Assembly (NCBI GenBank): GCA_949294665.1
Contig: CASFID010000067.1
Coordinates: forward strand, 61,935 to 125,934
DNA: 64,000 nt
Source of the DNA: an uncultured Eubacteriales bacterium
Lineage (GTDB): Bacteria; Bacillota; Clostridia; Lachnospirales; Lachnospiraceae
Direction: 5' to 3'
Below, in pieces: positions 1 to 64,000 of the stretch. Both the position numbers and the translations under genes were made by a program. Position 1 is the first letter of the stretch; every line of letters starts with the position of its first letter. The notes below the pieces were generated by a model. That model had not been told where the DNA came from. It made no database searches and was given only the letters and a program-made list of their open reading frames with translations.

Positions 1-1
1 T

Positions 2-163
2 GCCCCGGCTAACCTTGAGACAGGTCTTATGGGCTGGCAGGTGGCGGCCATTGTGATCGACGTAGTTCTGGCAGCGGTCATCATCGTACTTGAGGTTGTG
101 GCGGTCAACAAGTTTCGCAGGAGAAATGCAGAAACCGTCAAAACTGAGGTTGAAGAAAAATAG
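2..163 (+). CDS. C-terminal end of an unidentified membrane-anchored protein (partial)
   Basis: The reading frame is open from the window edge and ends at TAG 161-163, giving the last 53 residues of a protein. They form one hydrophobic helix (about 20 residues, rich in V, I, A and L) followed by a basic stretch (KFRRR) and a short acidic tail. This is a C-terminal membrane anchor or last transmembrane segment with a cytoplasmic tail. GH3 glycosidases of related clostridia can end this way, and a GH3 gene lies downstream, but nothing in the visible part proves that identity. The 90 bp that follow carry a weak GCCGGC inverted repeat. Confidence 0.5.
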   Translation, partial: APANLETGLMGWQVAAIVIDVVLAAVIIVLEVVAVNKFRRRNAETVKTEVEEK

Positions 164-192
164 CAGAAAGAAGCAATAATGCGTGGAACGGA

Positions 193-230
193 AAGCCGGC
201 GCGGTCTACTTAAGCCGGCCGGTTTTCCTT
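193..230 (+). terminator. Weak hairpin after the partial gene
   Basis: Two copies of the self-complementary GCCGGC lie about 14 bases apart, and a short T-rich stretch follows. It could end the upstream transcript. The stem is short and the T-run poor, so this is tentative. Confidence 0.25.
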
Positions 231-252
231 ATAATCTGGAACGGAGGCAGCT

Positions 253-873
253 ATGAGCAATTTAAAAAGCTGGTGGATGGACAAGTGGGGCGCTTTTGAG
301 AACGGCCATCCGAAGCTGGCAAAATGGGTTTATCAGATCTTTTATTTCTTTGTATTCAGTATGGGCGTCACGATCTTCCAGTACCTTGTATTTACCCTGA
401 TGCCCCACATTCTCGGAAAAGGACTTGCGGGTACGGAATTTATGTGGCCTCAGATACACATGAATCTTTTCGGCGTGGATTTCGACTGGAGTCTGCTGGG
501 ATATGAAGTGCTGAAAGATAAGACGACGGGGGAAGTGCTGATCGGGGGAGGACTCGGGTATTTTATCAGTTATGAAGTGGGCTCTTTTCTGGCTCAGTGC
601 ATTAATTTTCCTCTGCAGAGAAATATTACTTTCAAGAGCAAAGGAAATCCGGTCTATCAGGCGATGTGGTACTTTATCGCATGGGTAGTCATCTCTCTGA
701 TCTGCAACGGATTCAATAATCTGTGGATGCCGATCGCGCAGCAGTATGTGGCTCCGGCTATTTACAACCTGCTCGTCACATTTATCACAGGCGGCGTTTC
801 CATGATCATATTCTTCTTTGTATTTAAGATCATCTTCCCGGAAGGCGAGCCGGAGAAAAAAGAAGCAAAATAA
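253..873 (+). CDS. GtrA-like family membrane protein
   Basis: A 206-residue protein with about four hydrophobic segments: near residues 25-50, around 95-120, 135-155 and 170-192. The segment QCINFPLQRNITFKSKGN matches the GtrA signature in which an N-x-x-x-x-R-x-x-T-F motif follows a helix. GtrA-family proteins are small polytopic proteins linked to transport or flipping of lipid-linked sugars in cell-surface polysaccharide synthesis. The charged C-terminus (EGEPEKKEAK) is probably cytoplasmic. A good ribosome site (ACGGAGG) precedes the ATG. The GH3 gene starts 39 bp downstream on the same strand, so the two are probably co-transcribed. The sugar carried is not known. Confidence 0.7.
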   Translation: MSNLKSWWMDKWGAFENGHPKLAKWVYQIFYFFVFSMGVTIFQYLVFTLMPHILGKGLAGTEFMWPQIHMNLFGVDFDWSLLGYEVLKDKTTGEVLIGGGLGYFISYEVGSFLAQCINFPLQRNITFKSKGNPVYQAMWYFIAWVVISLICNGFNNLWMPIAQQYVAPAIYNLLVTFITGGVSMIIFFFVFKIIFPEGEPEKKEAK

Positions 874-912
874 AAAAGAAGACAAGATAAACAGGAGAAG
901 AGGAGGAACGTT

Positions 913-3336
913 GTGAAACATAAAGACATCATTGAGAAAATGAAATTAGAAGAAAAAGCGGCTCTCCTGAGCGGAAAAGGAGAGTGGCAGACATGGGATT
1001 TTGAACGTCTGGGAGTGCCGTCGATGTACTGTTCCGACGGGCCTCACGGCATCCGTAAACAGGCAGGGACCGGGGATCATCTTGGACTGAATCCTTCGCT
1101 CCCGGCGACCTGTTTCCCTACGGCGGCCACGATCGCCAACAGCTGGGATCCAAACCTTGGCGAGGAGATCGGTCAGGCCCTGGGCGAGGAGGCGAGCGTG
1201 CAGGGCGTGAATGTCGTGCTCGGCCCGGGACTCAACATCAAGAGAAGCCCTCTGTGCGGGCGGAACTTTGAGTATTTCTCCGAAGATCCATATCTTGCGG
1301 GAAAGATGGCGGCGGGATACGTCAGAGGAATACAGAGTCAGGGCGTTTACGCCTGCCCGAAGCACTTTGCGGTGAACAGCCAGGAACTTCGCAGAATGGC
1401 GATGAACGCTGTGGTAGATGAGAGGACGCTTCGCGAGATCTATCTTACCGGTTTTGAGATTGCAGTAAAAGAAGGTGGGGCAAAAGCGATCATGACCAGC
1501 TACAATCAGGTCAACGGCACATATGCAAACGAGAATATGCACCTTCTCAAGGACATTCTGAGAGACGAGTGGGGATACGACGGAATCGTGATCACTGACT
1601 GGGGCGGTTCCAACGACCACGTAAAGGGCGTCGAGGCGGGATCAGACCTTGAGATGCCGACGCCGGGACTTGACTCGGCAAGACAGATCGTGGCAGCGGT
1701 CCGGGAAGGAAAACTCCCGGAAGCGGCTGTGGACGAATGTGTCGACCGTCTCCTGGAAGCAGTGCTTTCCCTGACAAAAGAAAGGGAGATACCTGGAGAT
1801 TTCGACAAGAAAGCACATCATGCCCTGGCGAGAAAAGCGGCCTCGGAAAGCGCGGTCCTCTTAAAGAACGAAGACGGCATTCTTCCGCTCAGATCAGGGA
1901 CGAGAGTGGCTCTGATCGGTGACTTTGCGTTTGAACCGAGATATCAGGGAGCAGGATCTTCCATGGTCAATGCGACCATGCTTGACAAGATGTCGGAGAT
2001 GATCGGAGAATACGATCTCGTGCTTGCCGGAAGTTCAAAAGGATATATCAGAACAGGAGAGGAAGACGCGGTCCTCGCAAAAGAAGCGGTGGATCTTGCA
2101 CAGTCGGCGGATGTAGTTCTGTACTGTTTCGGACTGGATGAACTGAGCGAGTCTGAAGGGATCGACCGCAGTCATATGCGCATCCCTCAGAATCAAATAT
2201 CGCTTCTGGAGGCTATGGCGAGGGTGAACAAGAATATCGTAGGGATATTAAGCGCCGGCGCGGCTATCGAGATGCCGTGGCATTACTGTCTGAAAGGTCT
2301 GCTTCACGGTTACCTGTACGGACAGGCCGGGGCAGGCGCGATGCTTGATATCCTGACCGGAAAGGTCAATCCGTCTGGAAGACTTAACGAGACATATCCC
2401 TTAAGATACGAAGATACACCTGCATTCCGGTACTTCCCAAGCGAGGAACGCAATTCCGAGTACAGGGAAGGGCTTTATGTCGGATACCGCTACTATGACA
2501 CAAGTAAAGTAAGAGTGATGTATCCTTTTGGATTTGGGTTGTCTTATACGGAATTCGACTACAGCGGACTGAAGGTCGATGACACAGGCGTTACGTTTAC
2601 CGTGAAAAATATCGGAGGGGTGGATGGAGCTGAAGTAGCGCAGCTATACGTGGGCATGAAAGATGCGAAAATATACCGCCCGGAAAAGGAACTCAAAGGT
2701 TTCGCAAAAATATTCCTGAGAGCCGGTGAGAGCACAGAGGTGAGGATCGACTTCGACGATAAGACGTTCCGCTGCTGGAATGTGCGGACGAACCGGTGGG
2801 AGATCGAGGGAGGCGTCTACCGCATCATGATCGGGGCGAGCTGTATGGATATCCGCCAGGAGACAGATGTGCAGATCAGCGGTACGACAGAAGAATTCCC
2901 GTACTACACGAACCGGATGCCCTCCTACTATTCAGGCCTGATCCAGCAGGTGGAGGACAAAGAGTTTGAGGAACTGCTCGGCACGCCGATCCCGCACAGA
3001 AAATGGAGCGGAGAGCTTACGGTCAACGATGCGATCTGCCAGATGTATTATGCGAAGAGCGCTGTCGCGCGGTTTGCGTATAAGAAACTTACAAAGATGA
3101 AAAAGAAGAGCGAGGAAGCCGGAAAGCCGGATCTGAATATTCTTTTCATCTACAACATGCCTTTCAGGGCCATCGCAAAGATGACTGGCGGGATGGTGAG
3201 CATGGAGATGGTGGAAGGGATCGTGACCATGGTGAACGGGCATCTGTTCCGGGGGCTGGGCCGGACGATAGGCGGATTCTTCCGCAACCGGAGGCTCAAT
3301 AAAAAATATATAAAAGAGATTACCGGAAACGGGTGA
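913..3336 (+). CDS. Glycoside hydrolase family 3 protein (beta-glucosidase-like)
   Basis: An 807-residue GH3 enzyme that hydrolyses terminal beta-linked sugars. The N-terminal barrel carries the KHFAVNSQE segment and the nucleophile motif GIVITDWGG, with the nucleophile Asp at about residue 229. A GH3 C-terminal sandwich domain follows, then a fibronectin III-like domain beginning near VTFTVKNIGGVDGAEVAQLY. The start is GTG, preceded at short distance by AGAGGAGG. There is no signal peptide, so it is probably cytoplasmic. About 120 residues lie beyond the FnIII-like domain, basic and weakly hydrophobic (MTGGMVSMEMVEGIVTMVNG). This extension is unlike classical GH3 enzymes. The exact sugar specificity cannot be read from the sequence. 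Confidence 0.9.
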   Translation: MKHKDIIEKMKLEEKAALLSGKGEWQTWDFERLGVPSMYCSDGPHGIRKQAGTGDHLGLNPSLPATCFPTAATIANSWDPNLGEEIGQALGEEASVQGVNVVLGPGLNIKRSPLCGRNFEYFSEDPYLAGKMAAGYVRGIQSQGVYACPKHFAVNSQELRRMAMNAVVDERTLREIYLTGFEIAVKEGGAKAIMTSYNQVNGTYANENMHLLKDILRDEWGYDGIVITDWGGSNDHVKGVEAGSDLEMPTPGLDSARQIVAAVREGKLPEAAVDECVDRLLEAVLSLTKEREIPGDFDKKAHHALARKAASESAVLLKNEDGILPLRSGTRVALIGDFAFEPRYQGAGSSMVNATMLDKMSEMIGEYDLVLAGSSKGYIRTGEEDAVLAKEAVDLAQSADVVLYCFGLDELSESEGIDRSHMRIPQNQISLLEAMARVNKNIVGILSAGAAIEMPWHYCLKGLLHGYLYGQAGAGAMLDILTGKVNPSGRLNETYPLRYEDTPAFRYFPSEERNSEYREGLYVGYRYYDTSKVRVMYPFGFGLSYTEFDYSGLKVDDTGVTFTVKNIGGVDGAEVAQLYVGMKDAKIYRPEKELKGFAKIFLRAGESTEVRIDFDDKTFRCWNVRTNRWEIEGGVYRIMIGASCMDIRQETDVQISGTTEEFPYYTNRMPSYYSGLIQQVEDKEFEELLGTPIPHRKWSGELTVNDAICQMYYAKSAVARFAYKKLTKMKKKSEEAGKPDLNILFIYNMPFRAIAKMTGGMVSMEMVEGIVTMVNGHLFRGLGRTIGGFFRNRRLNKKYIKEITGNG

Positions 3337-3362
3337 TGGCCGCCGACCGGCCGACCATACTG

Positions 3363-4220
3363 TTAAGAGAGGGGTGCGCTTAAGTATTTCTTAGGCGTTA
3401 CCCCTTTATATTTTTTAAATGTTTTGATAAAGTAGCTTTCATCGTTGAATCCGCAGCTCATCCCGATCTCCGAGATGGGATCGTTTGAAGTGGCAAGCTT
3501 AAAACATGCCTGCTCAATCCGGTAATAATTCAGATAGTCGATAGGCGTGCGGTGCGTCATCTCTTTGAAGTAGCGACAGAAATACTTGGAGTTCATCCCC
3601 GCAGCCCGCGCAAGATCTTCCAGAGTGATGCATTCGTCGTAGTGTTCTTCGATAGTGGATATGACATTTTTCAGATGTTCGATCCTGCGCCCGTCCTTGA
3701 CGGAAATACTCTGCGTCTTTCGATAGTAACCGTGTTCCAGTATGTAACCGAAAAATTCATAGAAGGCTCCGATGACTGTCAGCTCATGTCCCTCCTCGCG
3801 CAGCTTCATGTGCTCAAACATGCGGTCCGTGATGTGCGAAAGCTCTTTGTCGCACGGTGAAAAATGGTCGGTGATCTCGATCGAGTCGCTGCTGATCTTC
3901 TTGAGCAGGCGTTCGCCTGCGAGACTCGAAGTCATAAGCGAATCCAGGTTGAATACGATACATTCATAAAGACAGTTGTCGGGGATGCCCCCGTGGAGCA
4001 GCCCTCCTTTGACAAAGATCACGTCACCGGCTCTGGCGGTGAATTCCCTGTCTCCTACCGTGAGCAGCAGCTCGCCTTTGAGTATCCGCATGATCTCATA
4101 TTCAATATGCCAGTGATAGGACATCTCATATCTTGGATGCGACGGTCCTACATGATAGAATTCCATTGGGAAATCGAAAGTTCCGTGTTCCTTTGTCTCC
4201 CTGTATTTGATATATTTCAC
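3363..4220 (-). CDS. AraC family transcriptional regulator
   Basis: A two-domain regulator of 285 residues. The N-terminal cupin-like sugar-binding half contains the pattern HWHIEYEIMRILKGE. The C-terminal half carries two AraC helix-turn-helix motifs, with LARAAGMNSKYFCRYFKEMT in the first and GFNDESYFIKTFKKYKGVTPKKY in the second. The GTG start at 4220 is chosen because AAAGGAG lies 8 bases upstream. Longer in-frame starts have no comparable site. It diverges from fucI across an AT-rich gap of about 210 bp that holds the fucI promoter, so it is the likely activator of fucI or of the neighbouring sugar genes. The inducer is inferred to be L-fucose or a related sugar. Confidence 0.88.
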   Translation of the reverse strand: MKYIKYRETKEHGTFDFPMEFYHVGPSHPRYEMSYHWHIEYEIMRILKGELLLTVGDREFTARAGDVIFVKGGLLHGGIPDNCLYECIVFNLDSLMTSSLAGERLLKKISSDSIEITDHFSPCDKELSHITDRMFEHMKLREEGHELTVIGAFYEFFGYILEHGYYRKTQSISVKDGRRIEHLKNVISTIEEHYDECITLEDLARAAGMNSKYFCRYFKEMTHRTPIDYLNYYRIEQACFKLATSNDPISEIGMSCGFNDESYFIKTFKKYKGVTPKKYLSAPLS

Positions 4221-4352
4221 AGCATGCTCTCCTTTGCGTTTTCTCATGTCCATGCGCCGGATCGAATCCGGTGCGTCGCCCGCGGATGTCCGCGCATGTT
4301 CTGGTTATGTACAAAAAGTGAATATCTTTATATTATTATTCTATTATAGCAC

Positions 4353-4381
4353 GAGACAAATAAAAAAAATAGTATTATAAT
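4353..4381 (+). promoter_or_regulatory. Sigma-A promoter of fucI
   Basis: A perfect TATAAT -10 box at 4376-4381 lies 17 bases after a partial -35 box, GAGACA, at 4353-4358. The weak -35 fits a promoter that needs an activator, in line with the divergent AraC gene. Spacing to the fucI start is about 50 bases. Confidence 0.55.
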
Positions 4382-4429
4382 GGTAGACAGGAACGAGCTA
4401 AAGAGCCAAAGAATAGGAGGAATGTTACT

Positions 4430-6235
4430 ATGGCAGAAAGCAGATATGTAGGTTCTTACCCCGTGATCGGCATCAGACCTACAATTGACGGAAGAAAAGG
4501 CGCTCTTGACGTAAGAGGATCTCTGGAAGATCAGACAATGGCTATGGCAAAAAATGCTGCAAAACTGTTTGAGGAAAACTTAAGATATTCAAACGGAGAG
4601 CCTGTGAAGGTTGTTATCGCTGATTCAACGATCGGACGTGTCGGCGAGAGCGCTGCGTGTGCGGACAAGTTCAGGAAAGAAGGCGTTGATATCACGCTGA
4701 CAGTTACACCGTGCTGGTGCTACGGATCCGAGACAATGGATATGGATCCGCAGACGATCAAGGCTGTATGGGGCCTGAACGCTACAGAGAGACCGGGCGC
4801 TGTTTATCTTGCGTCAGTTCTTGCTACACATGCACAGAAAGGGCTTCCGGCATTCGGGATCTACGGACACGATGTTCAGGACGCAGACGATATGACGATT
4901 CCGGAAGACGTAAAAGAGAAACTGTTAAGATTCGGACGCGCTGCGGTTGCGGCTGCTTCCATGAGAGGAAAATCATGGCTGCAGATCGGTTCTGTTACAA
5001 TGGGTATCGGCGGCTCTATCATCGATCAGGACTTCATTGAGTCCTATCTTGGCATGCGTGTTGAGTCTGTCGATGAGGTTGAGATCATCCGTCGTATGAC
5101 AGAAGGCATCTACGACGAGGTCGAGTATCAGAAAGCTCTTACATGGGCAAAAGAGAAATGCCACATCGGATTCGACAAGAATCCGCCGGAGCTGCAGAAG
5201 TCTGACGAAGAGAAAGAAAAACAGTTCGAGTTCGTCGTTAAGATGGCGGTTATCATCAAAGATCTGATGCAGGGAAACAAGAACTTCCCGGAGAAATTCT
5301 CAGAGGAAGCCATCGGACACAATGCCATCGCGGCAGGATTCCAGGGCCAGAGACAGTGGACGGACTTCTATCCGAACGGCGATTTCGCAGAGGCTATGCT
5401 CAACACGTCCTTTGACTGGGACGGAGCGCGTGAGCCGTACATCCTCGCTACAGAGAACGATGTGCTCAACGGACTCGGAATGCTGTTCATGAAACTGCTC
5501 ACAAACCGTGCGCAGATGTTTGCAGATGTTCGTACATACTGGAGCCCGGACGCTGTCAAGAGAGTGACCGGATATGATCTCGAGGGCGTTGCGAAAGAGA
5601 ACGGCGGTATCATCCACCTGATCAACTCCGGCGCATGCTGCCTGGATGCGTGCGGCGCTGCGAAAGATGAGAACGGCAACGGCGTTATGAAAGAATGGTG
5701 GAATGTAACAGAAGAAGACCAGCAGGCGATCATGGACGCTACGACATGGAATATGGCAGATATGGGATACTTCCGCGGCGGCGGATATTCAAGCCGTTTC
5801 GAGACAAAAGTACAGATGCCGGCTACAATGATCCGTCTGAACCTTGTAAAAGGCCTTGGACCGATGCTTCAGATCGCAGAGGGCTGGACAGTAGCTCTTC
5901 CGGAAGATGTATCCGATACTCTGTGGAAACGTACAGACTACACATGGCCGTGTACATGGTTCGCTCCGAGATGCGATGGCAAAGAAGGACCGTTCAAGTC
6001 AGCTTATGACGTGATGAATAACTGGGGCGCTAACCACGGAGCTATTTCCTACGGACATATCGGAGCAGACCTGATCACGTTTGCTTCCATGCTTCGTATT
6101 CCAATCGCCCTGCATAACGTACCGGAAGATAAGATCTTCCGTCCGGCTGCATGGAATGCGTTCGGTATGGACAAAGAGGGCGCTGACTACAGAGCATGCG
6201 CAAACTACGGTGCACTTTATAAACCATACAAATAA
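4430..6235 (+). CDS. fucI: L-fucose isomerase
   Basis: A 601-residue cytoplasmic isomerase that converts L-fucose to L-fuculose (the family also takes D-arabinose). Length and motifs match FucI (about 590 residues in E. coli). Visible motifs include [20 protein letters not shown] at the N-terminus, [48 protein letters not shown] and the metal-site region [15 protein letters not shown], with Asp at about 344. A clear ribosome site (AGGAGG) precedes the ATG. It heads a run of sugar genes (kinase, LacI, ABC transporter, mutarotase), and FucU at the end of the run supports fucose as substrate. Confidence 0.93.
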
Positions 6236-6274
6236 AGAGCCCGACTGACAGTTGTATAAAGTATGAAGAGAAAG

Positions 6275-6307
6275 GAGAGGGTTGAAAGAAGATCTTTCAG
6301 CCCTCTT
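6275..6307 (+). promoter_or_regulatory. Long RNA hairpin between fucI and the sugar kinase
   Basis: GAGGGTTGAAAG (6277-6288) pairs with CTTTCAGCCCTC (6294-6305) around a 5-base loop, with one G-U pair, and the stem can extend by a base or two. No T-run follows. The kinase ribosome site TAAGGAGG starts about 6 bases later. It may stabilise or process the mRNA, or set the isomerase-to-kinase ratio. It is not a standard terminator. Confidence 0.55.
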
Positions 6308-6323
6308 GTCTAAGGAGGACAGT

Positions 6324-7790
6324 ATGGAAAAGAAAGTATTGGCTTTTGACTTCGGCGCTTCCGGCGGCAGAGCGATGTGCGGGACTTTCGACGGGGAGAA
6401 GATCGCGATTGAGGAACTGCATCGCTTTTCCAACGATCCGGTTATTTTAAACGGTACGATGTACTGGGATGTGCTCCGTCTGTTCTTTGAGATCAAGCAG
6501 GGACTTATCAAGGCGAAGAAATGCGGAAAGATCGAGAGTATCGGTATCGATACATGGGGAGTGGATTTCGGACTGATCGACAGTGAGGGACGTCTTCTAG
6601 AGAATCCGGTACACTACCGTGACAGCAGGACAGAAGGTATGCTCGCTGAGAGTTTCAAAATGATAGACAAACAGAAATTCTATGAGATCACCGGGAATCA
6701 GTTCATGGAGATCAATACCGCATTCCAGCTTCTTTACCTGCTGAAAAACAGAAAAGAACTGCTAGACCGTGTGGATAAGATGATTCTTATGCCGGATCTG
6801 TTCAACTATTTCCTGACAGGGGAAAAGAAGGCAGAGTATTCGATCGCGTCTACGACACAGCTTCTCGATGCAAGAAAGGGACAGTGGTCGGATGAAGTGA
6901 TCGACGCCCTGAAACTTCCGAAACATATCTTCCCGGAGATCGTTCCTACAGGGACGAAAGTCGGAGAACTGACGGATGATATCTGTACGGAACTGGGACT
7001 TGACAAGATCGACGTCATGGCCGTTGCCGGACATGATACACAGAGCGCGCTTGTGGCGGTTCCCGCATCGGAGGAAGACTTCATTTTCCTGAGCTGCGGT
7101 ACGTGGTCCCTGCTTGGAACAGAACTCTCAGAGCCTATTATCAATGATAAGTCGGAGTATTATAACATCACAAATGAAGGCGGATACGGAAGAAAGATTT
7201 CTTTCCTTAAAAATATCATCGGTCTGTGGTGTATCCAGGAGAGCCGCCGTCAGTGGATCCGCGAGGGACAGGAGTACGGCTTCGGCGATCTGGAGGTCAT
7301 GGCAAAAGAAGCTCCGTCGCTCCGCTGCTTTATTGATCCGGATGCACCGGAATTTACGCCGGCAGGCGATGTGCCGAGCCGCATTCGTGAATTCTGCAGA
7401 CGGACCGGCCAGCCGGCGCCGGAGAGCATTGGCGAAGTCGTGCGCTGCATCGATGAAAGCCTTGCAATGAAATATCGTCATGCGATGGAAGAGATCAAAG
7501 ACTGTACAGGTAAAGATTACCAGACCGTCTACATGGTGGGAGGCGGAACTCAGAGCGCCCTTCTCTGCCAGTTTACTGCAAATGCCTGCGGATGCCGTGT
7601 GAGCGCGGGACCGATCGAGGCCACCGTACTTGGCAATGTTGCGCTTCAGCTCATGGCATCGGGCGATATCAAATCTCTGGACGAGGCGAGAGAGATCATA
7701 AGGCGCTCTCAGGATATCAGAATTTATGAGCCTCAGGACACAGCAGCCTGGGATGAGGCTTATGAGAGATTTAAAAAGATTCTCGTATAG
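6324..7790 (+). CDS. FGGY-family sugar kinase, rhamnulokinase type (likely fuculokinase role)
   Basis: A 488-residue carbohydrate kinase. The N-terminal phosphate-binding motif AFDFGASGGRAM, with Ala-Ser-Gly instead of the usual GTSS, is typical of RhaB. Further motifs are GIDTWGVDFGLID, MPDLFNYFLTG, AVAGHDTQSALVAVP and the C-terminal VYMVGGGTQSALLCQ. RhaB phosphorylates L-rhamnulose, but no rhamnose gene is nearby. Placed directly after fucI, it probably phosphorylates L-fuculose. The ATG at 6324 is chosen because TAAGGAGG precedes it, and an upstream in-frame ATG lies inside the hairpin described above. A matching aldolase is not in the window. Confidence 0.82.
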   Translation: MEKKVLAFDFGASGGRAMCGTFDGEKIAIEELHRFSNDPVILNGTMYWDVLRLFFEIKQGLIKAKKCGKIESIGIDTWGVDFGLIDSEGRLLENPVHYRDSRTEGMLAESFKMIDKQKFYEITGNQFMEINTAFQLLYLLKNRKELLDRVDKMILMPDLFNYFLTGEKKAEYSIASTTQLLDARKGQWSDEVIDALKLPKHIFPEIVPTGTKVGELTDDICTELGLDKIDVMAVAGHDTQSALVAVPASEEDFIFLSCGTWSLLGTELSEPIINDKSEYYNITNEGGYGRKISFLKNIIGLWCIQESRRQWIREGQEYGFGDLEVMAKEAPSLRCFIDPDAPEFTPAGDVPSRIREFCRRTGQPAPESIGEVVRCIDESLAMKYRHAMEEIKDCTGKDYQTVYMVGGGTQSALLCQFTANACGCRVSAGPIEATVLGNVALQLMASGDIKSLDEAREIIRRSQDIRIYEPQDTAAWDEAYERFKKILV

Positions 7791-7792
7791 AC

Positions 7793-7821
7793 TTGACTGT
7801 CAAAGTGCTGTGTGCTTTAAT
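7793..7821 (+). promoter_or_regulatory. Candidate promoter of the sugar-locus lacI gene
   Basis: TTGACT (7793-7798) and TTTAAT (7816-7821) are separated by 17 bases and start right after the kinase stop codon. A short TGCTGT/ACAGCA inverted repeat overlaps the -10 box. Confidence 0.4.
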
Positions 7822-7886
7822 TAAAACAGCATTTGCATTGGACAGAATGCATAAAACGGTTTGCCAGCTCCCTGAAAGGAGTAAAA

Positions 7887-8885
7887 ATGGCTGCAACGAT
7901 CCGCGATATCAGGGACAGGACCGGTCTGTCCCTGGCGACGATCTCGAAGTATTTAAACGGGGGGAATGTCCTTCCGAAAAACCGGAAACTGATAGAAGAA
8001 GCGATCGAGGAGCTTCACTATGAGGTAAATGAACTGGCAAGAGGGCTTGTCACAAATCGGACGAAGACGATCGGCGTTCTTGTCTACGACATACAGTGTG
8101 TATTTGTGGGAAATATGCTCCATTATCTGGGGCAGGCCCTTCACAAGGACGGATACGGGCTGCTGATCTGTGATTCCTGCAACGACGCTGAGATAGAGGC
8201 GCGGAACCTTCAGTTTCTGCTGAGCCGGAAAGTGGATGGCATCCTGGTGTTTGCGGTCAGTCTCAAAGGTTCGTTCCTCGACGCGGCGAAGAAAGCAGAA
8301 GTGCCGGTGGTGCTCCTCGACCGGGCTTTCCGCAACGAGGAGTTTGACTGTATTGAGATTGATAACAGGACGGCAATGCTCCGGGCTGCGAATAAGCTGA
8401 TTGAGCGCGGCCACCGTCGGATCGCGGTGGTTGCATCGGATATCGAGTATACCGGAATGGAGCGCATGAAAGGGTTCGAGGATGCGCTTGCGGATGCCGG
8501 GATCACAGTCCCGTCTGCTTACCGTGTGTGTGGGAGGCATTCTTTTGAACTGGGGTATCAGGGTGTGAGAGATCTCCTGAGACTTCCGGAACCGCCCAGC
8601 GCGGTGATCCTCAGCAATTATGATACAACGCTGGGAGGGATCATGGCTGTGAATGAATCGCGGTTTAACTGCCCGGGAGATATTTCAATCATTGGTTTTG
8701 ACGGTCTGCTCATGACTAAAGTCATACGCCCGCGGCTCTGGATCGTCGTACAGCCCATGGAAGGGATGGCGAAAAGTGCGGTTGAACTGCTCCTGAAACG
8801 TATCTCCCATGAAGAGAACGGAAGCCCTTTGAGGATAAGTTTCAGCGCCGGGATAAGAGAAGGCGATTCGATTCGTAATCTTTAG
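7887..8885 (+). CDS. LacI family transcriptional regulator of the sugar locus
   Basis: A 332-residue repressor-type regulator. The N-terminal helix-turn-helix is TIRDIRDRTGLSLATISKYL, followed by a hinge (ARGLVTNRTKTIGVLVYDIQ) and a periplasmic-binding-protein-like effector domain with FDGLLMTKVIRPRL near the C-terminus. The ATG at 7887 follows AAAGGAG at good spacing, and longer reading frames upstream lack a site. The next transcription unit is the sugar ABC transporter, whose promoter is bracketed by two copies of an AGCGAACCGTT element. That element is the probable operator of this protein, and the effector is probably the transported sugar or its phosphate. Confidence 0.87.
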   Translation: MAATIRDIRDRTGLSLATISKYLNGGNVLPKNRKLIEEAIEELHYEVNELARGLVTNRTKTIGVLVYDIQCVFVGNMLHYLGQALHKDGYGLLICDSCNDAEIEARNLQFLLSRKVDGILVFAVSLKGSFLDAAKKAEVPVVLLDRAFRNEEFDCIEIDNRTAMLRAANKLIERGHRRIAVVASDIEYTGMERMKGFEDALADAGITVPSAYRVCGRHSFELGYQGVRDLLRLPEPPSAVILSNYDTTLGGIMAVNESRFNCPGDISIIGFDGLLMTKVIRPRLWIVVQPMEGMAKSAVELLLKRISHEENGSPLRISFSAGIREGDSIRNL

Positions 8886-8962
8886 AAAAATTGGTCGATA
8901 TGTACAGAATGGTAAGAGGAAAACGTAGAAACACATCTGTTAATTTGGTGAAATTAACGAAA

Positions 8963-8978
8963 GCGAACCGTTTCGCTC
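8963..8978. promoter_or_regulatory. LacI-type operator O1 upstream of the sugar ABC promoter
   Basis: AGCGAACCGTTTCGCT is a near-palindrome with arms AGCGAA and TTCGCT, 19 bases before the -35 box. It shares the 13 bases AAAGCGAACCGTT with the second site at 9101. This form differs from the GAAAACGTTTTC sites found at 42-51 kb. Confidence 0.6.
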
Positions 8979-8997
8979 TTAAAAATGCTGTATTTAT

Positions 8998-9026
8998 TGA
9001 CAAAGAATAAAAGCGGCAGTATAATT
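8998..9026 (+). promoter_or_regulatory. Consensus sigma-A promoter of the sugar ABC operon
   Basis: TTGACA (8998-9003), a 17-base spacer and TATAAT (9021-9026) form a perfect consensus. Such a strong promoter would need tight repression, which fits the flanking operator copies. The untranslated leader is about 175 bases. Confidence 0.8.
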
Positions 9027-9100
9027 TGATTATACAGGTGGTTTTCATTTAGGATAAATGTAAAAATGCCCGAAAATGTAACCTGAATCAATATTGGGAA

Positions 9101-9118
9101 AAAGCGAACCGTTACGTG
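9101..9118. promoter_or_regulatory. Second operator copy O2, inside the leader
   Basis: AAAGCGAACCGTTACGTG repeats the left half of O1 exactly (13 bases) with a weaker right half. It lies exactly 140 bp from O1, with the promoter in between, an arrangement that would allow DNA looping by a LacI tetramer or dimer pair. Confidence 0.5.
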
Positions 9119-9206
9119 AAAAAAGTGAGGAATGGGGGAATCATTGGTCCAGTGAGGCACCATGAATCATAACAAATCATCTAAGCAAAAGATGGGAGGA
9201 AGAAAA

Positions 9207-10181
9207 GTGGAAAGTATCAAACAAAATCCTTTAGTCAAAAAGGTGGGATTTAACAGGATCGTGCTGTGCATCGTTCTGCTCCTGATGTACGTTCTGTTCT
9301 GTGCTCTGACAGGGGGCTCGTTCCTGGGGACGAGACGTATCCTGAGTGCTCTGAACTACGCATATTTCCTGGGATTCCTGTCACTGGCAGTTACATTCGT
9401 GATCGCGACGGGAGGAATTGACTTCTCGATCGGACCGGTCATGTTCTGCTGCGCCCTGATCGCGGGCTTCAGTTTTAACATCCACGGAGTTCCGATGGGC
9501 GGCGCACTTGTGATCAGCCTGGTGGTAGGACTTGTATTCGGTATCTTCAACGGATATCTTGTAGCGTACTGGGACGTGCCGTCGTTTATCACATCTATGG
9601 CAAGCATGAACATTGCGAAAGGACTTGCCTCCGTGTTTACGCAGACACAGTCCGTAAGCTGGCCGCAGGCAAGCCAGGAAGGCGGCTGGTTTAAGAATCT
9701 GGTGACTATGGATGGGATTCCGGTAGGCCTGATCATCCTTCTCGTGGCTGCTGTGATCTGCGCGGTAGTCCTGAACAAGACGAAGATGGGACGCTATATC
9801 CTTTCTCTTGGCAGCAACAAAGAAGCAGTGAGGCTCTCCGGTGTTAATGTAAAGAAATGGGAAATGTCCGCATATATTCTCTGCGGCCTTCTGGTCGGAA
9901 TCGCAGCGATCTTCTTCGTAGGAGCTTACACGACAGTGCAGCCCGGTTACGGCGACCAGTATAACAACGAGGCGATCGCCGGCTGCGTTATGGGCGGAAC
10001 GTCGATGGCGGGCGGACTTGCTTCGATCAGCGGTACGATCATAGGCGTATTGATCATCTCTCTTCTTCAGGAAGGGATCATGGCTCTCGGCCTTGATAAA
10101 AACCTGCAGCTTATTATCACAGGTATCATCGTTATCATCGCGGTATTTGCTGATGTTGTTGCAAGACGCAGGAAGAATTGA
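9207..10181 (+). CDS. Sugar ABC transporter permease (RbsC/MglC family), first copy
   Basis: A 324-residue polytopic membrane protein of the BPD_transp_2 family with about eight to ten hydrophobic segments. Family motifs are TGGIDFSIGPVMFCCALIAG (the usual GGIDLS-x-G signature) and LGSNKEAVRLSGVNVKKWEM, the cytoplasmic loop that contacts the ATPase. The GTG at 9207 is chosen because GGGAGGA precedes it at good spacing, while the ATG at 9162 has a poor site. It works with the double ATPase, a second permease and the binding protein downstream. Two non-identical permeases suggest a heterodimeric channel. The substrate is probably L-fucose or a related sugar, judged from fucI and fucU alongside. 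Confidence 0.86.
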   Translation: MESIKQNPLVKKVGFNRIVLCIVLLLMYVLFCALTGGSFLGTRRILSALNYAYFLGFLSLAVTFVIATGGIDFSIGPVMFCCALIAGFSFNIHGVPMGGALVISLVVGLVFGIFNGYLVAYWDVPSFITSMASMNIAKGLASVFTQTQSVSWPQASQEGGWFKNLVTMDGIPVGLIILLVAAVICAVVLNKTKMGRYILSLGSNKEAVRLSGVNVKKWEMSAYILCGLLVGIAAIFFVGAYTTVQPGYGDQYNNEAIAGCVMGGTSMAGGLASISGTIIGVLIISLLQEGIMALGLDKNLQLIITGIIVIIAVFADVVARRRKN

Positions 10182-10234
10182 TATCGATACATGGAAATCA
10201 GAAAGTGTGATTGAGAAAGGCAAGGGTAAAGAAT

Positions 10235-11731
10235 ATGGGCGAAGTTATATTAACAATGAAAGGAATCGACAAATCTTTCCCCGGTGTTCATGCACTGGAC
10301 CATGTAGATCTGGAAGTCAGAAAAGGTGAAGTACACGCACTCATGGGAGAAAACGGTGCCGGTAAGTCAACACTGATGAAGGTGCTGACAGGTATCTATA
10401 AGAAAGATTCCGGAACGATTACATATGAAGGAAAAGAAGTAGAATTCCATAGTACAAGAGAAGCACAGGACGCAGGTGTTGTCATCGTGCATCAGGAGCT
10501 GAACATGCTCGGTCATCTGACGGTTGCTCAGAATATTTTCATCGGACGTGAGTTTAAGAAGGGCATCCGCATTGATGACAAGAAAATGAATGAAGAAGCG
10601 AAAAAGCTTTTTGACAGAATGCATATTGATATCGATCCGAAGGAGACGATGAGCAACCTGACGGTCGGAAAGCAGCAGATGTGTGAGATTGCAAAGGCAA
10701 TTTCACATGAGGCGAAGGTTATTATCTTTGACGAGCCGTCAGCAGCGCTGACAGAGGCAGAGATCGAAGAACTTTTTAAGATCATCCGTGACCTGAGAGA
10801 TCAGGGACTGGGAATTATCTATATTTCCCACCGTATGGATGAGATCAAAGTTATTACAGACCGTGTAACCGTTATGCGTGACGGCGCGTATGTAGGTACT
10901 CTGATCACAAAAGACTGTACCAAAGACGATATTATCAATATGATGGTCGGACGTGTAATCTATGAGGATCCGAAGACACAGAACATGACGCCGGAAGGAT
11001 CGCCGGTTGTACTGAAGGTAGATCATCTCAATGCCGGTAAGATGGTCCAGGATGTCAGCTTTGAGCTTCACAAAGGAGAAGTGCTCGGATTTTCAGGCTT
11101 GATGGGCGCTGGCCGTACTGAGACAATGAGGGCGCTGTTCGGGGCAGATCCGATCGACAGCGGAGACATCTATATCAATGGTGAGAAAGTTATCATCAGG
11201 AGCCCGCAGGACGCAGTTAAGCACGGCATCGGATATCTGTCTGAGGACAGAAAGAGATTTGGAATTGTCGTTCAGAAATCAGTGGCAGAGAATACAACGA
11301 TGGCTGATCTGGATGAATTCTCCAACGGACCTTTCATCAATAAGAAGAAAGAGAAAGAAGTTGCAGAGAAGTTTGTAAAAGAACTTGACACAAAAACTCC
11401 AGGTGTTGACCAGCTTGTCATAAACCTGTCTGGCGGTAATCAACAGAAAGTCGTCATCGCAAAATGGCTGACAAAAAACTGTGATATCCTGATTTTCGAC
11501 GAGCCGACGAGAGGTATCGATGTAGGAGCTAAAAATGAGATCTATAAGCTGATGAACCAACTTGCGGCAGAAGGCAAAGCCATTATAATGGTTTCCTCAG
11601 AAATGACCGAGATTTTGCGTATGAGCGACAGGATTGTCGTTATGTGTGAAGGCAAGAAGACCGGCGAACTGGATATTTCCGAGGCTACACAGGAAAATAT
11701 CATGAACATGGCTACAAGAGAGATTAGTTAG
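10235..11731 (+). CDS. Sugar ABC transporter ATP-binding protein (RbsA/MglA family)
   Basis: A 498-residue protein with two fused ABC ATPase halves. The first has Walker A GENGAGKST, signature LTVGKQQM and Walker B VIIFDEPSAAL. The second has a degenerate Walker A (GLMGAGRTE), signature LSGGNQQK and Walker B ILIFDEPTRGID. This asymmetry is normal in the RbsA/MglA family. It is a cytoplasmic subunit powering uptake through the two flanking permeases. The ATG at 10235 (MGEVILTMKG) is favoured because family members begin close to the first beta-strand. It follows the first permease by 53 bp and precedes the second by 13 bp. Confidence 0.92.
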   Translation: MGEVILTMKGIDKSFPGVHALDHVDLEVRKGEVHALMGENGAGKSTLMKVLTGIYKKDSGTITYEGKEVEFHSTREAQDAGVVIVHQELNMLGHLTVAQNIFIGREFKKGIRIDDKKMNEEAKKLFDRMHIDIDPKETMSNLTVGKQQMCEIAKAISHEAKVIIFDEPSAALTEAEIEELFKIIRDLRDQGLGIIYISHRMDEIKVITDRVTVMRDGAYVGTLITKDCTKDDIINMMVGRVIYEDPKTQNMTPEGSPVVLKVDHLNAGKMVQDVSFELHKGEVLGFSGLMGAGRTETMRALFGADPIDSGDIYINGEKVIIRSPQDAVKHGIGYLSEDRKRFGIVVQKSVAENTTMADLDEFSNGPFINKKKEKEVAEKFVKELDTKTPGVDQLVINLSGGNQQKVVIAKWLTKNCDILIFDEPTRGIDVGAKNEIYKLMNQLAAEGKAIIMVSSEMTEILRMSDRIVVMCEGKKTGELDISEATQENIMNMATREIS

Positions 11732-11744
11732 GGAGGAAAATGTA

Positions 11745-12755
11745 ATGGCAAATAAATCAGTAAGTAAAACGGCCGGCACGAAGAAGTCGTTCATTGACAG
11801 GATGGGCGGTCAGCAATTTATCGTCCTGATTATCGTCATTGTAATGTTTATCTTTTTCAGTGCAATGAGCCCTGGATTTAGAAAGTATACAACAGTAGTA
11901 AGTATTCTTGACTATTCTTACTATATCGCGTTGATGGCAATCGGAGTTACGTTCCCGCTCCTGACAGGCGGCGTTGACCTTTCCATCGGGACAGGTCTGA
12001 TCTGTTACTCGCTGATCGGCGGCCTTCTGGTACGTCAGCATGGAATGCCGGTTGCGGTTGGTATGCTTGTGACAATTTTGATTGGCCTTATTTTTGGTAT
12101 AATTAACGGATGTCTTGTAGCGCTGATGGATCTGCCGCCGTTTCTGGCAACGTTATGTACCTGCATGATCACCCGTGGATTTGGCGCATTTGTTGTAGGC
12201 GGTTATGGTATTCCGTGGCCGGCAGCAGGACAGGAAGGCGGCTGGTTCAGAAATATCTTTAAGATTCAGATGGGCGGACAGAACATTCCCATCGGTTTCC
12301 TGTGGATCATCCTTCTGGTCGTCATCATGAGTTTCGTGCTTAACCACACAAAGATGGGACGTTACACACGGGCGATCGGAAGCAACAAAGAGGCAACCAG
12401 ACTTTCAGGAGTCAATGTCAGATTTTACCATGTAATGGCATACGTGATCTGTGGACTTTTCGCAGGACTTGCCGCAATCGCTTATTCGGCAATCTTCGCT
12501 ACAGTTCAGCCGGGAAGCGGCGCAGGATTTGAGATGGATGCGATCGGCGGCGCGATCGTCGGAGGAGTATCCATGTCAGGCGCTGTAGGCAATGTTACCG
12601 GTACACTGATCGGTGTCTTTGTCATCTGTCTGCTGAAGACAGGACTTCCGTTCATCGGTCTGACAGCAAACTGGCAGCAGATCATTACAGGTTTTGTCCT
12701 GATCGCAGCCGTTCTGATCGATATCTTAAAGAGAAAGAGAGAGGCAGGAAACTAG
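11745..12755 (+). CDS. Sugar ABC transporter permease (RbsC/MglC family), second copy
   Basis: A 336-residue polytopic protein related to the first permease. It carries LLTGGVDLSIGTGLICYSLI, IGSNKEATRLSGVNVRFYHV and a glycine-rich DAIGGAIVGGVSMSGAVG segment. TAGGGAGG precedes the ATG. The N-terminal 20 residues are polar and lysine-rich, presumably cytoplasmic. It sits between the ATPase and the binding-protein gene. A hairpin lies in the 230-bp gap that follows. Confidence 0.88.
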   Translation: MANKSVSKTAGTKKSFIDRMGGQQFIVLIIVIVMFIFFSAMSPGFRKYTTVVSILDYSYYIALMAIGVTFPLLTGGVDLSIGTGLICYSLIGGLLVRQHGMPVAVGMLVTILIGLIFGIINGCLVALMDLPPFLATLCTCMITRGFGAFVVGGYGIPWPAAGQEGGWFRNIFKIQMGGQNIPIGFLWIILLVVIMSFVLNHTKMGRYTRAIGSNKEATRLSGVNVRFYHVMAYVICGLFAGLAAIAYSAIFATVQPGSGAGFEMDAIGGAIVGGVSMSGAVGNVTGTLIGVFVICLLKTGLPFIGLTANWQQIITGFVLIAAVLIDILKRKREAGN

Positions 12756-12776
12756 TTTTTTGTTACACTGATAGAT

Positions 12777-12819
12777 AACAGCCGGGGCTGTATACACAGT
12801 GATCTTTAAGCCGGCTGTT
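12777..12819 (+). promoter_or_regulatory. Hairpin in the gap before the binding-protein gene
   Basis: AACAGCCGG (12777-12785) pairs with CCGGCTGTT (12811-12819) around a 25-base loop, with no T-run. Such a stem can protect or partly end mRNA and help express the binding protein at a different level from the permease. The rest of the 230-bp gap shows nothing clear. Confidence 0.4.
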
Positions 12820-12985
12820 ACTATAGAAACCCCAAAAGGCAGGCCATGCCCGGAAGATCTTCCTATTTATGTGCGGTTGTACTTATGTGATATATATGCA
12901 CGGTATCAGCATATAGGACAGTGCACGTATAGAAGAAAAGTCTTCTCAAAATGGCCGGAAAAATTATTTCAGGAGGATATGAAAT

Positions 12986-14119
12986 ATGAAAAAGAAAGTA
13001 TTGGCAGTATTACTTGGCGGATGTATGGTAGCTGGACTCCTCGCAGGATGCGGCGGAAACAGCAACAGCAGCAGCGAAGGATCAGCAAACGGTGGCGATG
13101 CAGCGGAAGAGGAATCTTCAGGCGGCGGAGACTATCACTTTGAAGTAGTTGTTAAGAGCTTCCAGTCCACATACTGGCAGGCAGCTATCCAGGGAATCGA
13201 CGCTGCAGTTGAGGAACTTGGAGTTACTGTAAACACAACAGGACCGAATGCAGAGTCTGATATTGCTGATCAGGTCAACATGCTGAACAATGCCATCAGT
13301 GCAGCTCCTGACGGAATCGCTCTTGCAGCGAACGACCAGAGTGCAGTTCTTGATTCACTTCAGGATGCACTTGATGCAGACATCCCGGTTGTATGCTTCG
13401 ATACAGGTGTGCCGGAAGCACCGGAAGGATCAGTTATCGCTACGATCGCTACAGACAATGAGTCTGCAGGTGCTGTTGCAGCAGAGAACATGTATGAAGT
13501 GATCAAAGATACAATCGCAAATGCTACAGAGCCGGTAAGAATTGGTGAAGTTAACCAGGATGCTACATCAGCTAACATTTCCGGTCGTGGTATGGGATTC
13601 ATCAACAAGATGAAAGAACTCATCGAGGCTGATGGAAAAACAGTTGCAGTTATCGGTAACCAGTTCTATGTAGACCAGGTAGAGAACAACGGTGATGAGG
13701 GATCAGCTGACGTTATCATCGAAGTAGCAGTACCGGCTCAGACAACAGTTGAGCTCTCCGCTACAGAGGCTTCCAACATCATGAACAAAGAAGATACGAT
13801 CGCTATCTTCGGATCTAACCAGGTTACAGCAGAGGGTGTTCTCACAGCGAACCAGAACCTGAGCGTTCTTGCAGCTACTCCGGATGAAGGTATCGTTGGT
13901 GTAGGATTTGACGCTGGTGCTACTCTGAAAGCAGCAGTTGCTGACGGAACACTCATCGGTGCGGTTACACAGGCTCCTGTTGATCAGGGTAACCTTGCCA
14001 TCCACGCTCTGTACGATTACTGCGAAGGAAATGAAGTACAAGACATCGCTACAGACAGCTACTGGTATGATGCAGAGAACATGGAAGAAGCTGACATCGC
14101 TCCTAACCTGTATGACTAA
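12986..14119 (+). CDS. Sugar ABC transporter substrate-binding lipoprotein
   Basis: A 377-residue periplasmic-binding-type protein anchored to the outer face of the membrane. It has a lipoprotein signal, MKKKVLAVLLGGCMVAGLLAGCGG, with lipobox LAGC at about residues 19-22, then a Ser/Gly/Glu-rich linker. The mature part has the Peripla_BP_4 pattern (VVVKSFQSTYWQAAIQGIDA) that binds simple sugars in RbsB-like proteins. AGGAGG precedes the ATG. Codon use is strongly biased, as in a highly expressed gene. A strong terminator follows at 14227, before fucU. Confidence 0.9.
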   Translation: MKKKVLAVLLGGCMVAGLLAGCGGNSNSSSEGSANGGDAAEEESSGGGDYHFEVVVKSFQSTYWQAAIQGIDAAVEELGVTVNTTGPNAESDIADQVNMLNNAISAAPDGIALAANDQSAVLDSLQDALDADIPVVCFDTGVPEAPEGSVIATIATDNESAGAVAAENMYEVIKDTIANATEPVRIGEVNQDATSANISGRGMGFINKMKELIEADGKTVAVIGNQFYVDQVENNGDEGSADVIIEVAVPAQTTVELSATEASNIMNKEDTIAIFGSNQVTAEGVLTANQNLSVLAATPDEGIVGVGFDAGATLKAAVADGTLIGAVTQAPVDQGNLAIHALYDYCEGNEVQDIATDSYWYDAENMEEADIAPNLYD

Positions 14120-14223
14120 TCTGCAGTAAATGTAAACCAATAGTCATCTAAACCAAAACGTGCATATAGGCCGCGGAGATGCCGGCACGGATACTGAACG
14201 GCGTGAATGACGGCCTGAATATT

Positions 14224-14254
14224 AAAGGAACCGGGAAATTCCCGGTTCCTTTTT
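14224..14254 (+). terminator. Intrinsic terminator of the sugar ABC operon
   Basis: GGAACCGGGAA pairs perfectly with TTCCCGGTTCC around a one-base centre, extends by A-T pairs on both sides and ends in a T-run. It lies about 110 bases after the binding-protein stop. Confidence 0.9.
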
Positions 14255-14319
14255 GAAACAAGAAATACTATAATATAAAATAGCGACAGAAAAAGAGCGA
14301 ATAATAAGGAGGATATGAT

Positions 14320-14760
14320 ATGTTAAAAGGAATTCCAAAGATATTATCACCTGAACTTCTGAAAGTGCTGGCTGAAATGGGACACAGCGACAGGCTTGTC
14401 ATTTCTGACGGTAATTTCCCGGCGGAATCCATGGGTAAAGACGCTATTGTGATTCGCTGTGACGGGCATGGTGTGCCGGAACTGCTCGATGCGATCCTGC
14501 AGGTGTTCCCGCTCGACACATATGTGGAGCATCCGGTCAATCTTATGGAAGTAATGCCTGGAGACGATGTGGAGACTCCGATTTGGGACACATATAAGGA
14601 AATTGTCAGAAAATATGACGACAGAGGCGATTCGGTAGTCGGTAATATCGAAAGGTTTGCATTCTATGATGAGGCAAAGAAAGTCTATGCTATCATTGCA
14701 ACGGGCGAGTCGGCTCTCTATGCGAATATCATGCTGCAGAAAGGGGTAGTCACCGACTGA
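14320..14760 (+). CDS. fucU: L-fucose mutarotase
   Basis: A 146-residue RbsD/FucU-family protein that interconverts the anomers of L-fucose so that the isomerase receives its preferred form. Motifs are LKGIPKILSPELLKVLAEMGHSD at the N-terminus (GH-x-D with the catalytic His), SDGNFPAES, and the C-terminal ATGESALYANIMLQKG with Tyr and Asn of the sugar site. AAGGAGG precedes the ATG. It follows the ABC operon after a terminator, so it probably has its own promoter or depends on read-through. It is the best evidence that the whole locus handles L-fucose. Confidence 0.88.
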   Translation: MLKGIPKILSPELLKVLAEMGHSDRLVISDGNFPAESMGKDAIVIRCDGHGVPELLDAILQVFPLDTYVEHPVNLMEVMPGDDVETPIWDTYKEIVRKYDDRGDSVVGNIERFAFYDEAKKVYAIIATGESALYANIMLQKGVVTD

Positions 14761-14813
14761 CAAAGAGTACCGAAAGGCAGACTACGGAAAAGAACACAGA
14801 CGGAGGATACGAT

Positions 14814-15257
14814 ATGCTGGATCACATAGAGATTATTTTTGAAGATATGAAACCGATGATGAAGAAGCTCAAGAAAAAGAATTATAAGTCAAACATGGAA
14901 GATTTCCTTGCAAGACACGGCCACTACTTCGGGGAGATGACGGAACACGTTGGAAGTGCCGACGATAAGTCGGCCGCCGCCGACGAGATCGCGCGTATAT
15001 TCACGGAAAAAGTGGAGAAAGCATATCTCTCACCCAAGAAAGGGAGAATAGAGCCAGTCGTGCAGCTAGACCTGAATTTCTTCATGATCTATTATGTCTT
15101 CCCCGCAATCCTCAAGACGGAACATGAAGATGCGGGACTGATCGCGGATCACCTGAGAGATGAGTGGAGCCGTCGTTTCAAGGACAGCGATATCCAGTAT
15201 ACAGATTATGACTCTCTGTATGCCGCGTTCCGCGAAAAGATATTCGGCATATTCTAG
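14814..15257 (+). CDS. Conserved hypothetical protein
   Basis: A 147-residue soluble protein with no signal peptide or membrane segment. The N-terminus is lysine-rich (MMKKLKKKNYKSNMEDFLARHG), and the middle has a hydrophobic patch (LNFFMIYYVFPAIL) too polar at its edges to be a clear membrane helix. It is mostly helical by composition. It starts 53 bp after fucU with a CGGAGG site and may be co-transcribed with it. I do not recognise a family with a known function. Confidence 0.65.
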   Translation: MLDHIEIIFEDMKPMMKKLKKKNYKSNMEDFLARHGHYFGEMTEHVGSADDKSAAADEIARIFTEKVEKAYLSPKKGRIEPVVQLDLNFFMIYYVFPAILKTEHEDAGLIADHLRDEWSRRFKDSDIQYTDYDSLYAAFREKIFGIF

Positions 15258-15343
15258 AAGCTGGCGTTTCCTTTCCTTTTGAACAGCCTTGATAAAGGCT
15301 ATGCCGTATCTGTCCGGGACTCTCCTCAGAATGGTTTTAGTGC

Positions 15344-15372
15344 TTGCAAAGACCGGTCAACTGTGATAGAAT
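15344..15372 (+). promoter_or_regulatory. Promoter of secG
   Basis: TTGCAA (15344-15349), a 17-base spacer and TAGAAT (15367-15372) lie about 30 bases before the secG start. Confidence 0.5.
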
Positions 15373-15403
15373 AATCGTGGTTTATCCGCAGGAGGTGTAG
15401 GTA

Positions 15404-15646
15404 ATGGATATCTTGAAGATTGTGATAACAATCATCTTTGTTATAGACTGCATTGCGCTGGCTGCGATCATTCTTTTACAGGAAGGCAAGTCGGCGGGGC
15501 TCGGCACGATCAGCGGAGTAGCAGACACATATTGGGGACACAATAAAGGACGTTCTATGGAGGGTACACTCGTGAAGGTTACCCGTGTGCTGGCGGTACT
15601 CTTTATCGTGCTTGCCGTAGTACTTAATCTCGGAGCCCTGAATTAG
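15404..15646 (+). CDS. secG: Preprotein translocase subunit SecG
   Basis: An 80-residue protein with two transmembrane helices (about residues 3-25 and 58-76) joined by a loop containing LLQEGKSAGLGTISG, the SecG signature (usually LLQ-x-G-K-x-x-G). It is the small accessory subunit of the SecYEG protein-export channel. An AGGAGG site precedes the ATG. The order secG, rnr, smpB is conserved in many Firmicutes. A strong terminator follows it here, so rnr is probably transcribed partly on its own. Confidence 0.92.
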   Translation: MDILKIVITIIFVIDCIALAAIILLQEGKSAGLGTISGVADTYWGHNKGRSMEGTLVKVTRVLAVLFIVLAVVLNLGALN

Positions 15647-15681
15647 TATCAAATGCACTATATCAGAAGATAATAACCACG

Positions 15682-15718
15682 TAAGCACTCTATACGGATA
15701 TAGAGTGCTTATGTTTTT
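15682..15718 (+). terminator. Intrinsic terminator after secG
   Basis: TAAGCACTCTATA (15682-15694) pairs perfectly with TATAGAGTGCTTA (15699-15711) around the loop CGGA, and TGTTTTT follows. Confidence 0.88.
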
Positions 15719-15836
15719 ATTTTGCGATGAGCCAAAGTCCGGATTTTTCCGGGGCTATGGCAGCCGCTCACAATCCCGGAATGCGCCTTTGAGAATTTCC
15801 GGTGATTCTAAGAGAGAAGACGGGAGCAGAAAAGAT

Positions 15837-18002
15837 ATGGATCAGACATTTGAGAAGCGGAAGAAAGTGATATATGATTTTATCGGCGATGATCTCTATG
15901 TGCCGATGAAGATAAAAGAGATAGCGGCCGTGCTTCAGATACCGGGGGAACAGCGGAGCGAACTCAGGGAAGTGCTTGACGCTCTGGTAGAAGAGGGGAA
16001 GATATCGCTCTCCAAAAGGGGAAAATATACAAGAGGACATGCGGTCCATCACAAAGGGATCTTCCAGTCTAATGCGAGAGGATTTGGCTTCGTAACGCCT
16101 GAAAACGGAGAAGCAGATGTATTCATTCCGGAAGAAAACATTTCCGGCGCCTTTCATGGAGACGAAGTGGAATTTATCATCACCTCGGCTCCGTCGGGCA
16201 AACGCAGAGAGGGTAAGATCGTACGGATACTCGCCCATCATGTAGTACGGATCGTGGGCATGTATGAAAAATGTAAAAATTTTGGCTTCGTCCGCCCCGA
16301 TGACCAGAGATATCTGAAAGACATCTATATCCCGGCAGGCAGGGAGCACGGGGCGATGACAGGACATAAAGTCGTAGCAGAGCTGACCTCATATGGAGAG
16401 GCTCATATGAAACCTGAGGGGGAGATCGTTCAGATCATCGGTCATATCGGCGATCCCGGTACAGATATCCTCTCGATCGTGATGGACGCGGGAATTCCGA
16501 CAGAATTCCCGGAGAGAGTCTTAAATCAGGCGGAGCGAGTGGGGAAACCGGTCAGTGAAGCGGACTGTGCAGGCAGGAAAGACCTGCGCGGCTGGACGAT
16601 GGTGACGATAGACGGCGAGGATGCCAAAGATCTGGACGATGCGGTTTCACTGACCAAAGAAAACGGCGGCTATCGTCTGGGTGTGCATATTGCTGATGTC
16701 AGTAACTATGTCCAGGAAAAAAGCGCCCTGGACCGGGAGGCGCTTAAACGGGGGACAAGCGTATATCTTGCAGACCGCGTCATACCGATGCTGCCCCGCA
16801 ATCTGTCCAATGGGATCTGTTCTCTGAATGCGGGCGAAGACAGGCTGGCTCTGTCCTGCATCATGACGATCTCTCCCGATGGAGAGATAACAGATCATGA
16901 GATCGCGGAGACAGTGATCAGGGTAAATAAACGGATGAGCTATAACGGTGTGGCCGCGATCCTCTCCGCTTCTGCTCCTGACGGCGCAGACAATGAAAAA
17001 CAGACAGAGGATACAGGCGCGATCTGCACTGAGTACACGGATTATAAGGAATATGTGCCCCTTCTGCTCCTGATGCGGGAACTGTCGGAAATCCTCAGAA
17101 AACGCAGGGGAAGAAGAGGATCTATAGATTTTGACATGCCTGAGACGAAGGTTGTGCTGGACGAGAGTGGGAAACCGGTAGATATCAGACCATATGACCG
17201 TAATGATGCGACGAAAATCATAGAAGATTTTATGCTGGTCGCAAACGAGACTGTGGCAGAAGAATATTACTGGCTGGAAGTGCCCTTTATTTACCGGACG
17301 CATGATGTGCCGGATGAGGAAAAGATCCGTCAGTTATCTGCTTTTATCAATAATTTTGGATATCATATCCATGTAAAGAATGAAGTGCGCCCAAAGGAGA
17401 TACAGAAACTTCACGACCGGGCGGAGGGAACGCCTTATGAAGCCATGATCAGCAGACTTGCACTGCGCTCGATGAAACGTGCCAGATATACAACGGAGAA
17501 TAGCGGTCATTTCGGCCTTGCAGCCCGGCATTATACTCATTTTACATCTCCGATCAGGAGATATCCGGATCTTCAGATACACCGTATCATCAAAGAAAAT
17601 ATAAGAGGACGCCTGAATGAAGAACGTATCTCCCACTATGCAGAGATACTTCCCGGAGTTGCCGCGCAGTGCAGCGAGCGCGAACGCAGGGCTGAGGAGG
17701 CAGAGCGCGAAGTGATAAAGATGAAGAAAGCAGAATACATGCAAGATCACATCGGTCAGGAATATGACGGCGTTATCTCCGGAGTAACAAAGTGGGGAAT
17801 CTATGTAGAGCTGCCCAATACTGTCGAGGGACTCGTCCATGTGGCGGATATGCATGAGGATCATTATGAATTTTCGGAGCAGTCATATGAATTGGTCGGA
17901 GTGCATACCGGGAAACGATACAGGCTCGGACAGACGGTCAGGGTATGTGTGGCCGACGCAGACAAACTGCAGAGAACGGTGAATTTTGAAATCCTATCTT
18001 GA
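15837..18002 (+). CDS. rnr: Ribonuclease R
   Basis: A 721-residue 3'-5' exoribonuclease. Domain order is an N-terminal winged-helix-like segment, cold-shock OB domains (HKGIFQSNARGFGFVTPE), the catalytic RNB domain with the metal-binding DGEDAKDLDDAVSL motif and HYTHFTSPIRRYPDLQIHR, and a C-terminal S1 domain (GVISGVTKWGIYVELPNTVEGLVHV). It degrades structured RNA and works with SmpB and tmRNA in quality control. The ATG at 15837 is preferred because it begins the winged-helix segment and has GGGAG upstream. The longer open frame begins inside the secG terminator. Confidence 0.93.
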   Translation: MDQTFEKRKKVIYDFIGDDLYVPMKIKEIAAVLQIPGEQRSELREVLDALVEEGKISLSKRGKYTRGHAVHHKGIFQSNARGFGFVTPENGEADVFIPEENISGAFHGDEVEFIITSAPSGKRREGKIVRILAHHVVRIVGMYEKCKNFGFVRPDDQRYLKDIYIPAGREHGAMTGHKVVAELTSYGEAHMKPEGEIVQIIGHIGDPGTDILSIVMDAGIPTEFPERVLNQAERVGKPVSEADCAGRKDLRGWTMVTIDGEDAKDLDDAVSLTKENGGYRLGVHIADVSNYVQEKSALDREALKRGTSVYLADRVIPMLPRNLSNGICSLNAGEDRLALSCIMTISPDGEITDHEIAETVIRVNKRMSYNGVAAILSASAPDGADNEKQTEDTGAICTEYTDYKEYVPLLLLMRELSEILRKRRGRRGSIDFDMPETKVVLDESGKPVDIRPYDRNDATKIIEDFMLVANETVAEEYYWLEVPFIYRTHDVPDEEKIRQLSAFINNFGYHIHVKNEVRPKEIQKLHDRAEGTPYEAMISRLALRSMKRARYTTENSGHFGLAARHYTHFTSPIRRYPDLQIHRIIKENIRGRLNEERISHYAEILPGVAAQCSERERRAEEAEREVIKMKKAEYMQDHIGQEYDGVISGVTKWGIYVELPNTVEGLVHVADMHEDHYEFSEQSYELVGVHTGKRYRLGQTVRVCVADADKLQRTVNFEILS

Positions 18003-18054
18003 ATGAAGCAATAAAGCGGATCTACGTATCCGATCTTAAAGGAGAGTAAGATAT

Positions 18055-18519
18055 ATGGCGAAGACAGAGAGAAAACTGATCGCGAATAATAAAAAAGCAT
18101 ATCATGATTATTTTATCCTCGAGAAATATGAGGCGGGGATCGTGCTCCACGGAACTGAGGTGAAATCTCTCCGCATGGGAAAATGCAGCATCAAGGAGGC
18201 GTTTATCCGCGTGGAATCAGGAGAAATGTATCTATACGGCATGCATATCTCTCCTTATGAGAAAGGGAATATTTTTAATAAAGATCCGCTGAGAGTGCGG
18301 AAACTTCTTCTGCATAAGAAGGAGATACTAAAAATATCCGGCAAGATGAAGGAGCAGGGGATAACCGTGATTCCCCTTCAGGTATATTTCAGCGGGAGTC
18401 TTGTGAAAGTGGAGATAGGACTTGCAAAAGGCAAGAAACTCTACGACAAACGTGCGGACATTGCGAAAAAGGATCAGAAGCGGGAAGCCCAGAGAGACTT
18501 CAAGATAAAGAATTTATAG
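18055..18519 (+). CDS. smpB: SsrA-binding protein SmpB
   Basis: A 154-residue RNA-binding protein that delivers tmRNA to stalled ribosomes. Motifs are [29 protein letters not shown], and the basic tail [23 protein letters not shown], which places the C-terminus in the mRNA channel. The length matches the family. AAAGGAG precedes the ATG. It lies directly after rnr, its usual partner. Confidence 0.96.
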
Positions 18520-18531
18520 GAGGTAAGGATC

Positions 18532-19368
18532 ATGATTCAGGATATCGGACCGCATCATCTTGATAATCAGTACAGGGCGGTTCCCCCGGATGCGGAAAGC
18601 TATGCGCTGTATTATGAGGACCATGCGGCGCTTGTGAAAAAGACGGACGAGGGGATCGAATTCCCCAGATTTCGGGACCTGGAACGCCTCAACGAGGAAA
18701 TCTATGAAGATTACATATATTTGTTTTCCGTGGACGACGAGCGCTATTATCTCGTACAGGAGATCAACCGTGAGCCGCTGTCAGAGTTTAACATGGAAAA
18801 CACAGAGATATTTCGGAGAGCTGTGCCCAGACATCGTTCTTTCGCGGGCATTACGGGGTATCAGCTTTATAACTGGTACAGGATCCGCAAATACTGTGGA
18901 AGATGCGGACATCTGATGAAACATGACGAGAAAGAGCGGATGCTCTACTGCGAGGAGTGCCGCAATATGGAATTCCCGAAGATCTGCCCGGCTGTCATCG
19001 TAGGAGTGACCGACGGGGACCGGATCCTTATGTCAAAATATGCAGGAAGAGCATATAAGAATTATGCGCTGATCGCCGGATTTACAGAAATCGGAGAGAC
19101 TGTGGAGCAGACGGTCGCAAGAGAAGTGATGGAGGAAGTCGGTCTGAAAGTCAGGAATATACGCTATTATAAAAGTCAGCCGTGGGCATTCAGCGACACT
19201 TTGCTGATGGGATTCTACTGTGATCTCGACGGGGAAGATACGATAACTCTGGATCAGAACGAGCTCGCTCTTGCGGAGTGGTTCGACCGTCGGGACATAC
19301 CTGAGGTGATTTCAACGGAAAGTCTCACAAACGAAATGATATTACGGTTTAAAAATGGGCCGGTCTAA
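18532..19368 (+). CDS. nudC: NAD+ diphosphatase (NudC-like Nudix hydrolase)
   Basis: A 278-residue protein with a zinc ribbon (CGRCGHLM and CEEC, four cysteines, around residues 122-145) followed by a Nudix box in GFTEIGETVEQTVAREVMEEVGL and the downstream SQPWAF motif that marks the NADH-pyrophosphatase subgroup. It cleaves NAD(H), and in some bacteria removes NAD caps from RNA. An AGGAGG site sits just before the ATG. It is 12 bp behind smpB and probably in the same unit. Confidence 0.9.
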   Translation: MIQDIGPHHLDNQYRAVPPDAESYALYYEDHAALVKKTDEGIEFPRFRDLERLNEEIYEDYIYLFSVDDERYYLVQEINREPLSEFNMENTEIFRRAVPRHRSFAGITGYQLYNWYRIRKYCGRCGHLMKHDEKERMLYCEECRNMEFPKICPAVIVGVTDGDRILMSKYAGRAYKNYALIAGFTEIGETVEQTVAREVMEEVGLKVRNIRYYKSQPWAFSDTLLMGFYCDLDGEDTITLDQNELALAEWFDRRDIPEVISTESLTNEMILRFKNGPV

Positions 19369-19427
19369 TGTATAATAGAGAAAGATATTCAATTACTGAA
19401 TTTTTAGATCATAGGAGGTATATATTA

Positions 19428-19850
19428 ATGAGAGCAGAATTTGATGAGAGCCTTGTGACAGGAAATGAGATGATCGATACGCAGCATAAGGAACTGATTG
19501 ATAAGATCAATAAGCTGCTGGACAGCTGTGAGACGAGCAAGGATAAAGTCGTAGCGGTGAAGACGCTGGATTATCTTGCAGATTACACAGAGTTTCATTT
19601 CGGTGAGGAAGAGAAGCTTCAGGAGTCTATCAGCTATCCGGCGATCGCAGAACATAAAAAGGAGCACGATAAACTTCGCCAGGTGGTGAAAGATCTCTAC
19701 AACATGCTGGAGGAAGAAGAGGGCCCGTCAGATGCGTTTGTAGAGCAGGTCAACAAAAACGTCATCGAGTGGCTGTACAGACATATCAAAGGGTTCGACA
19801 GATCAGTGGCAGAGTATAAATTTATGAATGAGAACAGCGAAAGACTGTGA
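19428..19850 (+). CDS. Bacteriohemerythrin
   Basis: A 140-residue four-helix-bundle protein with the hemerythrin ligand pattern: an H in DTQHKEL, HFGEEEKL, HKKEHDKL and the C-terminal WLYRHIKGFDR. These bind a di-iron centre that carries or senses oxygen or nitric oxide. The ATG at 19428 follows AGGAGG, and an upstream in-frame start overlapping nudC lacks a site. Together with the rubrerythrin facing it, it suggests a local oxygen-protection pair. Confidence 0.9.
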   Translation: MRAEFDESLVTGNEMIDTQHKELIDKINKLLDSCETSKDKVVAVKTLDYLADYTEFHFGEEEKLQESISYPAIAEHKKEHDKLRQVVKDLYNMLEEEEGPSDAFVEQVNKNVIEWLYRHIKGFDRSVAEYKFMNENSERL

Positions 19851-19857
19851 GAGAGAA

Positions 19858-19888
19858 ATCGGGAGCGGCATCATATGCCGCTCCCGAT
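19858..19888. terminator. Shared hairpin between hemerythrin and rubrerythrin genes
   Basis: ATCGGGAGCGGCAT and ATGCCGCTCCCGAT form a perfect 14-bp stem around a 3-base loop. It lies between two converging genes. No good T-run follows on the plus strand, and a modest TTTCTCTCT follows on the minus strand. Confidence 0.75.
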
Positions 19889-19943
19889 CTGATGTCATGT
19901 CGCATCCGGGCCGTCCGGTCCGCGAGGCAGGTTGTGTTTCCGG

Positions 19944-20543
19944 TCAGTCTACTTTATAACATGCCATCTCATATGGGATGAAATATCCCTGTTCATGCCG
20001 GCATACCGGACATACCGGCGGCGCCTGTTTCCCTTCGTGGATATAGCCGCAGTTTGTGCACATCCATCTGGAAGTCTGCTGCGGAGCATAGTACGAATCA
20101 TTTTCGAGCATTGCCGCCAGCTTAGCGAAACGCTGCTCGTGGATATGCTCGATCTCTGCGATCTGGTAGAATGCAGAGGCGGCTTCAGAGAATCCTTCTT
20201 CTTTCGCGGTATCTCCAAACGCCTGGTAGACATCCGCATATTCCTCGTGCTCATTATGCTCGGCGGCGCGCAGAAGTTCCGGAAGGGTGTCCTGCTGATC
20301 CACGGGATACGTCCCGTCAATATGGATGGTCTCCCCGGATAAGTCTTTAAGCAGATCATAGAAACGTTCAGCGTGAGCGCGCTCCTGGTCTGCGGTATAT
20401 CGGAAGATATCAGCGACAGTGAGCATTCCGGATTTTTCAGCCCGTTCCGCAGCGATCGTATAGCGGTTGCGGGCCTGACTCTCTCCCGCAAACGCCCTCA
20501 TAAGATTTTCTTTTGTCATACTTTCAGAGAAATTAACAGCCAT
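19944..20543 (-). CDS. rbr: Rubrerythrin
   Basis: A 199-residue protein with an N-terminal ferritin-like di-iron domain (ENLMRAFAGESQARNRY, then E-x-x-H patterns such as DQERAHAERFY and EIEHIHEQRF) and a C-terminal rubredoxin-like iron site with CTNCGY and CPVC. It reduces hydrogen peroxide in anaerobes. The ATG at 20543 is chosen because AAAGGAG lies 8 bases upstream; one ATG three codons further out overlaps that site. Confidence 0.93.
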   Translation of the reverse strand: MAVNFSESMTKENLMRAFAGESQARNRYTIAAERAEKSGMLTVADIFRYTADQERAHAERFYDLLKDLSGETIHIDGTYPVDQQDTLPELLRAAEHNEHEEYADVYQAFGDTAKEEGFSEAASAFYQIAEIEHIHEQRFAKLAAMLENDSYYAPQQTSRWMCTNCGYIHEGKQAPPVCPVCRHEQGYFIPYEMACYKVD

Positions 20544-20612
20544 GGTATACACTCCTTTTTTAAATAGAAGTATGTGCCATGGCTGGAGAAATTATACATA
20601 CAGATCTGAAAC

Positions 20613-21629
20613 TTAATTAAAGCCGATCAGACGTCTCGCCACGCTGTAAGCGAGGGAGGAGACTTTTCTGCCCGGCCGTCCGGGCAGATTCATCGTCTGA
20701 CCAAGGATGCCGTATCGGATCTTTATATAGGTCTTGTAGTCTTTTCTCTTAAGATAATCCCAAAGTTCTTTTTTCTTGACAAGATTTTCCGGTTTTTTGG
20801 ACCGTATACAGAGGATCGAAGATACAGTCATCATGATCGCGAGATAGTTTATCATGTACTTTCTGAGTTTCTTGCTCGTGATCATGCGAAGCTCGTACAT
20901 GGCGATCATCGTTCTCGTGACAAAGAGCTGCTGATCGATCCGGCTGATCATGACTTTTTCATTGACAGACTGGTCCTCACGTCCGATAAAATATCTGTAG
21001 AAATCCACGTTCAGATAGTACAGTGTGCGCACGTGCGGGAGCGGATAATACACATAGATGTTATCCACATAGAACGTGTGCTTCGGCAGATTGAGCTGGC
21101 AGAGCTTGAGCATCTCCGTGCGATAGATGACGGAGTGCATAAGGATGTACTGATCCAGCCTGAAACGCCCGATATCGTCCCAGCGGAAGATCTGGTTTTC
21201 CGGCAGGACATTGTTGTAACGGATCACTTTCTTGTGCTCCATCCCCACTTTTTCATATACGTAGTTGGCGATCACCATGTCCACCTGCGAGTCGGCGTCC
21301 ACGAATCCCTTTACCGCCTCCAGGATCCTGAGCAGAGAATCTTTGTCCACCCAGTCGTCGCTGTCCACTACTTTGAAGTATTTCCCGGTGGCATATTTGA
21401 GGCCCCAGTTTACTGCATCGCCATGGCCGCCGTTTTCCTTGCTGATCGCTCTTACGATAGTAGGATATTTTTCCTGATAGCGCTCGGCAATGGCCTGCGT
21501 GCCGTCCATGGAGCCGTCGTTGACAATGATGATCTCGACGTCTTCGCCGCCTTCAAGTATAGAATTGATCGCTTTTTCCATATAAGCTTCTGAATTATAA
21601 CATGGAATTGCAAATGAGATGTATTTCAT
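20613..21629 (-). CDS. Glycosyltransferase family 2 protein
   Basis: A 338-residue GT-A-fold transferase. The N-terminus SFAIPCYNSEAYMEKAINSI is the nucleotide-sugar binding start, VNDGSMDGT follows, and the metal-binding motif lies in FKVVDSDDWVDKDSL. No membrane helix is obvious, so it is probably a peripheral enzyme adding sugars to a surface polymer or lipid. A GGGAGGG site precedes the ATG. No other polysaccharide genes are next to it, so the acceptor cannot be inferred. Confidence 0.88.
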   Translation of the reverse strand: MKYISFAIPCYNSEAYMEKAINSILEGGEDVEIIIVNDGSMDGTQAIAERYQEKYPTIVRAISKENGGHGDAVNWGLKYATGKYFKVVDSDDWVDKDSLLRILEAVKGFVDADSQVDMVIANYVYEKVGMEHKKVIRYNNVLPENQIFRWDDIGRFRLDQYILMHSVIYRTEMLKLCQLNLPKHTFYVDNIYVYYPLPHVRTLYYLNVDFYRYFIGREDQSVNEKVMISRIDQQLFVTRTMIAMYELRMITSKKLRKYMINYLAIMMTVSSILCIRSKKPENLVKKKELWDYLKRKDYKTYIKIRYGILGQTMNLPGRPGRKVSSLAYSVARRLIGFN

Positions 21630-21712
21630 CTTTTCCCTCCCCGGAGTGTCGCTGACGCGTATTTTGGCGCAGCAGTCTTTTATCCTTAGTCTGCGCCGTT
21701 TAAGTATTCTTT

Positions 21713-21742
21713 ATTATACCATTGTTGTCTGTATATTGTAAA
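21713..21742 (-). promoter_or_regulatory. Promoter of the GT2 gene
   Basis: On the minus strand TTTACA (21742-21737) and TATAAT (21718-21713) are 18 bases apart. The leader then contains a GGCGCAG/CTGCGCC inverted repeat (21666-21697). Confidence 0.5.
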
Positions 21743-21804
21743 ATCTATTTTTTTCAGATATAGTAAAGGGAGAAACAGCGTATGTGCATACAAGGAGGAG
21801 ACAA

Positions 21805-23028
21805 ATGAAGAAAAATGTGATCGTCGGGCAGTCCGGCGGGCCGACCGCCGTGATTAATGCAAGCCTTTACGGAGTGGTGTACGAGGCTCTTAACAGAGAG
21901 GACGCCTGCGGGACTGTATATGGCATGATAAACGGGATCGAAGGCTTTTTGAATGGAAAGGTCATGGACATGGAGCCGCTGGAGCGTTCCGGAGAGCTGG
22001 AACTTATACGGACGACTCCGGGATCCTATCTGGGCTCGTGCAGATACAAACTGCCGGAAGACCTGGAAGATCAGGTGTATCCGAAACTGTTTGAAAAATT
22101 TGCAGAATACGGCATAGGATACTTCTTTTATATCGGGGGAAATGATTCGATGGATACAGTGAGCAAGCTTTCCCGCTATGCCGCGAAGAGAGGGAGCGAT
22201 ATCCGTTTTATCGGGATACCCAAGACGATAGACAACGACCTTGTCCATACGGACCATACGCCCGGATATGGGAGCGCAGCCAAATATGTAGCCAGTACGG
22301 TGAGAGAGATCGCTCTGGACGCTTCTGTGTATGATAATAAGAAGTCTGTCACCATCGTCGAGATCATGGGGCGCCACGCAGGCTGGCTGACTGCCGCGAG
22401 TGCGCTCGCACGAAAGTTTGACGGGGATAATCCTCTGCTGATCTATCTGCCGGAGACAGCGTTCGACACGGAGAAGTTTCTTTCGGATGTGAGGTCGGCG
22501 CTTGAAAAAGTATCCAATGTCGTCGTATGTATCTCGGAGGGGATCAATGACGGCAGGGGAACGTTTATCTGCGAACTTGCCAGCAGTGTAGGGGTAGATA
22601 CATTCGGACACAAGATGTTGACGGGTTCCGGAAAATATCTTGAGAACCTTGTAAAAGACAGGATCGGCGTCAAAGTGCGCTCCGTAGAACTCAATGTATC
22701 TCAGAGATGCTCTTCTGCCATGCTCTCCGGGACGGATCAGAAAGAAGCGATCGCTTCCGGCGCATACGGAGTGAAGTGCGCGATAGAAGGCGAGACAGGA
22801 AAGATGATCGCATTTCGCCGTCTGCCCGGAAAAGAATACTGGACAGACTATGTGACAGAGGATGTCAATGATATCTGTAACCGGGAAAAGACAGTTCCGC
22901 ACGAGTGGATCACAGGCGGCGGCTCGGATGTGAGCCGGGAGTTTGTTGAGTATGCCAGCCCGCTCATCCAGGGCGAGGTGAAAGTCCCGATGAAAGACGG
23001 GCTTCCTCTCTTTGCATATCGAAGGTAG
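21805..23028 (+). CDS. 6-phosphofructokinase, diphosphate-dependent type
   Basis: A 407-residue phosphofructokinase of the PfkA superfamily. The phosphoryl-donor residues point to pyrophosphate rather than ATP. The usual GGDGS is GGNDS (Asp at about 114), and the usual PGTIDND is PKTIDND (Lys at about 140). Both changes are the established marks of PPi-dependent enzymes. Other motifs are GQSGGPTAVINASLYG at the N-terminus, TDHTPGYGSAAKY and IVEIMGRHAGWL. It catalyses the reversible phosphorylation of fructose 6-phosphate in glycolysis. AAGGAGG precedes the ATG at 21805. It is transcribed divergently from GT2. Confidence 0.9.
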   Translation: MKKNVIVGQSGGPTAVINASLYGVVYEALNREDACGTVYGMINGIEGFLNGKVMDMEPLERSGELELIRTTPGSYLGSCRYKLPEDLEDQVYPKLFEKFAEYGIGYFFYIGGNDSMDTVSKLSRYAAKRGSDIRFIGIPKTIDNDLVHTDHTPGYGSAAKYVASTVREIALDASVYDNKKSVTIVEIMGRHAGWLTAASALARKFDGDNPLLIYLPETAFDTEKFLSDVRSALEKVSNVVVCISEGINDGRGTFICELASSVGVDTFGHKMLTGSGKYLENLVKDRIGVKVRSVELNVSQRCSSAMLSGTDQKEAIASGAYGVKCAIEGETGKMIAFRRLPGKEYWTDYVTEDVNDICNREKTVPHEWITGGGSDVSREFVEYASPLIQGEVKVPMKDGLPLFAYRR

Positions 23029-23051
23029 CTCAGATATGCAGAGGCATTTCA

Positions 23052-24035
23052 CTAGCACAGGCGGGTGGAGCACGGACGCCCCTCTGCCATATCGATCAGC
23101 CCCAGGACGCCGCAGCAGACCATGCTCTTTACCGCGCTGTCTGTATAGAAAGCCATGTGCTGTGTGTGGATTACATTTTTAAACTGTCTCAGATAAGCCA
23201 TGTCCCGGTTGGAGAGGATATCGGTGCGCAGGTCCCTGTGCACGATATCCTCTTCTGCCTCAATGCAGTCAAGACCGAGTGCGCCGATCTGCTCGGATTT
23301 GATACCTTCAATGAGAGCCTGTATGTCTGTGAGCGCCCCTCTGGAACAATTGATGAGTACAACTCCCTTTTTCATCATGGAGATGGTATCGGTATTTATC
23401 ATATGGTGCGTTTCCGGCGAAAGAGGGAGGTGCAGAGAGATCACGTCGGATTCGCGGTACAGTCTGTCCAGCGGGACATACTCCGCCAGTCTGCCCACCG
23501 CCTCATCCTTATGACGGCTGTACGCAAGGATGCGGCAGCCGAATCCGGAAAGTTCCCGGATGACAGTGCTGCCGATCCGGCCGGTCCCGACGATCCCGAC
23601 AGTGAGGTCCTTTAATTCTCTGCCGATCAGTCCGGTGAGAGAGTAGTCGTTGACCTGGGTGCGCCAGAGAGCCTGTTTATAGTTGCGCAGACAGAGAAGG
23701 ATCATCATGACCGTGTGGTCGGCTACGCCGTGAGGATCATAGCTCGCGCAGCACACGTGCAGTCCGGTCTTCTGTGCATAACTGATGTCGATGTGATTGT
23801 ATCCGACCGTCCGTGTAGACAGGCAGCGGATCCCCTGTGCATTCATAAGATCAAGCTCCGGTTTACGGTAGGTGTACATTCCCAGTACCGAGACGCCGCT
23901 GCCGCTTTCCAGATGAGGGATATATTCCCGGGTAAGCCCTTCCGGGTGAAGCTCCAGGTCGATCCCCGGTATCAGCGAGAGCTCTTCAAAATATTTTCGT
24001 TCATCCTCTCTTACTTCAAATGCATATATCTTCAT
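23052..24035 (-). CDS. D-isomer-specific 2-hydroxyacid dehydrogenase (D-lactate dehydrogenase-like)
   Basis: A 327-residue NAD-dependent dehydrogenase. The nucleotide-binding motif is TVGIVGTGRIGSTVIRELSGFG; the substrate-domain arginine lies in LINCSRGALTD; the catalytic His lies in IHTQHMAFYT. The pattern RTVGYNHIDISYAQ and the C-terminal HMAFYTDSAV resemble VanH and D-lactate dehydrogenases, which reduce pyruvate to D-lactate. It converges on the PFK gene with only 23 bp between stops. GGGAGG precedes the ATG. Confidence 0.87.
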   Translation of the reverse strand: MKIYAFEVREDERKYFEELSLIPGIDLELHPEGLTREYIPHLESGSGVSVLGMYTYRKPELDLMNAQGIRCLSTRTVGYNHIDISYAQKTGLHVCCASYDPHGVADHTVMMILLCLRNYKQALWRTQVNDYSLTGLIGRELKDLTVGIVGTGRIGSTVIRELSGFGCRILAYSRHKDEAVGRLAEYVPLDRLYRESDVISLHLPLSPETHHMINTDTISMMKKGVVLINCSRGALTDIQALIEGIKSEQIGALGLDCIEAEEDIVHRDLRTDILSNRDMAYLRQFKNVIHTQHMAFYTDSAVKSMVCCGVLGLIDMAEGRPCSTRLC

Positions 24036-24118
24036 GAGATTTCCTCCCTTATGATATCAGTCAAACAGAAGTATAAAAAACGCTGCGCATCCTGTCAATA
24101 CAGCGCTTCGACGCGTCA

Positions 24119-24158
24119 AACCGCAGAGCTTTAATGCGGCAGACCGCAGAGCTTTCCT
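24119..24158 (+). repeat. Short direct repeat ACCGCAGAGCTTT (two copies)
   Basis: The 13 bases ACCGCAGAGCTTT occur twice about 26 bp apart in the gap between the dehydrogenase and the S8 protease genes. It could be a regulator site or chance. No other clear element was found in this 230-bp gap. Confidence 0.35.
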
Positions 24159-24270
24159 GTGAGAAGTCCCGGCGCATTACGGATAAAACCCGGCGTGTTA
24201 TGGCGGCAAAAAAGACGCTGTCAGGATAAATACTGCCCACAGTACATAAGGTATATACGGAGGTGTGAAC

Positions 24271-26028
24271 ATGAGTCAGAAGATAGAAAACATACTGAAC
24301 CTGGCGCTGGATGCCACGGAGGACGAGAGAATGCGTTCGGAGGAACTGGAAGTAGGCTATGATTCCGCAGAACATGAGTGGGAGCTGATCGTGAAGTATT
24401 CGGGGGATCTTGATGCGGCCAGGGAGATCGCCGTATCTGTGACAGAACTGCTGAACGGGTATGCGGTGATCGTGATCAAGGAAGAGAGGATCAGTGAACT
24501 GGCCGCTCTGCCCGGCATCGATTTTATCGAGAAGCCGAAGAGTCTTTACTTTCAGGCCGATACAGGGCGCCAGGTCTCGTGCATTGATACCGTACAGAAT
24601 GCTACTTATTCTCTCAGCGGGAAAGGAGTTCTCGTGGGGATCGTAGACAGCGGCCTGGACGTCAGCAGTCCTGATTTCCGGCGGGAGGACGGCTCCACTC
24701 GGATCGCTGCTATGTGGGATCAGTCTGTTCCGGGAGATCCGCCTGCAGGATATGCTTTGGGAAGTGAGTATACAAGAGAGCAGATCAATGAGATACTGCA
24801 GGAGACGGAGAGCAGCGGGACAGAACAGTCCGGGATAAGCCGCCGGACTCTGCCGGGCCTGGATGTGAGCGGACATGGGACGGCAGTGGCGGGGATCGCA
24901 GCGGGAAACGGAAGAGGAAGCGAAGGGGGCCGATACCGGGGCGCAGCCCCGGAAGCTGAGTTGATCATCGTAAAGATGGGCACGTCCCGGCCCGGTGGAT
25001 TCCCGAGAACAACGGAGCTGATGCTCGGCGTGGACTATGTGATACGAAAAGCGCTTGCACTTCGTATGCCTGTAGCGGTCAACATCAGTTTCGGAAATAC
25101 ATATGGTTCGCATGACGGGACATCTCTGGTAGAAAGATTTCTAAATGACATCTCTGATACATGGAAAAATGTTATCTGCGTAGGCAGCGGGAACGAGGGG
25201 ACAACAGCCGGCCATGTGTCAGGACGGGTGGGCGATGAGGAAGAAGCTGTGACAGAACTGGCTGTACAGATGCGGGAGCCGACACTGAACGTTCAGATAT
25301 GGAAATCCTACGTGGACGAAATGGACGTTACGATCGTCAGCCCGTCAGGAGAACGCACGGGGCCGCTTCGGGAAAATCTGGGCTCCCAGAGATATTTTAC
25401 GGGGGAGACGGAACTTTTGATCTACTATGGGGAGCCGAAGCCTTACAGTGTACGTCAGGAGATTTATATATCTTTCCTGCCGGAAAGGACCTATGTGGAC
25501 AGCGGGGTGTGGCAGATCATTCTGACGCCCCGTCGTATCGTGGACGGGAGATATCAGATGTGGCTCCCCGCACAGTCTGCCCTGAATGTGGGGACCGCGT
25601 TTCTGCGGCCCAGCAGTTCGGGCACGCTTACGATCCCGTCTACCGCTGCACTTGTGGTCACAGTGGCTGCCTACGATGCCAGGACATTTGCCTACGCGGA
25701 TTTCTCGGGGAGAGGGCCATCAGATATCTATGAGGACGGCGGCGCTCCCAAGCCGGATCTGGCGGCGCCGGGAGTAGGAGTCACTGCACCTGTGCCGGGT
25801 GGGGGATACCGCTCTTTTGACGGCACATCTTTCGCCGCACCCTTTGTTACAGGGAGCGCGGCACTCTTGATGGAATGGGGGATCGTTCAGGGAAACGACC
25901 TGTATCTCTATGGAGAAAAGGTTAAAGCATACTTAAGGCGCGGAGCAAGGGAACTGCCAGGATATGACCGCTGGCCCAATCCCCTGCTCGGATACGGAGC
26001 GCTGTGCGTCAGAGACAGCCTGCCATGA
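24271..26028 (+). CDS. S8 family serine peptidase (subtilisin-like, Csp-type)
   Basis: A 585-residue subtilase. The catalytic triad is visible: Asp in GIVDSGLDVSSPDF, His in DVSGHGTAVAGIAAGNG and Ser in FDGTSFAAPFVTGSAALL. Between His and Ser lies an inserted beta-rich region of about 200 residues (VQIWKSYVDEMDVTIVSPSG), the jellyroll insert typical of clostridial Csp-like proteases. About 90 residues precede the catalytic domain and can be a prodomain. There is no signal peptide, so it may act inside the cell or spore. Csp proteases process the germination lytic enzyme SleC. No sleC is nearby, so that role is only possible. The ATG at 24271 follows GGAGG. Confidence 0.87.
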   Translation: MSQKIENILNLALDATEDERMRSEELEVGYDSAEHEWELIVKYSGDLDAAREIAVSVTELLNGYAVIVIKEERISELAALPGIDFIEKPKSLYFQADTGRQVSCIDTVQNATYSLSGKGVLVGIVDSGLDVSSPDFRREDGSTRIAAMWDQSVPGDPPAGYALGSEYTREQINEILQETESSGTEQSGISRRTLPGLDVSGHGTAVAGIAAGNGRGSEGGRYRGAAPEAELIIVKMGTSRPGGFPRTTELMLGVDYVIRKALALRMPVAVNISFGNTYGSHDGTSLVERFLNDISDTWKNVICVGSGNEGTTAGHVSGRVGDEEEAVTELAVQMREPTLNVQIWKSYVDEMDVTIVSPSGERTGPLRENLGSQRYFTGETELLIYYGEPKPYSVRQEIYISFLPERTYVDSGVWQIILTPRRIVDGRYQMWLPAQSALNVGTAFLRPSSSGTLTIPSTAALVVTVAAYDARTFAYADFSGRGPSDIYEDGGAPKPDLAAPGVGVTAPVPGGGYRSFDGTSFAAPFVTGSAALLMEWGIVQGNDLYLYGEKVKAYLRRGARELPGYDRWPNPLLGYGALCVRDSLP

Positions 26029-26095
26029 AAAGGGGTAAAAAAGTGGCAGGAATTATCCCCGCTGCTAAATTCCCGGACAAAGCCGATAAATTTTA

Positions 26096-26124
26096 TTGAC
26101 AAATACAGACACTTCCCCTAAACT
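26096..26124 (+). promoter_or_regulatory. Promoter of the polyamine-type ABC operon
   Basis: TTGACA (26096-26101), 17 bases, TAAACT (26119-26124). The start codon of the ATPase gene is about 70 bases on. Confidence 0.5.
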
Positions 26125-26193
26125 TATTACGATTATGTGCAGTCGATAAATACATGCTCCGTCAGAGCAGTTGACATGGTAAGGAGAAAAGCC

Positions 26194-27621
26194 ATGAGAG
26201 AGAACATTATAGAATTAAGAAATATCAAGAAAGTATTTGACGATACAGTTGTCGTAGATGACTTTAATCTGACAGTAAAGAAAGGGGAATTCGTCACGTT
26301 TCTTGGCCCGTCCGGGTGCGGCAAGACGACGACGCTCCGTATGATCGCGGGATTTGAATTCCCGACGGAGGGAGAGATCCTGTTAAACGGGAAAGACATC
26401 AGCAGCCTCCCGCCGAATTTAAGGCCGATCAACACGGTCTTTCAGAGGTACGCGCTGTTCCCGCACCTGAATGTATACGATAATGTGGCCTTTGGACTGA
26501 ACCTGAAAAAGCTTCCAAAGTCAGTCATCAATGAAAAAGTAAAGAACGTGCTGGAAGTGGTAGATCTGGAGGGATTTGAAAAGAGACGCATCTCCACGCT
26601 GTCCGGAGGGCAGCAGCAGAGGATCGCCATCGCCCGCGCGATCGTCAACGAACCGGATATCCTCCTGCTCGACGAGCCGCTCGGAGCCCTTGACCTCAAG
26701 ATGAGAAAAGAGATGCAGCTCGAACTCAAATCCATGCACGAGCAGCTCGGTATTACGTTTATCTACGTGACGCACGACCAGGAAGAGGCGCTCACAATGT
26801 CGGATAAGATCGTAGTCATGTCGGACGGTATGATACAGCAGACAGGTACTCCCGAGGAAATCTACAATGAACCGAAGAATGCGTTCGTGGCGGACTTTAT
26901 CGGAGAGAGCAATATTTTCGAGGGGAGAATGGCCGCGTCCATGACAGTCGAATTCTGTAAGACGCAGTTTCCCTGCGTGGACAATGTGCCGAAAGATACC
27001 CGTGTGGACGTGGTCGTAAGGCCCGAGGACGTCATCATCACAACGCCCGAAGAAGGGCAGATAAGAGGGGTTGTGGATTCAGCTGTCTTCAAAGGGATGT
27101 ACTATGAGATCACGGCTCTGTGCGGAGATAATGAGATCGTGATAGAGAGCACGAGGAACGCCAGCCCGGGACAGGAGATCGGTATGAAGATAGATCCTGA
27201 CGGTATCCACGTCATGCCCGCAGGTGTTCTGATGAACGTCTATGACGGCGTGATAACAAAGGACGGCCGGGCGGCGTTTGCCGGCGGGGAGTACGAGTGT
27301 GATCTGACACAGCTTTACGAGGGCTCACGCCAGAGCGGAGAGTGCTCTGTGATTACTGCAGGGGGTGAGGAGATCGATCTGGCAGGAACCTATGTGACGG
27401 TCGAGGTGCCTGTGAAAGCCGTTTCCATGAGCGATGAGCAGAAAGAATACAGAGCGTCCGGGAATATTATCTCCTTTATTTATAAGGGAAATCACTATAA
27501 CTATACAGTACGCACAGCAACAGAAGAAGACTTTGTGCTGGACGAGGATGATCTCTGGAACGAGGGTGATCATGTCAGCCTGATGATCCCGAAAGACGAG
27601 ATCATATTGAAGAGAAAGTAG
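26194..27621 (+). CDS. potA: Spermidine/putrescine-type ABC transporter ATP-binding protein
   Basis: A 475-residue ABC ATPase with Walker A GPSGCGKTT, signature LSGGQQQRIAIARAI, Walker B ILLLDEPLGALD and the switch His in YVTHDQEEALTMSD. The C-terminal part is about 100 residues longer than usual PotA. It holds a TOBE-type domain (VVVRPEDVIITTPEEG) and then an extra acidic segment. It powers uptake of polyamines or a similar cation. The ATG at 26194 follows AAGGAG. The operon continues with two permeases and a binding protein, all overlapping or nearly so. Confidence 0.88.
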   Translation: MRENIIELRNIKKVFDDTVVVDDFNLTVKKGEFVTFLGPSGCGKTTTLRMIAGFEFPTEGEILLNGKDISSLPPNLRPINTVFQRYALFPHLNVYDNVAFGLNLKKLPKSVINEKVKNVLEVVDLEGFEKRRISTLSGGQQQRIAIARAIVNEPDILLLDEPLGALDLKMRKEMQLELKSMHEQLGITFIYVTHDQEEALTMSDKIVVMSDGMIQQTGTPEEIYNEPKNAFVADFIGESNIFEGRMAASMTVEFCKTQFPCVDNVPKDTRVDVVVRPEDVIITTPEEGQIRGVVDSAVFKGMYYEITALCGDNEIVIESTRNASPGQEIGMKIDPDGIHVMPAGVLMNVYDGVITKDGRAAFAGGEYECDLTQLYEGSRQSGECSVITAGGEEIDLAGTYVTVEVPVKAVSMSDEQKEYRASGNIISFIYKGNHYNYTVRTATEEDFVLDEDDLWNEGDHVSLMIPKDEIILKRK

Positions 27622-27630
27622 GGACGATGT

Positions 27631-28428
27631 ATGAAGATGTTACGATTCAGCCGTAAACAGCTGTGTATTCCATACGCTCTGTTTCTGATCTGCTTTGTCG
27701 TCCTGCCTCTGGCAGTGATCGTCTATTATGCATTTACAGACGGAAGCGGAAGATTTACATGGGAGAATCTGCTTGGATTTTTTACAAACGGCAACACGAT
27801 AGGAACGCTCTGCTACAGTATTGTGATCGCAGTGGTGGTGACGGCGGTCTGCCTTTTGATCGCGTATCCCGCGGCTTACGTGCTGGCGCGCAGCGGACTG
27901 AAAAAGGGGCCTGTACTCCTTATGCTTTTCATCATGCCGATGTGGATCAACTTTACATTGAGACTGACCGCGCTAAAAGAGATACTGACGATCCTTGAGG
28001 GGAATCTGTCTCTGCATCCGTTCCTGAATACAGTGATCGCGATGACTTATGACTTCCTGCCGTTTATGATCCTTCCGCTGTACACTACGCTGCTGCAGCT
28101 AGATGACAGCCTGATCGAGGCGGCAAAAGATCTGGGAGCGGGACCGGCGGCGGTATTTTTCAGAGTGACGCTGCCGCTTTCTATGCCGGGGATCGCAAGC
28201 GGCATTACGATGACATTTCTTCCCGCCATGACAAATTACGTCATCCTGGATATGATCTATAACAGTACGTATATCATGGGATCGCTGATCGGAAGCTATT
28301 TCAATATCTATGACTGGAACAATGGATCCATGATCTCACTGATCCTGTTTGCCGTCATATGCATTGTTTCGCTCGTTACCGACCGTGAGGACCAGAATGA
28401 TGCGAAGAACAGGGGGGCAGTATTATGA
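27631..28428 (+). CDS. potB: Polyamine-type ABC transporter permease (PotB-like)
   Basis: A 265-residue inner-membrane permease with about six transmembrane helices. The EAA loop that docks on the ATPase is EAAKDLGAGPAAVFFRVTLP, the expected family pattern. It starts 9 bp after potA, and its stop overlaps the next start (ATGATG). The C-terminal tail is charged (DREDQNDAKNRG). Confidence 0.87.
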   Translation: MKMLRFSRKQLCIPYALFLICFVVLPLAVIVYYAFTDGSGRFTWENLLGFFTNGNTIGTLCYSIVIAVVVTAVCLLIAYPAAYVLARSGLKKGPVLLMLFIMPMWINFTLRLTALKEILTILEGNLSLHPFLNTVIAMTYDFLPFMILPLYTTLLQLDDSLIEAAKDLGAGPAAVFFRVTLPLSMPGIASGITMTFLPAMTNYVILDMIYNSTYIMGSLIGSYFNIYDWNNGSMISLILFAVICIVSLVTDREDQNDAKNRGAVL

Positions 28429-29252
28429 TGAAAAAGGCAATATCATATTTGTGGCTCGTCCTTGTCGCTCTGTTCATGTATATACCGGTGCTGATACTGG
28501 CGTTTTACAGTTTTACAGACTCTACGACGATCGGAGCTGTGAGGGGATTCTCGCTCCAGAACTATGTGACTCTTTTTACACTTGAAGAGTTGAGAAATAT
28601 GATCGGGGGAACCCTTCTTCTGGCGGTGGGGGCGGCTGTTATCGCCTCTCTTTTGGGAACCGTAGGGGCGATCGGCGCTTTTTATTCCAGACCATTTGCA
28701 AGGCGGCTGGTAGAGACGGCAAACCGTGTTCCGGTCGTCAATGCAGACGTGGTGACGGCGTTTTCGATATGTATACTGCTTATCGTTGTGTTTGGAGTAG
28801 AGAAGAATACATTTATTCCCCTTGTGATCGGACATGTAGTGCTGTGCACTCCTTTCGTATATCTGGCGGTGATCCCGCGGCTCAAGCAGATGGACAACGG
28901 GCTGTATGAGGCGGCGATGGATCTGGGCGCGACGCCGTTCCAGGCTCTGCTCAAGATTGTGATCCCGCAGATCGTACCGGGAATCGCGTCGGGCTTTCTG
29001 CTGTCAGTCACGCTGTCTCTCGACGATTATTTTATCTCTACCTATACGAAACCGGCTACGTTTGACACGATCAGCACTTATGTTGTGAACGCCACAAGAG
29101 GCGCTCAGACAGAGATCAAGACAGCACTGTGGGCGCTGTCGACGGTGATATTCCTGATCGTGGTGGCGGCGGTGGTGATCATGAATCTGGCATCTGCCGG
29201 ACCGGCAGGAAAGAAAGAGGTGAGCGCATATGCGGACAGGGAAAAAGATTAG
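28425..29252 (+). CDS. potC: Polyamine-type ABC transporter permease (PotC-like)
   Basis: A 275-residue permease with about six helices and the EAA loop EAAMDLGATPFQALLKIVIP. It overlaps the end of potB by 4 bp, so the two are translationally coupled. It also overlaps the start of the binding-protein gene by 23 bp. It forms the channel with PotB. Confidence 0.88.
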   Translation: MMKKAISYLWLVLVALFMYIPVLILAFYSFTDSTTIGAVRGFSLQNYVTLFTLEELRNMIGGTLLLAVGAAVIASLLGTVGAIGAFYSRPFARRLVETANRVPVVNADVVTAFSICILLIVVFGVEKNTFIPLVIGHVVLCTPFVYLAVIPRLKQMDNGLYEAAMDLGATPFQALLKIVIPQIVPGIASGFLLSVTLSLDDYFISTYTKPATFDTISTYVVNATRGAQTEIKTALWALSTVIFLIVVAAVVIMNLASAGPAGKKEVSAYADREKD

Positions 29253-30852
29253 ATTTCTGGCGGTCGCGGCAGCTCTGGCAGCGGGGACAAGCGCTCTCTT
29301 CACGACATGGAGCGTGACCGCACTGGCAGCCGGCGTATCACATAATACACAGAGCAGGACGGCAACGGCGTCAGCAGTACCGGATGCGGGCTCTCCCGGA
29401 GGGACAGGCAGACAGGAGAAGGTGACACTGCGCATCGCCAACTGGGAAGAGTATATCGATGAAGGGGACTGGGATGAAGAGGAGGCGATCGAACTCGAGG
29501 ACCGCAATGGGACGGTGATCCTGGGAGAGAACTCGATGATCGATGATTTTGAGAGATGGTACGAAGATACTTATGGGATCGAGGTGGAAGTAGAGTATTC
29601 TACGTTCGGGAGCAATGAGGATCTCTACAATCAGCTCACACTCGGCAATGAGTTTGATCTCATCTGTCCCTCCGAATATATGTTTATGAAACTTATAGCC
29701 GAGGGCCGTCTGTGGCCGCTCTCCGAGTCGTTTTTCGACGAGAACTTGGAGGAGAATTACTATATACGCGGTGTGTCGGATTATATCCGAAATATATTCG
29801 ATACAAACACGATCAATGGAGAACCCTGGAGCAGATATGCCGCCGGGTATATGTGGGGGACGACCGGGATCGTCTATAATCCGGACAAAATCTCAAAAGA
29901 AGAGGCGTCGCACTGGGCTCTGCTGGCAGATCCGAAGTATAAAAGACAGGTTACGATAAAAGACAATGTGCGTGACAGTTATTTTGCTGCGCTTGGAATC
30001 CTCAACGAAGAAGAACTTCTGGAACCGGATCTTGTCTCTTCGCCGGACAGGCTGGAGCAAATCACGGAACTGATGAATCGGACGGATGAAGAGACTGTGG
30101 CTGCCGCTGAGGCAGTGCTGAAACAGATGAAAGAGAACGCCTACTCATTTGAATCTGACAGCGGAAAAGCGGATATGGTCACGGGGAAAGTGCTGGCGAA
30201 TTATCAGTGGTCAGGAGACGCGGTCTATACGCTTGACCAGGCGGAGATAGACGACTATTATCTCGCCTATACCGTGCCGGAGGAGGCTACGAACGTGTGG
30301 TTTGACGGATGGGTGATGCTCAGAGACGGGATCAGCGGGAACGAGGCAAAGCAGCACGCAGCAGAGGCGTTTATCAACTTCATGTCCCGGCCTGACAACG
30401 TAGTCAGAAACATGTACTATATCGGATATACGTCCGTCATATCGGGCGGCGAGAGCGATATCATATACGCTTATGCCGACTGGTGCTACGGGGCGGAAGA
30501 TGACGGGGAAGATACGATAGAATACCCTGTGGGATTCTTCTTCAGCGGGAACGATGCGGATGAAGACTATATCATCACCGCTGCTTCCGATCAGGCGGAC
30601 AGGCAGTTGTTCGCACAGTATCCGCCGCAGGAGGTGCTTGAGCGGGCGGTTGTCATGCAGTATTTTGCCCCGGAGGATAATGAGCGGATCAATCAGATGT
30701 GGGTGAATGTCAGGTGTTTTGACATCACGACACTGACATGGCAGGACTGGGCGAAGATCGCCGCAGGAGCCGTTATAGTGCTGGCGGCAGGCGCGGCGTT
30801 TATAAAAAGAGACAGGATAAGAAACACGATAAGAAGTATGAGGCGGTCCTGA
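29230..30852 (+). CDS. potD: Polyamine-type substrate-binding protein with a C-terminal membrane anchor (PotD-like)
   Basis: A 540-residue extracytoplasmic binding protein. The N-terminus has a hydrophobic signal segment (FLAVAAALAAGTSALF and on to about residue 35) without a lipobox cysteine. The binding domain begins near TLRIANWEEYI, contains FERWYEDTYGIEVEVEYSTF and WGTTGIVYNPDKI, and ends near YTSVISGG. The last 40 residues hold a second membrane helix (WAKIAAGAVIVLAAGAAFI) and a basic tail (KRDRIRNTIRSMRR). The protein is therefore fixed to the membrane by its C-terminus rather than by a lipid, which is unusual. The stop codon lies in the loop of the following terminator hairpin. Confidence 0.85.
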   Translation: MRTGKKIRFLAVAAALAAGTSALFTTWSVTALAAGVSHNTQSRTATASAVPDAGSPGGTGRQEKVTLRIANWEEYIDEGDWDEEEAIELEDRNGTVILGENSMIDDFERWYEDTYGIEVEVEYSTFGSNEDLYNQLTLGNEFDLICPSEYMFMKLIAEGRLWPLSESFFDENLEENYYIRGVSDYIRNIFDTNTINGEPWSRYAAGYMWGTTGIVYNPDKISKEEASHWALLADPKYKRQVTIKDNVRDSYFAALGILNEEELLEPDLVSSPDRLEQITELMNRTDEETVAAAEAVLKQMKENAYSFESDSGKADMVTGKVLANYQWSGDAVYTLDQAEIDDYYLAYTVPEEATNVWFDGWVMLRDGISGNEAKQHAAEAFINFMSRPDNVVRNMYYIGYTSVISGGESDIIYAYADWCYGAEDDGEDTIEYPVGFFFSGNDADEDYIITAASDQADRQLFAQYPPQEVLERAVVMQYFAPEDNERINQMWVNVRCFDITTLTWQDWAKIAAGAVIVLAAGAAFIKRDRIRNTIRSMRRS

Positions 30853-30872
30853 CGGACCGCCTCATACTTCTT
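30831..30872. terminator. Terminator hairpin overlapping the end of the potD-like gene
   Basis: A perfect stem of 17 bp (30833-30849 with 30854-30870), extendable to 19, encloses a 4-base loop. The potD stop TGA is in the loop. It also lies just after the stop of the converging ThrE-like gene, so it can serve both. T-runs are weak on either side. Confidence 0.8.
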
Positions 30873-30881
30873 GCCATATTC

Positions 30882-32210
30882 TCAGGTACAGTGCCGAAAA
30901 GACCGGTCTGTGAGTATTCTTGCGAAGATAAGTCCCAGCGGAAGAGCCATGATGATGAGCAGTGCGGAGACGAGCCATGGAGCAGAGAGCGTAAGGGACA
31001 TCTCTCCCATGTTATAGACCGCACGGTACAGATACAGTCCCGGAACCATGATGACAATAGACGGGACTGTGACAGAAATCCGCGGATATCCGAGACGCTT
31101 CATTGCAAAGGAGGCCAGGAGTCCTGCAGTCAGGGCCCCGAGGAAAGCGGCTACAGCCGGCTGAAATGATGCCAGACTGACAAGCTCTAAGCGCAATGTG
31201 TTGGCGATCGCGCCGATCCCTGCGGCAGAGGCGGCCATCTTTATCGTGCTGTTGAACATAATGGAGAATCCGAACACCCCGACGAAACTCATGGCCAGCC
31301 TGAGTATGAGATGCAGCGCCGGCGATATGGACATCTCAGGAAAATCCGCCGGATGCAGTCCGAGTATTATGGACATGATCCAGGCAGTTACAGTGGCGAT
31401 CACAACAATGATGACTGCATAGGCCAGCCTCTCCAGCCCGGAGCGCATATCCAGCTTTGCCAGGTCAATGCCGCTCGTGATGAACGGGAACCCGGGAATG
31501 ATAAAGAGCATGGCGCAGATGTATCCGGCTTCGTGGCTGCCAGGCACAGAAAACAGCGCCTGTGCAAGCCGCAGGGAGCCTATATATACAAGACATGCCA
31601 GAGCGACGGAAGATACGATGCAAAGATACAGCGTATAGTGACGTCCGATCAGCCTGCTCCTTACAAAATTACCGATTCCTGCGCCGATAAAAGCGCAGAA
31701 CATCTCTATCGGTCCTCCGCCGAGAAGGAAAGTGAACGCCGCGCAGGCACAGGCTGCCGCGAGACCTAATTTTGCAGGCGTGTAAAGCCCTCTTATCTTA
31801 TCGATCTCGTCCAGTTCCAGATGAAGCTGTTCGCCGGATCTTGAGATGCCTTCGGAAGGGAATTTTTTGACGAAACGCTCCAGACGGTCAAGCTTGGATG
31901 TGTTCACTCCGGTGTTGTTCAGGCACAGAGAATTTGTAAATGTCTTGTGACCGTCAAAACAGGTATATACAATGGTCATTAACCCGATGCTCGCAGTGCA
32001 TGTGATGCCGAGCTGTTCGGACAATGCGTTCATGGAATTCCTGACACGCCACGCTCCGGTGCCGCATGAGAGCAGCATCAGTCCGACACGTCCGATGAGG
32101 GCCGCTTTTACCGGAAGGCTTGTCTCGGTGATGGCCTTGTTTTTGACGTGGCCGGTATAGTCATGCCAGTAGATATCCATATGATTGGGGATGATATTGT
32201 TCTGAGACAT
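30882..32210 (-). CDS. ThrE-like threonine/serine exporter family protein
   Basis: A 442-residue membrane protein joining both halves of the ThrE family. An N-terminal cytoplasmic domain (LLSCGTGAWRVRNSMNALSEQLG, the DUF1212 hallmark) is followed by roughly ten hydrophobic segments, the last four or five forming the DUF3815-like part. ThrE of Corynebacterium exports threonine and serine. Many Firmicutes encode the two halves as separate genes; here they are fused. AAAGGAAG precedes the ATG. It is transcribed divergently from the DnaK paralogue. Confidence 0.8.
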   Translation of the reverse strand: MSQNNIIPNHMDIYWHDYTGHVKNKAITETSLPVKAALIGRVGLMLLSCGTGAWRVRNSMNALSEQLGITCTASIGLMTIVYTCFDGHKTFTNSLCLNNTGVNTSKLDRLERFVKKFPSEGISRSGEQLHLELDEIDKIRGLYTPAKLGLAAACACAAFTFLLGGGPIEMFCAFIGAGIGNFVRSRLIGRHYTLYLCIVSSVALACLVYIGSLRLAQALFSVPGSHEAGYICAMLFIIPGFPFITSGIDLAKLDMRSGLERLAYAVIIVVIATVTAWIMSIILGLHPADFPEMSISPALHLILRLAMSFVGVFGFSIMFNSTIKMAASAAGIGAIANTLRLELVSLASFQPAVAAFLGALTAGLLASFAMKRLGYPRISVTVPSIVIMVPGLYLYRAVYNMGEMSLTLSAPWLVSALLIIMALPLGLIFARILTDRSFRHCT

Positions 32211-32357
32211 TTGGCTTCCTTTCTCTACATAATCTAAATCTGCAGTTCAGTTAAACTCCGATATCAAATATCAGTATAGATGGAATCGGTGAAAAGTCAA
32301 GAAGAGCCGGAAAAGATTGAAAAAAATGTGTAAAGCATAAAAAAATAATAAAATGTA

Positions 32358-32385
32358 TTGACCGGAAAAACTGATGTGGTATGGT
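32358..32385 (+). promoter_or_regulatory. Possible promoter of the DnaK paralogue
   Basis: TTGACC (32358-32363), 16 bases, TATGGT (32380-32385). There is no CIRCE-like inverted repeat, so HrcA control is not indicated. Confidence 0.35.
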
Positions 32386-32474
32386 TTTATATAATGAGGC
32401 ATGAAGCCGGGAGCGAGCGTCGTCCCCGCTTCGGGCAGCAGGAGAACAGGAAACGGATCAAGGAGACAATAAAG

Positions 32475-34253
32475 ATGAGCAGAGTGATCGGAATAGATCT
32501 GGGGACCACGAACAGTTGTGTGTCTGTGGTCGAGAATGATACGCCGGTGATCGTACCGAGCAAGACGGGAGCATCGACGACTCCGAGTATCGTCGCATTT
32601 ACAAAAAACGGGGAGCGGCTGATCGGAGAAGCGGCGGCGAGACAGGCCGTGACAAACTCCGAGCGGACGATCACTTCTGTCAAGCGGCATATGGGATCGG
32701 ACTGGTCAGTGCGTATCGACGGAAAAGAGTATAAACCCCAGACCATCAGCGCCATGATATTGATGCAGCTTAAAAAGGACGCAGAGGAATTTCTTGGCGA
32801 GGAGGTGACCGAGGCGGTCATCACGGTGCCGGCCTATTTCAATGATATCCAGAGACAGGCGACAAAGGACGCCGGCCGGATCGCCGGACTGAATGTAAAG
32901 CGCATTATCAACGAGCCGACAAGCGCGGCGCTGTCATATGGTCTTAATCACGGGGAAGCGCAGAAAGTTATGGTCTATGACCTCGGAGGAGGAACCTTTG
33001 ACGTATCGATCATAGAGATCGGGGAGGGGATCATTGAAGTGCTGGCGACTTCCGGGAATAATCACCTGGGAGGGGATGATTTCGATGAGCGGCTCGTTCA
33101 GTGGATCGTAAGAAAATTTAAAGATATGAACCGCGTTGATCTGTCAAAGGATTTCGCGGCGATGCAGAGGATCAGGGAAGCTGCAGAACGGGCGAAAAAA
33201 GAACTCTCCACAAGCGAGAATACGCATATCCTCCAGCCGTATATCACTCAGGCCAAAGGCGAACCGCTCCATCTGGATATGGTGATCACTAGACAGGAGT
33301 TTGAGTCAATGATAAGCGATCTGATCGCGGAGACAGAGGATCCGGTGAGAAACGCTCTGAGCGATGCACATATTACACCGGGGCAGCTTGGAAGAGTCCT
33401 CCTTGTAGGCGGATCTACAAGGATACCGGCGGTCCAGCAGAAAGTAAGAGACCTGACGGGCAAAGAGCCGTCCAGAAATATTAATCCGGACGAGTGCGTG
33501 GCAAAAGGCGCAGCCATCCTGGGAAGCACACTCCAGGGAAGAGGACTGGTAGCAGCGGGGACGGGACAGGATCTGCTGCTGCTCGATGTAACGCCTCTCA
33601 GTCTTTCCATAGAGACTGTAGGCGGCGTGGCAACGCGCATCGTGGAGAGGAATACAACGCTGCCTGCGCGCTATTCCCAGATATTCTCCACGGCCGCGCC
33701 CTATCAGAGAAATGTGGAGATCCATGTCCTCCAGGGCGAGCGTCCTATGGCAAGGGACAATAAGACGATCGGAAAGTTCCGGCTGAAAGGGATCAAGCCT
33801 GCTCCGGCGGGTGTGCCGCAGATCGAAGTTACATTTGATATCGATGCAAACGGGATACTCAAAGTATCCGCCCGTGACCTGGACACGGGCAGGGAACAGT
33901 CTATCACGATCACGGCAGACGACAGGATGTCGGATACGGAGATCCGGCAGGCGATGCAGGACGCGCAGAACTATGCGTCTCAGGATCAGACGAGAAAGGA
34001 CGCCATCGAGCTTCTCGGGGAGACGAACAAACTTCTTGTCAGAACGGAGAGATGCCTGAAAAATGCCGGGAAACAGCTTGACCGTGTAACAAAGAAACAA
34101 GTCAAAAATGACAGCGGAAGACTTCAGAAACTGGTGGCAAAGTGCAGGCTCGACCGTGTGGAGGAGAGCCAGCTCGCAGAGATCAGGGCGGCTAAAGAAC
34201 AGCTTGAGCAGAGCGCCGATCAGATCCTGAGAATGTATGATGGACAGCTGTAG
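32475..34253 (+). CDS. Hsp70 family chaperone (stand-alone DnaK paralogue)
   Basis: A 592-residue Hsp70. The ATPase domain has IGIDLGTTNSCVSVVEN, VYDLGGGTFDVSIIEIGEG and VGGSTRIPAVQQK. The peptide-binding domain starts near LLLLDVTPLSLSIETVGG, and a helical lid closes the protein. It ends after YDGQL without the long flexible acidic tail of main DnaK proteins, and is shorter than them (about 610-640). It has no grpE, dnaJ or hrcA neighbour, so it is probably a second, specialised Hsp70. The ATG at 32475 follows AAGGAGA and begins the conserved first strand. Confidence 0.88.
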   Translation: MSRVIGIDLGTTNSCVSVVENDTPVIVPSKTGASTTPSIVAFTKNGERLIGEAAARQAVTNSERTITSVKRHMGSDWSVRIDGKEYKPQTISAMILMQLKKDAEEFLGEEVTEAVITVPAYFNDIQRQATKDAGRIAGLNVKRIINEPTSAALSYGLNHGEAQKVMVYDLGGGTFDVSIIEIGEGIIEVLATSGNNHLGGDDFDERLVQWIVRKFKDMNRVDLSKDFAAMQRIREAAERAKKELSTSENTHILQPYITQAKGEPLHLDMVITRQEFESMISDLIAETEDPVRNALSDAHITPGQLGRVLLVGGSTRIPAVQQKVRDLTGKEPSRNINPDECVAKGAAILGSTLQGRGLVAAGTGQDLLLLDVTPLSLSIETVGGVATRIVERNTTLPARYSQIFSTAAPYQRNVEIHVLQGERPMARDNKTIGKFRLKGIKPAPAGVPQIEVTFDIDANGILKVSARDLDTGREQSITITADDRMSDTEIRQAMQDAQNYASQDQTRKDAIELLGETNKLLVRTERCLKNAGKQLDRVTKKQVKNDSGRLQKLVAKCRLDRVEESQLAEIRAAKEQLEQSADQILRMYDGQL

Positions 34254-34300
34254 GAGCAAGGAGTCTTTCCAAAAGATTTCCCAAAAGTCTAAAATCAGGG

Positions 34301-34330
34301 TTGACAATCGCCTGTCCGCGGTGGTATGAT
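34301..34330 (+). promoter_or_regulatory. Promoter of the trp operon
   Basis: TTGACA (34301-34306), 18 bases, TATGAT (34325-34330). The transcript would start about 40 bases before stem I of the T-box. Confidence 0.7.
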
Positions 34331-34370
34331 TATGAAAAATTTGTTGATTTAACAATTTAATAAGTTAAAC

Positions 34371-34655
34371 CGATGATGCGGAGATAACGGCAATGATGCC
34401 TTTACAGAGAGCCTGTGATGCTGAGAGTCAGGTGAGAAACAAGTTGTCAAATGGACCGCGGAGGGTGCAGTCAAATGCGAGTGATCGCAGAGTATTCTGC
34501 AACGTGTGGGCATACGTCAGTTGCCGGGGATATGATGGTATCCTGCTAAGTGCACAGGTCAGTCCTGTGAATCAAGGTGGCACCGCGGATAGTGTAGAAG
34601 TGTATATTATTCGTCCTTGACAGAATCTAGTTCTGTCAGGGGCGATTTATTATTT
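34371..34655 (+). ncRNA. T-box leader sensing uncharged tRNA-Trp
   Basis: The T-box core TGGCACCGCG is at 34578-34587 within AAGGTGGCACCGCGG. At the base of stem I, GCGG (34378-34381) pairs with CCGC (34456-34459), and the specifier codon TGG (34452-34454) sits just before it, as expected for tryptophan. The bulge UGGC can pair with the GCCA end of tRNA-Trp. AAGG (34574-34577) can pair with CCTT (34615-34618) to form the antiterminator; the same CCTT is part of the terminator. Uncharged tRNA-Trp should therefore turn on the trp genes by antitermination. Confidence 0.92.
34613..34655 (+). terminator. Regulated terminator of the trp T-box
   Basis: GTCCTTGACAGAA (34613-34625) pairs with TTCTGTCAGGGGC (34631-34643), and a T-rich stretch follows. 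Its left arm shares bases with the antiterminator, so the two folds exclude each other. Confidence 0.85.
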
Positions 34656-34732
34656 CAGGAGCTGCTCTGGCAGAAAAGTCAGAGGGGCTCTTCTTTTATC
34701 CGGAGCCCGCACAGAGACAGGAGGGATACACC

Positions 34733-36199
34733 ATGAGATTTTCACCAGACCTGAATGAAGTAAAACGCATCGCTGAAGACGGCATATATGACGTGCTGCC
34801 TGTAAGCTGTGAGATCCTCTCGGATTTTACTACTCCGATCGAGACGATGAAGATACTGAAAAACGTATCTTCCCACTGCTATATGCTGGAGTCTGCACGG
34901 GCAGACGACAGATGGGGGCGCTATACCTTTCTGGGATATGATCCGAAGCTGGCGGTCACCTGTACAGACGGGGAACTGAGGGCAGGCGATATCAAAATAA
35001 GGACCGATGATCCGTCAGGCTATCTCCGACAGATCCTTGACGGGTACAAAAGTCCCCGGTTCAGATATCTGCCGCCTTTTACCGGAGGGCTGGCGGGATA
35101 CTTTTCCTACGATTATCTCGGATACAGCGAGCCGTCGCTTAAGTGCGGGGCGGAAGACACGGAAGGGTTTAAAGATGTAGATCTGATGCTTTTCGACAAG
35201 GTGATCGCCTTTGACAACCTGCGCCAGAAGATCATCCTGATCGCGAACATCCGGCTGGAAGAACCCGAGACAGAATACAACAGAGCGATGATGGAACTCG
35301 GACAGATGGCGGACCTGCTGCAGAAAGGCGGAAAAAAGAAAGAACCCGGAGGCCGGCTGAAAGGGGAAGTCACTCCGCTGTTCGACAAAGAGCAGTTCTG
35401 CCGGATGGTCGAGAGGGCTAAGCATCATATCCGGGAGGGCGATATTTTTCAGATCGTACTGTCCAACCGTCTGTCAGCCCCGTTTGAGGGAAGCCTTCTC
35501 AACACTTACCGGGTTCTGCGCACAATCAACCCATCCCCGTACATGTTCTATTTTTCAGGAACGGATGTGGAGGTGGCCGGAGCGTCCCCGGAGACGCTCG
35601 TTAAGCTTGAAGATGGCGTGCTCCATACGTTCCCGCTGGCGGGTACGAGGCCGAGAGGCAGGACAGAGGAAGAGGATCAGGCGCTGGAAAAGGAGCTTCT
35701 CACGGATGAAAAAGAGCTTGCAGAACACAACATGCTAGTGGATCTGGGGAGAAATGATCTCGGAAAGATCAGCCGATTCGGAAGCGTGAAGGTAGAGAAG
35801 TTCCATACGATTGAGCGGTATTCTCACGTAATGCACATCGGATCTACAGTGCGTGGAGAGATCCGGGAAGACTGCGACGCCCTGGACGCCGTGGAGGCGG
35901 TCCTCCCGGCGGGGACGCTCTCGGGAGCCCCCAAGATACGTGCATGCCAGCTTATAGCAGAACTGGAGGACAACAAGCGGGGAATCTACGGAGGCGCGAT
36001 CGGATACATCGGATTTACAGGAAACATGGATACATGCATCGCCATACGGATCGCCTACAAGAAGAACGGGAAAGTATTCGTAAGATCAGGCGCGGGGATC
36101 GTGGCAGACTCCGTGCCGGAGAAAGAGTACGAGGAGTGCATCAATAAGGCGAAAGCCGTGATAAACGCCCTGAAACTGGCAGAGGAGGTGGAGATATGA
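34733..36199 (+). CDS. trpE: Anthranilate synthase component I
   Basis: A 488-residue enzyme that makes anthranilate from chorismate with ammonia from TrpG. Motifs: the N-terminal region with LESARADDRWGRYTFLG, which carries the tryptophan feedback site; then the catalytic chorismate-binding domain with GDIFQIVLSNRL, FPLAGTRPRGRT, DLGRNDLGKIS and LPAGTLSGAPKIRA. Length matches the family. ACAGGAGG precedes the ATG. First gene of a seven-gene operon (E, G, D, C, F, B, A) under T-box control. Confidence 0.96.
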   Translation: MRFSPDLNEVKRIAEDGIYDVLPVSCEILSDFTTPIETMKILKNVSSHCYMLESARADDRWGRYTFLGYDPKLAVTCTDGELRAGDIKIRTDDPSGYLRQILDGYKSPRFRYLPPFTGGLAGYFSYDYLGYSEPSLKCGAEDTEGFKDVDLMLFDKVIAFDNLRQKIILIANIRLEEPETEYNRAMMELGQMADLLQKGGKKKEPGGRLKGEVTPLFDKEQFCRMVERAKHHIREGDIFQIVLSNRLSAPFEGSLLNTYRVLRTINPSPYMFYFSGTDVEVAGASPETLVKLEDGVLHTFPLAGTRPRGRTEEEDQALEKELLTDEKELAEHNMLVDLGRNDLGKISRFGSVKVEKFHTIERYSHVMHIGSTVRGEIREDCDALDAVEAVLPAGTLSGAPKIRACQLIAELEDNKRGIYGGAIGYIGFTGNMDTCIAIRIAYKKNGKVFVRSGAGIVADSVPEKEYEECINKAKAVINALKLAEEVEI

Positions 36200-36780
36200 T
36201 ACTGCTCATAGACAATTACGACAGCTTTTCATATAATCTGTACCAGATGACCGGCGAGATCACCACGGATATCCGTGTCATCAGAAACGATGAGATGACA
36301 GTAGGTCAGATCGCGAACCTCCGCCCGGAGGGCATCATCCTCTCCCCGGGGCCGGGACGGCCCGAAGACGCGGGAGTTACGATGGAGACAGTGAGAACGC
36401 TGGGGAAGACGGTCCCCATCCTGGGCGTATGTCTCGGGCACCAGGCCGTGTGCGCGGCATACGGATCCCGCATTACATACGCGAAAGAACTGATGCACGG
36501 CAGACAGTCTGAAGTGCGGTTTGACACAGACTGTCCGCTGTTTTCGGGCTGTACGGAGAGGGGACCTGTGGCGAGATATCATTCTCTTGCCGTGGACCGG
36601 GATACGCTCCCCGGAGAACTTAAGATAACAGCACAGACGGAAGACGGCGAGGTGATGGCCGTCATGCACAGAAGTGATCCGGTGTACGGCGTGCAGTTCC
36701 ACCCGGAATCCATCCTGACAAAAGACGGGATGGCGATGCTGAAAAACTTCGCGCGTATAGCAGGGATACAGGCGATATGA
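36196..36780 (+). CDS. trpG: Anthranilate synthase component II (glutamine amidotransferase)
   Basis: A 194-residue class I amidotransferase. The nucleophile Cys (about residue 79) is in GVCLGHQAVCAAYG, and His and Glu are in GVQFHPESIL. It releases ammonia from glutamine for TrpE. The start overlaps the trpE stop by 4 bp (ATGA), which suggests translational coupling. In many clostridia this protein is shared with folate synthesis; no folate gene is nearby. Confidence 0.95.
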   Translation: MILLIDNYDSFSYNLYQMTGEITTDIRVIRNDEMTVGQIANLRPEGIILSPGPGRPEDAGVTMETVRTLGKTVPILGVCLGHQAVCAAYGSRITYAKELMHGRQSEVRFDTDCPLFSGCTERGPVARYHSLAVDRDTLPGELKITAQTEDGEVMAVMHRSDPVYGVQFHPESILTKDGMAMLKNFARIAGIQAI

Positions 36781-36826
36781 GAACAGATCAGAGATGTTTT
36801 AAAACAGAGAAAAGGAGACTGGGACA

Positions 36827-37858
36827 ATGATAAAAGAAGCAATCGTAAAGATCGTAAACAAAGAGGACCTCACATACGATGAGGCATACAGCGTAATGAA
36901 TGAGATCATGAGCGGGGAGACGACGCCTACGCAGAACGCGGCGTTTCTGGCTTCCCTCTCGACAAAGAGCGCCAGGGCGGAGACGACAGATGAGATCGCA
37001 GGATGTGCGGCAGCCATGCGGGACCACGCTACGAAAGTGGAGACGGGCATGGAAGTGTTTGAGATCGTAGGGACCGGCGGAGACAATGCGCACAGCTTCA
37101 ACATCTCCACAACATCTGCGCTGGTGGCGGCAGCAGGCGGGATGAAAGTGGCAAAGCACGGGAACCGGGCGGCTTCGTCCAGATGTGGAACGGCGGACTG
37201 TCTGGAGGCGCTTGGAGTAAACATCATGCAGAGTCCGGCGAGATGCGTCGAGCTTCTGAAAGAGGCGGGCATGTGCTTTTTCTTCGCACAGAAATATCAC
37301 ACGTCTATGAAGTATGTGGGACCGATCCGAAAAGAACTGGGCTTTCGCACTGTGTTCAATATCCTTGGCCCCCTGACCAATCCCGCTGTTCCGTCCATGC
37401 AGCTTCTGGGCGTATACGACGAGTATCTCGTCGGACCTCTGGCGCAGGTACTGACTACCCTGGGGGTGAGACGAGGAATGGTCGTGTATGGGCAGGATAA
37501 GTTAGATGAGATCTCGTTGAGCGCGCCGACGACGATATGTGAGATAAAGGACGGATGGATCAGGAATACCGTCATCACACCGGAGCAGTTCGGTTTCGAG
37601 CGGTGTACAAGAGAGGATCTTGCAGGGGGATCGCCCTCGGACAACGCGGCGATCACCCGGGCTGTCCTAAGCGGTGAGAGAGGGCACAGGAGAAACGCGG
37701 TCCTTATGAACGCAGGCGCTTCGCTGTATATCGGAGGAAAAGCGGACAGTATGAAAGAAGGGATCGCTCTTGCGGCGGACATTATAGATTCCGGAAAAGC
37801 CGCCGAGACACTTGATAAACTCATTGAGATCAGCAATCGCCCGGAGGTGGAAGAATGA
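36827..37858 (+). CDS. trpD: Anthranilate phosphoribosyltransferase
   Basis: A 343-residue transferase that joins anthranilate to PRPP. Motifs: [20 protein letters not shown] for the phosphoribosyl site, [21 protein letters not shown] for the second glycine-rich region and [11 protein letters not shown]. An AAAGGAGA site precedes the ATG. It is the separate (not TrpG-fused) form, and its stop overlaps the trpC start by 4 bp. Confidence 0.96.
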
Positions 37859-38637
37859 CGATACTTGACCAGCTTGCAAAATACGCGGCAGAAAGAGTGG
37901 AACAGGCAAAAAAGCAAATTCCGGCAGAAGAGATGAAACGTCAGGCGCTCGCTCTTCCCGAAGAGAATTTCAGATTTGAAAAGGCTCTGAAAAAGCCGGG
38001 ACTCTCATTCATCTGTGAATGTAAGAAAGCGTCTCCGTCAAAAGGATTGATCGCACCCCAATTCCCATATCTTGATATTGCCCGTGAATACGAGGCGGCG
38101 GGAGCGGACTGCATCTCCGTGCTGACAGAACCGGGATGGTTCCTCGGGAATGACCGTTACCTGCGGGAGATCGCTTCTGCAGTGCGGATTCCCTGCCTCA
38201 GAAAGGACTTCACGGTAGATGAGTACATGATCTATGAGGCAAAGGTACTGGGGGCGTCGGCTGTCCTCCTGATCTGCGCCATACTGAGCGTAGAACAGAT
38301 CAAAGAGTATATCGGCATCTGCGATACACTTGGGATATCGGCCCTTGTAGAGGCTCACGATGAAAGGGAGATCGACAGTGCACTGAGCGCGGGCGCCCGT
38401 CTCATCGGGGTAAACAACCGCAATCTGAAAGATTTTACAGTGGATACGGACAACAGCAGACGGCTGCGCAGCCGGATCCCGGACGGAGTCCTGTTCGTCT
38501 CGGAGAGCGGTGTGGAAAATGCGGATGACGTAAGATCGCTCCGCGCTGCCGGCGTGGACGCAGTGCTCATAGGCGAGACGCTCATGAGAGCACAGGACAA
38601 GAGAAAAAAACTATGCGAACTGCGGGGGAAACTGTGA
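37855..38637 (+). CDS. trpC: Indole-3-glycerol phosphate synthase
   Basis: A 260-residue TIM-barrel enzyme that closes the indole ring. Motifs: [15 protein letters not shown] with the catalytic lysine, [39 protein letters not shown] and [13 protein letters not shown]. Length matches the family. It is a separate protein here, not fused to TrpF as in E. coli. Confidence 0.96.
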
Positions 38638-39278
38638 TGGAAAGACGGGGAGCTGGGGAGGAGAAGAGGACGAAGATCAAGCTCTGCGGACTCTCAAGAC
38701 GCTGTGATATTGAAGCGGCAAACTTACTCTCCCCGGAATATATCGGCTTTGTCTTCGCGCCTTCAAGCAGACGGTATGTAGAGCCGGATCGGGCGAAAGA
38801 GTTGAAAAGACTGCTCTCTCCTGATATCATAGCAGTTGGAGTGTTCGTCAACGACAGTCCAGGCCGTATCGCACGGCTGCTTGAACTGGGGATCATAGAT
38901 ATGGCTCAGCTTCACGGACAGGAGGACGAGAGCTATATCAGAAAACTGAAAAGGATGACTCAGAGGCCTGTTATCAAAGCATTCTGTATCGAATCAAAGC
39001 AGGATGCGGAGGCGGCTTCGGAGAGCAGCGCGGACTTTGTGCTCCTTGACTCGGGAAGCGGAGGAACCGGAGCGACGTTCGACTGGTCGCTCATACAGAA
39101 TGTAGAAAGACCGTATTTTCTCGCGGGAGGACTCACCCCGGAAAATGCGGGAGAGGCAGTCGGGAGACTGCATCCGTACGCCCTTGACATAAGCTCGGGG
39201 ATCGAGACAGACGGATACAAAGACAGAGAGAAAATGACGGCATTTGTCCGTGCCGTGAGAAAGGAAGAAAGAAGATGA
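38637..39278 (+). CDS. trpF: Phosphoribosylanthranilate isomerase
   Basis: A 213-residue TIM-barrel enzyme. Motifs: [17 protein letters not shown] with the catalytic Cys, [26 protein letters not shown] with [19 protein letters not shown] and [14 protein letters not shown]. The ATG at 38637 overlaps the trpC stop (TGATG), which is why this start is preferred to an in-frame one 24 bases upstream. About ten extra residues ([10 protein letters not shown]) precede the usual first strand. Confidence 0.94.
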
Positions 39279-40465
39279 CGAATCCAAAGGGACGCTTTGG
39301 CATTCACGGCGGGCAGTATATCCCGGAAACACTGATGAATGCTGTGATCGAGCTGGAAGAAGCGTATGAACATTATAAAACGGATCCCGGATTTAACCGG
39401 GAACTTACAGAACTCTTTAACGAATATGCAGGCAGGCCGTCCAGACTGTACTTTGCAGAGAAGATGACGGAAGATCTGGGTGGCGCGAAGATCTATCTCA
39501 AGAGAGAGGATCTCAACCATACCGGAGCGCACAAGATCAATAACGTACTCGGACAGGCGCTCCTGGCTAAGAAGATGGGAAAGACACGCCTGATCGCCGA
39601 GACCGGCGCGGGACAGCATGGAGTGGCGACAGCCACAGCGGCTGCGCTGATGGGGATGGAGTGTGTCGTATTCATGGGAGAAGAGGACACGAAACGCCAG
39701 GCTCTCAACGTTTACCGGATGCGCCTGCTCGGGGCGGAAGTCATACCGGTGCAGTCGGGAACAGCCACTCTGAAAGACGCTGTATCGGAAGCAATGCGCG
39801 AGTGGACGTCAAGGATAAGCGATACACATTACTGTCTTGGCTCAGTGATGGGCCCGCATCCGTTCCCGACGATCGTACGGGACTTCCAGGCGGTGATATC
39901 AAAAGAGATAAAGGAACAGATGATTGAAAAAGAAGGACGGCTGCCGGACGCGGTGATCGCATGTGTGGGCGGCGGATCAAATGCTATAGGGAGTTTCTAT
40001 CATTTCATAGAGGATAAAGACGTAAGGCTGATCGGATGCGAGGCGGCCGGGAGGGGGACAGATACGTTCGAGACTGCGGCGACTGTGAATACCGGAAGAG
40101 TCGGCATCTTCCACGGGATGAAGTCCTATTTCTGCCAGGATGAATACGGACAGATCGCACCGGTCTACTCTATCTCCGCCGGACTTGACTATCCCGGCGT
40201 GGGACCGGAGCATGCCTGGCTGCACGATATCGGGAGAGCCGAGTACGTGCCCGTCACTGATGAAGAAGCAGTGTGCGCATTCGAGTATCTGGCAAAGACG
40301 GAGGGGATCATCCCGGCGATCGAGTCGGCGCACGCCGTCGCGTATGCCATGAAGACCGCACCGTCTATGGGAAAAGATAAGATCATCGTGATCACCGTAT
40401 CAGGGCGGGGAGATAAGGACTGTGCCGCTATCGCACACTACAGAGGGGAGGATATCCATGAGTAA
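39275..40465 (+). CDS. trpB: Tryptophan synthase beta subunit
   Basis: A 396-residue PLP enzyme that joins indole and serine. The PLP lysine is residue 87 in the conserved [15 protein letters not shown], the same number as in E. coli. [14 protein letters not shown] contains the catalytic Glu, and [13 protein letters not shown] binds the cofactor phosphate. It overlaps trpF by 4 bp and the next start by 8 bp. It is the common TrpB1 form that pairs with TrpA. Confidence 0.97.
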
Positions 40466-41231
40466 TATCAGAAAAGCATTCGGGAACGGGAAAGCATTTA
40501 TCCCCTTTATCACATGCGGGGATCCTGATCTGGAGACAACAAAAGCTGTGGTCCGGGCCGCTGTGGAAAATGGAGCGGATCTGATCGAACTTGGGATCCC
40601 GTTCTCCGATCCGACGGCCGAAGGACCTGTGATCCAGGGCGCTAATATCCGGGCGCTTAAAGGCGGTGTGACGACAGACAGGATATTTGCAATGGTCAGG
40701 GAACTGCGCCGTGATGTGACAGTCCCGATGGTGTTTATGACTTATGCCAACGTCGTATTCTCCTACGGAGCAGACCGGTTTATCTCGACATGCAGAGAGA
40801 TCGGCATCGACGGGCTGATCATTCCGGATCTCCCGTATGAGGAGAAGGAAGAGTTTCTGCCCTACTGCCGCAAATATGGGGTGGATCTGATCTCACTTAT
40901 CGCGCCGACGTCAGAGAACCGTATCGCGATGATCGCCAGAGAGGCGGAAGGATTTCTCTATATCGTGTCAAGTCTCGGAGTGACGGGGATGAGAAGCGAG
41001 ATCAAGACGGATCTTGCCGCCATAACGGACGTTGTGAGAAAGAATACGGACGTCCCGTGCGCGATCGGGTTTGGCATCTCTACGCCGGAACAGGCAAAGA
41101 AGATGGCGGACATCTCGGACGGCGCCATCGTAGGATCCGCCATCGTAAAACTGATCGGGGAACACGGAAAGGACGCGCCGGAATATGTGGGAGAGTATGT
41201 AAAAGCAATGAAACAAGCGATGACGATATGA
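40458..41231 (+). CDS. trpA: Tryptophan synthase alpha subunit
   Basis: A 257-residue TIM barrel that releases indole from indole-glycerol phosphate. The catalytic Glu is in [20 protein letters not shown], and the second acid lies in [22 protein letters not shown] binds the phosphate. The ATG at 40458 follows GGGGAGG within the end of trpB. Last gene of the operon, closed by a terminator. Confidence 0.95.
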
Positions 41232-41236
41232 AATAC

Positions 41237-41288
41237 GAAGAAGACCTCCATACAGGCTCAGATATGGAAGTCTTCTTCAAAAACTTTT
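41237..41288 (+). terminator. Terminator of the trp operon
   Basis: AAGAAGACCTCCATA (41238-41252) pairs with TATGGAAGTCTTCTT (41263-41277) with one mismatch, around a 10-base loop. It may also act on the converging DUF169 gene. Confidence 0.75.
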
Positions 41289-41309
41289 AGATGGAATTAT
41301 TAGAAATGA

Positions 41310-42119
41310 TTAATCCTCTTTGTGGAGTGCGTCAAGATCATAAACAGCGCCCATACCTTCGCGTACGTCATTCTGGATGCCGTACTGGGACGATGGGTAA
41401 CGCATCCCGTTTTTGGAAAGTTTCTCGATGCCGCGGATCATCTTGCATATGTATTCAGGCGGAAATGCCATGACCATCTCGTCTTCCAGGACGCCGCCGA
41501 AACGCCGCTCGCCAAAACAGGGAATCGTAAAGCATGGCTTGCGGGTAACTAATGTGCGTGTCCAGGAATCCGAACAAGAACTTTCTCCGATAAAGCTGCA
41601 TTCAAATTTCTCATATCCCTCGTACTGCAGGGCGCAGCACATGAAAACTACCTGCTCCGGAGTCGCGTAGACAAGGCATACATCCGGATTTTTCAGACGT
41701 CCGGAGACCATCGGAGATACGGCAACGCCTTCATATTTCTCTTTCGGGAGATAAGCGGCCTGCTGATGCGCGAGGGAATCCTTGTCTGTCTCAAACCACT
41801 TTCCGGTGAGGTGGGTAGCCTCTCTGAAATGGTGATTGCTGATCAGGCCGAGCACCCCGGAACACTGCAGAGTAGGAACGACGTCGTTGGTGATCCCGAC
41901 GGTATAGTTCAGTCTTGTAGTCTGACCCACCATCTGACAGGCCGTGTACATTGCGCCTGGCTTCGGAATGCGGATTTTCGGCACCGCCAGCATATCTTCT
42001 TTGTTCTTGAAAAACTTCATTGCAGTCGGCGTGGTCCGGATACGGAGTAATTCGATCAGACGTTTTGTGTACGCCGGTAATAATTCGTCTTTGTAATTTT
42101 CCAGATCTAAAGTTTCCAT
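41310..42119 (-). CDS. DUF169 family protein
   Basis: A 269-residue soluble protein of the DUF169 family, whose function is not established. Features are RTTPTAMKFFKN near the N-terminus and repeated cysteine patterns: TACQMVGQT, TLQCSGVLG, MCCALQYEGYEKFEC, GESSCSD and CFTIPCFGERRFGG. These could bind a metal or cluster. The ATG at 42119 is chosen because AAAGGAG lies 8 bases upstream. Its promoter carries the same operator palindrome as the CoA genes facing it, so it belongs to their regulon although it points away from them. Confidence 0.75.
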   Translation of the reverse strand: METLDLENYKDELLPAYTKRLIELLRIRTTPTAMKFFKNKEDMLAVPKIRIPKPGAMYTACQMVGQTTRLNYTVGITNDVVPTLQCSGVLGLISNHHFREATHLTGKWFETDKDSLAHQQAAYLPKEKYEGVAVSPMVSGRLKNPDVCLVYATPEQVVFMCCALQYEGYEKFECSFIGESSCSDSWTRTLVTRKPCFTIPCFGERRFGGVLEDEMVMAFPPEYICKMIRGIEKLSKNGMRYPSSQYGIQNDVREGMGAVYDLDALHKED

Positions 42120-42186
42120 TCTTCCAGCTCCTTTCAAAGTCATAATTTTTCAGGGCATTCTTTGGCAAAGAATATATAGCATTTTG

Positions 42187-42198
42187 TAAAACGTTTTC
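42187..42198. promoter_or_regulatory. Operator A (GAAAACGTTTTA on the minus strand)
   Basis: The core AAAACGTTTT is a perfect palindrome at 42188-42197. It lies 7 bases downstream of the -10 box of the DUF169 promoter, so a bound repressor would block transcription start. One of six similar sites in the cluster. Confidence 0.65.
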
Positions 42199-42205
42199 AT
42201 GTCTG

Positions 42206-42234
42206 ATTTTATCTAGGCATCAGGGAAATGTCAA
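42206..42234 (-). promoter_or_regulatory. Promoter of the DUF169 gene
   Basis: On the minus strand TTGACA (42234-42229), 17 bases, TAAAAT (42211-42206), followed at once by operator A. Confidence 0.7.
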
Positions 42235-42438
42235 TACGGTTTTTTAAATATATTGATTATATAAGAAAATGAAAATTTATCTTTGGATGAGTTGACGGAA
42301 TTGAAAAAAACGTATGTAATTTTTATGCTGTATCAGGGCGCAGAGACCGATAAAACGCACATTTTCGTACTTGATATTCATTCCGGGAAAATTCTGATAT
42401 AAACGAATGATATACAATATACACATAAAAATAATAAT

Positions 42439-42453
42439 AGAAAACGTTTTAAA
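42439..42453. promoter_or_regulatory. Operator B upstream of the first CoA-transferase gene
   Basis: AGAAAACGTTTTAAA, with the perfect core AAAACGTTTT at 42441-42450. It lies about 75 bp upstream of the -35 box, so it may act with operator A 250 bp away or with a site at the promoter. The 471-bp gap between the DUF169 and CoA-transferase starts is otherwise AT-rich, without a reading frame of note. Confidence 0.6.
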
Positions 42454-42523
42454 TCATACAATATGTATATTATTCTATTGCGTTTTGTAAATTTTACGCT
42501 TTCGTTTCATGGTAATTATGCTA

Positions 42524-42552
42524 TTGACAAATTGCTTTTTAGTCCTTATATT
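42524..42552 (+). promoter_or_regulatory. Promoter of the first CoA-transferase gene
   Basis: TTGACA (42524-42529), 17 bases, TATATT (42547-42552). A 13-bp palindrome ATTTGTTACAAAT (42550-42562) covers the expected start point. Confidence 0.65.
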
Positions 42553-42590
42553 TGTTACAAATTAATAAAAATGAATTGGAGGAACATATT

Positions 42591-43772
42591 ATGGCAACAG
42601 CACTTGAAGGAATCCGAATCGTTGATTTCACCCGTATGTATTCAGGACCATACTGTACGATGCTTCTGGGAGACATGGGTGCAGAGGTAATTAAGATCGA
42701 ACGCGCAGGGGGCGGAGATGAGGCGCGTCTGCTCTATCCTGTAAAAGATGGAGAAAGCGGATATTTTGCATATGTAAACAGGAGCAAAAAGAGCATCGCC
42801 CTCAACCTTAAGAGCGATGAAGGGAAAAAGATCGCTCTCGATATTATAAGAACTGCGGATATCCTGATCGAGAACTTCTCTCCTGGAACGATGAAAAGGC
42901 TTGGGCTGGATTATGAAACGGTAAAACAGGTGAAACCTGATATCGTATATGCATCCCTTTCCGGTTTCGGACAGACGGGACCGTATCATTTTAAACCTGC
43001 GTACGACGGGATCATCCTTTCTATGGCGGGCATGGTTTCGCTGAGCGGATTCCCGGACAAACCGGTGCGGCCGGGCCCGGCAGTCGCGGACAGCGCCACC
43101 GGGGTACACTGTGCGCTGGCGATCATGACGGCGCTGTGCCACAAGCTCAGGACCGGAGAAGGACAGTATATCGATATCGCGATGTTTGATACGATCTTCT
43201 CTATGCTGGAAGGATTCGTCCCGATGGCGACTATGCTCGGCACAGTCCCGGATCGCTTCGGGAACGGAAACGCAAGCTCAGCTCCGTATAATATGTATAA
43301 GACAAAAGACGGATATGTGAACATTGCAACGGCAAATGACAAACTGTTTGCCAGCATGGCAAAAGCAATGAAGAGGGAAGACCTGGTCGAGAATCCGAAG
43401 TTCTGTACAAATTATCTGAGGAAGCAGAATGTTGACGAGCTTGATGAAATCGTTTCCGCATGGACAGCGCAGTTTACATGTGATGAACTGATCTCTATCC
43501 TGGATGAGGCGAAAGTCCCTGCAGGCAAAATGAATACGATCTTTGATCTTCTGGAAGATCCGCAGATCGAGGCGAGGGACATGCTGATCGATCAGGAAGT
43601 TCCCGGCTCCGGAACATACAAATTCCCGGGAAATCCGATCAAATTCTCAAATACGCCCGTGGATACTTCGAGAAGAGCCCCGGAATTAGGAGAGAATGCG
43701 GCTGAGATACTTGCGGAATGCGGATATTCCCAGGAGCAGATAGATAAATTGTCTGCGGACGGCGTGATCTGA
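42591..43772 (+). CDS. CaiB/BaiF family CoA-transferase, first copy
   Basis: A 393-residue family III CoA-transferase, which moves CoA between carboxylic acids through a glutaryl-type aspartyl intermediate. The N-terminal motif GIRIVDFTRMYSGPYCTMLLGDMGAEVIKIE and the middle YASLSGFGQTGPY are typical, and the catalytic Asp is residue 167 in VADSATG (Asp169 in CaiB). GGAGG precedes the ATG at 42591. Known members act on carnitine, bile acids, oxalate, mesaconate or arylated acids, so the substrate cannot be read here. It shares about half its motifs with the second copy at 45161. A terminator follows. Confidence 0.9.
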   Translation: MATALEGIRIVDFTRMYSGPYCTMLLGDMGAEVIKIERAGGGDEARLLYPVKDGESGYFAYVNRSKKSIALNLKSDEGKKIALDIIRTADILIENFSPGTMKRLGLDYETVKQVKPDIVYASLSGFGQTGPYHFKPAYDGIILSMAGMVSLSGFPDKPVRPGPAVADSATGVHCALAIMTALCHKLRTGEGQYIDIAMFDTIFSMLEGFVPMATMLGTVPDRFGNGNASSAPYNMYKTKDGYVNIATANDKLFASMAKAMKREDLVENPKFCTNYLRKQNVDELDEIVSAWTAQFTCDELISILDEAKVPAGKMNTIFDLLEDPQIEARDMLIDQEVPGSGTYKFPGNPIKFSNTPVDTSRRAPELGENAAEILAECGYSQEQIDKLSADGVI

Positions 43773-43827
43773 CGGGATATCAGAAAACATAAGGGGAAAC
43801 TCCCGTATAAATTTAGTAAATTTGGAT

Positions 43828-43866
43828 TAAAAAGTTCCTGATCTGTACTTTCAGGAGCTTTTTATT
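43828..43866 (+). terminator. Terminator after the first CoA-transferase gene
   Basis: AAAAGTTCCTGA (43830-43841) pairs with TCAGGAGCTTTT (43851-43862), one G-U pair, then a T-rich tail. Confidence 0.8.
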
Positions 43867-43908
43867 GTTCAGAACTGTTATGATCCTCCCCGGGGGAAAG
43901 ATGCAAGA

Positions 43909-43937
43909 TTGATTTTTGCCGGCCGATAACATAAAAT
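43909..43937 (+). promoter_or_regulatory. Candidate promoter of the first cluster lacI gene
   Basis: TTGATT (43909-43914), 17 bases, TAAAAT (43932-43937). No GAAAACGTTTTC-type site overlaps it, so self-control is not evident. Confidence 0.4.
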
Positions 43938-44022
43938 TATATAAAGAGTATAAAGATCAGAGATAAAAGGTCTGAATTCGCATGGAAATCAGAATGATCG
44001 AAAGAGGAAAGGAGAGACCGGC

Positions 44023-45024
44023 ATGGGAATCACGATCAAAGAACTGTCCAAGATCAGCGGGTATTCCACCGCGACGATCTCAAGAGTTATTTCGGGGACC
44101 GGAAGTGTGAAAAAAGAAACAAAAGAAGCGATAGAAAAACTTCTGGTGGAGTACAATTACCGAACGAACGCGATGGAGATACGGAAAAAAACCACAAACA
44201 ATAAAACGATCATGATCCTTGTAGGAGATCTTGACAACTGGTACTATATGGAACTGGTCAGAGTGCTGAACAGACAGATCTGGGAGAAGGAATATATTCC
44301 GATCGTGGCTTATACCGATAACCAGATCGAGCTGGAAGAAGAATACGTCAGGCTTGCCCTGCTCAAGAACTATGCCGGAGTTGTTTTTATGAATGTGAGG
44401 GGAGGCGACAGGCTCAAAGAGATACTGAAGATGAATCAGTGCCCTGTTGTTTTTCTCAACCGGGGGATCAAGCTGGCTTCGTTTGATACAGTGTGCAATG
44501 ACAATTACCACGGCGGTTATCAGGCCACCACTTATCTCATTTCAAAAGGACATAAGAGGATAGGCCACCTGATGGGCAGCCTGTATTCCAAGACTGCCCT
44601 GGAAAGAAGGCACGGATATGAGGACGCGATGCGCGACAATGGCCTTATCGTCACGGAAAACAGTATCCTGCTGGGGGATCTGAACTATAAGAGCAGCTAC
44701 AAATGCGGAGAAGATGTCGTCAAAGCCGGACTTGATTTTACTGCGCTGTTCTGCAGCAGCTATCAGATGATGGAAGGGATACTCGACGCGTTTATGGATT
44801 ACGGCGTAAGGGTGCCGGAAGATATCAGCATGATCTGTTTTGACGAGACGCCGACAACGAAAAGAAAAAATATCACAACTGTATGTACGGATCCCGATAA
44901 GATGGGGACCACGGCGATAAAGCTCCTTACAGAGAGGATAAAAGACGGGGAGAAAGAGGCGTCTACAGTCTATCTTGAGACAAAGATGAGGATCAGAGGA
45001 AGTGTAAAGGATCTGAACCGGTAA
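44023..45024 (+). CDS. LacI family transcriptional regulator, first of the catabolic cluster
   Basis: A 333-residue regulator. The helix-turn-helix is TIKELSKISGYSTATISRVI, followed by an effector domain (ILVGDLDNWYYMELVRVLN at its start and DISMICFDETPTTKRKNITT near its end). The hinge KTTNNK is unusual and short of the common LARSL helix, so its bending of the operator may differ. AGGAGAG precedes the ATG. It stands alone between the two CoA-transferase genes and is one of two candidates for binding the GAAAACGTTTTC sites. Confidence 0.86.
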   Translation: MGITIKELSKISGYSTATISRVISGTGSVKKETKEAIEKLLVEYNYRTNAMEIRKKTTNNKTIMILVGDLDNWYYMELVRVLNRQIWEKEYIPIVAYTDNQIELEEEYVRLALLKNYAGVVFMNVRGGDRLKEILKMNQCPVVFLNRGIKLASFDTVCNDNYHGGYQATTYLISKGHKRIGHLMGSLYSKTALERRHGYEDAMRDNGLIVTENSILLGDLNYKSSYKCGEDVVKAGLDFTALFCSSYQMMEGILDAFMDYGVRVPEDISMICFDETPTTKRKNITTVCTDPDKMGTTAIKLLTERIKDGEKEASTVYLETKMRIRGSVKDLNR

Positions 45025-45071
45025 AAGGGATAGCCAGGGGAAAATATCGCCTGTGTTTTTGGATGTAATTA

Positions 45072-45100
45072 TTGATATGACTGCACATATATGTTAATAT
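45072..45100 (+). promoter_or_regulatory. Promoter of the second CoA-transferase gene
   Basis: TTGATA (45072-45077), 17 bases, TAATAT (45095-45100). Operator C starts 8 bases later. Confidence 0.5.
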
Positions 45101-45108
45101 ATGCAATA

Positions 45109-45120
45109 GAAATCGTTTTC
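45109..45120. promoter_or_regulatory. Operator C (GAAATCGTTTTC)
   Basis: Near-palindrome covering the expected transcription start of the second CoA-transferase gene. Same layout as operators A and E. Confidence 0.65.
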
Positions 45121-45160
45121 GCCCTCAAGATTATTATAATTTTTTGAACAGGAGGTTTTT

Positions 45161-46351
45161 ATGGAAGGGATTTTAAAGGGAGTCCGTATTTTGGACTTCG
45201 GACAGTTTATAGCGGCGCCGTTCTGCGGTATGCTGCTTGCAGATATGGGGGCTGAGGTCATTAAGATCGAACGGGTAGGTACGGGAGAAGACGGGAGGCG
45301 TCTCGGGCCGTATAAAGACGGCGTGAGCGTATATGTCACAGCCTTCAACCGGAATAAGAAAGGGATCACATTGAACTTACGGAGTGAGGAAGGCAAAGAG
45401 ATCCTCACAGAACTGATAAAAAAATCAGATGTGATCATTGAAAATTTCCGTCCGGGCACTATGGCAAAGCTCGGATTTGACTATGAAACGTGTAAAAAAA
45501 TCAATCCTCGCATTATCATGTCGTCGATTTCCGGGTTCGGCCAGGAGGGCCGGTATCGCAACAAGGCGGCCATGGACGGTATCGCATCTGCCATGAGCGG
45601 TCTGCATGCGATCAATTTTACGAAGACAGGACCAAGACCTACAGGTCTCCCGCTTGGCGACCATACCGCAGGCGTCTATAACGCGCTCGCCATCGTACTC
45701 GCCCTGTACGACAGAGAACGGACGGGCCAGGGGCAGCGGATCGATACGGCGATGCTGGACTGCCTGTTCTCGTTCTTCGAGACAAGGCTGCCGGGGTTTG
45801 CAGTCAACGGCACGGATATCGGCGTCGTGCCCAAATATGATACAGGAGATCCTCTGGCGTGTCCGTCGAATGTTTATCAGTGTAAAGATGGCTGGATCTG
45901 TATCCATGCCGGGGCGGATTCCAATTATAAACGCTTCTCGGAGGCGACAAAGGATCCCGCGCTGCTCCAGGAAAAATATCAGACGATCGAAAACCGCATG
46001 GCGGATTATGTTACGGTCGACCGCCTGACCGCGGAGTGGTTCGCGAAGCATACAGTGGAAGAAGCGGATGAGATCATGACCGGAGCAGGTGTGCCGTTTG
46101 GCGTAGTGCGGAATCTTGAAATGATCTTAAATGATCCTAATTCTATCGAGCGTGAAATGGTGATCTACGCAGAAGTTCCGGGAGCGGGCAAGTTTCCGTT
46201 TGTCGGAAATCCACTGAAACTGCAGACGCGTCCGATCAAAAACCGGGAGCGGGCGCCGCTTCTGGGGGAACACAATGATGAGATACTGAAAGGCCTGCTG
46301 GAGAAGTCCGAGGAAGAGATCGAAAGGCTGAAAGCGGACGGGATCGTATAA
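45161..46351 (+). CDS. CaiB/BaiF family CoA-transferase, second copy
   Basis: A 396-residue family III CoA-transferase. GVRILDFGQFIAAPFCGMLLADMGAEVIKIE marks the N-terminus, MSSISGFGQEGRY the middle, and the catalytic Asp is residue 167 in LGDHTAGV. The differences from the first copy near the active site (LPLGDHTAG against AVADSATG) suggest another substrate or the reverse exchange. ACAGGAGG precedes the ATG. It is a single-gene unit with its own promoter, operator and strong terminator. Confidence 0.9.
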   Translation: MEGILKGVRILDFGQFIAAPFCGMLLADMGAEVIKIERVGTGEDGRRLGPYKDGVSVYVTAFNRNKKGITLNLRSEEGKEILTELIKKSDVIIENFRPGTMAKLGFDYETCKKINPRIIMSSISGFGQEGRYRNKAAMDGIASAMSGLHAINFTKTGPRPTGLPLGDHTAGVYNALAIVLALYDRERTGQGQRIDTAMLDCLFSFFETRLPGFAVNGTDIGVVPKYDTGDPLACPSNVYQCKDGWICIHAGADSNYKRFSEATKDPALLQEKYQTIENRMADYVTVDRLTAEWFAKHTVEEADEIMTGAGVPFGVVRNLEMILNDPNSIEREMVIYAEVPGAGKFPFVGNPLKLQTRPIKNRERAPLLGEHNDEILKGLLEKSEEEIERLKADGIV

Positions 46352-46401
46352 ATTCCTGTTCACAGATCTGTGTGTCGCGACTGTTTACTGAAAAAACAGA
46401 T

Positions 46402-46448
46402 TTCCGTACTGTAAAGTATGTAAATTTACAGTACGGAATCTTTTTTTT
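46402..46448 (+). terminator. Strong terminator after the second CoA-transferase gene
   Basis: TTCCGTACTGTAAA (46402-46415) pairs perfectly with TTTACAGTACGGAA (46425-46438), and a run of eight or more T follows. Confidence 0.93.
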
Positions 46449-46518
46449 GTGGAAATTAACATGCCTGGTATCATCATGCGGCCGAAAGATATCAGGAAAA
46501 GCCCGGAAATACGTTATA

Positions 46519-46530
46519 GAAAACGATTAC
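46519..46530. promoter_or_regulatory. Operator D (GAAAACGATTAC)
   Basis: A weaker copy of the palindrome, 165 bp upstream of operator E in the gap before the MaoC gene. Its distance suggests an auxiliary site. The rest of this 379-bp gap is AT-rich and holds only the preceding terminator and the MaoC promoter. Confidence 0.45.
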
Positions 46531-46645
46531 GGATATATATTTAACAATTAGAAATGATATAAAAGTGGATAAAAAGATTCAAAATTACATTTTAAAATTG
46601 TGAATATTGTATAAAAAAATAGAAGATACTTCGGTGTATTGCCAA

Positions 46646-46674
46646 TTTACAAATATAAATGAAATATGTATCAT
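46646..46674 (+). promoter_or_regulatory. Promoter of the MaoC operon
   Basis: TTTACA (46646-46651), 17 bases, TATCAT (46669-46674). Operator E starts 9 bases later. Confidence 0.55.
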
Positions 46675-46682
46675 AATATCAA

Positions 46683-46696
46683 TGAAAGCGATTTCA
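46683..46696. promoter_or_regulatory. Operator E (TGAAAGCGATTTCA)
   Basis: Near-perfect palindrome over the expected start of the MaoC operon transcript. It also fits the CcpA cre consensus, so catabolite control is a competing reading. Confidence 0.65.
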
Positions 46697-46730
46697 ATTT
46701 CACTTAAAAGAAATTCAGGAGGGATCAAAT

Positions 46731-47171
46731 ATGTCAGCTTATGTTTACAGTGAATTGCAGGTGGGTGATTCCAACTCGTTTGAAAAAACGATCACTTCGG
46801 CGGATATCCTGATGTTTTCCGCGGTATCCGGCGACTGCAATCCGATGCACACCAATGAGAAATTCGCACAGAAAAGTTCATTCGGCGGAAGGATCGCACA
46901 CGGAGCTCTGGTATCAAGCCTGATATCTACCGCGCTTACAAATGCTTTCCCGACATCGATCTACATCTCCCAGAGCGTGAATTTCCTTGCGCCGGTCCAT
47001 ATAGGGGACACGATCAAAGCCGTCGTCACCTGTAAGGAGAAGCTGGGAAAGGGAAGAGTCCTGATGCAGACAGACTGCTTTAACCAGGATGGCGTGAAGG
47101 TGATCGAAGGAGAAGCGGTTACAAGACTTGCAAGGGAACCTATTCCGGAAGAACATAAATGGCTGTACTGA
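46731..47171 (+). CDS. MaoC-like hydratase (R-specific enoyl-CoA hydratase type)
   Basis: A 146-residue single hot-dog-fold protein. The catalytic pair is Asp35 and His40 in SGDCNPMHTNEKFA, with the PhaJ spacing. GGRIAHGALVSSLIS is the helix that follows. These enzymes add water to a trans-2-enoyl-CoA (or mesaconyl/itaconyl-type CoA) or remove it. CAGGAGG precedes the ATG. First gene of a unit with the transporter-like gene and crotonase; a lactonase-like hydrolase follows them. Confidence 0.88.
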   Translation: MSAYVYSELQVGDSNSFEKTITSADILMFSAVSGDCNPMHTNEKFAQKSSFGGRIAHGALVSSLISTALTNAFPTSIYISQSVNFLAPVHIGDTIKAVVTCKEKLGKGRVLMQTDCFNQDGVKVIEGEAVTRLAREPIPEEHKWLY

Positions 47172-47229
47172 TCAGAAAATGATCATGTAAAAGCAAGTAT
47201 AAAATGAAATTAACAGGAGGAAGGCGAAA

Positions 47230-47850
47230 GTGGAAAAGAACAGTGAAAACATTTACAAAGTGGAAGTGACAAAGCAGGCGACAACATGTTCTGATCCCGG
47301 CGGAGCGATCGGGTTTATCTTCGGAACATATGCGGTGATGTGCTGGCTGTCCATGGGAGGGATCTTAAGCCCGGACGCTACGCTTACGATCGGTATTTTT
47401 CAATTTTTATATGCCATCGGTTTCCTTGCCAGTTCCGTGCTGAACACGCAGAAGGGGAATCCGTTCGGAGCCGTCAATCTGGTGTTTACAGTTGCGTTTG
47501 GTTTCGTAGGAGGCGCGAATCAGATCTGTGCCGTCCTGCTTCCGGCGAAGGGACTTCCGTATGACGGAGCGGTGGGAGCTATCTTTTTCCTGATATCAGG
47601 TATTTATCTCTTGTTTATACTGCCGGGAATGCTTTCAATACCGAAATATCTCTTTATCGCTTATCTTGCGGGCGCGGTCGGACTTATCCTCGCGGGGATC
47701 GGCGGTACGGTCGGCCCGGCATGGACCAACGTAGCTTCCGGATGGGCTTTCCTGATCACGGCGATCGGCGGACTTTACAATTCCATCAGCTCTACAAACG
47801 CGGGGCTCGGACTCAACTGGCCGCCGGATGGAACCGGATTTAAAAAATAA
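47230..47850 (+). CDS. GPR1/FUN34/YaaH (acetate transporter) family-like membrane protein
   Basis: A 206-residue protein with six hydrophobic segments spread over the whole length. DPGGAIGFIFGTYAVMCWLS at the first helix and TQKGNPFGAVNLVFTVAFGF after the third match the layout of acetate/succinate uptake proteins of the YaaH (SatP) family, though the classical NPAPLGL motif is altered. It probably brings in a carboxylic acid. The start is GTG, with AGGAGG well placed. It lies between the hydratase and crotonase genes, so uptake of the cluster's substrate is a reasonable inference. An AmiS/UreI channel was considered and is less likely. Confidence 0.6.
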   Translation: MEKNSENIYKVEVTKQATTCSDPGGAIGFIFGTYAVMCWLSMGGILSPDATLTIGIFQFLYAIGFLASSVLNTQKGNPFGAVNLVFTVAFGFVGGANQICAVLLPAKGLPYDGAVGAIFFLISGIYLLFILPGMLSIPKYLFIAYLAGAVGLILAGIGGTVGPAWTNVASGWAFLITAIGGLYNSISSTNAGLGLNWPPDGTGFKK

Positions 47851-47878
47851 GACATATAGAAGAGGTGGAGACAACAAG

Positions 47879-48649
47879 TTGGACTATCAATTTTTTTCAA
47901 TCGAGATAAAAGATAAAGTGGCATGGATCACTTACAGTAAACCGCCGATCAACGCGATGAATGCGCAGGCCTACAGAGAAATGGCAGATGTTTTTGAGAA
48001 CACGGGAAAGCGGAAAGACATCAGGTGTATCGTTCTCAAGACAAAGGGCAAAGGGTTCATTGGGGGAAATGATATCAACGAGATTGCGGAGCATACAAAA
48101 CAGAATCATGCTGAATATCAGAAGACAGTAGGTTCGGCGATCATAGCTCTCCAGAACAGCGAAGTTCCGGTGATCGCCATGGTACACGGCTATGCGATCG
48201 GTTCCGGTATGCTCATCGCTCTGGCGTGTGATATGGTATATGCGGACGATACGGCATGGTTTACGCTTCCCGAAGTAAAGCTGGGGATCATCGCAGGTAT
48301 GAGTTTCGCCATGAGCGATATACCGAAGAAGGTTCTGTACCATATGTGTCTTACCGGCGAGAAAGTCACGGCGGAAGAGATGCTCAGATACGGGGCGGTC
48401 AATGTAGTGACCATACCGGAAAAGCTGGAGTCAAAGACAGCGCAGGCGGCTGCGGCGATCGCGGCACAGCCTCCGCACACGGTACGCGTTTTCAAGCAGT
48501 GCACAAGGCTCTGGTATGATAACCGGGCGGCGGACAAGTTCGATATGGAAACGATCTTTACCCACGAGATCCTCGAGACAGAGGAGAAAGAAGAGTGCAT
48601 CAAAGCATTCTTTGAGAAGAGACCGGCAGTGTTCAGCGACAACTGGTAG
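47879..48649 (+). CDS. Enoyl-CoA hydratase/isomerase (crotonase) family protein
   Basis: A 256-residue crotonase. The start is taken as TTG at 47879, 8 bases after GAGGTGGAG; the open frame runs further upstream into the transporter gene without a site. The oxyanion-hole segments are FIGGNDINE and HGYAIGSGMLIALACD. In true hydratases the second would hold a catalytic Glu (CELA); here it is Leu. The other Glu is kept in TLPEVKLGIIAG. A single acid fits an isomerase or decarboxylase better than a hydratase, and the MaoC protein may be the hydratase. Same unit as MaoC and the transporter. Confidence 0.85.
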   Translation: MDYQFFSIEIKDKVAWITYSKPPINAMNAQAYREMADVFENTGKRKDIRCIVLKTKGKGFIGGNDINEIAEHTKQNHAEYQKTVGSAIIALQNSEVPVIAMVHGYAIGSGMLIALACDMVYADDTAWFTLPEVKLGIIAGMSFAMSDIPKKVLYHMCLTGEKVTAEEMLRYGAVNVVTIPEKLESKTAQAAAAIAAQPPHTVRVFKQCTRLWYDNRAADKFDMETIFTHEILETEEKEECIKAFFEKRPAVFSDNW

Positions 48650-48737
48650 GAGACTGCCGCGGAAGATGATCTGAAAGCCTTATTTATAAGGAGTGAAGAT
48701 AAAAATTAAATTACATGAAAAACAAGGAGGTTGACAA

Positions 48738-49526
48738 ATGAAAGGACTGGAAATCAGAATTTTTGATCTGGGGTATCTGGCAACGATCGGAGAAGAAATC
48801 GTGTCGGGATTAGGAAACAATCCGTTTAATTCTCCTATCAGCGCGGTGCTGATCCGTCACCCGGAGAAAGGCTATATCCTCTATGATACAGGAAATGACG
48901 GCGCATGGCCGGATACATATCCCGAGCCGATCAAGAAAACGTTCCCTGTTGCAAAATTTATCAAGATCACAGATGCACTCAAAGAGGAAGGCGTTGACGC
49001 AAACGATCTGGATACGATCATCCTGTCGCATCTGCACCTCGATCACTCGGGCGGCCTGAAATATTTCCAGCGCACGGAGGCAGCGAAGAACGTGATCGTG
49101 GCAGAGGCGGAATTAAGAGACGCGCTCTATCAGACACACGTGGTATCAGACGGAAAAGTAGGAGCCTACTCAAGAGTACATTTCTCAGCCCTGGACGGCG
49201 TCGGATTTAAGCCGGTATCCGACGAGGTAGAGATCGCAGAGGGCGTGAGAGTATTCGAGCAGCACACGCATACAGCGGGCGTGCTCGGCCTTGAAGTAGA
49301 TCTTGAGGAAGCAGGAACGATCATCTTCACTGGAGATACGATCTATACACAGAGATCCTACGACAAGATCCTTCCGCCGGGCGGCAGTCTGAACGCAGGC
49401 ATGGCGCCTTTCCAAAAGAACATCGAGATGGTCAAAGAGCGCGAGAAAGAGAAAAACGCGACGGTCCTCTTCGGTCATGATCCGGATCAGGTGGCAGAGT
49501 GGTCGAAAAAAGGCTGGATCCGCTGA
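48738..49526 (+). CDS. Metallo-beta-lactamase fold hydrolase, N-acyl homoserine lactonase-like
   Basis: A 262-residue hydrolase. The di-zinc motif H-x-H-x-D-H lies at residues 98-103 in LSHLHLDHSGGL. HTHTAGVLGLEVD gives the next His, FTGDTIY the bridging Asp and VLFGHDPDQ the last His. This is the AiiA-like lactonase order. It may open a lactone ring or hydrolyse another ester. AAGGAGG precedes the ATG, 88 bp after the crotonase. It lacks a signal peptide, so it is cytoplasmic. In this setting it probably prepares or salvages a substrate of the CoA pathway rather than quenching signals. Confidence 0.85.
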   Translation: MKGLEIRIFDLGYLATIGEEIVSGLGNNPFNSPISAVLIRHPEKGYILYDTGNDGAWPDTYPEPIKKTFPVAKFIKITDALKEEGVDANDLDTIILSHLHLDHSGGLKYFQRTEAAKNVIVAEAELRDALYQTHVVSDGKVGAYSRVHFSALDGVGFKPVSDEVEIAEGVRVFEQHTHTAGVLGLEVDLEEAGTIIFTGDTIYTQRSYDKILPPGGSLNAGMAPFQKNIEMVKEREKEKNATVLFGHDPDQVAEWSKKGWIR

Positions 49527-49598
49527 TAAATACTATCTTTTTTCTTCCGCAGAATGTATAATGATATCATGAATTGAGCGGAAGGAACGGATATTACA

Positions 49599-50618
49599 GT
49601 GAGTAAAAAATATACGATCAAAGACATAGCGAATATGGCAGGCGTTTCACCGGCGACCGTCTCGAGAGTTTGTTCAGACACTCCGGGGGTAAATACGGTG
49701 AAGCGCCAGGAGATCAAAGATCTGATCAAGAAGACAGGATACCGGCCGAGCAGCGTGGCGCGGAGTCTTGTCAGCGGCAGGACAAATGTAGTAGGGCTGA
49801 TCGTGAGAGATCTGGAAAATCAGTATTATTCATCTATGGCGGTGGCATTTCAGAAAGAACTGACAAAGATCGGCTACATCCCCATGGTGATGAGTGTGGA
49901 TGCGATGGACGATCAGCAGAATAAGAATTACCTCTCGGAGGTCATCAGTCTGTTTGATTTTGCAGGGCTCTTTATTACCGTTCTGGCAAAAGAAAGTGTT
50001 CTCGAAGAAGCGCTCAGAGAGTGCACATGTCCGGTGATCCTGCTGAACAGGACATTTGATATTTCCTGTGATCAGGTCGTACAGAATGATTACCGTGCCG
50101 GCGCTATGGCGGCCGAGCATCTGCTTGGACTGGGACACAGAAAATTCCTGCTCGTGGGCGGGCCGTTCCAGACGAGCGCGTCGCTCAGATTCCGCATGGA
50201 AGGTTTTCAGCAGGCTCTGGCGGCGGCCGGTATCGGGATCTCCCGTGAGAATATCCTGAGATGTGAACTGGATATGACGTCCGCCCATGAAGCGGTAAAC
50301 AGATATCTGGAAGAGCAGGAAGAAAATCTTCCGACAGCGGCTTTCGCCGCAGCGAATAACATGGCTCTCGGACTTTTGCAGAGCTGCAGCGAAAAAGGCA
50401 TCAGGATCCCTGAGGATCTGTCAGTCGTGACAGCCGATAACCCACCGATCATGAGCCTGCCGGGGATCGACCTGACAACGGTCAGCATCTCCGTCGACGA
50501 CATGGTGAGAGAGGCTGTGAAGATGCTAAAAGCACGGATAGACGGCAGAAAGACAGAGCAGGATCTGGTCGTACTGCAGCCTGAGCTGATCGTTCGCGGT
50601 TCGTCAAAAAAGAGATAG
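49599..50618 (+). CDS. LacI family transcriptional regulator, second of the catabolic cluster
   Basis: A 339-residue regulator with helix-turn-helix TIKDIANMAGVSPATVSRVC and the classical hinge ARSLVSGRTNVVGLIVRDLE. The C-terminal effector domain contains DLSVVTADNPPIMSLPGIDLTT. The start is GTG with GGAAGGA upstream. An inverted repeat CTTCCGC/GCGGAAG (49544-49550 and 49578-49584) frames its TATAAT (49557-49562). It lies between the MBL and SDR units. Its normal hinge makes it the better candidate for the GAAAACGTTTTC operators. Confidence 0.88.
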   Translation: MSKKYTIKDIANMAGVSPATVSRVCSDTPGVNTVKRQEIKDLIKKTGYRPSSVARSLVSGRTNVVGLIVRDLENQYYSSMAVAFQKELTKIGYIPMVMSVDAMDDQQNKNYLSEVISLFDFAGLFITVLAKESVLEEALRECTCPVILLNRTFDISCDQVVQNDYRAGAMAAEHLLGLGHRKFLLVGGPFQTSASLRFRMEGFQQALAAAGIGISRENILRCELDMTSAHEAVNRYLEEQEENLPTAAFAAANNMALGLLQSCSEKGIRIPEDLSVVTADNPPIMSLPGIDLTTVSISVDDMVREAVKMLKARIDGRKTEQDLVVLQPELIVRGSSKKR

Positions 50619-50657
50619 CATGCGGAAAGGACGTTGAGTCGAATATAAAAGATACAA

Positions 50658-50680
50658 AATAAGTGACATTGTCACTTATT
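50658..50680. promoter_or_regulatory. 23-bp perfect palindrome upstream of the SDR operon
   Basis: AATAAGTGACA and TGTCACTTATT flank a single T: an 11-bp perfect inverted repeat with no T-run after it. Its GTGACA/TGTCAC core differs from the LacI sites and looks like a dimer site for a TetR- or GntR-type regulator. It occupies the -35 region of a possible promoter with TAAAAT at 50680-50685. Confidence 0.6.
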
Positions 50681-50695
50681 AAAATGAATTTAGGT

Positions 50696-50707
50696 GAAAA
50701 CGTTTTC
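50696..50707. promoter_or_regulatory. Operator F (GAAAACGTTTTC, perfect palindrome)
   Basis: The best copy of the cluster's palindrome, 24 bp before the SDR start codon and about 10 bases after a possible -10 box. Confidence 0.7.
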
Positions 50708-50730
50708 TAGTATAAACAGGAGGTATAATC

Positions 50731-51474
50731 ATGAGATTAGAAGGAAAAGTAGCAATCGTAACAGGTGCAGGACGCGGACTTGGAAAAGGAATCGCAAAGA
50801 AGCTGGCAGAGGAAGGCGCAAGCGTGGTTCTTGCGGATATGAATCCGGCGGATGAAGCTGTCAAAGAGATCACGGACAACGGCGGAACAGCAGTTTCTTA
50901 TACAGTAAATATTTCCGAGCAGGAAGAAGTAAAAGCTCTGGTCAACTTTGCGATCGAGAAGTACGGCACACTGGACATTATGGTAAATAATGCGGGCATC
51001 AACCGCGACGGTATGCTCCACAAGATGTCAAAAGAGAACTGGGATCTTGTCATCGCAGTGGACCTGACAGGTACGTTCTACGGCACACAGGAAGCGATCA
51101 AATATATGCGTGAGAAGGGATACGGACGCATCATTAACATTTCTTCCGGAAGCTGGCTTGGAAATATCGGCCAGGCAAACTACGCTGCAGCGAAAGCAGG
51201 CGTTGTAGGTCTTACAAAGACGGCGGCCAGAGAGAACGCAAAGAAAGGCATCACATGCAACGCGATCTGCCCGGGATTCATCGAGACAGATATGACGAGC
51301 AAGCTTAAAGAAGTAAACGACGGAGCGGCATGGGAGAGCATGATCTCAAGAGTGCCTATGGGATATGCAGGCAAACCTTCAGACGTAGGAAACATGGTAG
51401 CGTTCCTTGCGTCTGACGAGGCGTCCTACATCACTTCAGAAGTCATCAACGTAGGCGGCGGAATGATCGTATAA
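50731..51474 (+). CDS. Short-chain dehydrogenase/reductase (3-oxoacyl reductase type)
   Basis: A 247-residue SDR of the FabG/PhaB type. The nucleotide site is VTGAGRGLGKGIA, NNAGINRDG follows, and the catalytic Ser, Tyr and Lys are in NISSGSW and YAAAKAG. Asp in VVLADMN after the second strand suggests NAD rather than NADP. It would oxidise a hydroxyacyl-CoA or reduce an oxoacyl-CoA. AGGAGG precedes the ATG. First gene of the largest unit in the cluster (SDR, thiolase, HADH, CoA-transferase, ligase, thioesterase). Confidence 0.9.
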   Translation: MRLEGKVAIVTGAGRGLGKGIAKKLAEEGASVVLADMNPADEAVKEITDNGGTAVSYTVNISEQEEVKALVNFAIEKYGTLDIMVNNAGINRDGMLHKMSKENWDLVIAVDLTGTFYGTQEAIKYMREKGYGRIINISSGSWLGNIGQANYAAAKAGVVGLTKTAARENAKKGITCNAICPGFIETDMTSKLKEVNDGAAWESMISRVPMGYAGKPSDVGNMVAFLASDEASYITSEVINVGGGMIV

Positions 51475-51565
51475 TATGCAGCGCTTGTCCGGAACGGAGA
51501 GTGTGATCGGACGAACGGGGTTTGAACTATAAAAGAACAGAACATGTAAGAAAGGATGAAAGGTC

Positions 51566-52753
51566 ATGGATAAGTTAAAAGATGTTGTAATCGTATCAGG
51601 TGTGCGTCTTCCGGTAGGCTCCTACGGCGGAAGTCTGAAGACGGTAAGCGCCATCGATATGGGAGCTATGGTGGTAAAAGAGGCAGTGAAACGCGCGGGG
51701 ATCGAACCGTCACAGGTAGATGAAGTGATCGTAGGCCAGGTAGGTCAGATCGCGGAGTGCGGATTTGTGGCAAGAGCGATCAGCCTGTCGGCAGGCATGC
51801 CCAAGGAGACGACAGCTTATTCTGTAAACCGCCAGTGCGGTTCCGGTCTCCAGGCGATCGCAGACGCAGTTATGGAGATCCAGACAGGCTTCGCAGATGT
51901 AGTTGTGGCAGCGGGATCTGAGAACTTAAGCCAGCTTCCCTACTATGTGAAAGATGCAAGATGGGGCGCAAGGATGGGACACAAGGTATTCGAGGACGGA
52001 GTCATCGATATCCTTACATGGCCGCTGAACAATTCTCATAACGGAACTACGGCTGAGGAAGTGGCAAAACGCTTTAACGTAAGCAGGGAAGAGCAGGACG
52101 CTTATGCTCTGCAGAGCCATCAGCGCGCGGTAGCAGCGATCAAGGCCGGCAAGTTCGTCGATGAGATCCTTCCGGTAGAACTCAAAGACAGAAAAGGAAA
52201 CGTGACAGTATTCGATACAGACGAAGGCCCGAGAGAAGGCCAGACAATGGAGAAACTTGCGAAACTCCGCCCGGCATTTGTCAAAGACGGAACAGTTACG
52301 GCAGGAAATTCCTCCAGTCTGAACGACGGCGCTGCTGCAGTTGTAGTGATGTCCAGAGAAAAGGCAGAAGAACTCGGCGTTGTGCCGAAGCTCAAAGTTG
52401 AAGGCTATACGGTCGCAGGGATCGAAGCAGAGATCATGGGATATGCACCGAAGCTCTCAAGCGAGAAACTGGCGGCTCAGCTCGGTGTCAACTTAAAAGA
52501 CATCGATATGTTCGAGATCAACGAGGCATTTGCAAGCCAGGCATACGCGGTCAGAAGAGACCTGGGACTGGATCCCGAGAAAGTCAATATCTATGGCGGC
52601 GGCATCTCCATCGGACATCCGATCGGAGCAACAGGATGTATCCTGACAGTCAAGGTTCTCTATGAACTGATGCGTACAGACAAGAAAGACGCGATGATCA
52701 GCATGTGCATCGGCGGGGGACAGGGAATCTCCATGTATTTTACAAAGTGCTGA
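51566..52753 (+). CDS. Thiolase (acetyl-CoA acetyltransferase family)
   Basis: A 395-residue thiolase. The nucleophile Cys is residue 91 in NRQCGSGLQAI, the His motif is ISIGHPIGATG and the second Cys is in MCIGGGQGISM. All catalytic residues are present. It cleaves a 3-oxoacyl-CoA with CoA to give acetyl-CoA (or the reverse). AGAAAGGATG precedes the ATG. A partial terminator separates it from the next gene. Confidence 0.93.
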   Translation: MDKLKDVVIVSGVRLPVGSYGGSLKTVSAIDMGAMVVKEAVKRAGIEPSQVDEVIVGQVGQIAECGFVARAISLSAGMPKETTAYSVNRQCGSGLQAIADAVMEIQTGFADVVVAAGSENLSQLPYYVKDARWGARMGHKVFEDGVIDILTWPLNNSHNGTTAEEVAKRFNVSREEQDAYALQSHQRAVAAIKAGKFVDEILPVELKDRKGNVTVFDTDEGPREGQTMEKLAKLRPAFVKDGTVTAGNSSSLNDGAAAVVVMSREKAEELGVVPKLKVEGYTVAGIEAEIMGYAPKLSSEKLAAQLGVNLKDIDMFEINEAFASQAYAVRRDLGLDPEKVNIYGGGISIGHPIGATGCILTVKVLYELMRTDKKDAMISMCIGGGQGISMYFTKC

Positions 52754-52786
52754 TCTTAAGATAAACGGCTGTTAATATCGTAAGAA

Positions 52787-52817
52787 AGGGAAGGATTGTA
52801 TATTCCTTCCCTGTTTT
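52787..52817 (+). terminator. Weak hairpin terminator between thiolase and HADH genes
   Basis: AGGGAAGGA (52787-52795) pairs with TCCTTCCCT (52804-52812), followed by GTTTT. The next gene's ribosome site (AAAAGGAG) begins just after. It would reduce rather than stop expression of the genes downstream. Confidence 0.5.
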
Positions 52818-52837
52818 GGAAAAGGAGCCTATAGCGT

Positions 52838-53995
52838 ATGAAACTCGAAGATTTAAAGACGATCGCGGTTATCGGACCGGGCGATATCGGGCACGGTATC
52901 GCACAGCTAGCTCTGATGTCCGGCTACAGGGTAAATCTGTGTGGCAGAAGACAGGTGAGCCTGGACGGAGGTATGGACAGGATCCGGAAAAGCCTTGAGA
53001 AGCTGACGGAAAAAGGAAAGATACAGGGAACAGTGCTGGAGGCATTTCACAATGGCGGCATGAAAGCGACTCTTTCTCTGGAAGAGGCGGTGAAGGACGC
53101 GCAGTTGATCATAGAGGCTGTGCCCGAGGATATGGAGATCAAAAGACCGGTGCTGCGGCAGATATCAGACGCCTGCAGCAGAGACGCCGTCATAGCTACG
53201 AACACGTCTTCAATGAGTATCACGACACTGGCCGGGAACGTAGCTCATCCCGAGAACATGGCGGGGATGCATTACTTTAACCCGGCAGTGCTTATGAAAC
53301 TGGTAGAAGTGATCCGAGGCGGCAAAACTTCAGACGAGACGGTCAGGTTTATCTGTGACTATGCGAAACATGCGGGAAAGACGGTCGTTCTTGCCAGGAA
53401 AGACACCCCGGGATTTATCGCAAACCGTATCGTCGCTCCTGTCGTGGTATACAACGGTCTCTGTGTGGATATTGATGGTTTTACACCGGCGGATATCGAT
53501 CTCTCCATGATGAAGAACGGACAGAAGATGGGGCCGATGGAGCTGGCGGACTATACGGGGATCGATGTGACGTCATCCTGTCAGGAATATTATCATACCC
53601 ATCTCTCTCCTGATTACGGACCGTCTGAGACGGCGCGGAAGCTGATGGCAAAAGGATGTCTGGGGAAAAAGACGGGATCGGGATATTATAAATGGCCGGA
53701 AAAGGGAAGGCCCGATATCGATCCGGCGCTGTATACGGGGAGGTACGACCCGGATATCCCGAATTTTATCCAGGCAAATGAGGCGTGCAGACTGTACGAA
53801 GAGGGCGTCTGTACACTGGAGGAGTGCGACACGGCGATACGGCTCGGATATAATATGGAGGGACCGATCGAGTATATCCAGAGATTTGAACCAAAAGAAG
53901 TGACCGGCGCTCTGGAATATCTGTCCGTCCGGTATCACAAAGAGATATTCAAGCCTGTGGAGACGATCAGAACAGGGGCTTATAAGCGGAAATAG
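52838..53995 (+). CDS. 3-hydroxyacyl-CoA dehydrogenase family protein
   Basis: A 385-residue dehydrogenase. The Rossmann motif is AVIGPGDIGHGIAQLALMSGYRVNLC, with DAQLIIEAVPEDMEIK and ATNTSSMSITTLA carrying the usual Glu and Ser, and GMHYFNPAVLMKLVEVI the catalytic His. A C-terminal domain starts near DTPGFIANRIV, and a second one fills the last 100 residues, making the protein longer than the 280-residue short form. It oxidises an S-3-hydroxyacyl-CoA to the 3-oxo form for the thiolase. Having both this enzyme and the SDR suggests two hydroxyacyl steps or stereoisomers. Confidence 0.9.
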   Translation: MKLEDLKTIAVIGPGDIGHGIAQLALMSGYRVNLCGRRQVSLDGGMDRIRKSLEKLTEKGKIQGTVLEAFHNGGMKATLSLEEAVKDAQLIIEAVPEDMEIKRPVLRQISDACSRDAVIATNTSSMSITTLAGNVAHPENMAGMHYFNPAVLMKLVEVIRGGKTSDETVRFICDYAKHAGKTVVLARKDTPGFIANRIVAPVVVYNGLCVDIDGFTPADIDLSMMKNGQKMGPMELADYTGIDVTSSCQEYYHTHLSPDYGPSETARKLMAKGCLGKKTGSGYYKWPEKGRPDIDPALYTGRYDPDIPNFIQANEACRLYEEGVCTLEECDTAIRLGYNMEGPIEYIQRFEPKEVTGALEYLSVRYHKEIFKPVETIRTGAYKRK

Positions 53996-54023
53996 AATAA
54001 GATATTATCGAAAGGAGAGAAAA

Positions 54024-55628
54024 ATGAAAAGGCCGAAAGTGATTAACGCCAGAGAGGCGGTAAAAATGATCCAGGACGGAACAACACTTGCCATTATTGC
54101 GATGACCCAGGTGTCGGCAAGTACCACGATCCTGAAAGAAATAGAGAGGAGTTTTCTGGAGGAGGGACACCCAAGAGATCTTACATATGTTCATACGTGC
54201 GGGCAGGCATCTGTAGGAAAACCGGGAGGAATGCAGTATATCGCCTATGAGGGATTGCTCAAACGTGTGATCGGAGGCCACTGGGGACAGTCGGCAAAGA
54301 TGATGGACCTGATCACAGAGAACAAGATCGAGGCATTCAATCTCCCACAGGGACAGATGGCCAACATGTTTCACAGCATGGCTCTGCGTGAGCCGGGCAA
54401 ACTCAGCAAAGTAGGGCTGGGCACATATATCGATCCGCGCATCGAAGGCGGCAAGATGAACCAGCGCGCGGTCGACAGCGGCTATGACACAGTGGCTGTC
54501 GTCACAGTGGACGGAGAAGAGTATATCCAGTATAAACCGATCCCCATCGACACGCTGCTGATCCGGGGGACATACGCCGATGCAAACGGCAACATTTCGA
54601 CAGAGAGGGAAGCTATGGTATTGGAGATGCTCCCGGCAGTCATGGCGACAAAGAGATGGGGCGGCAAGGTGATCTGTCAGGTGGAGTCGGTCGTTGAGAA
54701 CGGTTCGATCGCACCGAAAGATGTAGTTGTGCCGGGTGTGTTTGTGGATGCTGTCGTCGTAGCGGAGAATCCTTATGAAGAGCACAGACAGACCTATTCC
54801 TGGTACTATGATCCGTCCTACAGCGGGGAAGTGCGGGTTCCCGAGGACTCGATCGAAGTTCTTCCGACAGACATGCGTAAGATCATCTCGCGCAGGGCTG
54901 TCTCAGAGCTGAAACCGGACCAGATCATCAACATCGGTACGGGAATCCCCAACGAGAACATCGGTCCGATCATTGCGGAAGAGGGAATATCGGATATCGT
55001 CACGATCACGGTAGAGTCCGGAGTCTACGGCGGCGTGCCCGCAAGTACGATCGACTTTGGAATATCAAGAAACGCGCAGGCGCTCATCTCTCATGACCGG
55101 CAGTTCGAGTTCTATAACGGCACCGGCATCGACTATACGTTTATGGGAGCGGGAGAACTGGACCAGAACGGGAACGTCAACGCTACGAAGATGGGAAGCA
55201 AGGCTCCGGGAGCGGGCGGATTCATCGATATCACCGCGACAGCCAAGAACGTGATCTTCTGTTCCTCATTTACAGGCGGCGGACTGAAAACCTCTTTCTC
55301 TGAGGACGGCGTCAGGATAGAGCAGGAAGGAAAATTTAAAAAGCTTGTAAAAGAAGTACAGCAGATATCTTACAACGGGAAAGAAGCTCTGGCGCAGGGA
55401 CAGAACATGCTTTACGTCACAGAGAGAGCAGTATTCAAACTGACAGAAAAGGGCGTCATGCTCGTAGAGGTGGCAAAAGGCGTGGACCTGCAGAAAGATA
55501 TTCTGGACCAGATGGAATTTAAACCGCTCATAGCAGAAGAACTGAAATATACAAGCACAGACTTTTATAAAGAAGGCGCTTGCGGGCTCAGAGAACTGAT
55601 CGAGAGAAATGTCGCGGAGGACAGATAG
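54024..55628 (+). CDS. Fused acyl-CoA:acetate (3-oxoacid) CoA-transferase
   Basis: A 534-residue family I CoA-transferase with alpha and beta halves in one chain, as in propionate CoA-transferase. The alpha half covers about residues 1-260. The beta half has INIGTGIPNENIGPIIAEEG and the catalytic Glu at about residue 331 in VTITVESGVYGG, followed by GAGELDQNGNVNATKMG. It exchanges CoA between an acyl-CoA and a free acid such as acetate. AAAGGAGAG precedes the ATG. It would activate the substrate with acetyl-CoA made by the thiolase. It is unrelated in fold to the CaiB/BaiF enzymes upstream. Confidence 0.9.
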   Translation: MKRPKVINAREAVKMIQDGTTLAIIAMTQVSASTTILKEIERSFLEEGHPRDLTYVHTCGQASVGKPGGMQYIAYEGLLKRVIGGHWGQSAKMMDLITENKIEAFNLPQGQMANMFHSMALREPGKLSKVGLGTYIDPRIEGGKMNQRAVDSGYDTVAVVTVDGEEYIQYKPIPIDTLLIRGTYADANGNISTEREAMVLEMLPAVMATKRWGGKVICQVESVVENGSIAPKDVVVPGVFVDAVVVAENPYEEHRQTYSWYYDPSYSGEVRVPEDSIEVLPTDMRKIISRRAVSELKPDQIINIGTGIPNENIGPIIAEEGISDIVTITVESGVYGGVPASTIDFGISRNAQALISHDRQFEFYNGTGIDYTFMGAGELDQNGNVNATKMGSKAPGAGGFIDITATAKNVIFCSSFTGGGLKTSFSEDGVRIEQEGKFKKLVKEVQQISYNGKEALAQGQNMLYVTERAVFKLTEKGVMLVEVAKGVDLQKDILDQMEFKPLIAEELKYTSTDFYKEGACGLRELIERNVAEDR

Positions 55629-55640
55629 GAGGCGCAGTTT

Positions 55641-57236
55641 ATGTATAATGGAACTGAATTGTGGAAAAAGCGGATTCCGCTTGATATGGTCACAAAAACA
55701 CTGAGCAACGGACGGGTGATCGAGACATTTCCGGATCTGCCGGAAAACATGTATAAAGCGCTCACTGTCTCCGCCGGGAAATATCCCGATAAATACGCGG
55801 TGATCGATGATATGGGACGCAGGTTCACATATTCGGACCTTGTAAAAGAAGTGGACCGGTTCGCGGCATGTCTGAAACATCGGTTCGGCATCCACAAAGG
55901 CGACCATGTAGCTCTGATGGTGTACAGCAGCAATGAGTTCTGCACGGCTTATCTGGCGCTCATAAAGATCGGAGCGGTTACCGTTATGCTGCCGACCAAA
56001 TACAAAGAACCGGAGATACGCTCTCTGGTAAATAAAGCCGACCTGAAATGCGTGATCTGTGACAGGGATTTTGAAGGATGGTTTGAGAGCGACAGGAAAA
56101 AAGGAATTACCGTGATCAGCTATAAACCTTCCCACGAAAAATTTGCTTTTGATGAATATAAAGACGAAACATATCCCATCGAACCGTGTGAAGGCGGTTA
56201 TGAGGATCATGCGGTCATGATGTTCACATCGGGGACTACGTCCGAGAGTAAAGGCGTGATGCTGACGAACTTCAATTTTATGCATGCGGCGGCGGCATAT
56301 AAGGCATGCTTCGCCGTAACCGATCAGGACTCAACAGTCCTTCCGGTTCCAAGTTATATGATCACCGGGCTGTCGGCGCTGTTCGATCTGATCATATACA
56401 GCGGAGGGACGGTCTATCTGCAGAGGATCTTTCATGCAGATCAGGTGCTGGAGTGCATAAGAGAGAATCAGATCACCTTTATCCATGCGGCTCCGACGGT
56501 ATACAATCTGCTTCTTGAGCAGAGGGATAAATTCCCCGAACTGCCAAGTCTCAGGTGTATGGCATGCGGCGGCAGCAGGACGCCAAAGGAGAAGATCAAA
56601 AAGATACACGAATGGCTGCCGGACTGTGAGTTCCACACTGTCTACGGGATGACAGAGACGACTTCTCCGGGTACGATCCTCCCCGAGAACGCGATAGAAA
56701 GCGAACATATGGGATCAAACGGCATCCCGGTGCCGGGACTGTGTTATAAGATCGTTGACGAGGACGGGAATGAACTCCCCGCCGGAGAGACAGGCGAGAT
56801 CATGGTATCGGGCGCATGCATCCTGGACTGCTACTATAAGCTGGATACAGATCTTTACAGAGACTGGTGGCTGGATACCGGTGACGTCGGATATTTTACA
56901 GAGGACGGCTACTGTTATGTGATGGACAGAAAAAAGGACATGATCAACCGCGGCGGTGAGAAGATCACCAGCATTGACGTGGAAAACCAGCTCTATCAGA
57001 TCGAAGGGATCGCAGATGCTGTTGTCGTAGGCGTCCCGCATAAAGTGTATGGGGAGACGCCGGTAGCGCTCATCCGGCTTGAGAAAGGAGCAAAGTGGGA
57101 TGAAGCAGGGATTCAGGAGTATCTCAGGAGCCGGATGGCGAAATACAAGATACCCAGCAGGATCATATTCACAGAGGAAATCCCTCTGACTCCTAACGGG
57201 AAAGTGAATAAGAAACTGATCCGGACAATGTTTTAG
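55641..57236 (+). CDS. AMP-forming acyl-CoA ligase (class I adenylate-forming enzyme)
   Basis: A 531-residue ligase. The ATP phosphate loop is VMMFTSGTTSESKGVMLTN, then VYGMTETTSPG, WWLDTGDVGYFTEDGYCYVMDR and the hinge KDMINRGGEKI; the C-terminal lysine is in PLTPNGKVNKKLI. All motifs of a working enzyme are present. It activates a carboxylic acid to its CoA ester with ATP. The substrate pocket cannot be read. TAGGAGG precedes the ATG, 12 bp after the CoA-transferase. Confidence 0.92.
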   Translation: MYNGTELWKKRIPLDMVTKTLSNGRVIETFPDLPENMYKALTVSAGKYPDKYAVIDDMGRRFTYSDLVKEVDRFAACLKHRFGIHKGDHVALMVYSSNEFCTAYLALIKIGAVTVMLPTKYKEPEIRSLVNKADLKCVICDRDFEGWFESDRKKGITVISYKPSHEKFAFDEYKDETYPIEPCEGGYEDHAVMMFTSGTTSESKGVMLTNFNFMHAAAAYKACFAVTDQDSTVLPVPSYMITGLSALFDLIIYSGGTVYLQRIFHADQVLECIRENQITFIHAAPTVYNLLLEQRDKFPELPSLRCMACGGSRTPKEKIKKIHEWLPDCEFHTVYGMTETTSPGTILPENAIESEHMGSNGIPVPGLCYKIVDEDGNELPAGETGEIMVSGACILDCYYKLDTDLYRDWWLDTGDVGYFTEDGYCYVMDRKKDMINRGGEKITSIDVENQLYQIEGIADAVVVGVPHKVYGETPVALIRLEKGAKWDEAGIQEYLRSRMAKYKIPSRIIFTEEIPLTPNGKVNKKLIRTMF

Positions 57237-57255
57237 AAATCAGGGTAATTGGATT

Positions 57256-57735
57256 ATGGAGACAAAGAAATATAAACATGTAGAAGATTCGCTGACAGAA
57301 CAGGTCTATGTAATCCGCTATTATCAGATCAATGGTTACGGCAGACTGTTCGGCGGACAGCTTATGCAGTGGATCGACGAGACTGCCGGAGTCGTGAGCT
57401 GGCGGCACTCCGGTATGACCGTGACGACGGCGTCTATCGACAATCTGAATTTCAAAGCTCCGGCATATGCAAATGACACTGTTGTACTTGTCGCAAAACT
57501 CACCTATGTGGGAAAGACCTCTATGGAAGTAAGGGTAGACACCTACATAGAGGACACTCAGGGGATGCGCAGGAACATCAACCGGGCATATGTAGTGATG
57601 GTCGCTATCGATGAGAACGGACGGGCGCAGGAAGTACCCGGACTGATCGTGGAGACAGAGTCGGAAAAAGCAGAGTGGGAGAGTGGCCGGAAGCGATATG
57701 AGCTCAGAAAGAAGAGACGGATAGAAGGATTTTAG
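57256..57735 (+). CDS. Acyl-CoA thioesterase, hot-dog fold (YciA/ACOT type)
   Basis: A 159-residue thioesterase. YGRLFGGQLMQWIDETAGVVSWRHSG is the ACOT motif with the catalytic Asp, and NLNFKAPAYANDTVVLVAKL the second strand pair. It releases CoA from surplus acyl-CoA, possibly as a safety valve in the pathway. It is 19 bp behind the ligase and is the last gene of the unit. The C-terminus is basic (KRYELRKKRR). Confidence 0.85.
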   Translation: METKKYKHVEDSLTEQVYVIRYYQINGYGRLFGGQLMQWIDETAGVVSWRHSGMTVTTASIDNLNFKAPAYANDTVVLVAKLTYVGKTSMEVRVDTYIEDTQGMRRNINRAYVVMVAIDENGRAQEVPGLIVETESEKAEWESGRKRYELRKKRRIEGF

Positions 57736-58013
57736 ATCTCTGTACCGGCAGGCGGGCCGGTACAGTCCCCGTCATCCCGCGCCATAGGCGCACCGGCTGT
57801 ACTTTCTTCATCGGGAGTATCCCCGGGGAAAAATCCGGTGCACAGGACTACGGCAGCGAAAGTTATGGACGCGATAACAGCGAATAAAAGAATATATACT
57901 ATGCGCCTGCGGCGCCCGGAGTCCCGACCGCGCTTGTCCGTATCCTGCGGGGAGGGTACGGGCGCCGTATGCGTCTGTGTCAAATCAGAGTAATAGATAT
58001 AATGATCCTTCAT
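57732..58013 (-). CDS. Small membrane protein, hypothetical
   Basis: A 93-residue protein with a polar N-terminus, an RRRR stretch and then one membrane helix (VYILLFAVIASITFAAVVLCTGF, about residues 38-60), and an acidic outer tail. The positive-inside rule puts the N-terminus in the cytoplasm. AAGGCAGG lies upstream of the ATG. It converges on the thioesterase gene with a 4-bp overlap of stops. A 10-bp stem (CTGTACCGGC, 57740-57749 with 57756-57765) lies in its last codons and may end the large operon. No family recognised. Confidence 0.5.
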   Translation of the reverse strand: MKDHYIYYSDLTQTHTAPVPSPQDTDKRGRDSGRRRRIVYILLFAVIASITFAAVVLCTGFFPGDTPDEESTAGAPMARDDGDCTGPPAGTEI

Positions 58014-58093
58014 GGTTTACTTACCTGCCTTTCAGGACAAGCGTAGCGAAGTTATGTGAAATATTTTTAGCAGAAAAGTGAATAATCTATGTT

Positions 58094-58972
58094 CTACGTT
58101 TGGTTCGGTGAAATGAAGAGATCTATAAATGACTTCATATTGTCGGTGAGATATTTACTCTTATGATAAATAATGTTCAGATTCCTTTTGATCGGCTGAT
58201 CCAAGGGGACTGCCCTGACTTCGTGTTCCTCGATATCTTTCTTTACAAGCAAAAACGGGAGAACGGCCACTCCCAGTCCTTCTGCCACTCCACGGACGAT
58301 CGCCTGTGTGCTGGAACTTTCCCACAGGGGGCGGACGCTGATATTCCGGATGGCAAAACATGCATCCAGGATCTCCCGCCCGGCGCTCCCTTTTTCACGC
58401 ATCAGAAGAGGGTATTCGGCCAGTTGCTTCAGTGTGATCTCCCGGAATCCTGTAAGGGGATGATCGTTGGACACTATGGGACACAGAAAGTCTTCCATAA
58501 ATGGCAGGGAGACGATATCCGGGTGATCCGGCTGCGTCTCGATGAGTCCGATATCCGTCTTATTGTCTATGATCTGCTGCTCGATCGCGGCAGACTGTCT
58601 GATATTCACTTCTGTCCTCAGATCGGGATATAAAGCCTGGTATCTCTTTAAAAGCGACGGCAGGATATGAGTGCCGATCGTAATGCTCGCGCCTATCCGG
58701 ACAGTTCCCAGGGCATCCCAGTTGCGGATCTTTTGCTCCATTTCATTAAATATAGAAACGATATGCAGTGCATATCCGTAGAACTCTCTTCCGCTCTCTG
58801 TGGGAGAAATGTGACGGCCGATCCGTTCAAACAGCCGTATTCCATAATAATCCTCCAGTTCCCTGACTGCAAAGCTGACGGACGGCTGGGCGAGATGCAG
58901 CTCTTCTGCGGCCCGGGTGATATTGCTGTGTCGAAATACAGATACAAAGATCCTCATATGGCGAAGCGTCAT
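58094..58972 (-). CDS. LysR family transcriptional regulator
   Basis: A 292-residue regulator. The winged helix-turn-helix is FVSVFRHSNITRAAEELHLAQPSVSFAVRELE, with ERIGRHISPTESGREF after it, and the C-terminal part is a co-inducer domain. The ATG at 58972 is chosen because GGAGG lies about 10 bases upstream; five residues more are possible from the next ATG. It is transcribed divergently from the chromate-type transporter pair across a 105-bp AT-rich gap, the classical LysR arrangement, so it probably controls that pair. Confidence 0.9.
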   Translation of the reverse strand: MTLRHMRIFVSVFRHSNITRAAEELHLAQPSVSFAVRELEDYYGIRLFERIGRHISPTESGREFYGYALHIVSIFNEMEQKIRNWDALGTVRIGASITIGTHILPSLLKRYQALYPDLRTEVNIRQSAAIEQQIIDNKTDIGLIETQPDHPDIVSLPFMEDFLCPIVSNDHPLTGFREITLKQLAEYPLLMREKGSAGREILDACFAIRNISVRPLWESSSTQAIVRGVAEGLGVAVLPFLLVKKDIEEHEVRAVPLDQPIKRNLNIIYHKSKYLTDNMKSFIDLFISPNQT

Positions 58973-58999
58973 GAATAAATCCTCCATATATAAGAAAAT

Positions 59000-59015
59000 T
59001 ATTATATATATAATA
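59000..59015. promoter_or_regulatory. AT-only palindrome between LysR and transporter genes
   Basis: TATTATAT/ATATAATA is a perfect 16-bp dyad that fits the T-N11-A form of LysR sites. AT-rich DNA makes chance dyads likely. Confidence 0.35.
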
Positions 59016-59077
59016 GAATAATAGTATTTTACTTATAAATCAACAAGAAATATACTTGGACTAAAGGAGGACCGATA

Positions 59078-59644
59078 ATGGAGAATAAAAAGGAAGTATT
59101 ATGGAAGATTTTTATTTCGACACTTTACCTCAGCGCCTTCACCTTTGGAGGCGGATATGTGATCGTCACCCTGATGAAGAAAAAATTCGTGGATCAATAT
59201 CACTGGATCGAGGAAGATGAAATGCTGGATCTGATCGCGATCGCTCAATCTTCTCCCGGAGCTATTGCGGTAAACGGAGCTATCGTTATCGGATATAAAC
59301 TGGCGGGAATGACAGGAACCCTGGTTGCAATAATCGGGACGATCATCCCCCCTTTTATGATCATATCTCTGATCTCCTTTTTTTATAATGCATTTCAGAG
59401 CAATTACTTCGTAAGCCTGATGCTGGAAGGAATGCAGGCGGGTGTGGGAGCAGTGATCGCAGCGGTTGTTTTTGAGATGGCGGCTGGCATCATTCACGGG
59501 AAAAATGTGATTTCTGTTATGATCATGGCGCTCGCTTTTGCCGCCACGTGCTTTTTAGGTGTGAATGTGATCTATGTGATCCTTGCCTGCGGGCTGATCG
59601 GAGCAGTCAGGACGATTATAGAGCAAAGAAAGGAGAAAAGATGA
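59078..59644 (+). CDS. Chromate transporter family protein, first half
   Basis: A 188-residue CHR-family protein with about five to six membrane segments. FTFGGGYVIVTLMKKKFVD is the CHR signature (FGG-G), and LDLIAIAQSSPGAIAVNGAIVIG the second motif with PG-x-IA-N. Short CHR proteins work as pairs of halves in opposite membrane orientation. The family name comes from chromate efflux, but the natural substrate in anaerobes is unknown. AAAGGAGG precedes the ATG. It overlaps the second half by 4 bp. Confidence 0.88.
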   Translation: MENKKEVLWKIFISTLYLSAFTFGGGYVIVTLMKKKFVDQYHWIEEDEMLDLIAIAQSSPGAIAVNGAIVIGYKLAGMTGTLVAIIGTIIPPFMIISLISFFYNAFQSNYFVSLMLEGMQAGVGAVIAAVVFEMAAGIIHGKNVISVMIMALAFAATCFLGVNVIYVILACGLIGAVRTIIEQRKEKR

Positions 59645-60204
59645 TATATCTGGAACTGTTTTTAAGTTTTCTTCAGATCGGACTTTTCAGCTTCGGCGGA
59701 GGATATGCGGCTTTACCTCTCATTCAGGGACAGGTAGTTACGGAACACGGCTGGCTGACTATGAAAGAGTTCACGGATCTGATCACGATCTCCCAGATGA
59801 CGCCGGGCCCTATCGCCGTCAATTCCGCTACCTTCGTGGGGATCAAGATTGCAGGAATACCGGGGGCTCTGGCAGCAACACTGGGATGTATCCTGCCGTC
59901 CTGCATCATCGTGACAGTGCTGGCCGGCCTGTACCTGAAATACAGAAATATGGGAATGCTCCAGGGGATCCTCAATTCCCTCAGACCTGCGGTCGTGGCA
60001 ATGATCGCCGCGGCAGGGATCTCCATCCTGATCACGGCATTCTGGGGAAATGACGGGGCGATTATTTTATCGAAGACAAACTGGATAATGGTACTCATAT
60101 TTGCCGGATGTATCGTGCTGCTCCAAAAGCTCAGGATGAATCCCATATGGGTAATGGTCCTGGCAGGAGCGGCCAATGTGGCTGTATCTGTGATCAGGGG
60201 GTAA
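59641..60204 (+). CDS. Chromate transporter family protein, second half
   Basis: A 187-residue CHR-family protein. FSFGGGYAALPLIQGQVV and LITISQMTPGPIAVNSATFVG repeat the two signatures of the first half. The start ATG overlaps the first gene's TGA (ATGA), so the halves are translated together. AAAGGAGAAA precedes it within the end of the first gene. A longer open frame upstream is not supported. Confidence 0.88.
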   Translation: MIYLELFLSFLQIGLFSFGGGYAALPLIQGQVVTEHGWLTMKEFTDLITISQMTPGPIAVNSATFVGIKIAGIPGALAATLGCILPSCIIVTVLAGLYLKYRNMGMLQGILNSLRPAVVAMIAAAGISILITAFWGNDGAIILSKTNWIMVLIFAGCIVLLQKLRMNPIWVMVLAGAANVAVSVIRG

Positions 60205-60346
60205 AAATATGAGATCGTCAGGAAAGGAACACATAATTTCTATAGTTATTTCCTATTGAAAAGTATATGATATAAATAATTGAAATGAAACTTCATGCAT
60301 TATACAATGATGTCAGAACAGAAAAGACATGAAAGGAGTTTCAGAT

Positions 60347-60502
60347 ATGGATGCAAAAATGTTAGACGGGAAAACTGCAATTTCCCCGGGCCGGAATGTG
60401 ATCCAATGGATCAGGCTTATGCAATGCCTGTTCCTGGCAAGCAGGATGGGGAAAGCCGTGAAAGGACAGGTCCTTCAGGGTTGTAACGGAGCATTTCTGT
60501 AA
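60347..60502 (+). CDS. Small open reading frame, uncertain
   Basis: A 51-residue frame in a gap of 321 bp, with AAAGGAG 9 bases before the ATG. It begins MDAKMLDGKTAISPGRNVIQ and ends in LQGCNGAFL. It resembles nothing I recognise and could be the remnant of a longer gene, as the genes after it are decayed. The rest of the gap shows no promoter I would defend. Confidence 0.3.
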   Translation: MDAKMLDGKTAISPGRNVIQWIRLMQCLFLASRMGKAVKGQVLQGCNGAFL

Positions 60503-60525
60503 AGTCAGAAAGGCGGAGTTGTTTC

Positions 60526-61074
60526 GTGAAAAAATATATTTTTATAGTATTTATGATTGTATGTGCTCTTACAGCAGTATTACCGGGCTGTGCGGACAGC
60601 AGCCAGACGGAGGAAACAGAAGCGCAGCCGGCACATACGGAAAATGGAGCCGGAGAGGCGGATACGGAAAATGAAGTTAGAGAAGCAGATACCGGGGAGG
60701 AAGAAAGTATGGACAGAAAAATGATCGTGGAGATCAGCGGCAATCGCTTCACTGCTACATTAGAGAATAATAAAGCAGTGGATGCTTTGGCAGAGATGAT
60801 GGAAGAGGGACCGGTCACTATTCAGATGAGTGATTATGCCGGATTTGAAAAAGTGGGAGCGCTGGGAACCGATCTCCCGGCAAATAACAGGCAGACAACG
60901 ACTCAGTCGGGGGATATCGTACTCTATCAGGGGGATCAGATCGTTATTTTCTATGGCTCTAATTCCTGGAGCTATACAAAACTGGGAAGGATCGACGACC
61001 TGACCGGCTGGTCAGACGCTCTTGGAGACGGGGATGTAACTGTGACTTTTTCACTGGAAGAATTATTCCGGTAA
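60526..61074 (+). CDS. Cyclophilin-like fold lipoprotein
   Basis: A 182-residue protein. The signal YIFIVFMIVCALTAVLPGCAD has a lipobox ending at Cys22, so it should be a surface lipoprotein. A Glu-rich linker follows (about residues 25-65), containing short repeats such as EADTENE and EADTGEE. The C-terminal domain (VEISGNRFTATLENNKAVD to the end) matches the bacterial cyclophilin-like family that often neighbours flavodoxin, cupin and oxidoreductase genes. No catalytic role is established. The start follows GCGGAG at moderate spacing. Confidence 0.75.
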   Translation: MKKYIFIVFMIVCALTAVLPGCADSSQTEETEAQPAHTENGAGEADTENEVREADTGEEESMDRKMIVEISGNRFTATLENNKAVDALAEMMEEGPVTIQMSDYAGFEKVGALGTDLPANNRQTTTQSGDIVLYQGDQIVIFYGSNSWSYTKLGRIDDLTGWSDALGDGDVTVTFSLEELFR

Positions 61075-61075
61075 A

Positions 61076-61446
61076 GATCCGGAGTTTATCGAAGGAGATA
61101 TTTTCAGGATTATAGTTCCGCTGGACGACTATTTTTTTGATTTTGGACAGGATAAACCTGGATATGATACCGGAAGTACGGAATATGCAGATATAGGTGG
61201 TAAATCAGGTGACAGTACGGGAAAAGTACGGGAAAAGTATATGAAAAGTTAAATGCAAGCCAAAAAAAGGTCATAGAATATGTCGAAAAGAATGGAATGA
61301 TAACTAGTAAAGAAGTGCAGAAGCTTCTAGATATAAAAGAATCAAGGGCACTAAAGATATTAAGAGAATTAACTAATTTAGAATTGCTAAAGAAAGAAGG
61401 AAAATCAAAGGGAACTTATTATGTGTTGCAAAATAAGGGAAAATAG
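61076..61446 (+). pseudogene. C-terminal remnant of an AlbA-type (Fic/ATP-binding) regulator
   Basis: The frame from 61076 reads DPEFIEGDIFRIIVPLDDYF, a conserved segment found before the winged-helix end of AlbA_2-type ATP-binding regulators. After about 45 codons it is thrown out of frame. The last part reads NGMITSKEVQKLLDIKESRA and continues as a winged helix to TAG 61444-61446. An 11-bp tandem duplication (AGTACGGGAAA at 61214-61224 and 61225-61235) explains the shift: removing one copy rejoins the frames. The N-terminal domain is missing, so the gene is dead on two counts. Confidence 0.75.
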
Positions 61447-61480
61447 GATTAAGCTGGGTTACAGGATAAGCCGGATCAGA

Positions 61481-61620
61481 TAATCATACCGCCCAGGCAT
61501 ACTCCATCATGTAAACTAAGCATTTTCCTATAGACTCAACCGGTTATACAATATATGCAGGCAAAAAGAAATTGTATAAAAACTGGAGGAATTATCAATG
61601 GATACAGAGAAAATGAAACA
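61481..61620 (+). repeat. Direct repeat, left copy (at least 140 bp)
   Basis: This segment recurs at 63861-64000, offset 2380 bp, with only four base differences in the 140 that can be compared. It holds the promoter, ribosome site and first codons of a cupin gene. The right copy is cut by the window edge, so the true length is unknown. Confidence 0.95.
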
Positions 61621-61774
61621 GGACTTAGGCGGCGGAAATGTATTTGAGGTCGGCGAACCGAACACAGCGTTCGCGCAGTACTTCATCGGACAGAGCTATC
61701 TGAAGATGCTCACTACAGAGAGAGTCGGAATAGGCAACGTAACTTTTGAGCCGGGTTGCCGTAAAATGTACTAA
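61598..61774 (+). pseudogene. Truncated cupin-domain gene (left copy)
   Basis: Starts with ATG behind CTGGAGG and reads MDTEKMKQDLGGGNVFEVGE, then on to VTFEPGCR before a foreign end (KMY and stop). 58 residues. In intact cupins of this kind FEPG-x-R is followed by the metal-binding His residues, all lost here. The break at about 61763 marks the left edge of inserted DNA. Its -35 box reads TTTCCT where the right copy has TTGCCT. Confidence 0.75.
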
Positions 61775-63860
61775 GATTTTGAGTGTGTATCGTGTGTATA
61801 GCGTTTGAAATATAGAGGCATATTGTACAGTGTACACAGTTGAAGAAGAAAAGTGTGTATGGTGTTGAGATAGATGAGAAGCTGGCTGAAGGAGTAAAAT
61901 CCGGATGCCGGCTTTTTTAGAAAAACAGAACGGTATGGGTTTATATGAAATCAGAAAGAGAGAAGGGTGTAGGAGAGAAAAAAGAAACATATTAGACGGA
62001 AGGCCAATTAATTCTTGGGTGATTATACAACTATAAATTCTACAGTAAATTTGCGATGTTCTTATCAAATTAATTTAACTGAAAACTAGAAATTTAACTA
62101 TATGGATGATATAATGATAAAAAGCAGTTAAAACGAAGGTGATTGCATGGAATATATTACAGAACTTTTAGGCATCCCAGTGATTCGCACAGAATGGCGG
62201 CAGCAAAGCAGGCTTCCGTTTTTTCTTAATGAAAAATATTATTTTGAACAGGTAAAACTCGGAAAAACAGTATGTCTGTTTTTACATCCACAGGAAGAAT
62301 TGGATCCTGTGAATTCACTAAAAAAGCATTTAAGACGTATTGGTGAAATCTGTGGATCCCCAATGGTACTGGAAATGCCACGGCTTACCAGTCAGCGGCG
62401 CAAGACATTAATTGAGGCACGAATACCATTTGTTATACCTGGAAAACAGCTATATCTTCCCTTTCTGGGGACAATGCTTACAGAAAAATGTGATGCAGAG
62501 TTAACGGGGACGATGACGGATAAATTCCAGCCGTCCACTCAGCAGTTGCTTTTCGCTATGATACTTGGAGGGTGCGAGCCTATGTTACTATCACCTCTTT
62601 CCAAAAGGTTTGGGGTTACAGCTATGACGATAACTCGTGCAGCTGATCAGTTGTGCAGAACCAATTTGATAAAAAAAGTTGGAACCGGCATCGGAGCAAA
62701 GAAAATGCTTGTAACAGAATGTACACCCAAAGAACTGTATCAGGAGATGCAGCCATATCTGATCCAACCGGTTCGAAAAACCGTATATATTTCTAAGGAG
62801 GATGTGCAGCCGGAAATGTTTTCAGCAGGACTTTCAGCACTTTCCCATATGAGTATGCTGAATCCGCCGACTATCCAAACCTGGGGTACACTGAAATTAT
62901 CTTTAGAAAAAGATTCTTACACAAGCAGTCTGTTGGATTCGGACAGACAATGTGCCCTGCAGATTTGGAAATATGATCCCCGAAATATCAGCCAGACGGA
63001 GATGGTCGATGTCTTATCACTGGCCTTGAGTCTGGCAGAGGATGAAGATGAACGTACCCGGCAATGTCTGGAAGAATTAACAGAAAGGATATGGTAAGCA
63101 CATGGTAACAGGATTAGAAAGTTTTCGACGGTGGTTTGCGGAGTATACCGACCAGTATACAATTATTGGCGGAACCGCATGCGACCTTTTGATGAGCGAG
63201 GATGGTCTGGACTTTCGGGCAACACGAGATATTGATATGGTTCTGATCGTGGAAAGCCTGACTCCGGAATTTGGACGCAGATTTTGGGAGTATGTAAATG
63301 CGGCAGATTATGAACACAGGAATAAAAGCACAGGAGAACCGTAGTTTTACCGCTTTTCAAAGCCTTCCAGCCGGGATTATCCTTATATGATTGAGTTATT
63401 CTCCGGGCGCGTTGATGCAATCGAGCTTCCAGAAGATGCAGTCTTGACTCCTCTTCCAGTGGATGATGAGATATCCAGTTTATCGGCCATTTTGATGGAT
63501 GCTGACTATTATCAGTTCCTTCAGGAAGGAAAAGTCGTGCTGAAAGATATACCGATTTTGGATGCGGGCTATCTGATTCCTTTCAAAGCGAAAGCGTGGC
63601 TGGATCTGACAGAACGAAAAGAACAAGGAGAGCATGTTGACAGCAAAAATATCCGTAAACACAAAAATGATGTATTCCGTCTGAGCATTTTATTGACGCC
63701 TGACACGAAAGTGATACCGCCGTCTTCAATTCAGAGGGATTTAGAGACATTCTTTTCAGCTATGGAGAAGGAAACGGTTGATCTGAAATCGTTTGGTATA
63801 CGAAGCCAGAGTCTGAAAGAGATTATCCAGAAAATGAAGTTGATTTATGGGCTGATAAAA
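61763..63860 (+). mobile_element. Inserted AT-rich segment carrying an AbiE-like gene pair
   Basis: The segment lies between the broken cupin gene and the second copy of the cupin start. It is lower in GC than the flanking genes and holds a two-gene AbiE-like unit. There is no transposase or integrase inside. The nucleotidyltransferase stop TAA at 63861 is the first codon of the right repeat. The nearly 380 bases before the first gene hold a weak hairpin (61879-61914 with T-run) and no reading frame of note. How it entered is not clear. Confidence 0.5.
62147..63097 (+). CDS. AbiEi-like antitoxin / winged-helix regulator
   Basis: A 316-residue protein with an N-terminal domain of unknown fold (MEYITELLGIPVIRTEWRQQ), a central MarR-type helix-turn-helix around residues 145-180 (SPLSKRFGVTAMTITRAADQ) and a C-terminal domain. 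It sits 4 bp before a nucleotidyltransferase gene, as AbiEi-type antitoxins do in type IV toxin-antitoxin and phage-abortive systems. CGAAGGTG precedes the ATG and TATAAT (62110-62115) is a possible -10 box. Codon use is more AT-rich than that of the genes around it. The antitoxin role is inferred from context. Confidence 0.65.
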   Translation: MEYITELLGIPVIRTEWRQQSRLPFFLNEKYYFEQVKLGKTVCLFLHPQEELDPVNSLKKHLRRIGEICGSPMVLEMPRLTSQRRKTLIEARIPFVIPGKQLYLPFLGTMLTEKCDAELTGTMTDKFQPSTQQLLFAMILGGCEPMLLSPLSKRFGVTAMTITRAADQLCRTNLIKKVGTGIGAKKMLVTECTPKELYQEMQPYLIQPVRKTVYISKEDVQPEMFSAGLSALSHMSMLNPPTIQTWGTLKLSLEKDSYTSSLLDSDRQCALQIWKYDPRNISQTEMVDVLSLALSLAEDEDERTRQCLEELTERIW

Positions 63861-63863
63861 TAA
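63102..63863 (+). pseudogene. AbiEii-like nucleotidyltransferase gene with an in-frame amber stop
   Basis: Codons from 63102 to 63863 are in one frame of 253 codons plus stop, interrupted only by TAG at 63342-63344. The first 80 residues have the nucleotidyltransferase core: IIGGTACDLLM and the metal motif TRDIDMVLIVE. After the TAG the frame continues with FYRFSKPSSRDYPYMIELFS and the helical C-terminal part (LIPFKAKAWLDLTERKEQG) to YGLIK. A single C-to-T change in a CAG codon would explain the stop. The short product alone keeps the DxD motif but lacks the rest, so the toxin is probably inactive. Confidence 0.75.
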
Positions 63864-63903
63864 TCATACCTCCCAGGCATACTCCACCATGTAAACTAAG
63901 CAT

Positions 63904-63932
63904 TTGCCTATAGACTCAACCGGTTATACAAT
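63904..63932 (+). promoter_or_regulatory. Promoter of the right-hand cupin copy
   Basis: TTGCCT (63904-63909), 17 bases, TACAAT (63927-63932). The left copy has the same -10 box but a poorer -35 (TTTCCT). Confidence 0.5.
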
Positions 63933-63977
63933 ATATGCAGACAAAAAGAAATTGTATAAAAACTGGAGGAATTATCA

Positions 63978-64000
63978 ATGGATACAGAGAAAATGAAACA
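63978..64000 (+). CDS. Start of a second cupin copy (partial)
   Basis: ATG at 63978 behind CTGGAGG; the eight visible codons (MDTEKMK and part of the next) equal those of the truncated left copy. The gene continues outside the window and may be the intact version. Confidence 0.6.

Follow-up and report, generated by a model that had tools for sequence, protein, structure and literature searches.

Which protein reads the six CG-centred palindromes that lie between the genes of a CoA-enzyme cluster, at 42187-50707 of the 64 kb window (the whole stretch of DNA analysed here)? They share the core GAAAnCGnTTTC, an even palindrome with a central CG, and stand upstream of neighbouring units. An earlier note on this DNA had listed these sites, and each was recovered, the second at 42440 instead of 42439. 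It had also placed two LacI genes in the cluster; both products, LacI-A and LacI-B, indeed carry PF00356 and PF13377, the LacI-type helix-turn-helix and the periplasmic-binding-like ligand domain. The gap immediately before either LacI gene holds no site. On sequence grounds, we think it likely that a local LacI-family repressor uses all six as its operators, and LacI-B is the best candidate.

Gene content of the cluster

The cluster (Table 1) probably degrades some compound via coenzyme A. In the window its genes encode CoA enzymes, yet a sugar-type binding protein is found in the related genome G150 and a GntP/CitMHS permease in the sister genome. For the membrane protein, a Pfam search stayed empty up to E 1, and the poor single-sequence model, with six helices, has a mean pLDDT of 53. 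The myo-inositol pathway of Anaerostipes was considered for the cluster and rejected: the gene set differs, and the main text of PMC8355322 contains neither the word LacI nor the word thiolase.

Table 1 Genes, promoters and palindromic sites of the cluster, in window coordinates.
Feature	Position	Strand	Remarks
DUF169 protein	41310..42143	-	PF02596
Operator 1, TAAAACGTTTTC	42187..42198	-	minus strand reads GAAAACGTTTTA; at predicted DUF169 start; -10 box 7 bases before
DUF169 promoter	42206..42234	-	TTGACA-17-TAAAAT, 11/12
Operator 2, GAAAACGTTTTA	42440..42451	+	upstream of first CoA-transferase; -35 box of strong promoter 72 bases further
First CoA-transferase promoter	42524..42552	+	TTGACA-17-TATATT, 11/12
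CoA-transferase family III, copy 1	42591..43772	+	PF02515
LacI-A, second LacI-family protein	44023..45024	+	no leucine at hinge position in ungapped alignment
Operator 3, GAAATCGTTTTC	45109..45120	+	at predicted start of second CoA-transferase
CoA-transferase family III, copy 2	45161..46351	+	PF02515
Operator 4, GAAAACGATTAC	46519..46530	+	weakest match of the six; operator 5 is 165 bases downstream
Operator 5, GAAAGCGATTTC	46684..46695	+	at predicted start of MaoC unit; full match to B. subtilis cre consensus
MaoC-like hydratase	46731..47171	+	PF01575
Membrane protein, family unassigned	47230..47850	+	six predicted helices; Pfam: none; model poor
Enoyl-CoA hydratase/isomerase	47828..48649	+	PF00378
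Metallo-beta-lactamase-fold hydrolase, lactonase-like	48738..49526	+	
LacI-B	49599..50618	+	candidate repressor for the six sites
Operator 6, GAAAACGTTTTC	50696..50707	+	perfect palindrome before SDR unit; identical in sister lineage
Short-chain dehydrogenase (SDR), FabG-like	50731..51474	+	
Thiolase	51566..52753	+	
3-hydroxyacyl-CoA dehydrogenase	52838..53995	+	
Family I CoA-transferase, FadX-like	54024..55628	+	
Acyl-CoA ligase	55641..57236	+	
Acyl-CoA thioesterase-like protein	57256..57735	+	weak match, below cut-off

The strict sites are private to the cluster

With at most one mismatch, GAAANCGNTTTC has eight matches in the window. Seven fall within 42187-50707: the six operators and one at 43446, inside the first CoA-transferase gene. 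A hundred shuffles gave a mean of 2.6 matches and a maximum of 7, never 8. Under a first-order Markov null, the cluster's intergenic DNA (1,542 bases) is expected to hold 0.064 sites on average, and six were reached in 0 of 20,000 runs, a test that is partly circular because the motif was drawn from the six sites themselves.

Allowing up to one mismatch, GAAAACGTTTTC has 15 matches across the organism's own genome. Four of them are in the cluster, within 8.5 kb (Poisson P ~6e-8), and all four are intergenic; the other 11 are all inside ORFs, which makes the set private. This confinement holds for the strict core: looser patterns occur genome-wide at about background level (21 places versus 20, and 163 versus 116, in reversed controls). 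Gene contexts were examined for 18 of the 21 places and, for the 163-place pattern, for those overlapping other scans among the matches listed. Likewise, of 26 places that the sister genome G041 has outside its cluster, 24 lie in ORFs; this context check of outside places covered the organism's own genome and G041, out of a scan that also took in G048, G056 and G083. The bare 12-mer GAAAACGTTTTC is present in 32 of 146 related genomes and is therefore not diagnostic by itself; its contexts were covered for the clusters of the organism's own genome, G041 and G048. The private regulon claimed in the earlier note is supported by clustering, by the ORF location of the other strict matches, and by recurrence in the sister lineage and two homologous clusters.

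Promoter geometry

Three sites sit at predicted transcription starts. Besides operator 1, operator 3 begins 8 bases after the -10 box of the second CoA-transferase promoter (TTGATA-17-TAATAT, 9/12) and operator 5 begins 9 bases after that of the MaoC unit (TTTACA-17-TATCAT, 10/12). The spacing of 7-9 bases given in the earlier note for 42187, 45109 and 46684 thus stands. At 50696, which the note thought might be alike, a TAAAAT lies 10 bases upstream and a -35 box is absent. Operators 2 and 4 are upstream, away from good predicted starts, so the geometry of steric repression applies to three of the six sites.

The lac operator O1 also lies on the transcription start and acts by steric block. 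In contrast to lac, the C-terminus of LacI-B has no tetramer tail by eye, so that DNA loops joining distant sites, such as 42187 with 42440 (253 bases) or 46519 with 46684 (165 bases), would not be expected.

LacI-B fits the sites, and its relatives recur with the motif

In the published rule for LacI-family proteins, an arginine pairs with G at -6 and a hinge leucine with the central CG, which is lost when the leucine is lost. LacI-B has both the recognition-helix arginine and the hinge leucine. The sites also fit the rule, since pooled half-sites have G at -6 in 25 of 28 cases and C at -1 in 28 of 28.

The sister lineage retains part of the operator set: 15 consecutive bases at the SDR site are unchanged, in a gap that aligns at 77 of 125 columns. 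Two further genomes, G150 and G057, have a homologous ligase/CoA-transferase/SDR/thiolase cluster with a LacI-B relative (35-36% identical), and the operator motif occurs in its divergent promoter gap, at three sites in G150 and two in G057. A Markov null matched these counts in 0 and 1 of 20,000 runs, respectively, and three of the five sites start 9-12 bases past a -10 box. Six LacI-B-type proteins group together in the tree (support 97/95). Motif and regulator are thus kept together in the sister lineage, G150 and G057, and not in G003, where the LacI-B-type regulator has no hinge leucine and the ligase gene no CG-centred site upstream.

By the same ORF rule, sister site 15488 (L043), where the overlapping frame is a 68-codon antisense one, 13071 in L033 and 14481 in L136 count as lying within ORFs. 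That some sister and G057 sites count in this way, and that the G150 sites also fit a CcpA motif of C. difficile, lowers our confidence in LacI-B.

Alternative regulators

The earlier note had named CcpA as the main rival. One form of this idea, classical cre control of the cluster, looks unlikely. The proposed LacI-B system and CcpA with the B. subtilis cre site do share the GAAAnCG core, the contact of Arg with G(-6) and a hinge Leu at the central CG. Only one operator, the fifth, matches the cre consensus WTGNNARCGNWWWCAW without mismatch, the other five having 2-3 mismatches, and T at -7 is found in just 5 of 12 half-sites of the window operators. Unlike cre, the operators are restricted to one cluster: among 26 classical cre matches outside it, only two are between ORFs and one lies just within an extended LacI frame. 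LacI-B itself scores 155.5 bits, far under the ccpA cut-off of 442.35.

The main rival left is a clostridial-type CcpA, with the proteins at C52:1560 and C44:50656 as candidates: the six sites would be its catabolite-control elements, through which global carbon control shuts the cluster. We give this reading a small chance. The C. difficile motif RRGAAAANGTTTTCWW (PMC3510511) has a near-identical core and, at up to two mismatches, matches four of the six operators and nowhere else in the window. The three G150 sites fit it at 1 to 3 mismatches, HPr kinase is present, and the table in PMC3510511 lists among the CcpA targets hadA and scoB, whose names refer to CoA-transferase functions. Against it, the central CG, invariant in the operators, is not fixed in that motif as given in PMC3510511, and the G057 sites are 5 positions off. 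The regulon described there is global, and no genome-wide intergenic set is seen here: strict matches elsewhere are in ORFs as given above, and of 25 loose hits to the motif in a further 249 kb of the organism's DNA, a sample biased because part of it was retrieved for carrying such hits, 21 are in ORFs too. The ccpA cut-off is passed by 0 of the 23 LacI-like matches, yet only 2 of 14 control genomes pass it.

It is highly improbable that LacI-A, alone or with LacI-B, binds the six sites. LacI-A is located in the cluster, as it is in the sister genomes' clusters, its relatives adjoin CoA genes in G083 and G056, and its recognition-helix arginine is that of LacI-B. The two are therefore told apart by the hinge and by what is missing at other loci. 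At the hinge position LacI-A and its seven relatives have Lys, Gln or Arg (8 of 8, ungapped alignment), a loss of leucine that the rule couples to loss of the central CG. Five distinct loci have a LacI-A relative but lack a LacI-B match; four of them are without a CG-centred site at up to one mismatch, and in the fifth, L038, both such sites are in ORFs. By the rule and the homologous loci, LacI-B, which keeps the hinge leucine, is the better candidate, rather than both proteins: of the earlier claim that one or both LacI proteins control the units, the local LacI assignment survives, and binding by both is disfavoured by the hinge difference.

Least probable is that the sites serve a further LacI-family protein encoded elsewhere in the genome, or that AT-rich promoter gaps produced the palindromes by chance. 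Other paralogs, such as that at C44:50656, have both Arg and hinge Leu, and the bare 12-mer recurs in related genomes as given above, but TGTAAACGTTTACA-type places adjoin the gene of the C44:50656 paralog itself, and against chance stand the 0 of 20,000 window runs with six sites and the recurrence of the motif by LacI-B relatives.

Proposed regulation and its context

For LacI-B, we infer binding and repression, and likewise an inducer and a substrate. A LacI-B dimer would read the GAAAnCG half-sites and insert the hinge leucines where C meets G in the centre. In the absence of inducer it would sit on the transcription starts of the DUF169, second CoA-transferase and MaoC units and block RNA polymerase; it would also occupy the sites before the first CoA-transferase and SDR units. 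The inducer might be the substrate itself once imported, or a lactone or hydroxy-acid derived from it; its arrival would free LacI-B and open the CoA-dependent catabolic cluster. Such an inducer would reveal what these gut clusters degrade.

The regulon would be of the ordinary LacI kind, on an unusual pathway. As in the local LacI regulons reported by Ravcheev et al. 2014 (PMC4052901), an even palindrome with a central CG (noted there for 1173 regulators) lies near start codons, the candidate regulator is beside its presumed targets, and an intergenic region may hold several sites, as in ~20% of operons there. Nearly all LacI-family regulators are assigned to carbohydrates (176 of the 182 groups with a pathway in PMC4052901), whereas the genes here encode CoA-transferases, hydratases, dehydrogenases, a thiolase and an acyl-CoA ligase. 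In Mediterraneibacter and one other genus, a LacI-B-type regulator with an operator code that stays next to a conserved ligase/CoA-transferase/SDR/thiolase set would clearly break this pattern, or else the substrate would be sugar-like after all.

A rather doubtful extension is that CoA-dependent catabolism in Lachnospiraceae has drawn in two LacI clades: that of LacI-B would read GAAAnCGnTTTC, and that of LacI-A, its hinge leucine lost, AT-centred sites such as TGAAATATATTTCA before a homologous thiolase gene. If so, the two LacI regulators of the window cluster would each have an operator code of their own and sense different intermediates of one non-sugar pathway. With LacI-A and LacI-B, nature supplies a pair on which the rule linking hinge leucine and central CG can be tested.

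Three minor observations concern these proteins and loci. If the alignment is gapped, the place of the hinge leucine in the LacI-A type could be filled by a Leu, Ile or Met that stands two residues before it. The AT-centred palindrome TGAAATATATTTCA lies near the LacI-A relative of L038, and another, GTAAATTTAC, before the G003 ligase gene; both are short, were picked post hoc and serve as leads only.

Predicted operators of the CoA catabolic cluster

The cluster opens with a minus-strand DUF169 gene, followed on the plus strand by genes for a family III CoA-transferase, LacI-A, a second family III CoA-transferase, MaoC, a membrane protein, an enoyl-CoA hydratase, a lactonase-like hydrolase, LacI-B, an SDR, a thiolase, a 3-hydroxyacyl-CoA dehydrogenase, a family I CoA-transferase, an acyl-CoA ligase and a thioesterase-like protein. 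The six palindromes listed in the earlier note are all present, one of them shifted by one base. With up to one mismatch, GAAANCGNTTTC has eight matches in the window: seven lie in the stretch 42187-50707, one of these seven within a gene. Between the genes of the cluster six sites compare with 0.064 expected, and none of 20,000 first-order Markov runs attains six; this test is partly circular, because the motif was derived from the same sites, and the loci of other genomes are the independent tests.

Coordinates of the predicted operators and other features (window positions unless a stretch or contig is named)
Feature	Position	Observation
Operator 1	42187	7 bases past -10 box; promoter 11 of 12
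Operator 2	42440	72 bases upstream of -35 box of strong promoter
Operator 3	45109	8 bases past -10 box; promoter 9 of 12
Operator 4	46519	165 bases before operator 5
Operator 5	46684	9 bases past -10 box; promoter 10 of 12
Operator 6	50696	only TAAAAT, 10 bases upstream
LacI-A gene	44023-45024 (+)	
LacI-B gene	49599-50618 (+)	
Near match to operator	43446-43457	GAAATCGTTTCC; inside first CoA-transferase gene; probably chance
Membrane protein gene	47230-47850	
Stem-loop between LacI-B and SDR operator	50658-50680	
Sister equivalent of stem-loop	L043 15448-15473	
GntP-type permease gene, one sister assembly	L043 8532-9884	split by frameshift
GntP-type permease gene, other sister assembly	L033 13560-14912	whole
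Sugar-type ABC transporter genes (G150)	L135 9574-14307	between LacI-B relative and lactonase-like gene
AT-centred palindrome	L038 10877	TGAAATATATTTCA; gap between LacI-A relative and divergent thiolase gene
Repeats of rhamnose-type locus	8962; 9103	AGCGAACCGTT, exact at both
Sites adjoining another LacI gene, own genome	C44:50498; C44:51617	TGTAAACGTTTACA and TGATAACGTTTACA; also L072, L073

The proposed placement at transcription starts holds for operators 1, 3 and 5. As background, 161 of the cluster's 2,748 position-strand pairs between genes have a promoter of at least 9/12 at 5-10 bases, a count that includes these three sites. The placement does not extend as clearly to operator 6, whose TAAAAT is kept in the sister lineage.

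The set also appears private to the cluster, as had been claimed. In the own genome (3.59 Mb, 75 contigs), GAAAACGTTTTC with up to one mismatch occurs at 15 places, compared with 24 in a reversed control; four are in the cluster and intergenic, and the remaining 11 all lie within ORFs of at least 60 codons. Looser patterns were uninformative genome-wide (21 versus 20 and 163 versus 116 in reversed controls). The bare 12-mer is found in 32 of 146 related genomes, counted mostly regardless of context.

LacI-B as the predicted regulator

The earlier note left it open whether one or both LacI proteins control the units. According to Francke et al. 2008 (PMC2329647), an arginine of the recognition helix pairs with G at -6, and regulators without the hinge leucine have operators that lack the central CG. 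The arginine is present in both proteins. LacI-B has the leucine (ARSL), whereas in an ungapped alignment the LacI-A clade (LacI-A, L017, L018, L019, L020, L024, L025 and L134) has Lys (five), Gln (two) or Arg (one) at this position, a reading of LacI-A with which its HMMER alignment to PurR agrees; Leu, Ile or Met is frequent two residues earlier. The LacI-A clade may recognise operators without the central CG. Among five distinct loci with a LacI-A relative and no LacI-B match (L045 and L138, apparently one locus, counted once), four lack any CG-centred site at up to one mismatch; L038, the fifth, has two, both within ORFs. Because it keeps the hinge leucine, and these five LacI-A-only loci are without intergenic CG-centred sites at that stringency, LacI-B is the better candidate for regulator of the six operators. 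The L038 palindrome, ahead of a homologous cluster, is a possible AT-centred operator, as a lead only.

Related loci

G041 and G048 were counted as one sister lineage because their loci are nearly identical (L043 and L044 are apparently the same records). A GntP/CitMHS-type permease gene stands ahead of LacI-A; the locus stretches examined contain no match to DUF169 or the membrane protein, and no second family III CoA-transferase. Sites GCAAACGTTTTC and GAAAACGTTTTA lie upstream of the permease, with GAAGACGATTTC adjoining the second, and GAAAACGTTTTC precedes the SDR gene, in a 15-base block identical to the window's within a gap that aligns at 77 of 125 columns. G041 has 29 places that match GAAAACGTTTTC with up to one mismatch, three in its cluster; 24 of the 26 outside are in ORFs, and one of the other two, GAAAACCTTTTC, lies about 30 bases upstream of a 346-codon gene. 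By the same ORF rule, two of three cluster sites are intergenic in L043, the SDR-gene site being overlapped by a 68-codon antisense frame, and the first cluster site of L033 lies within the end of an open frame. The sister lineage also preserves the stem of the stem-loop that separates LacI-B from the SDR operator, although both arms have changed letters (z -2.9 and -1.7); no T run follows it.

Relatives of LacI-B at 32-36% identity are encoded in G057, G003 and G150, the last from another genus. All three lie close to genes for a ligase, a CoA-transferase, an SDR and a thiolase, with SDR 80-85% and thiolase 85-88% identical to those of the window. A minus-strand gene row of G150 (lactonase-like hydrolase, binding protein, ATPase, two permeases) finishes with the regulator and diverges from the ligase row; Pfam supports the binding protein and hydrolase, and the ATPase and permeases were read from ORFs. 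G057 has ORFs similar in size and order. The divergent gaps hold GATATCGTTTTC, GAAACCGTTTTC and GAAATCGTTTTC (G150) and GCAACCGGTTTC and GAAACCGGTTGC (G057), counts attained in 0 and 1 of 20,000 Markov runs, respectively, the G057 gap being bounded by a GTG start picked after a ribosome-binding-like sequence (the longest open frame would enclose the first site). Three of these sites begin 9, 11 and 12 bases past a -10 box, the others 16 and 60. In G003, the regulator is without the hinge leucine and no CG-centred site lies upstream of the ligase gene. In the tree, the six LacI-B-type proteins group at 97/95 and the eight LacI-A-type at 100/100. Both clades are rare: at the thresholds applied, and with only 5 to 14 candidates of each genome scored, 5 of 146 and 2 of 397 genomes had a LacI-B-type match.

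Catabolite control as an alternative

The earlier note named CcpA as the main rival, a standing that now depends on the type of site. It is improbable, in our estimate, that the operators are elements of a clostridial-type CcpA, for which the C. difficile motif is given as RRGAAAANGTTTTCWW (PMC3510511). We retain this reading because four of the six sites fit that motif within two mismatches, as nothing else in the window does, and the three G150 sites match it at one to three; an HPr kinase above its cut-off is also encoded in the own genome. Yet the central CG is invariant in the cluster's sites, the strict core outside the cluster falls within ORFs, and the G057 sites are five positions off the motif. 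Other own-genome DNA totalling 249 kb, a sample biased because it was partly fetched for such matches, holds 25 loose matches, 21 of them within ORFs.

The classical cre TGWNANCGNTNWCA occurs at 27 places versus 4 in the reversed control, operator 5 being one. Of the other 26, 23 are within ORFs; two lie between ORFs, one upstream of a PTS gene and one adjoining a LacI gene, and a third is barely inside an extended LacI reading frame. None of 23 LacI-like matches of the own genome passes the ccpA cut-off, which control genomes pass in only 2 of 14 cases.

For comparison with the predicted LacI-B control, Ravcheev et al. 2014 (PMC4052901) link to carbohydrates 176 of the 182 LacI groups that they could place in a pathway; the main text does not use the word CoA. 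Full-text searches covering few subscription papers gave no paper that combines the LacI family with CoA-transferase and acyl-CoA, or with beta-oxidation and Clostridia. Among the papers listed by looser searches, none presents such a regulon as judged by title and abstract start, the closest being the one on C. difficile CcpA (PMC3510511).

Host, substrate and other sites

The window belongs to a Mediterraneibacter-like Lachnospiraceae genome: among named organisms, LacI-A has its closest orthologs in an uncultured Mediterraneibacter and Candidatus M. norfolkensis (both 75%) and in Anaerobium acetethylicum (58%). The small membrane protein has no Pfam match at E 1 and six helices in a poor structure model; it is possibly the cluster's transporter. 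Because transporters vary between lineages (GntP type, sugar-type ABC, membrane protein of no assigned family), the substrate may be sugar-like, and the sugar-type ABC genes of G150 suggest that the homologous cluster there acts on a lactone or something sugar-like.

Elsewhere in the window, the two repeats of the rhamnose-type locus are as first described. In the own genome, the C44 sites are a second local predicted operator pair.
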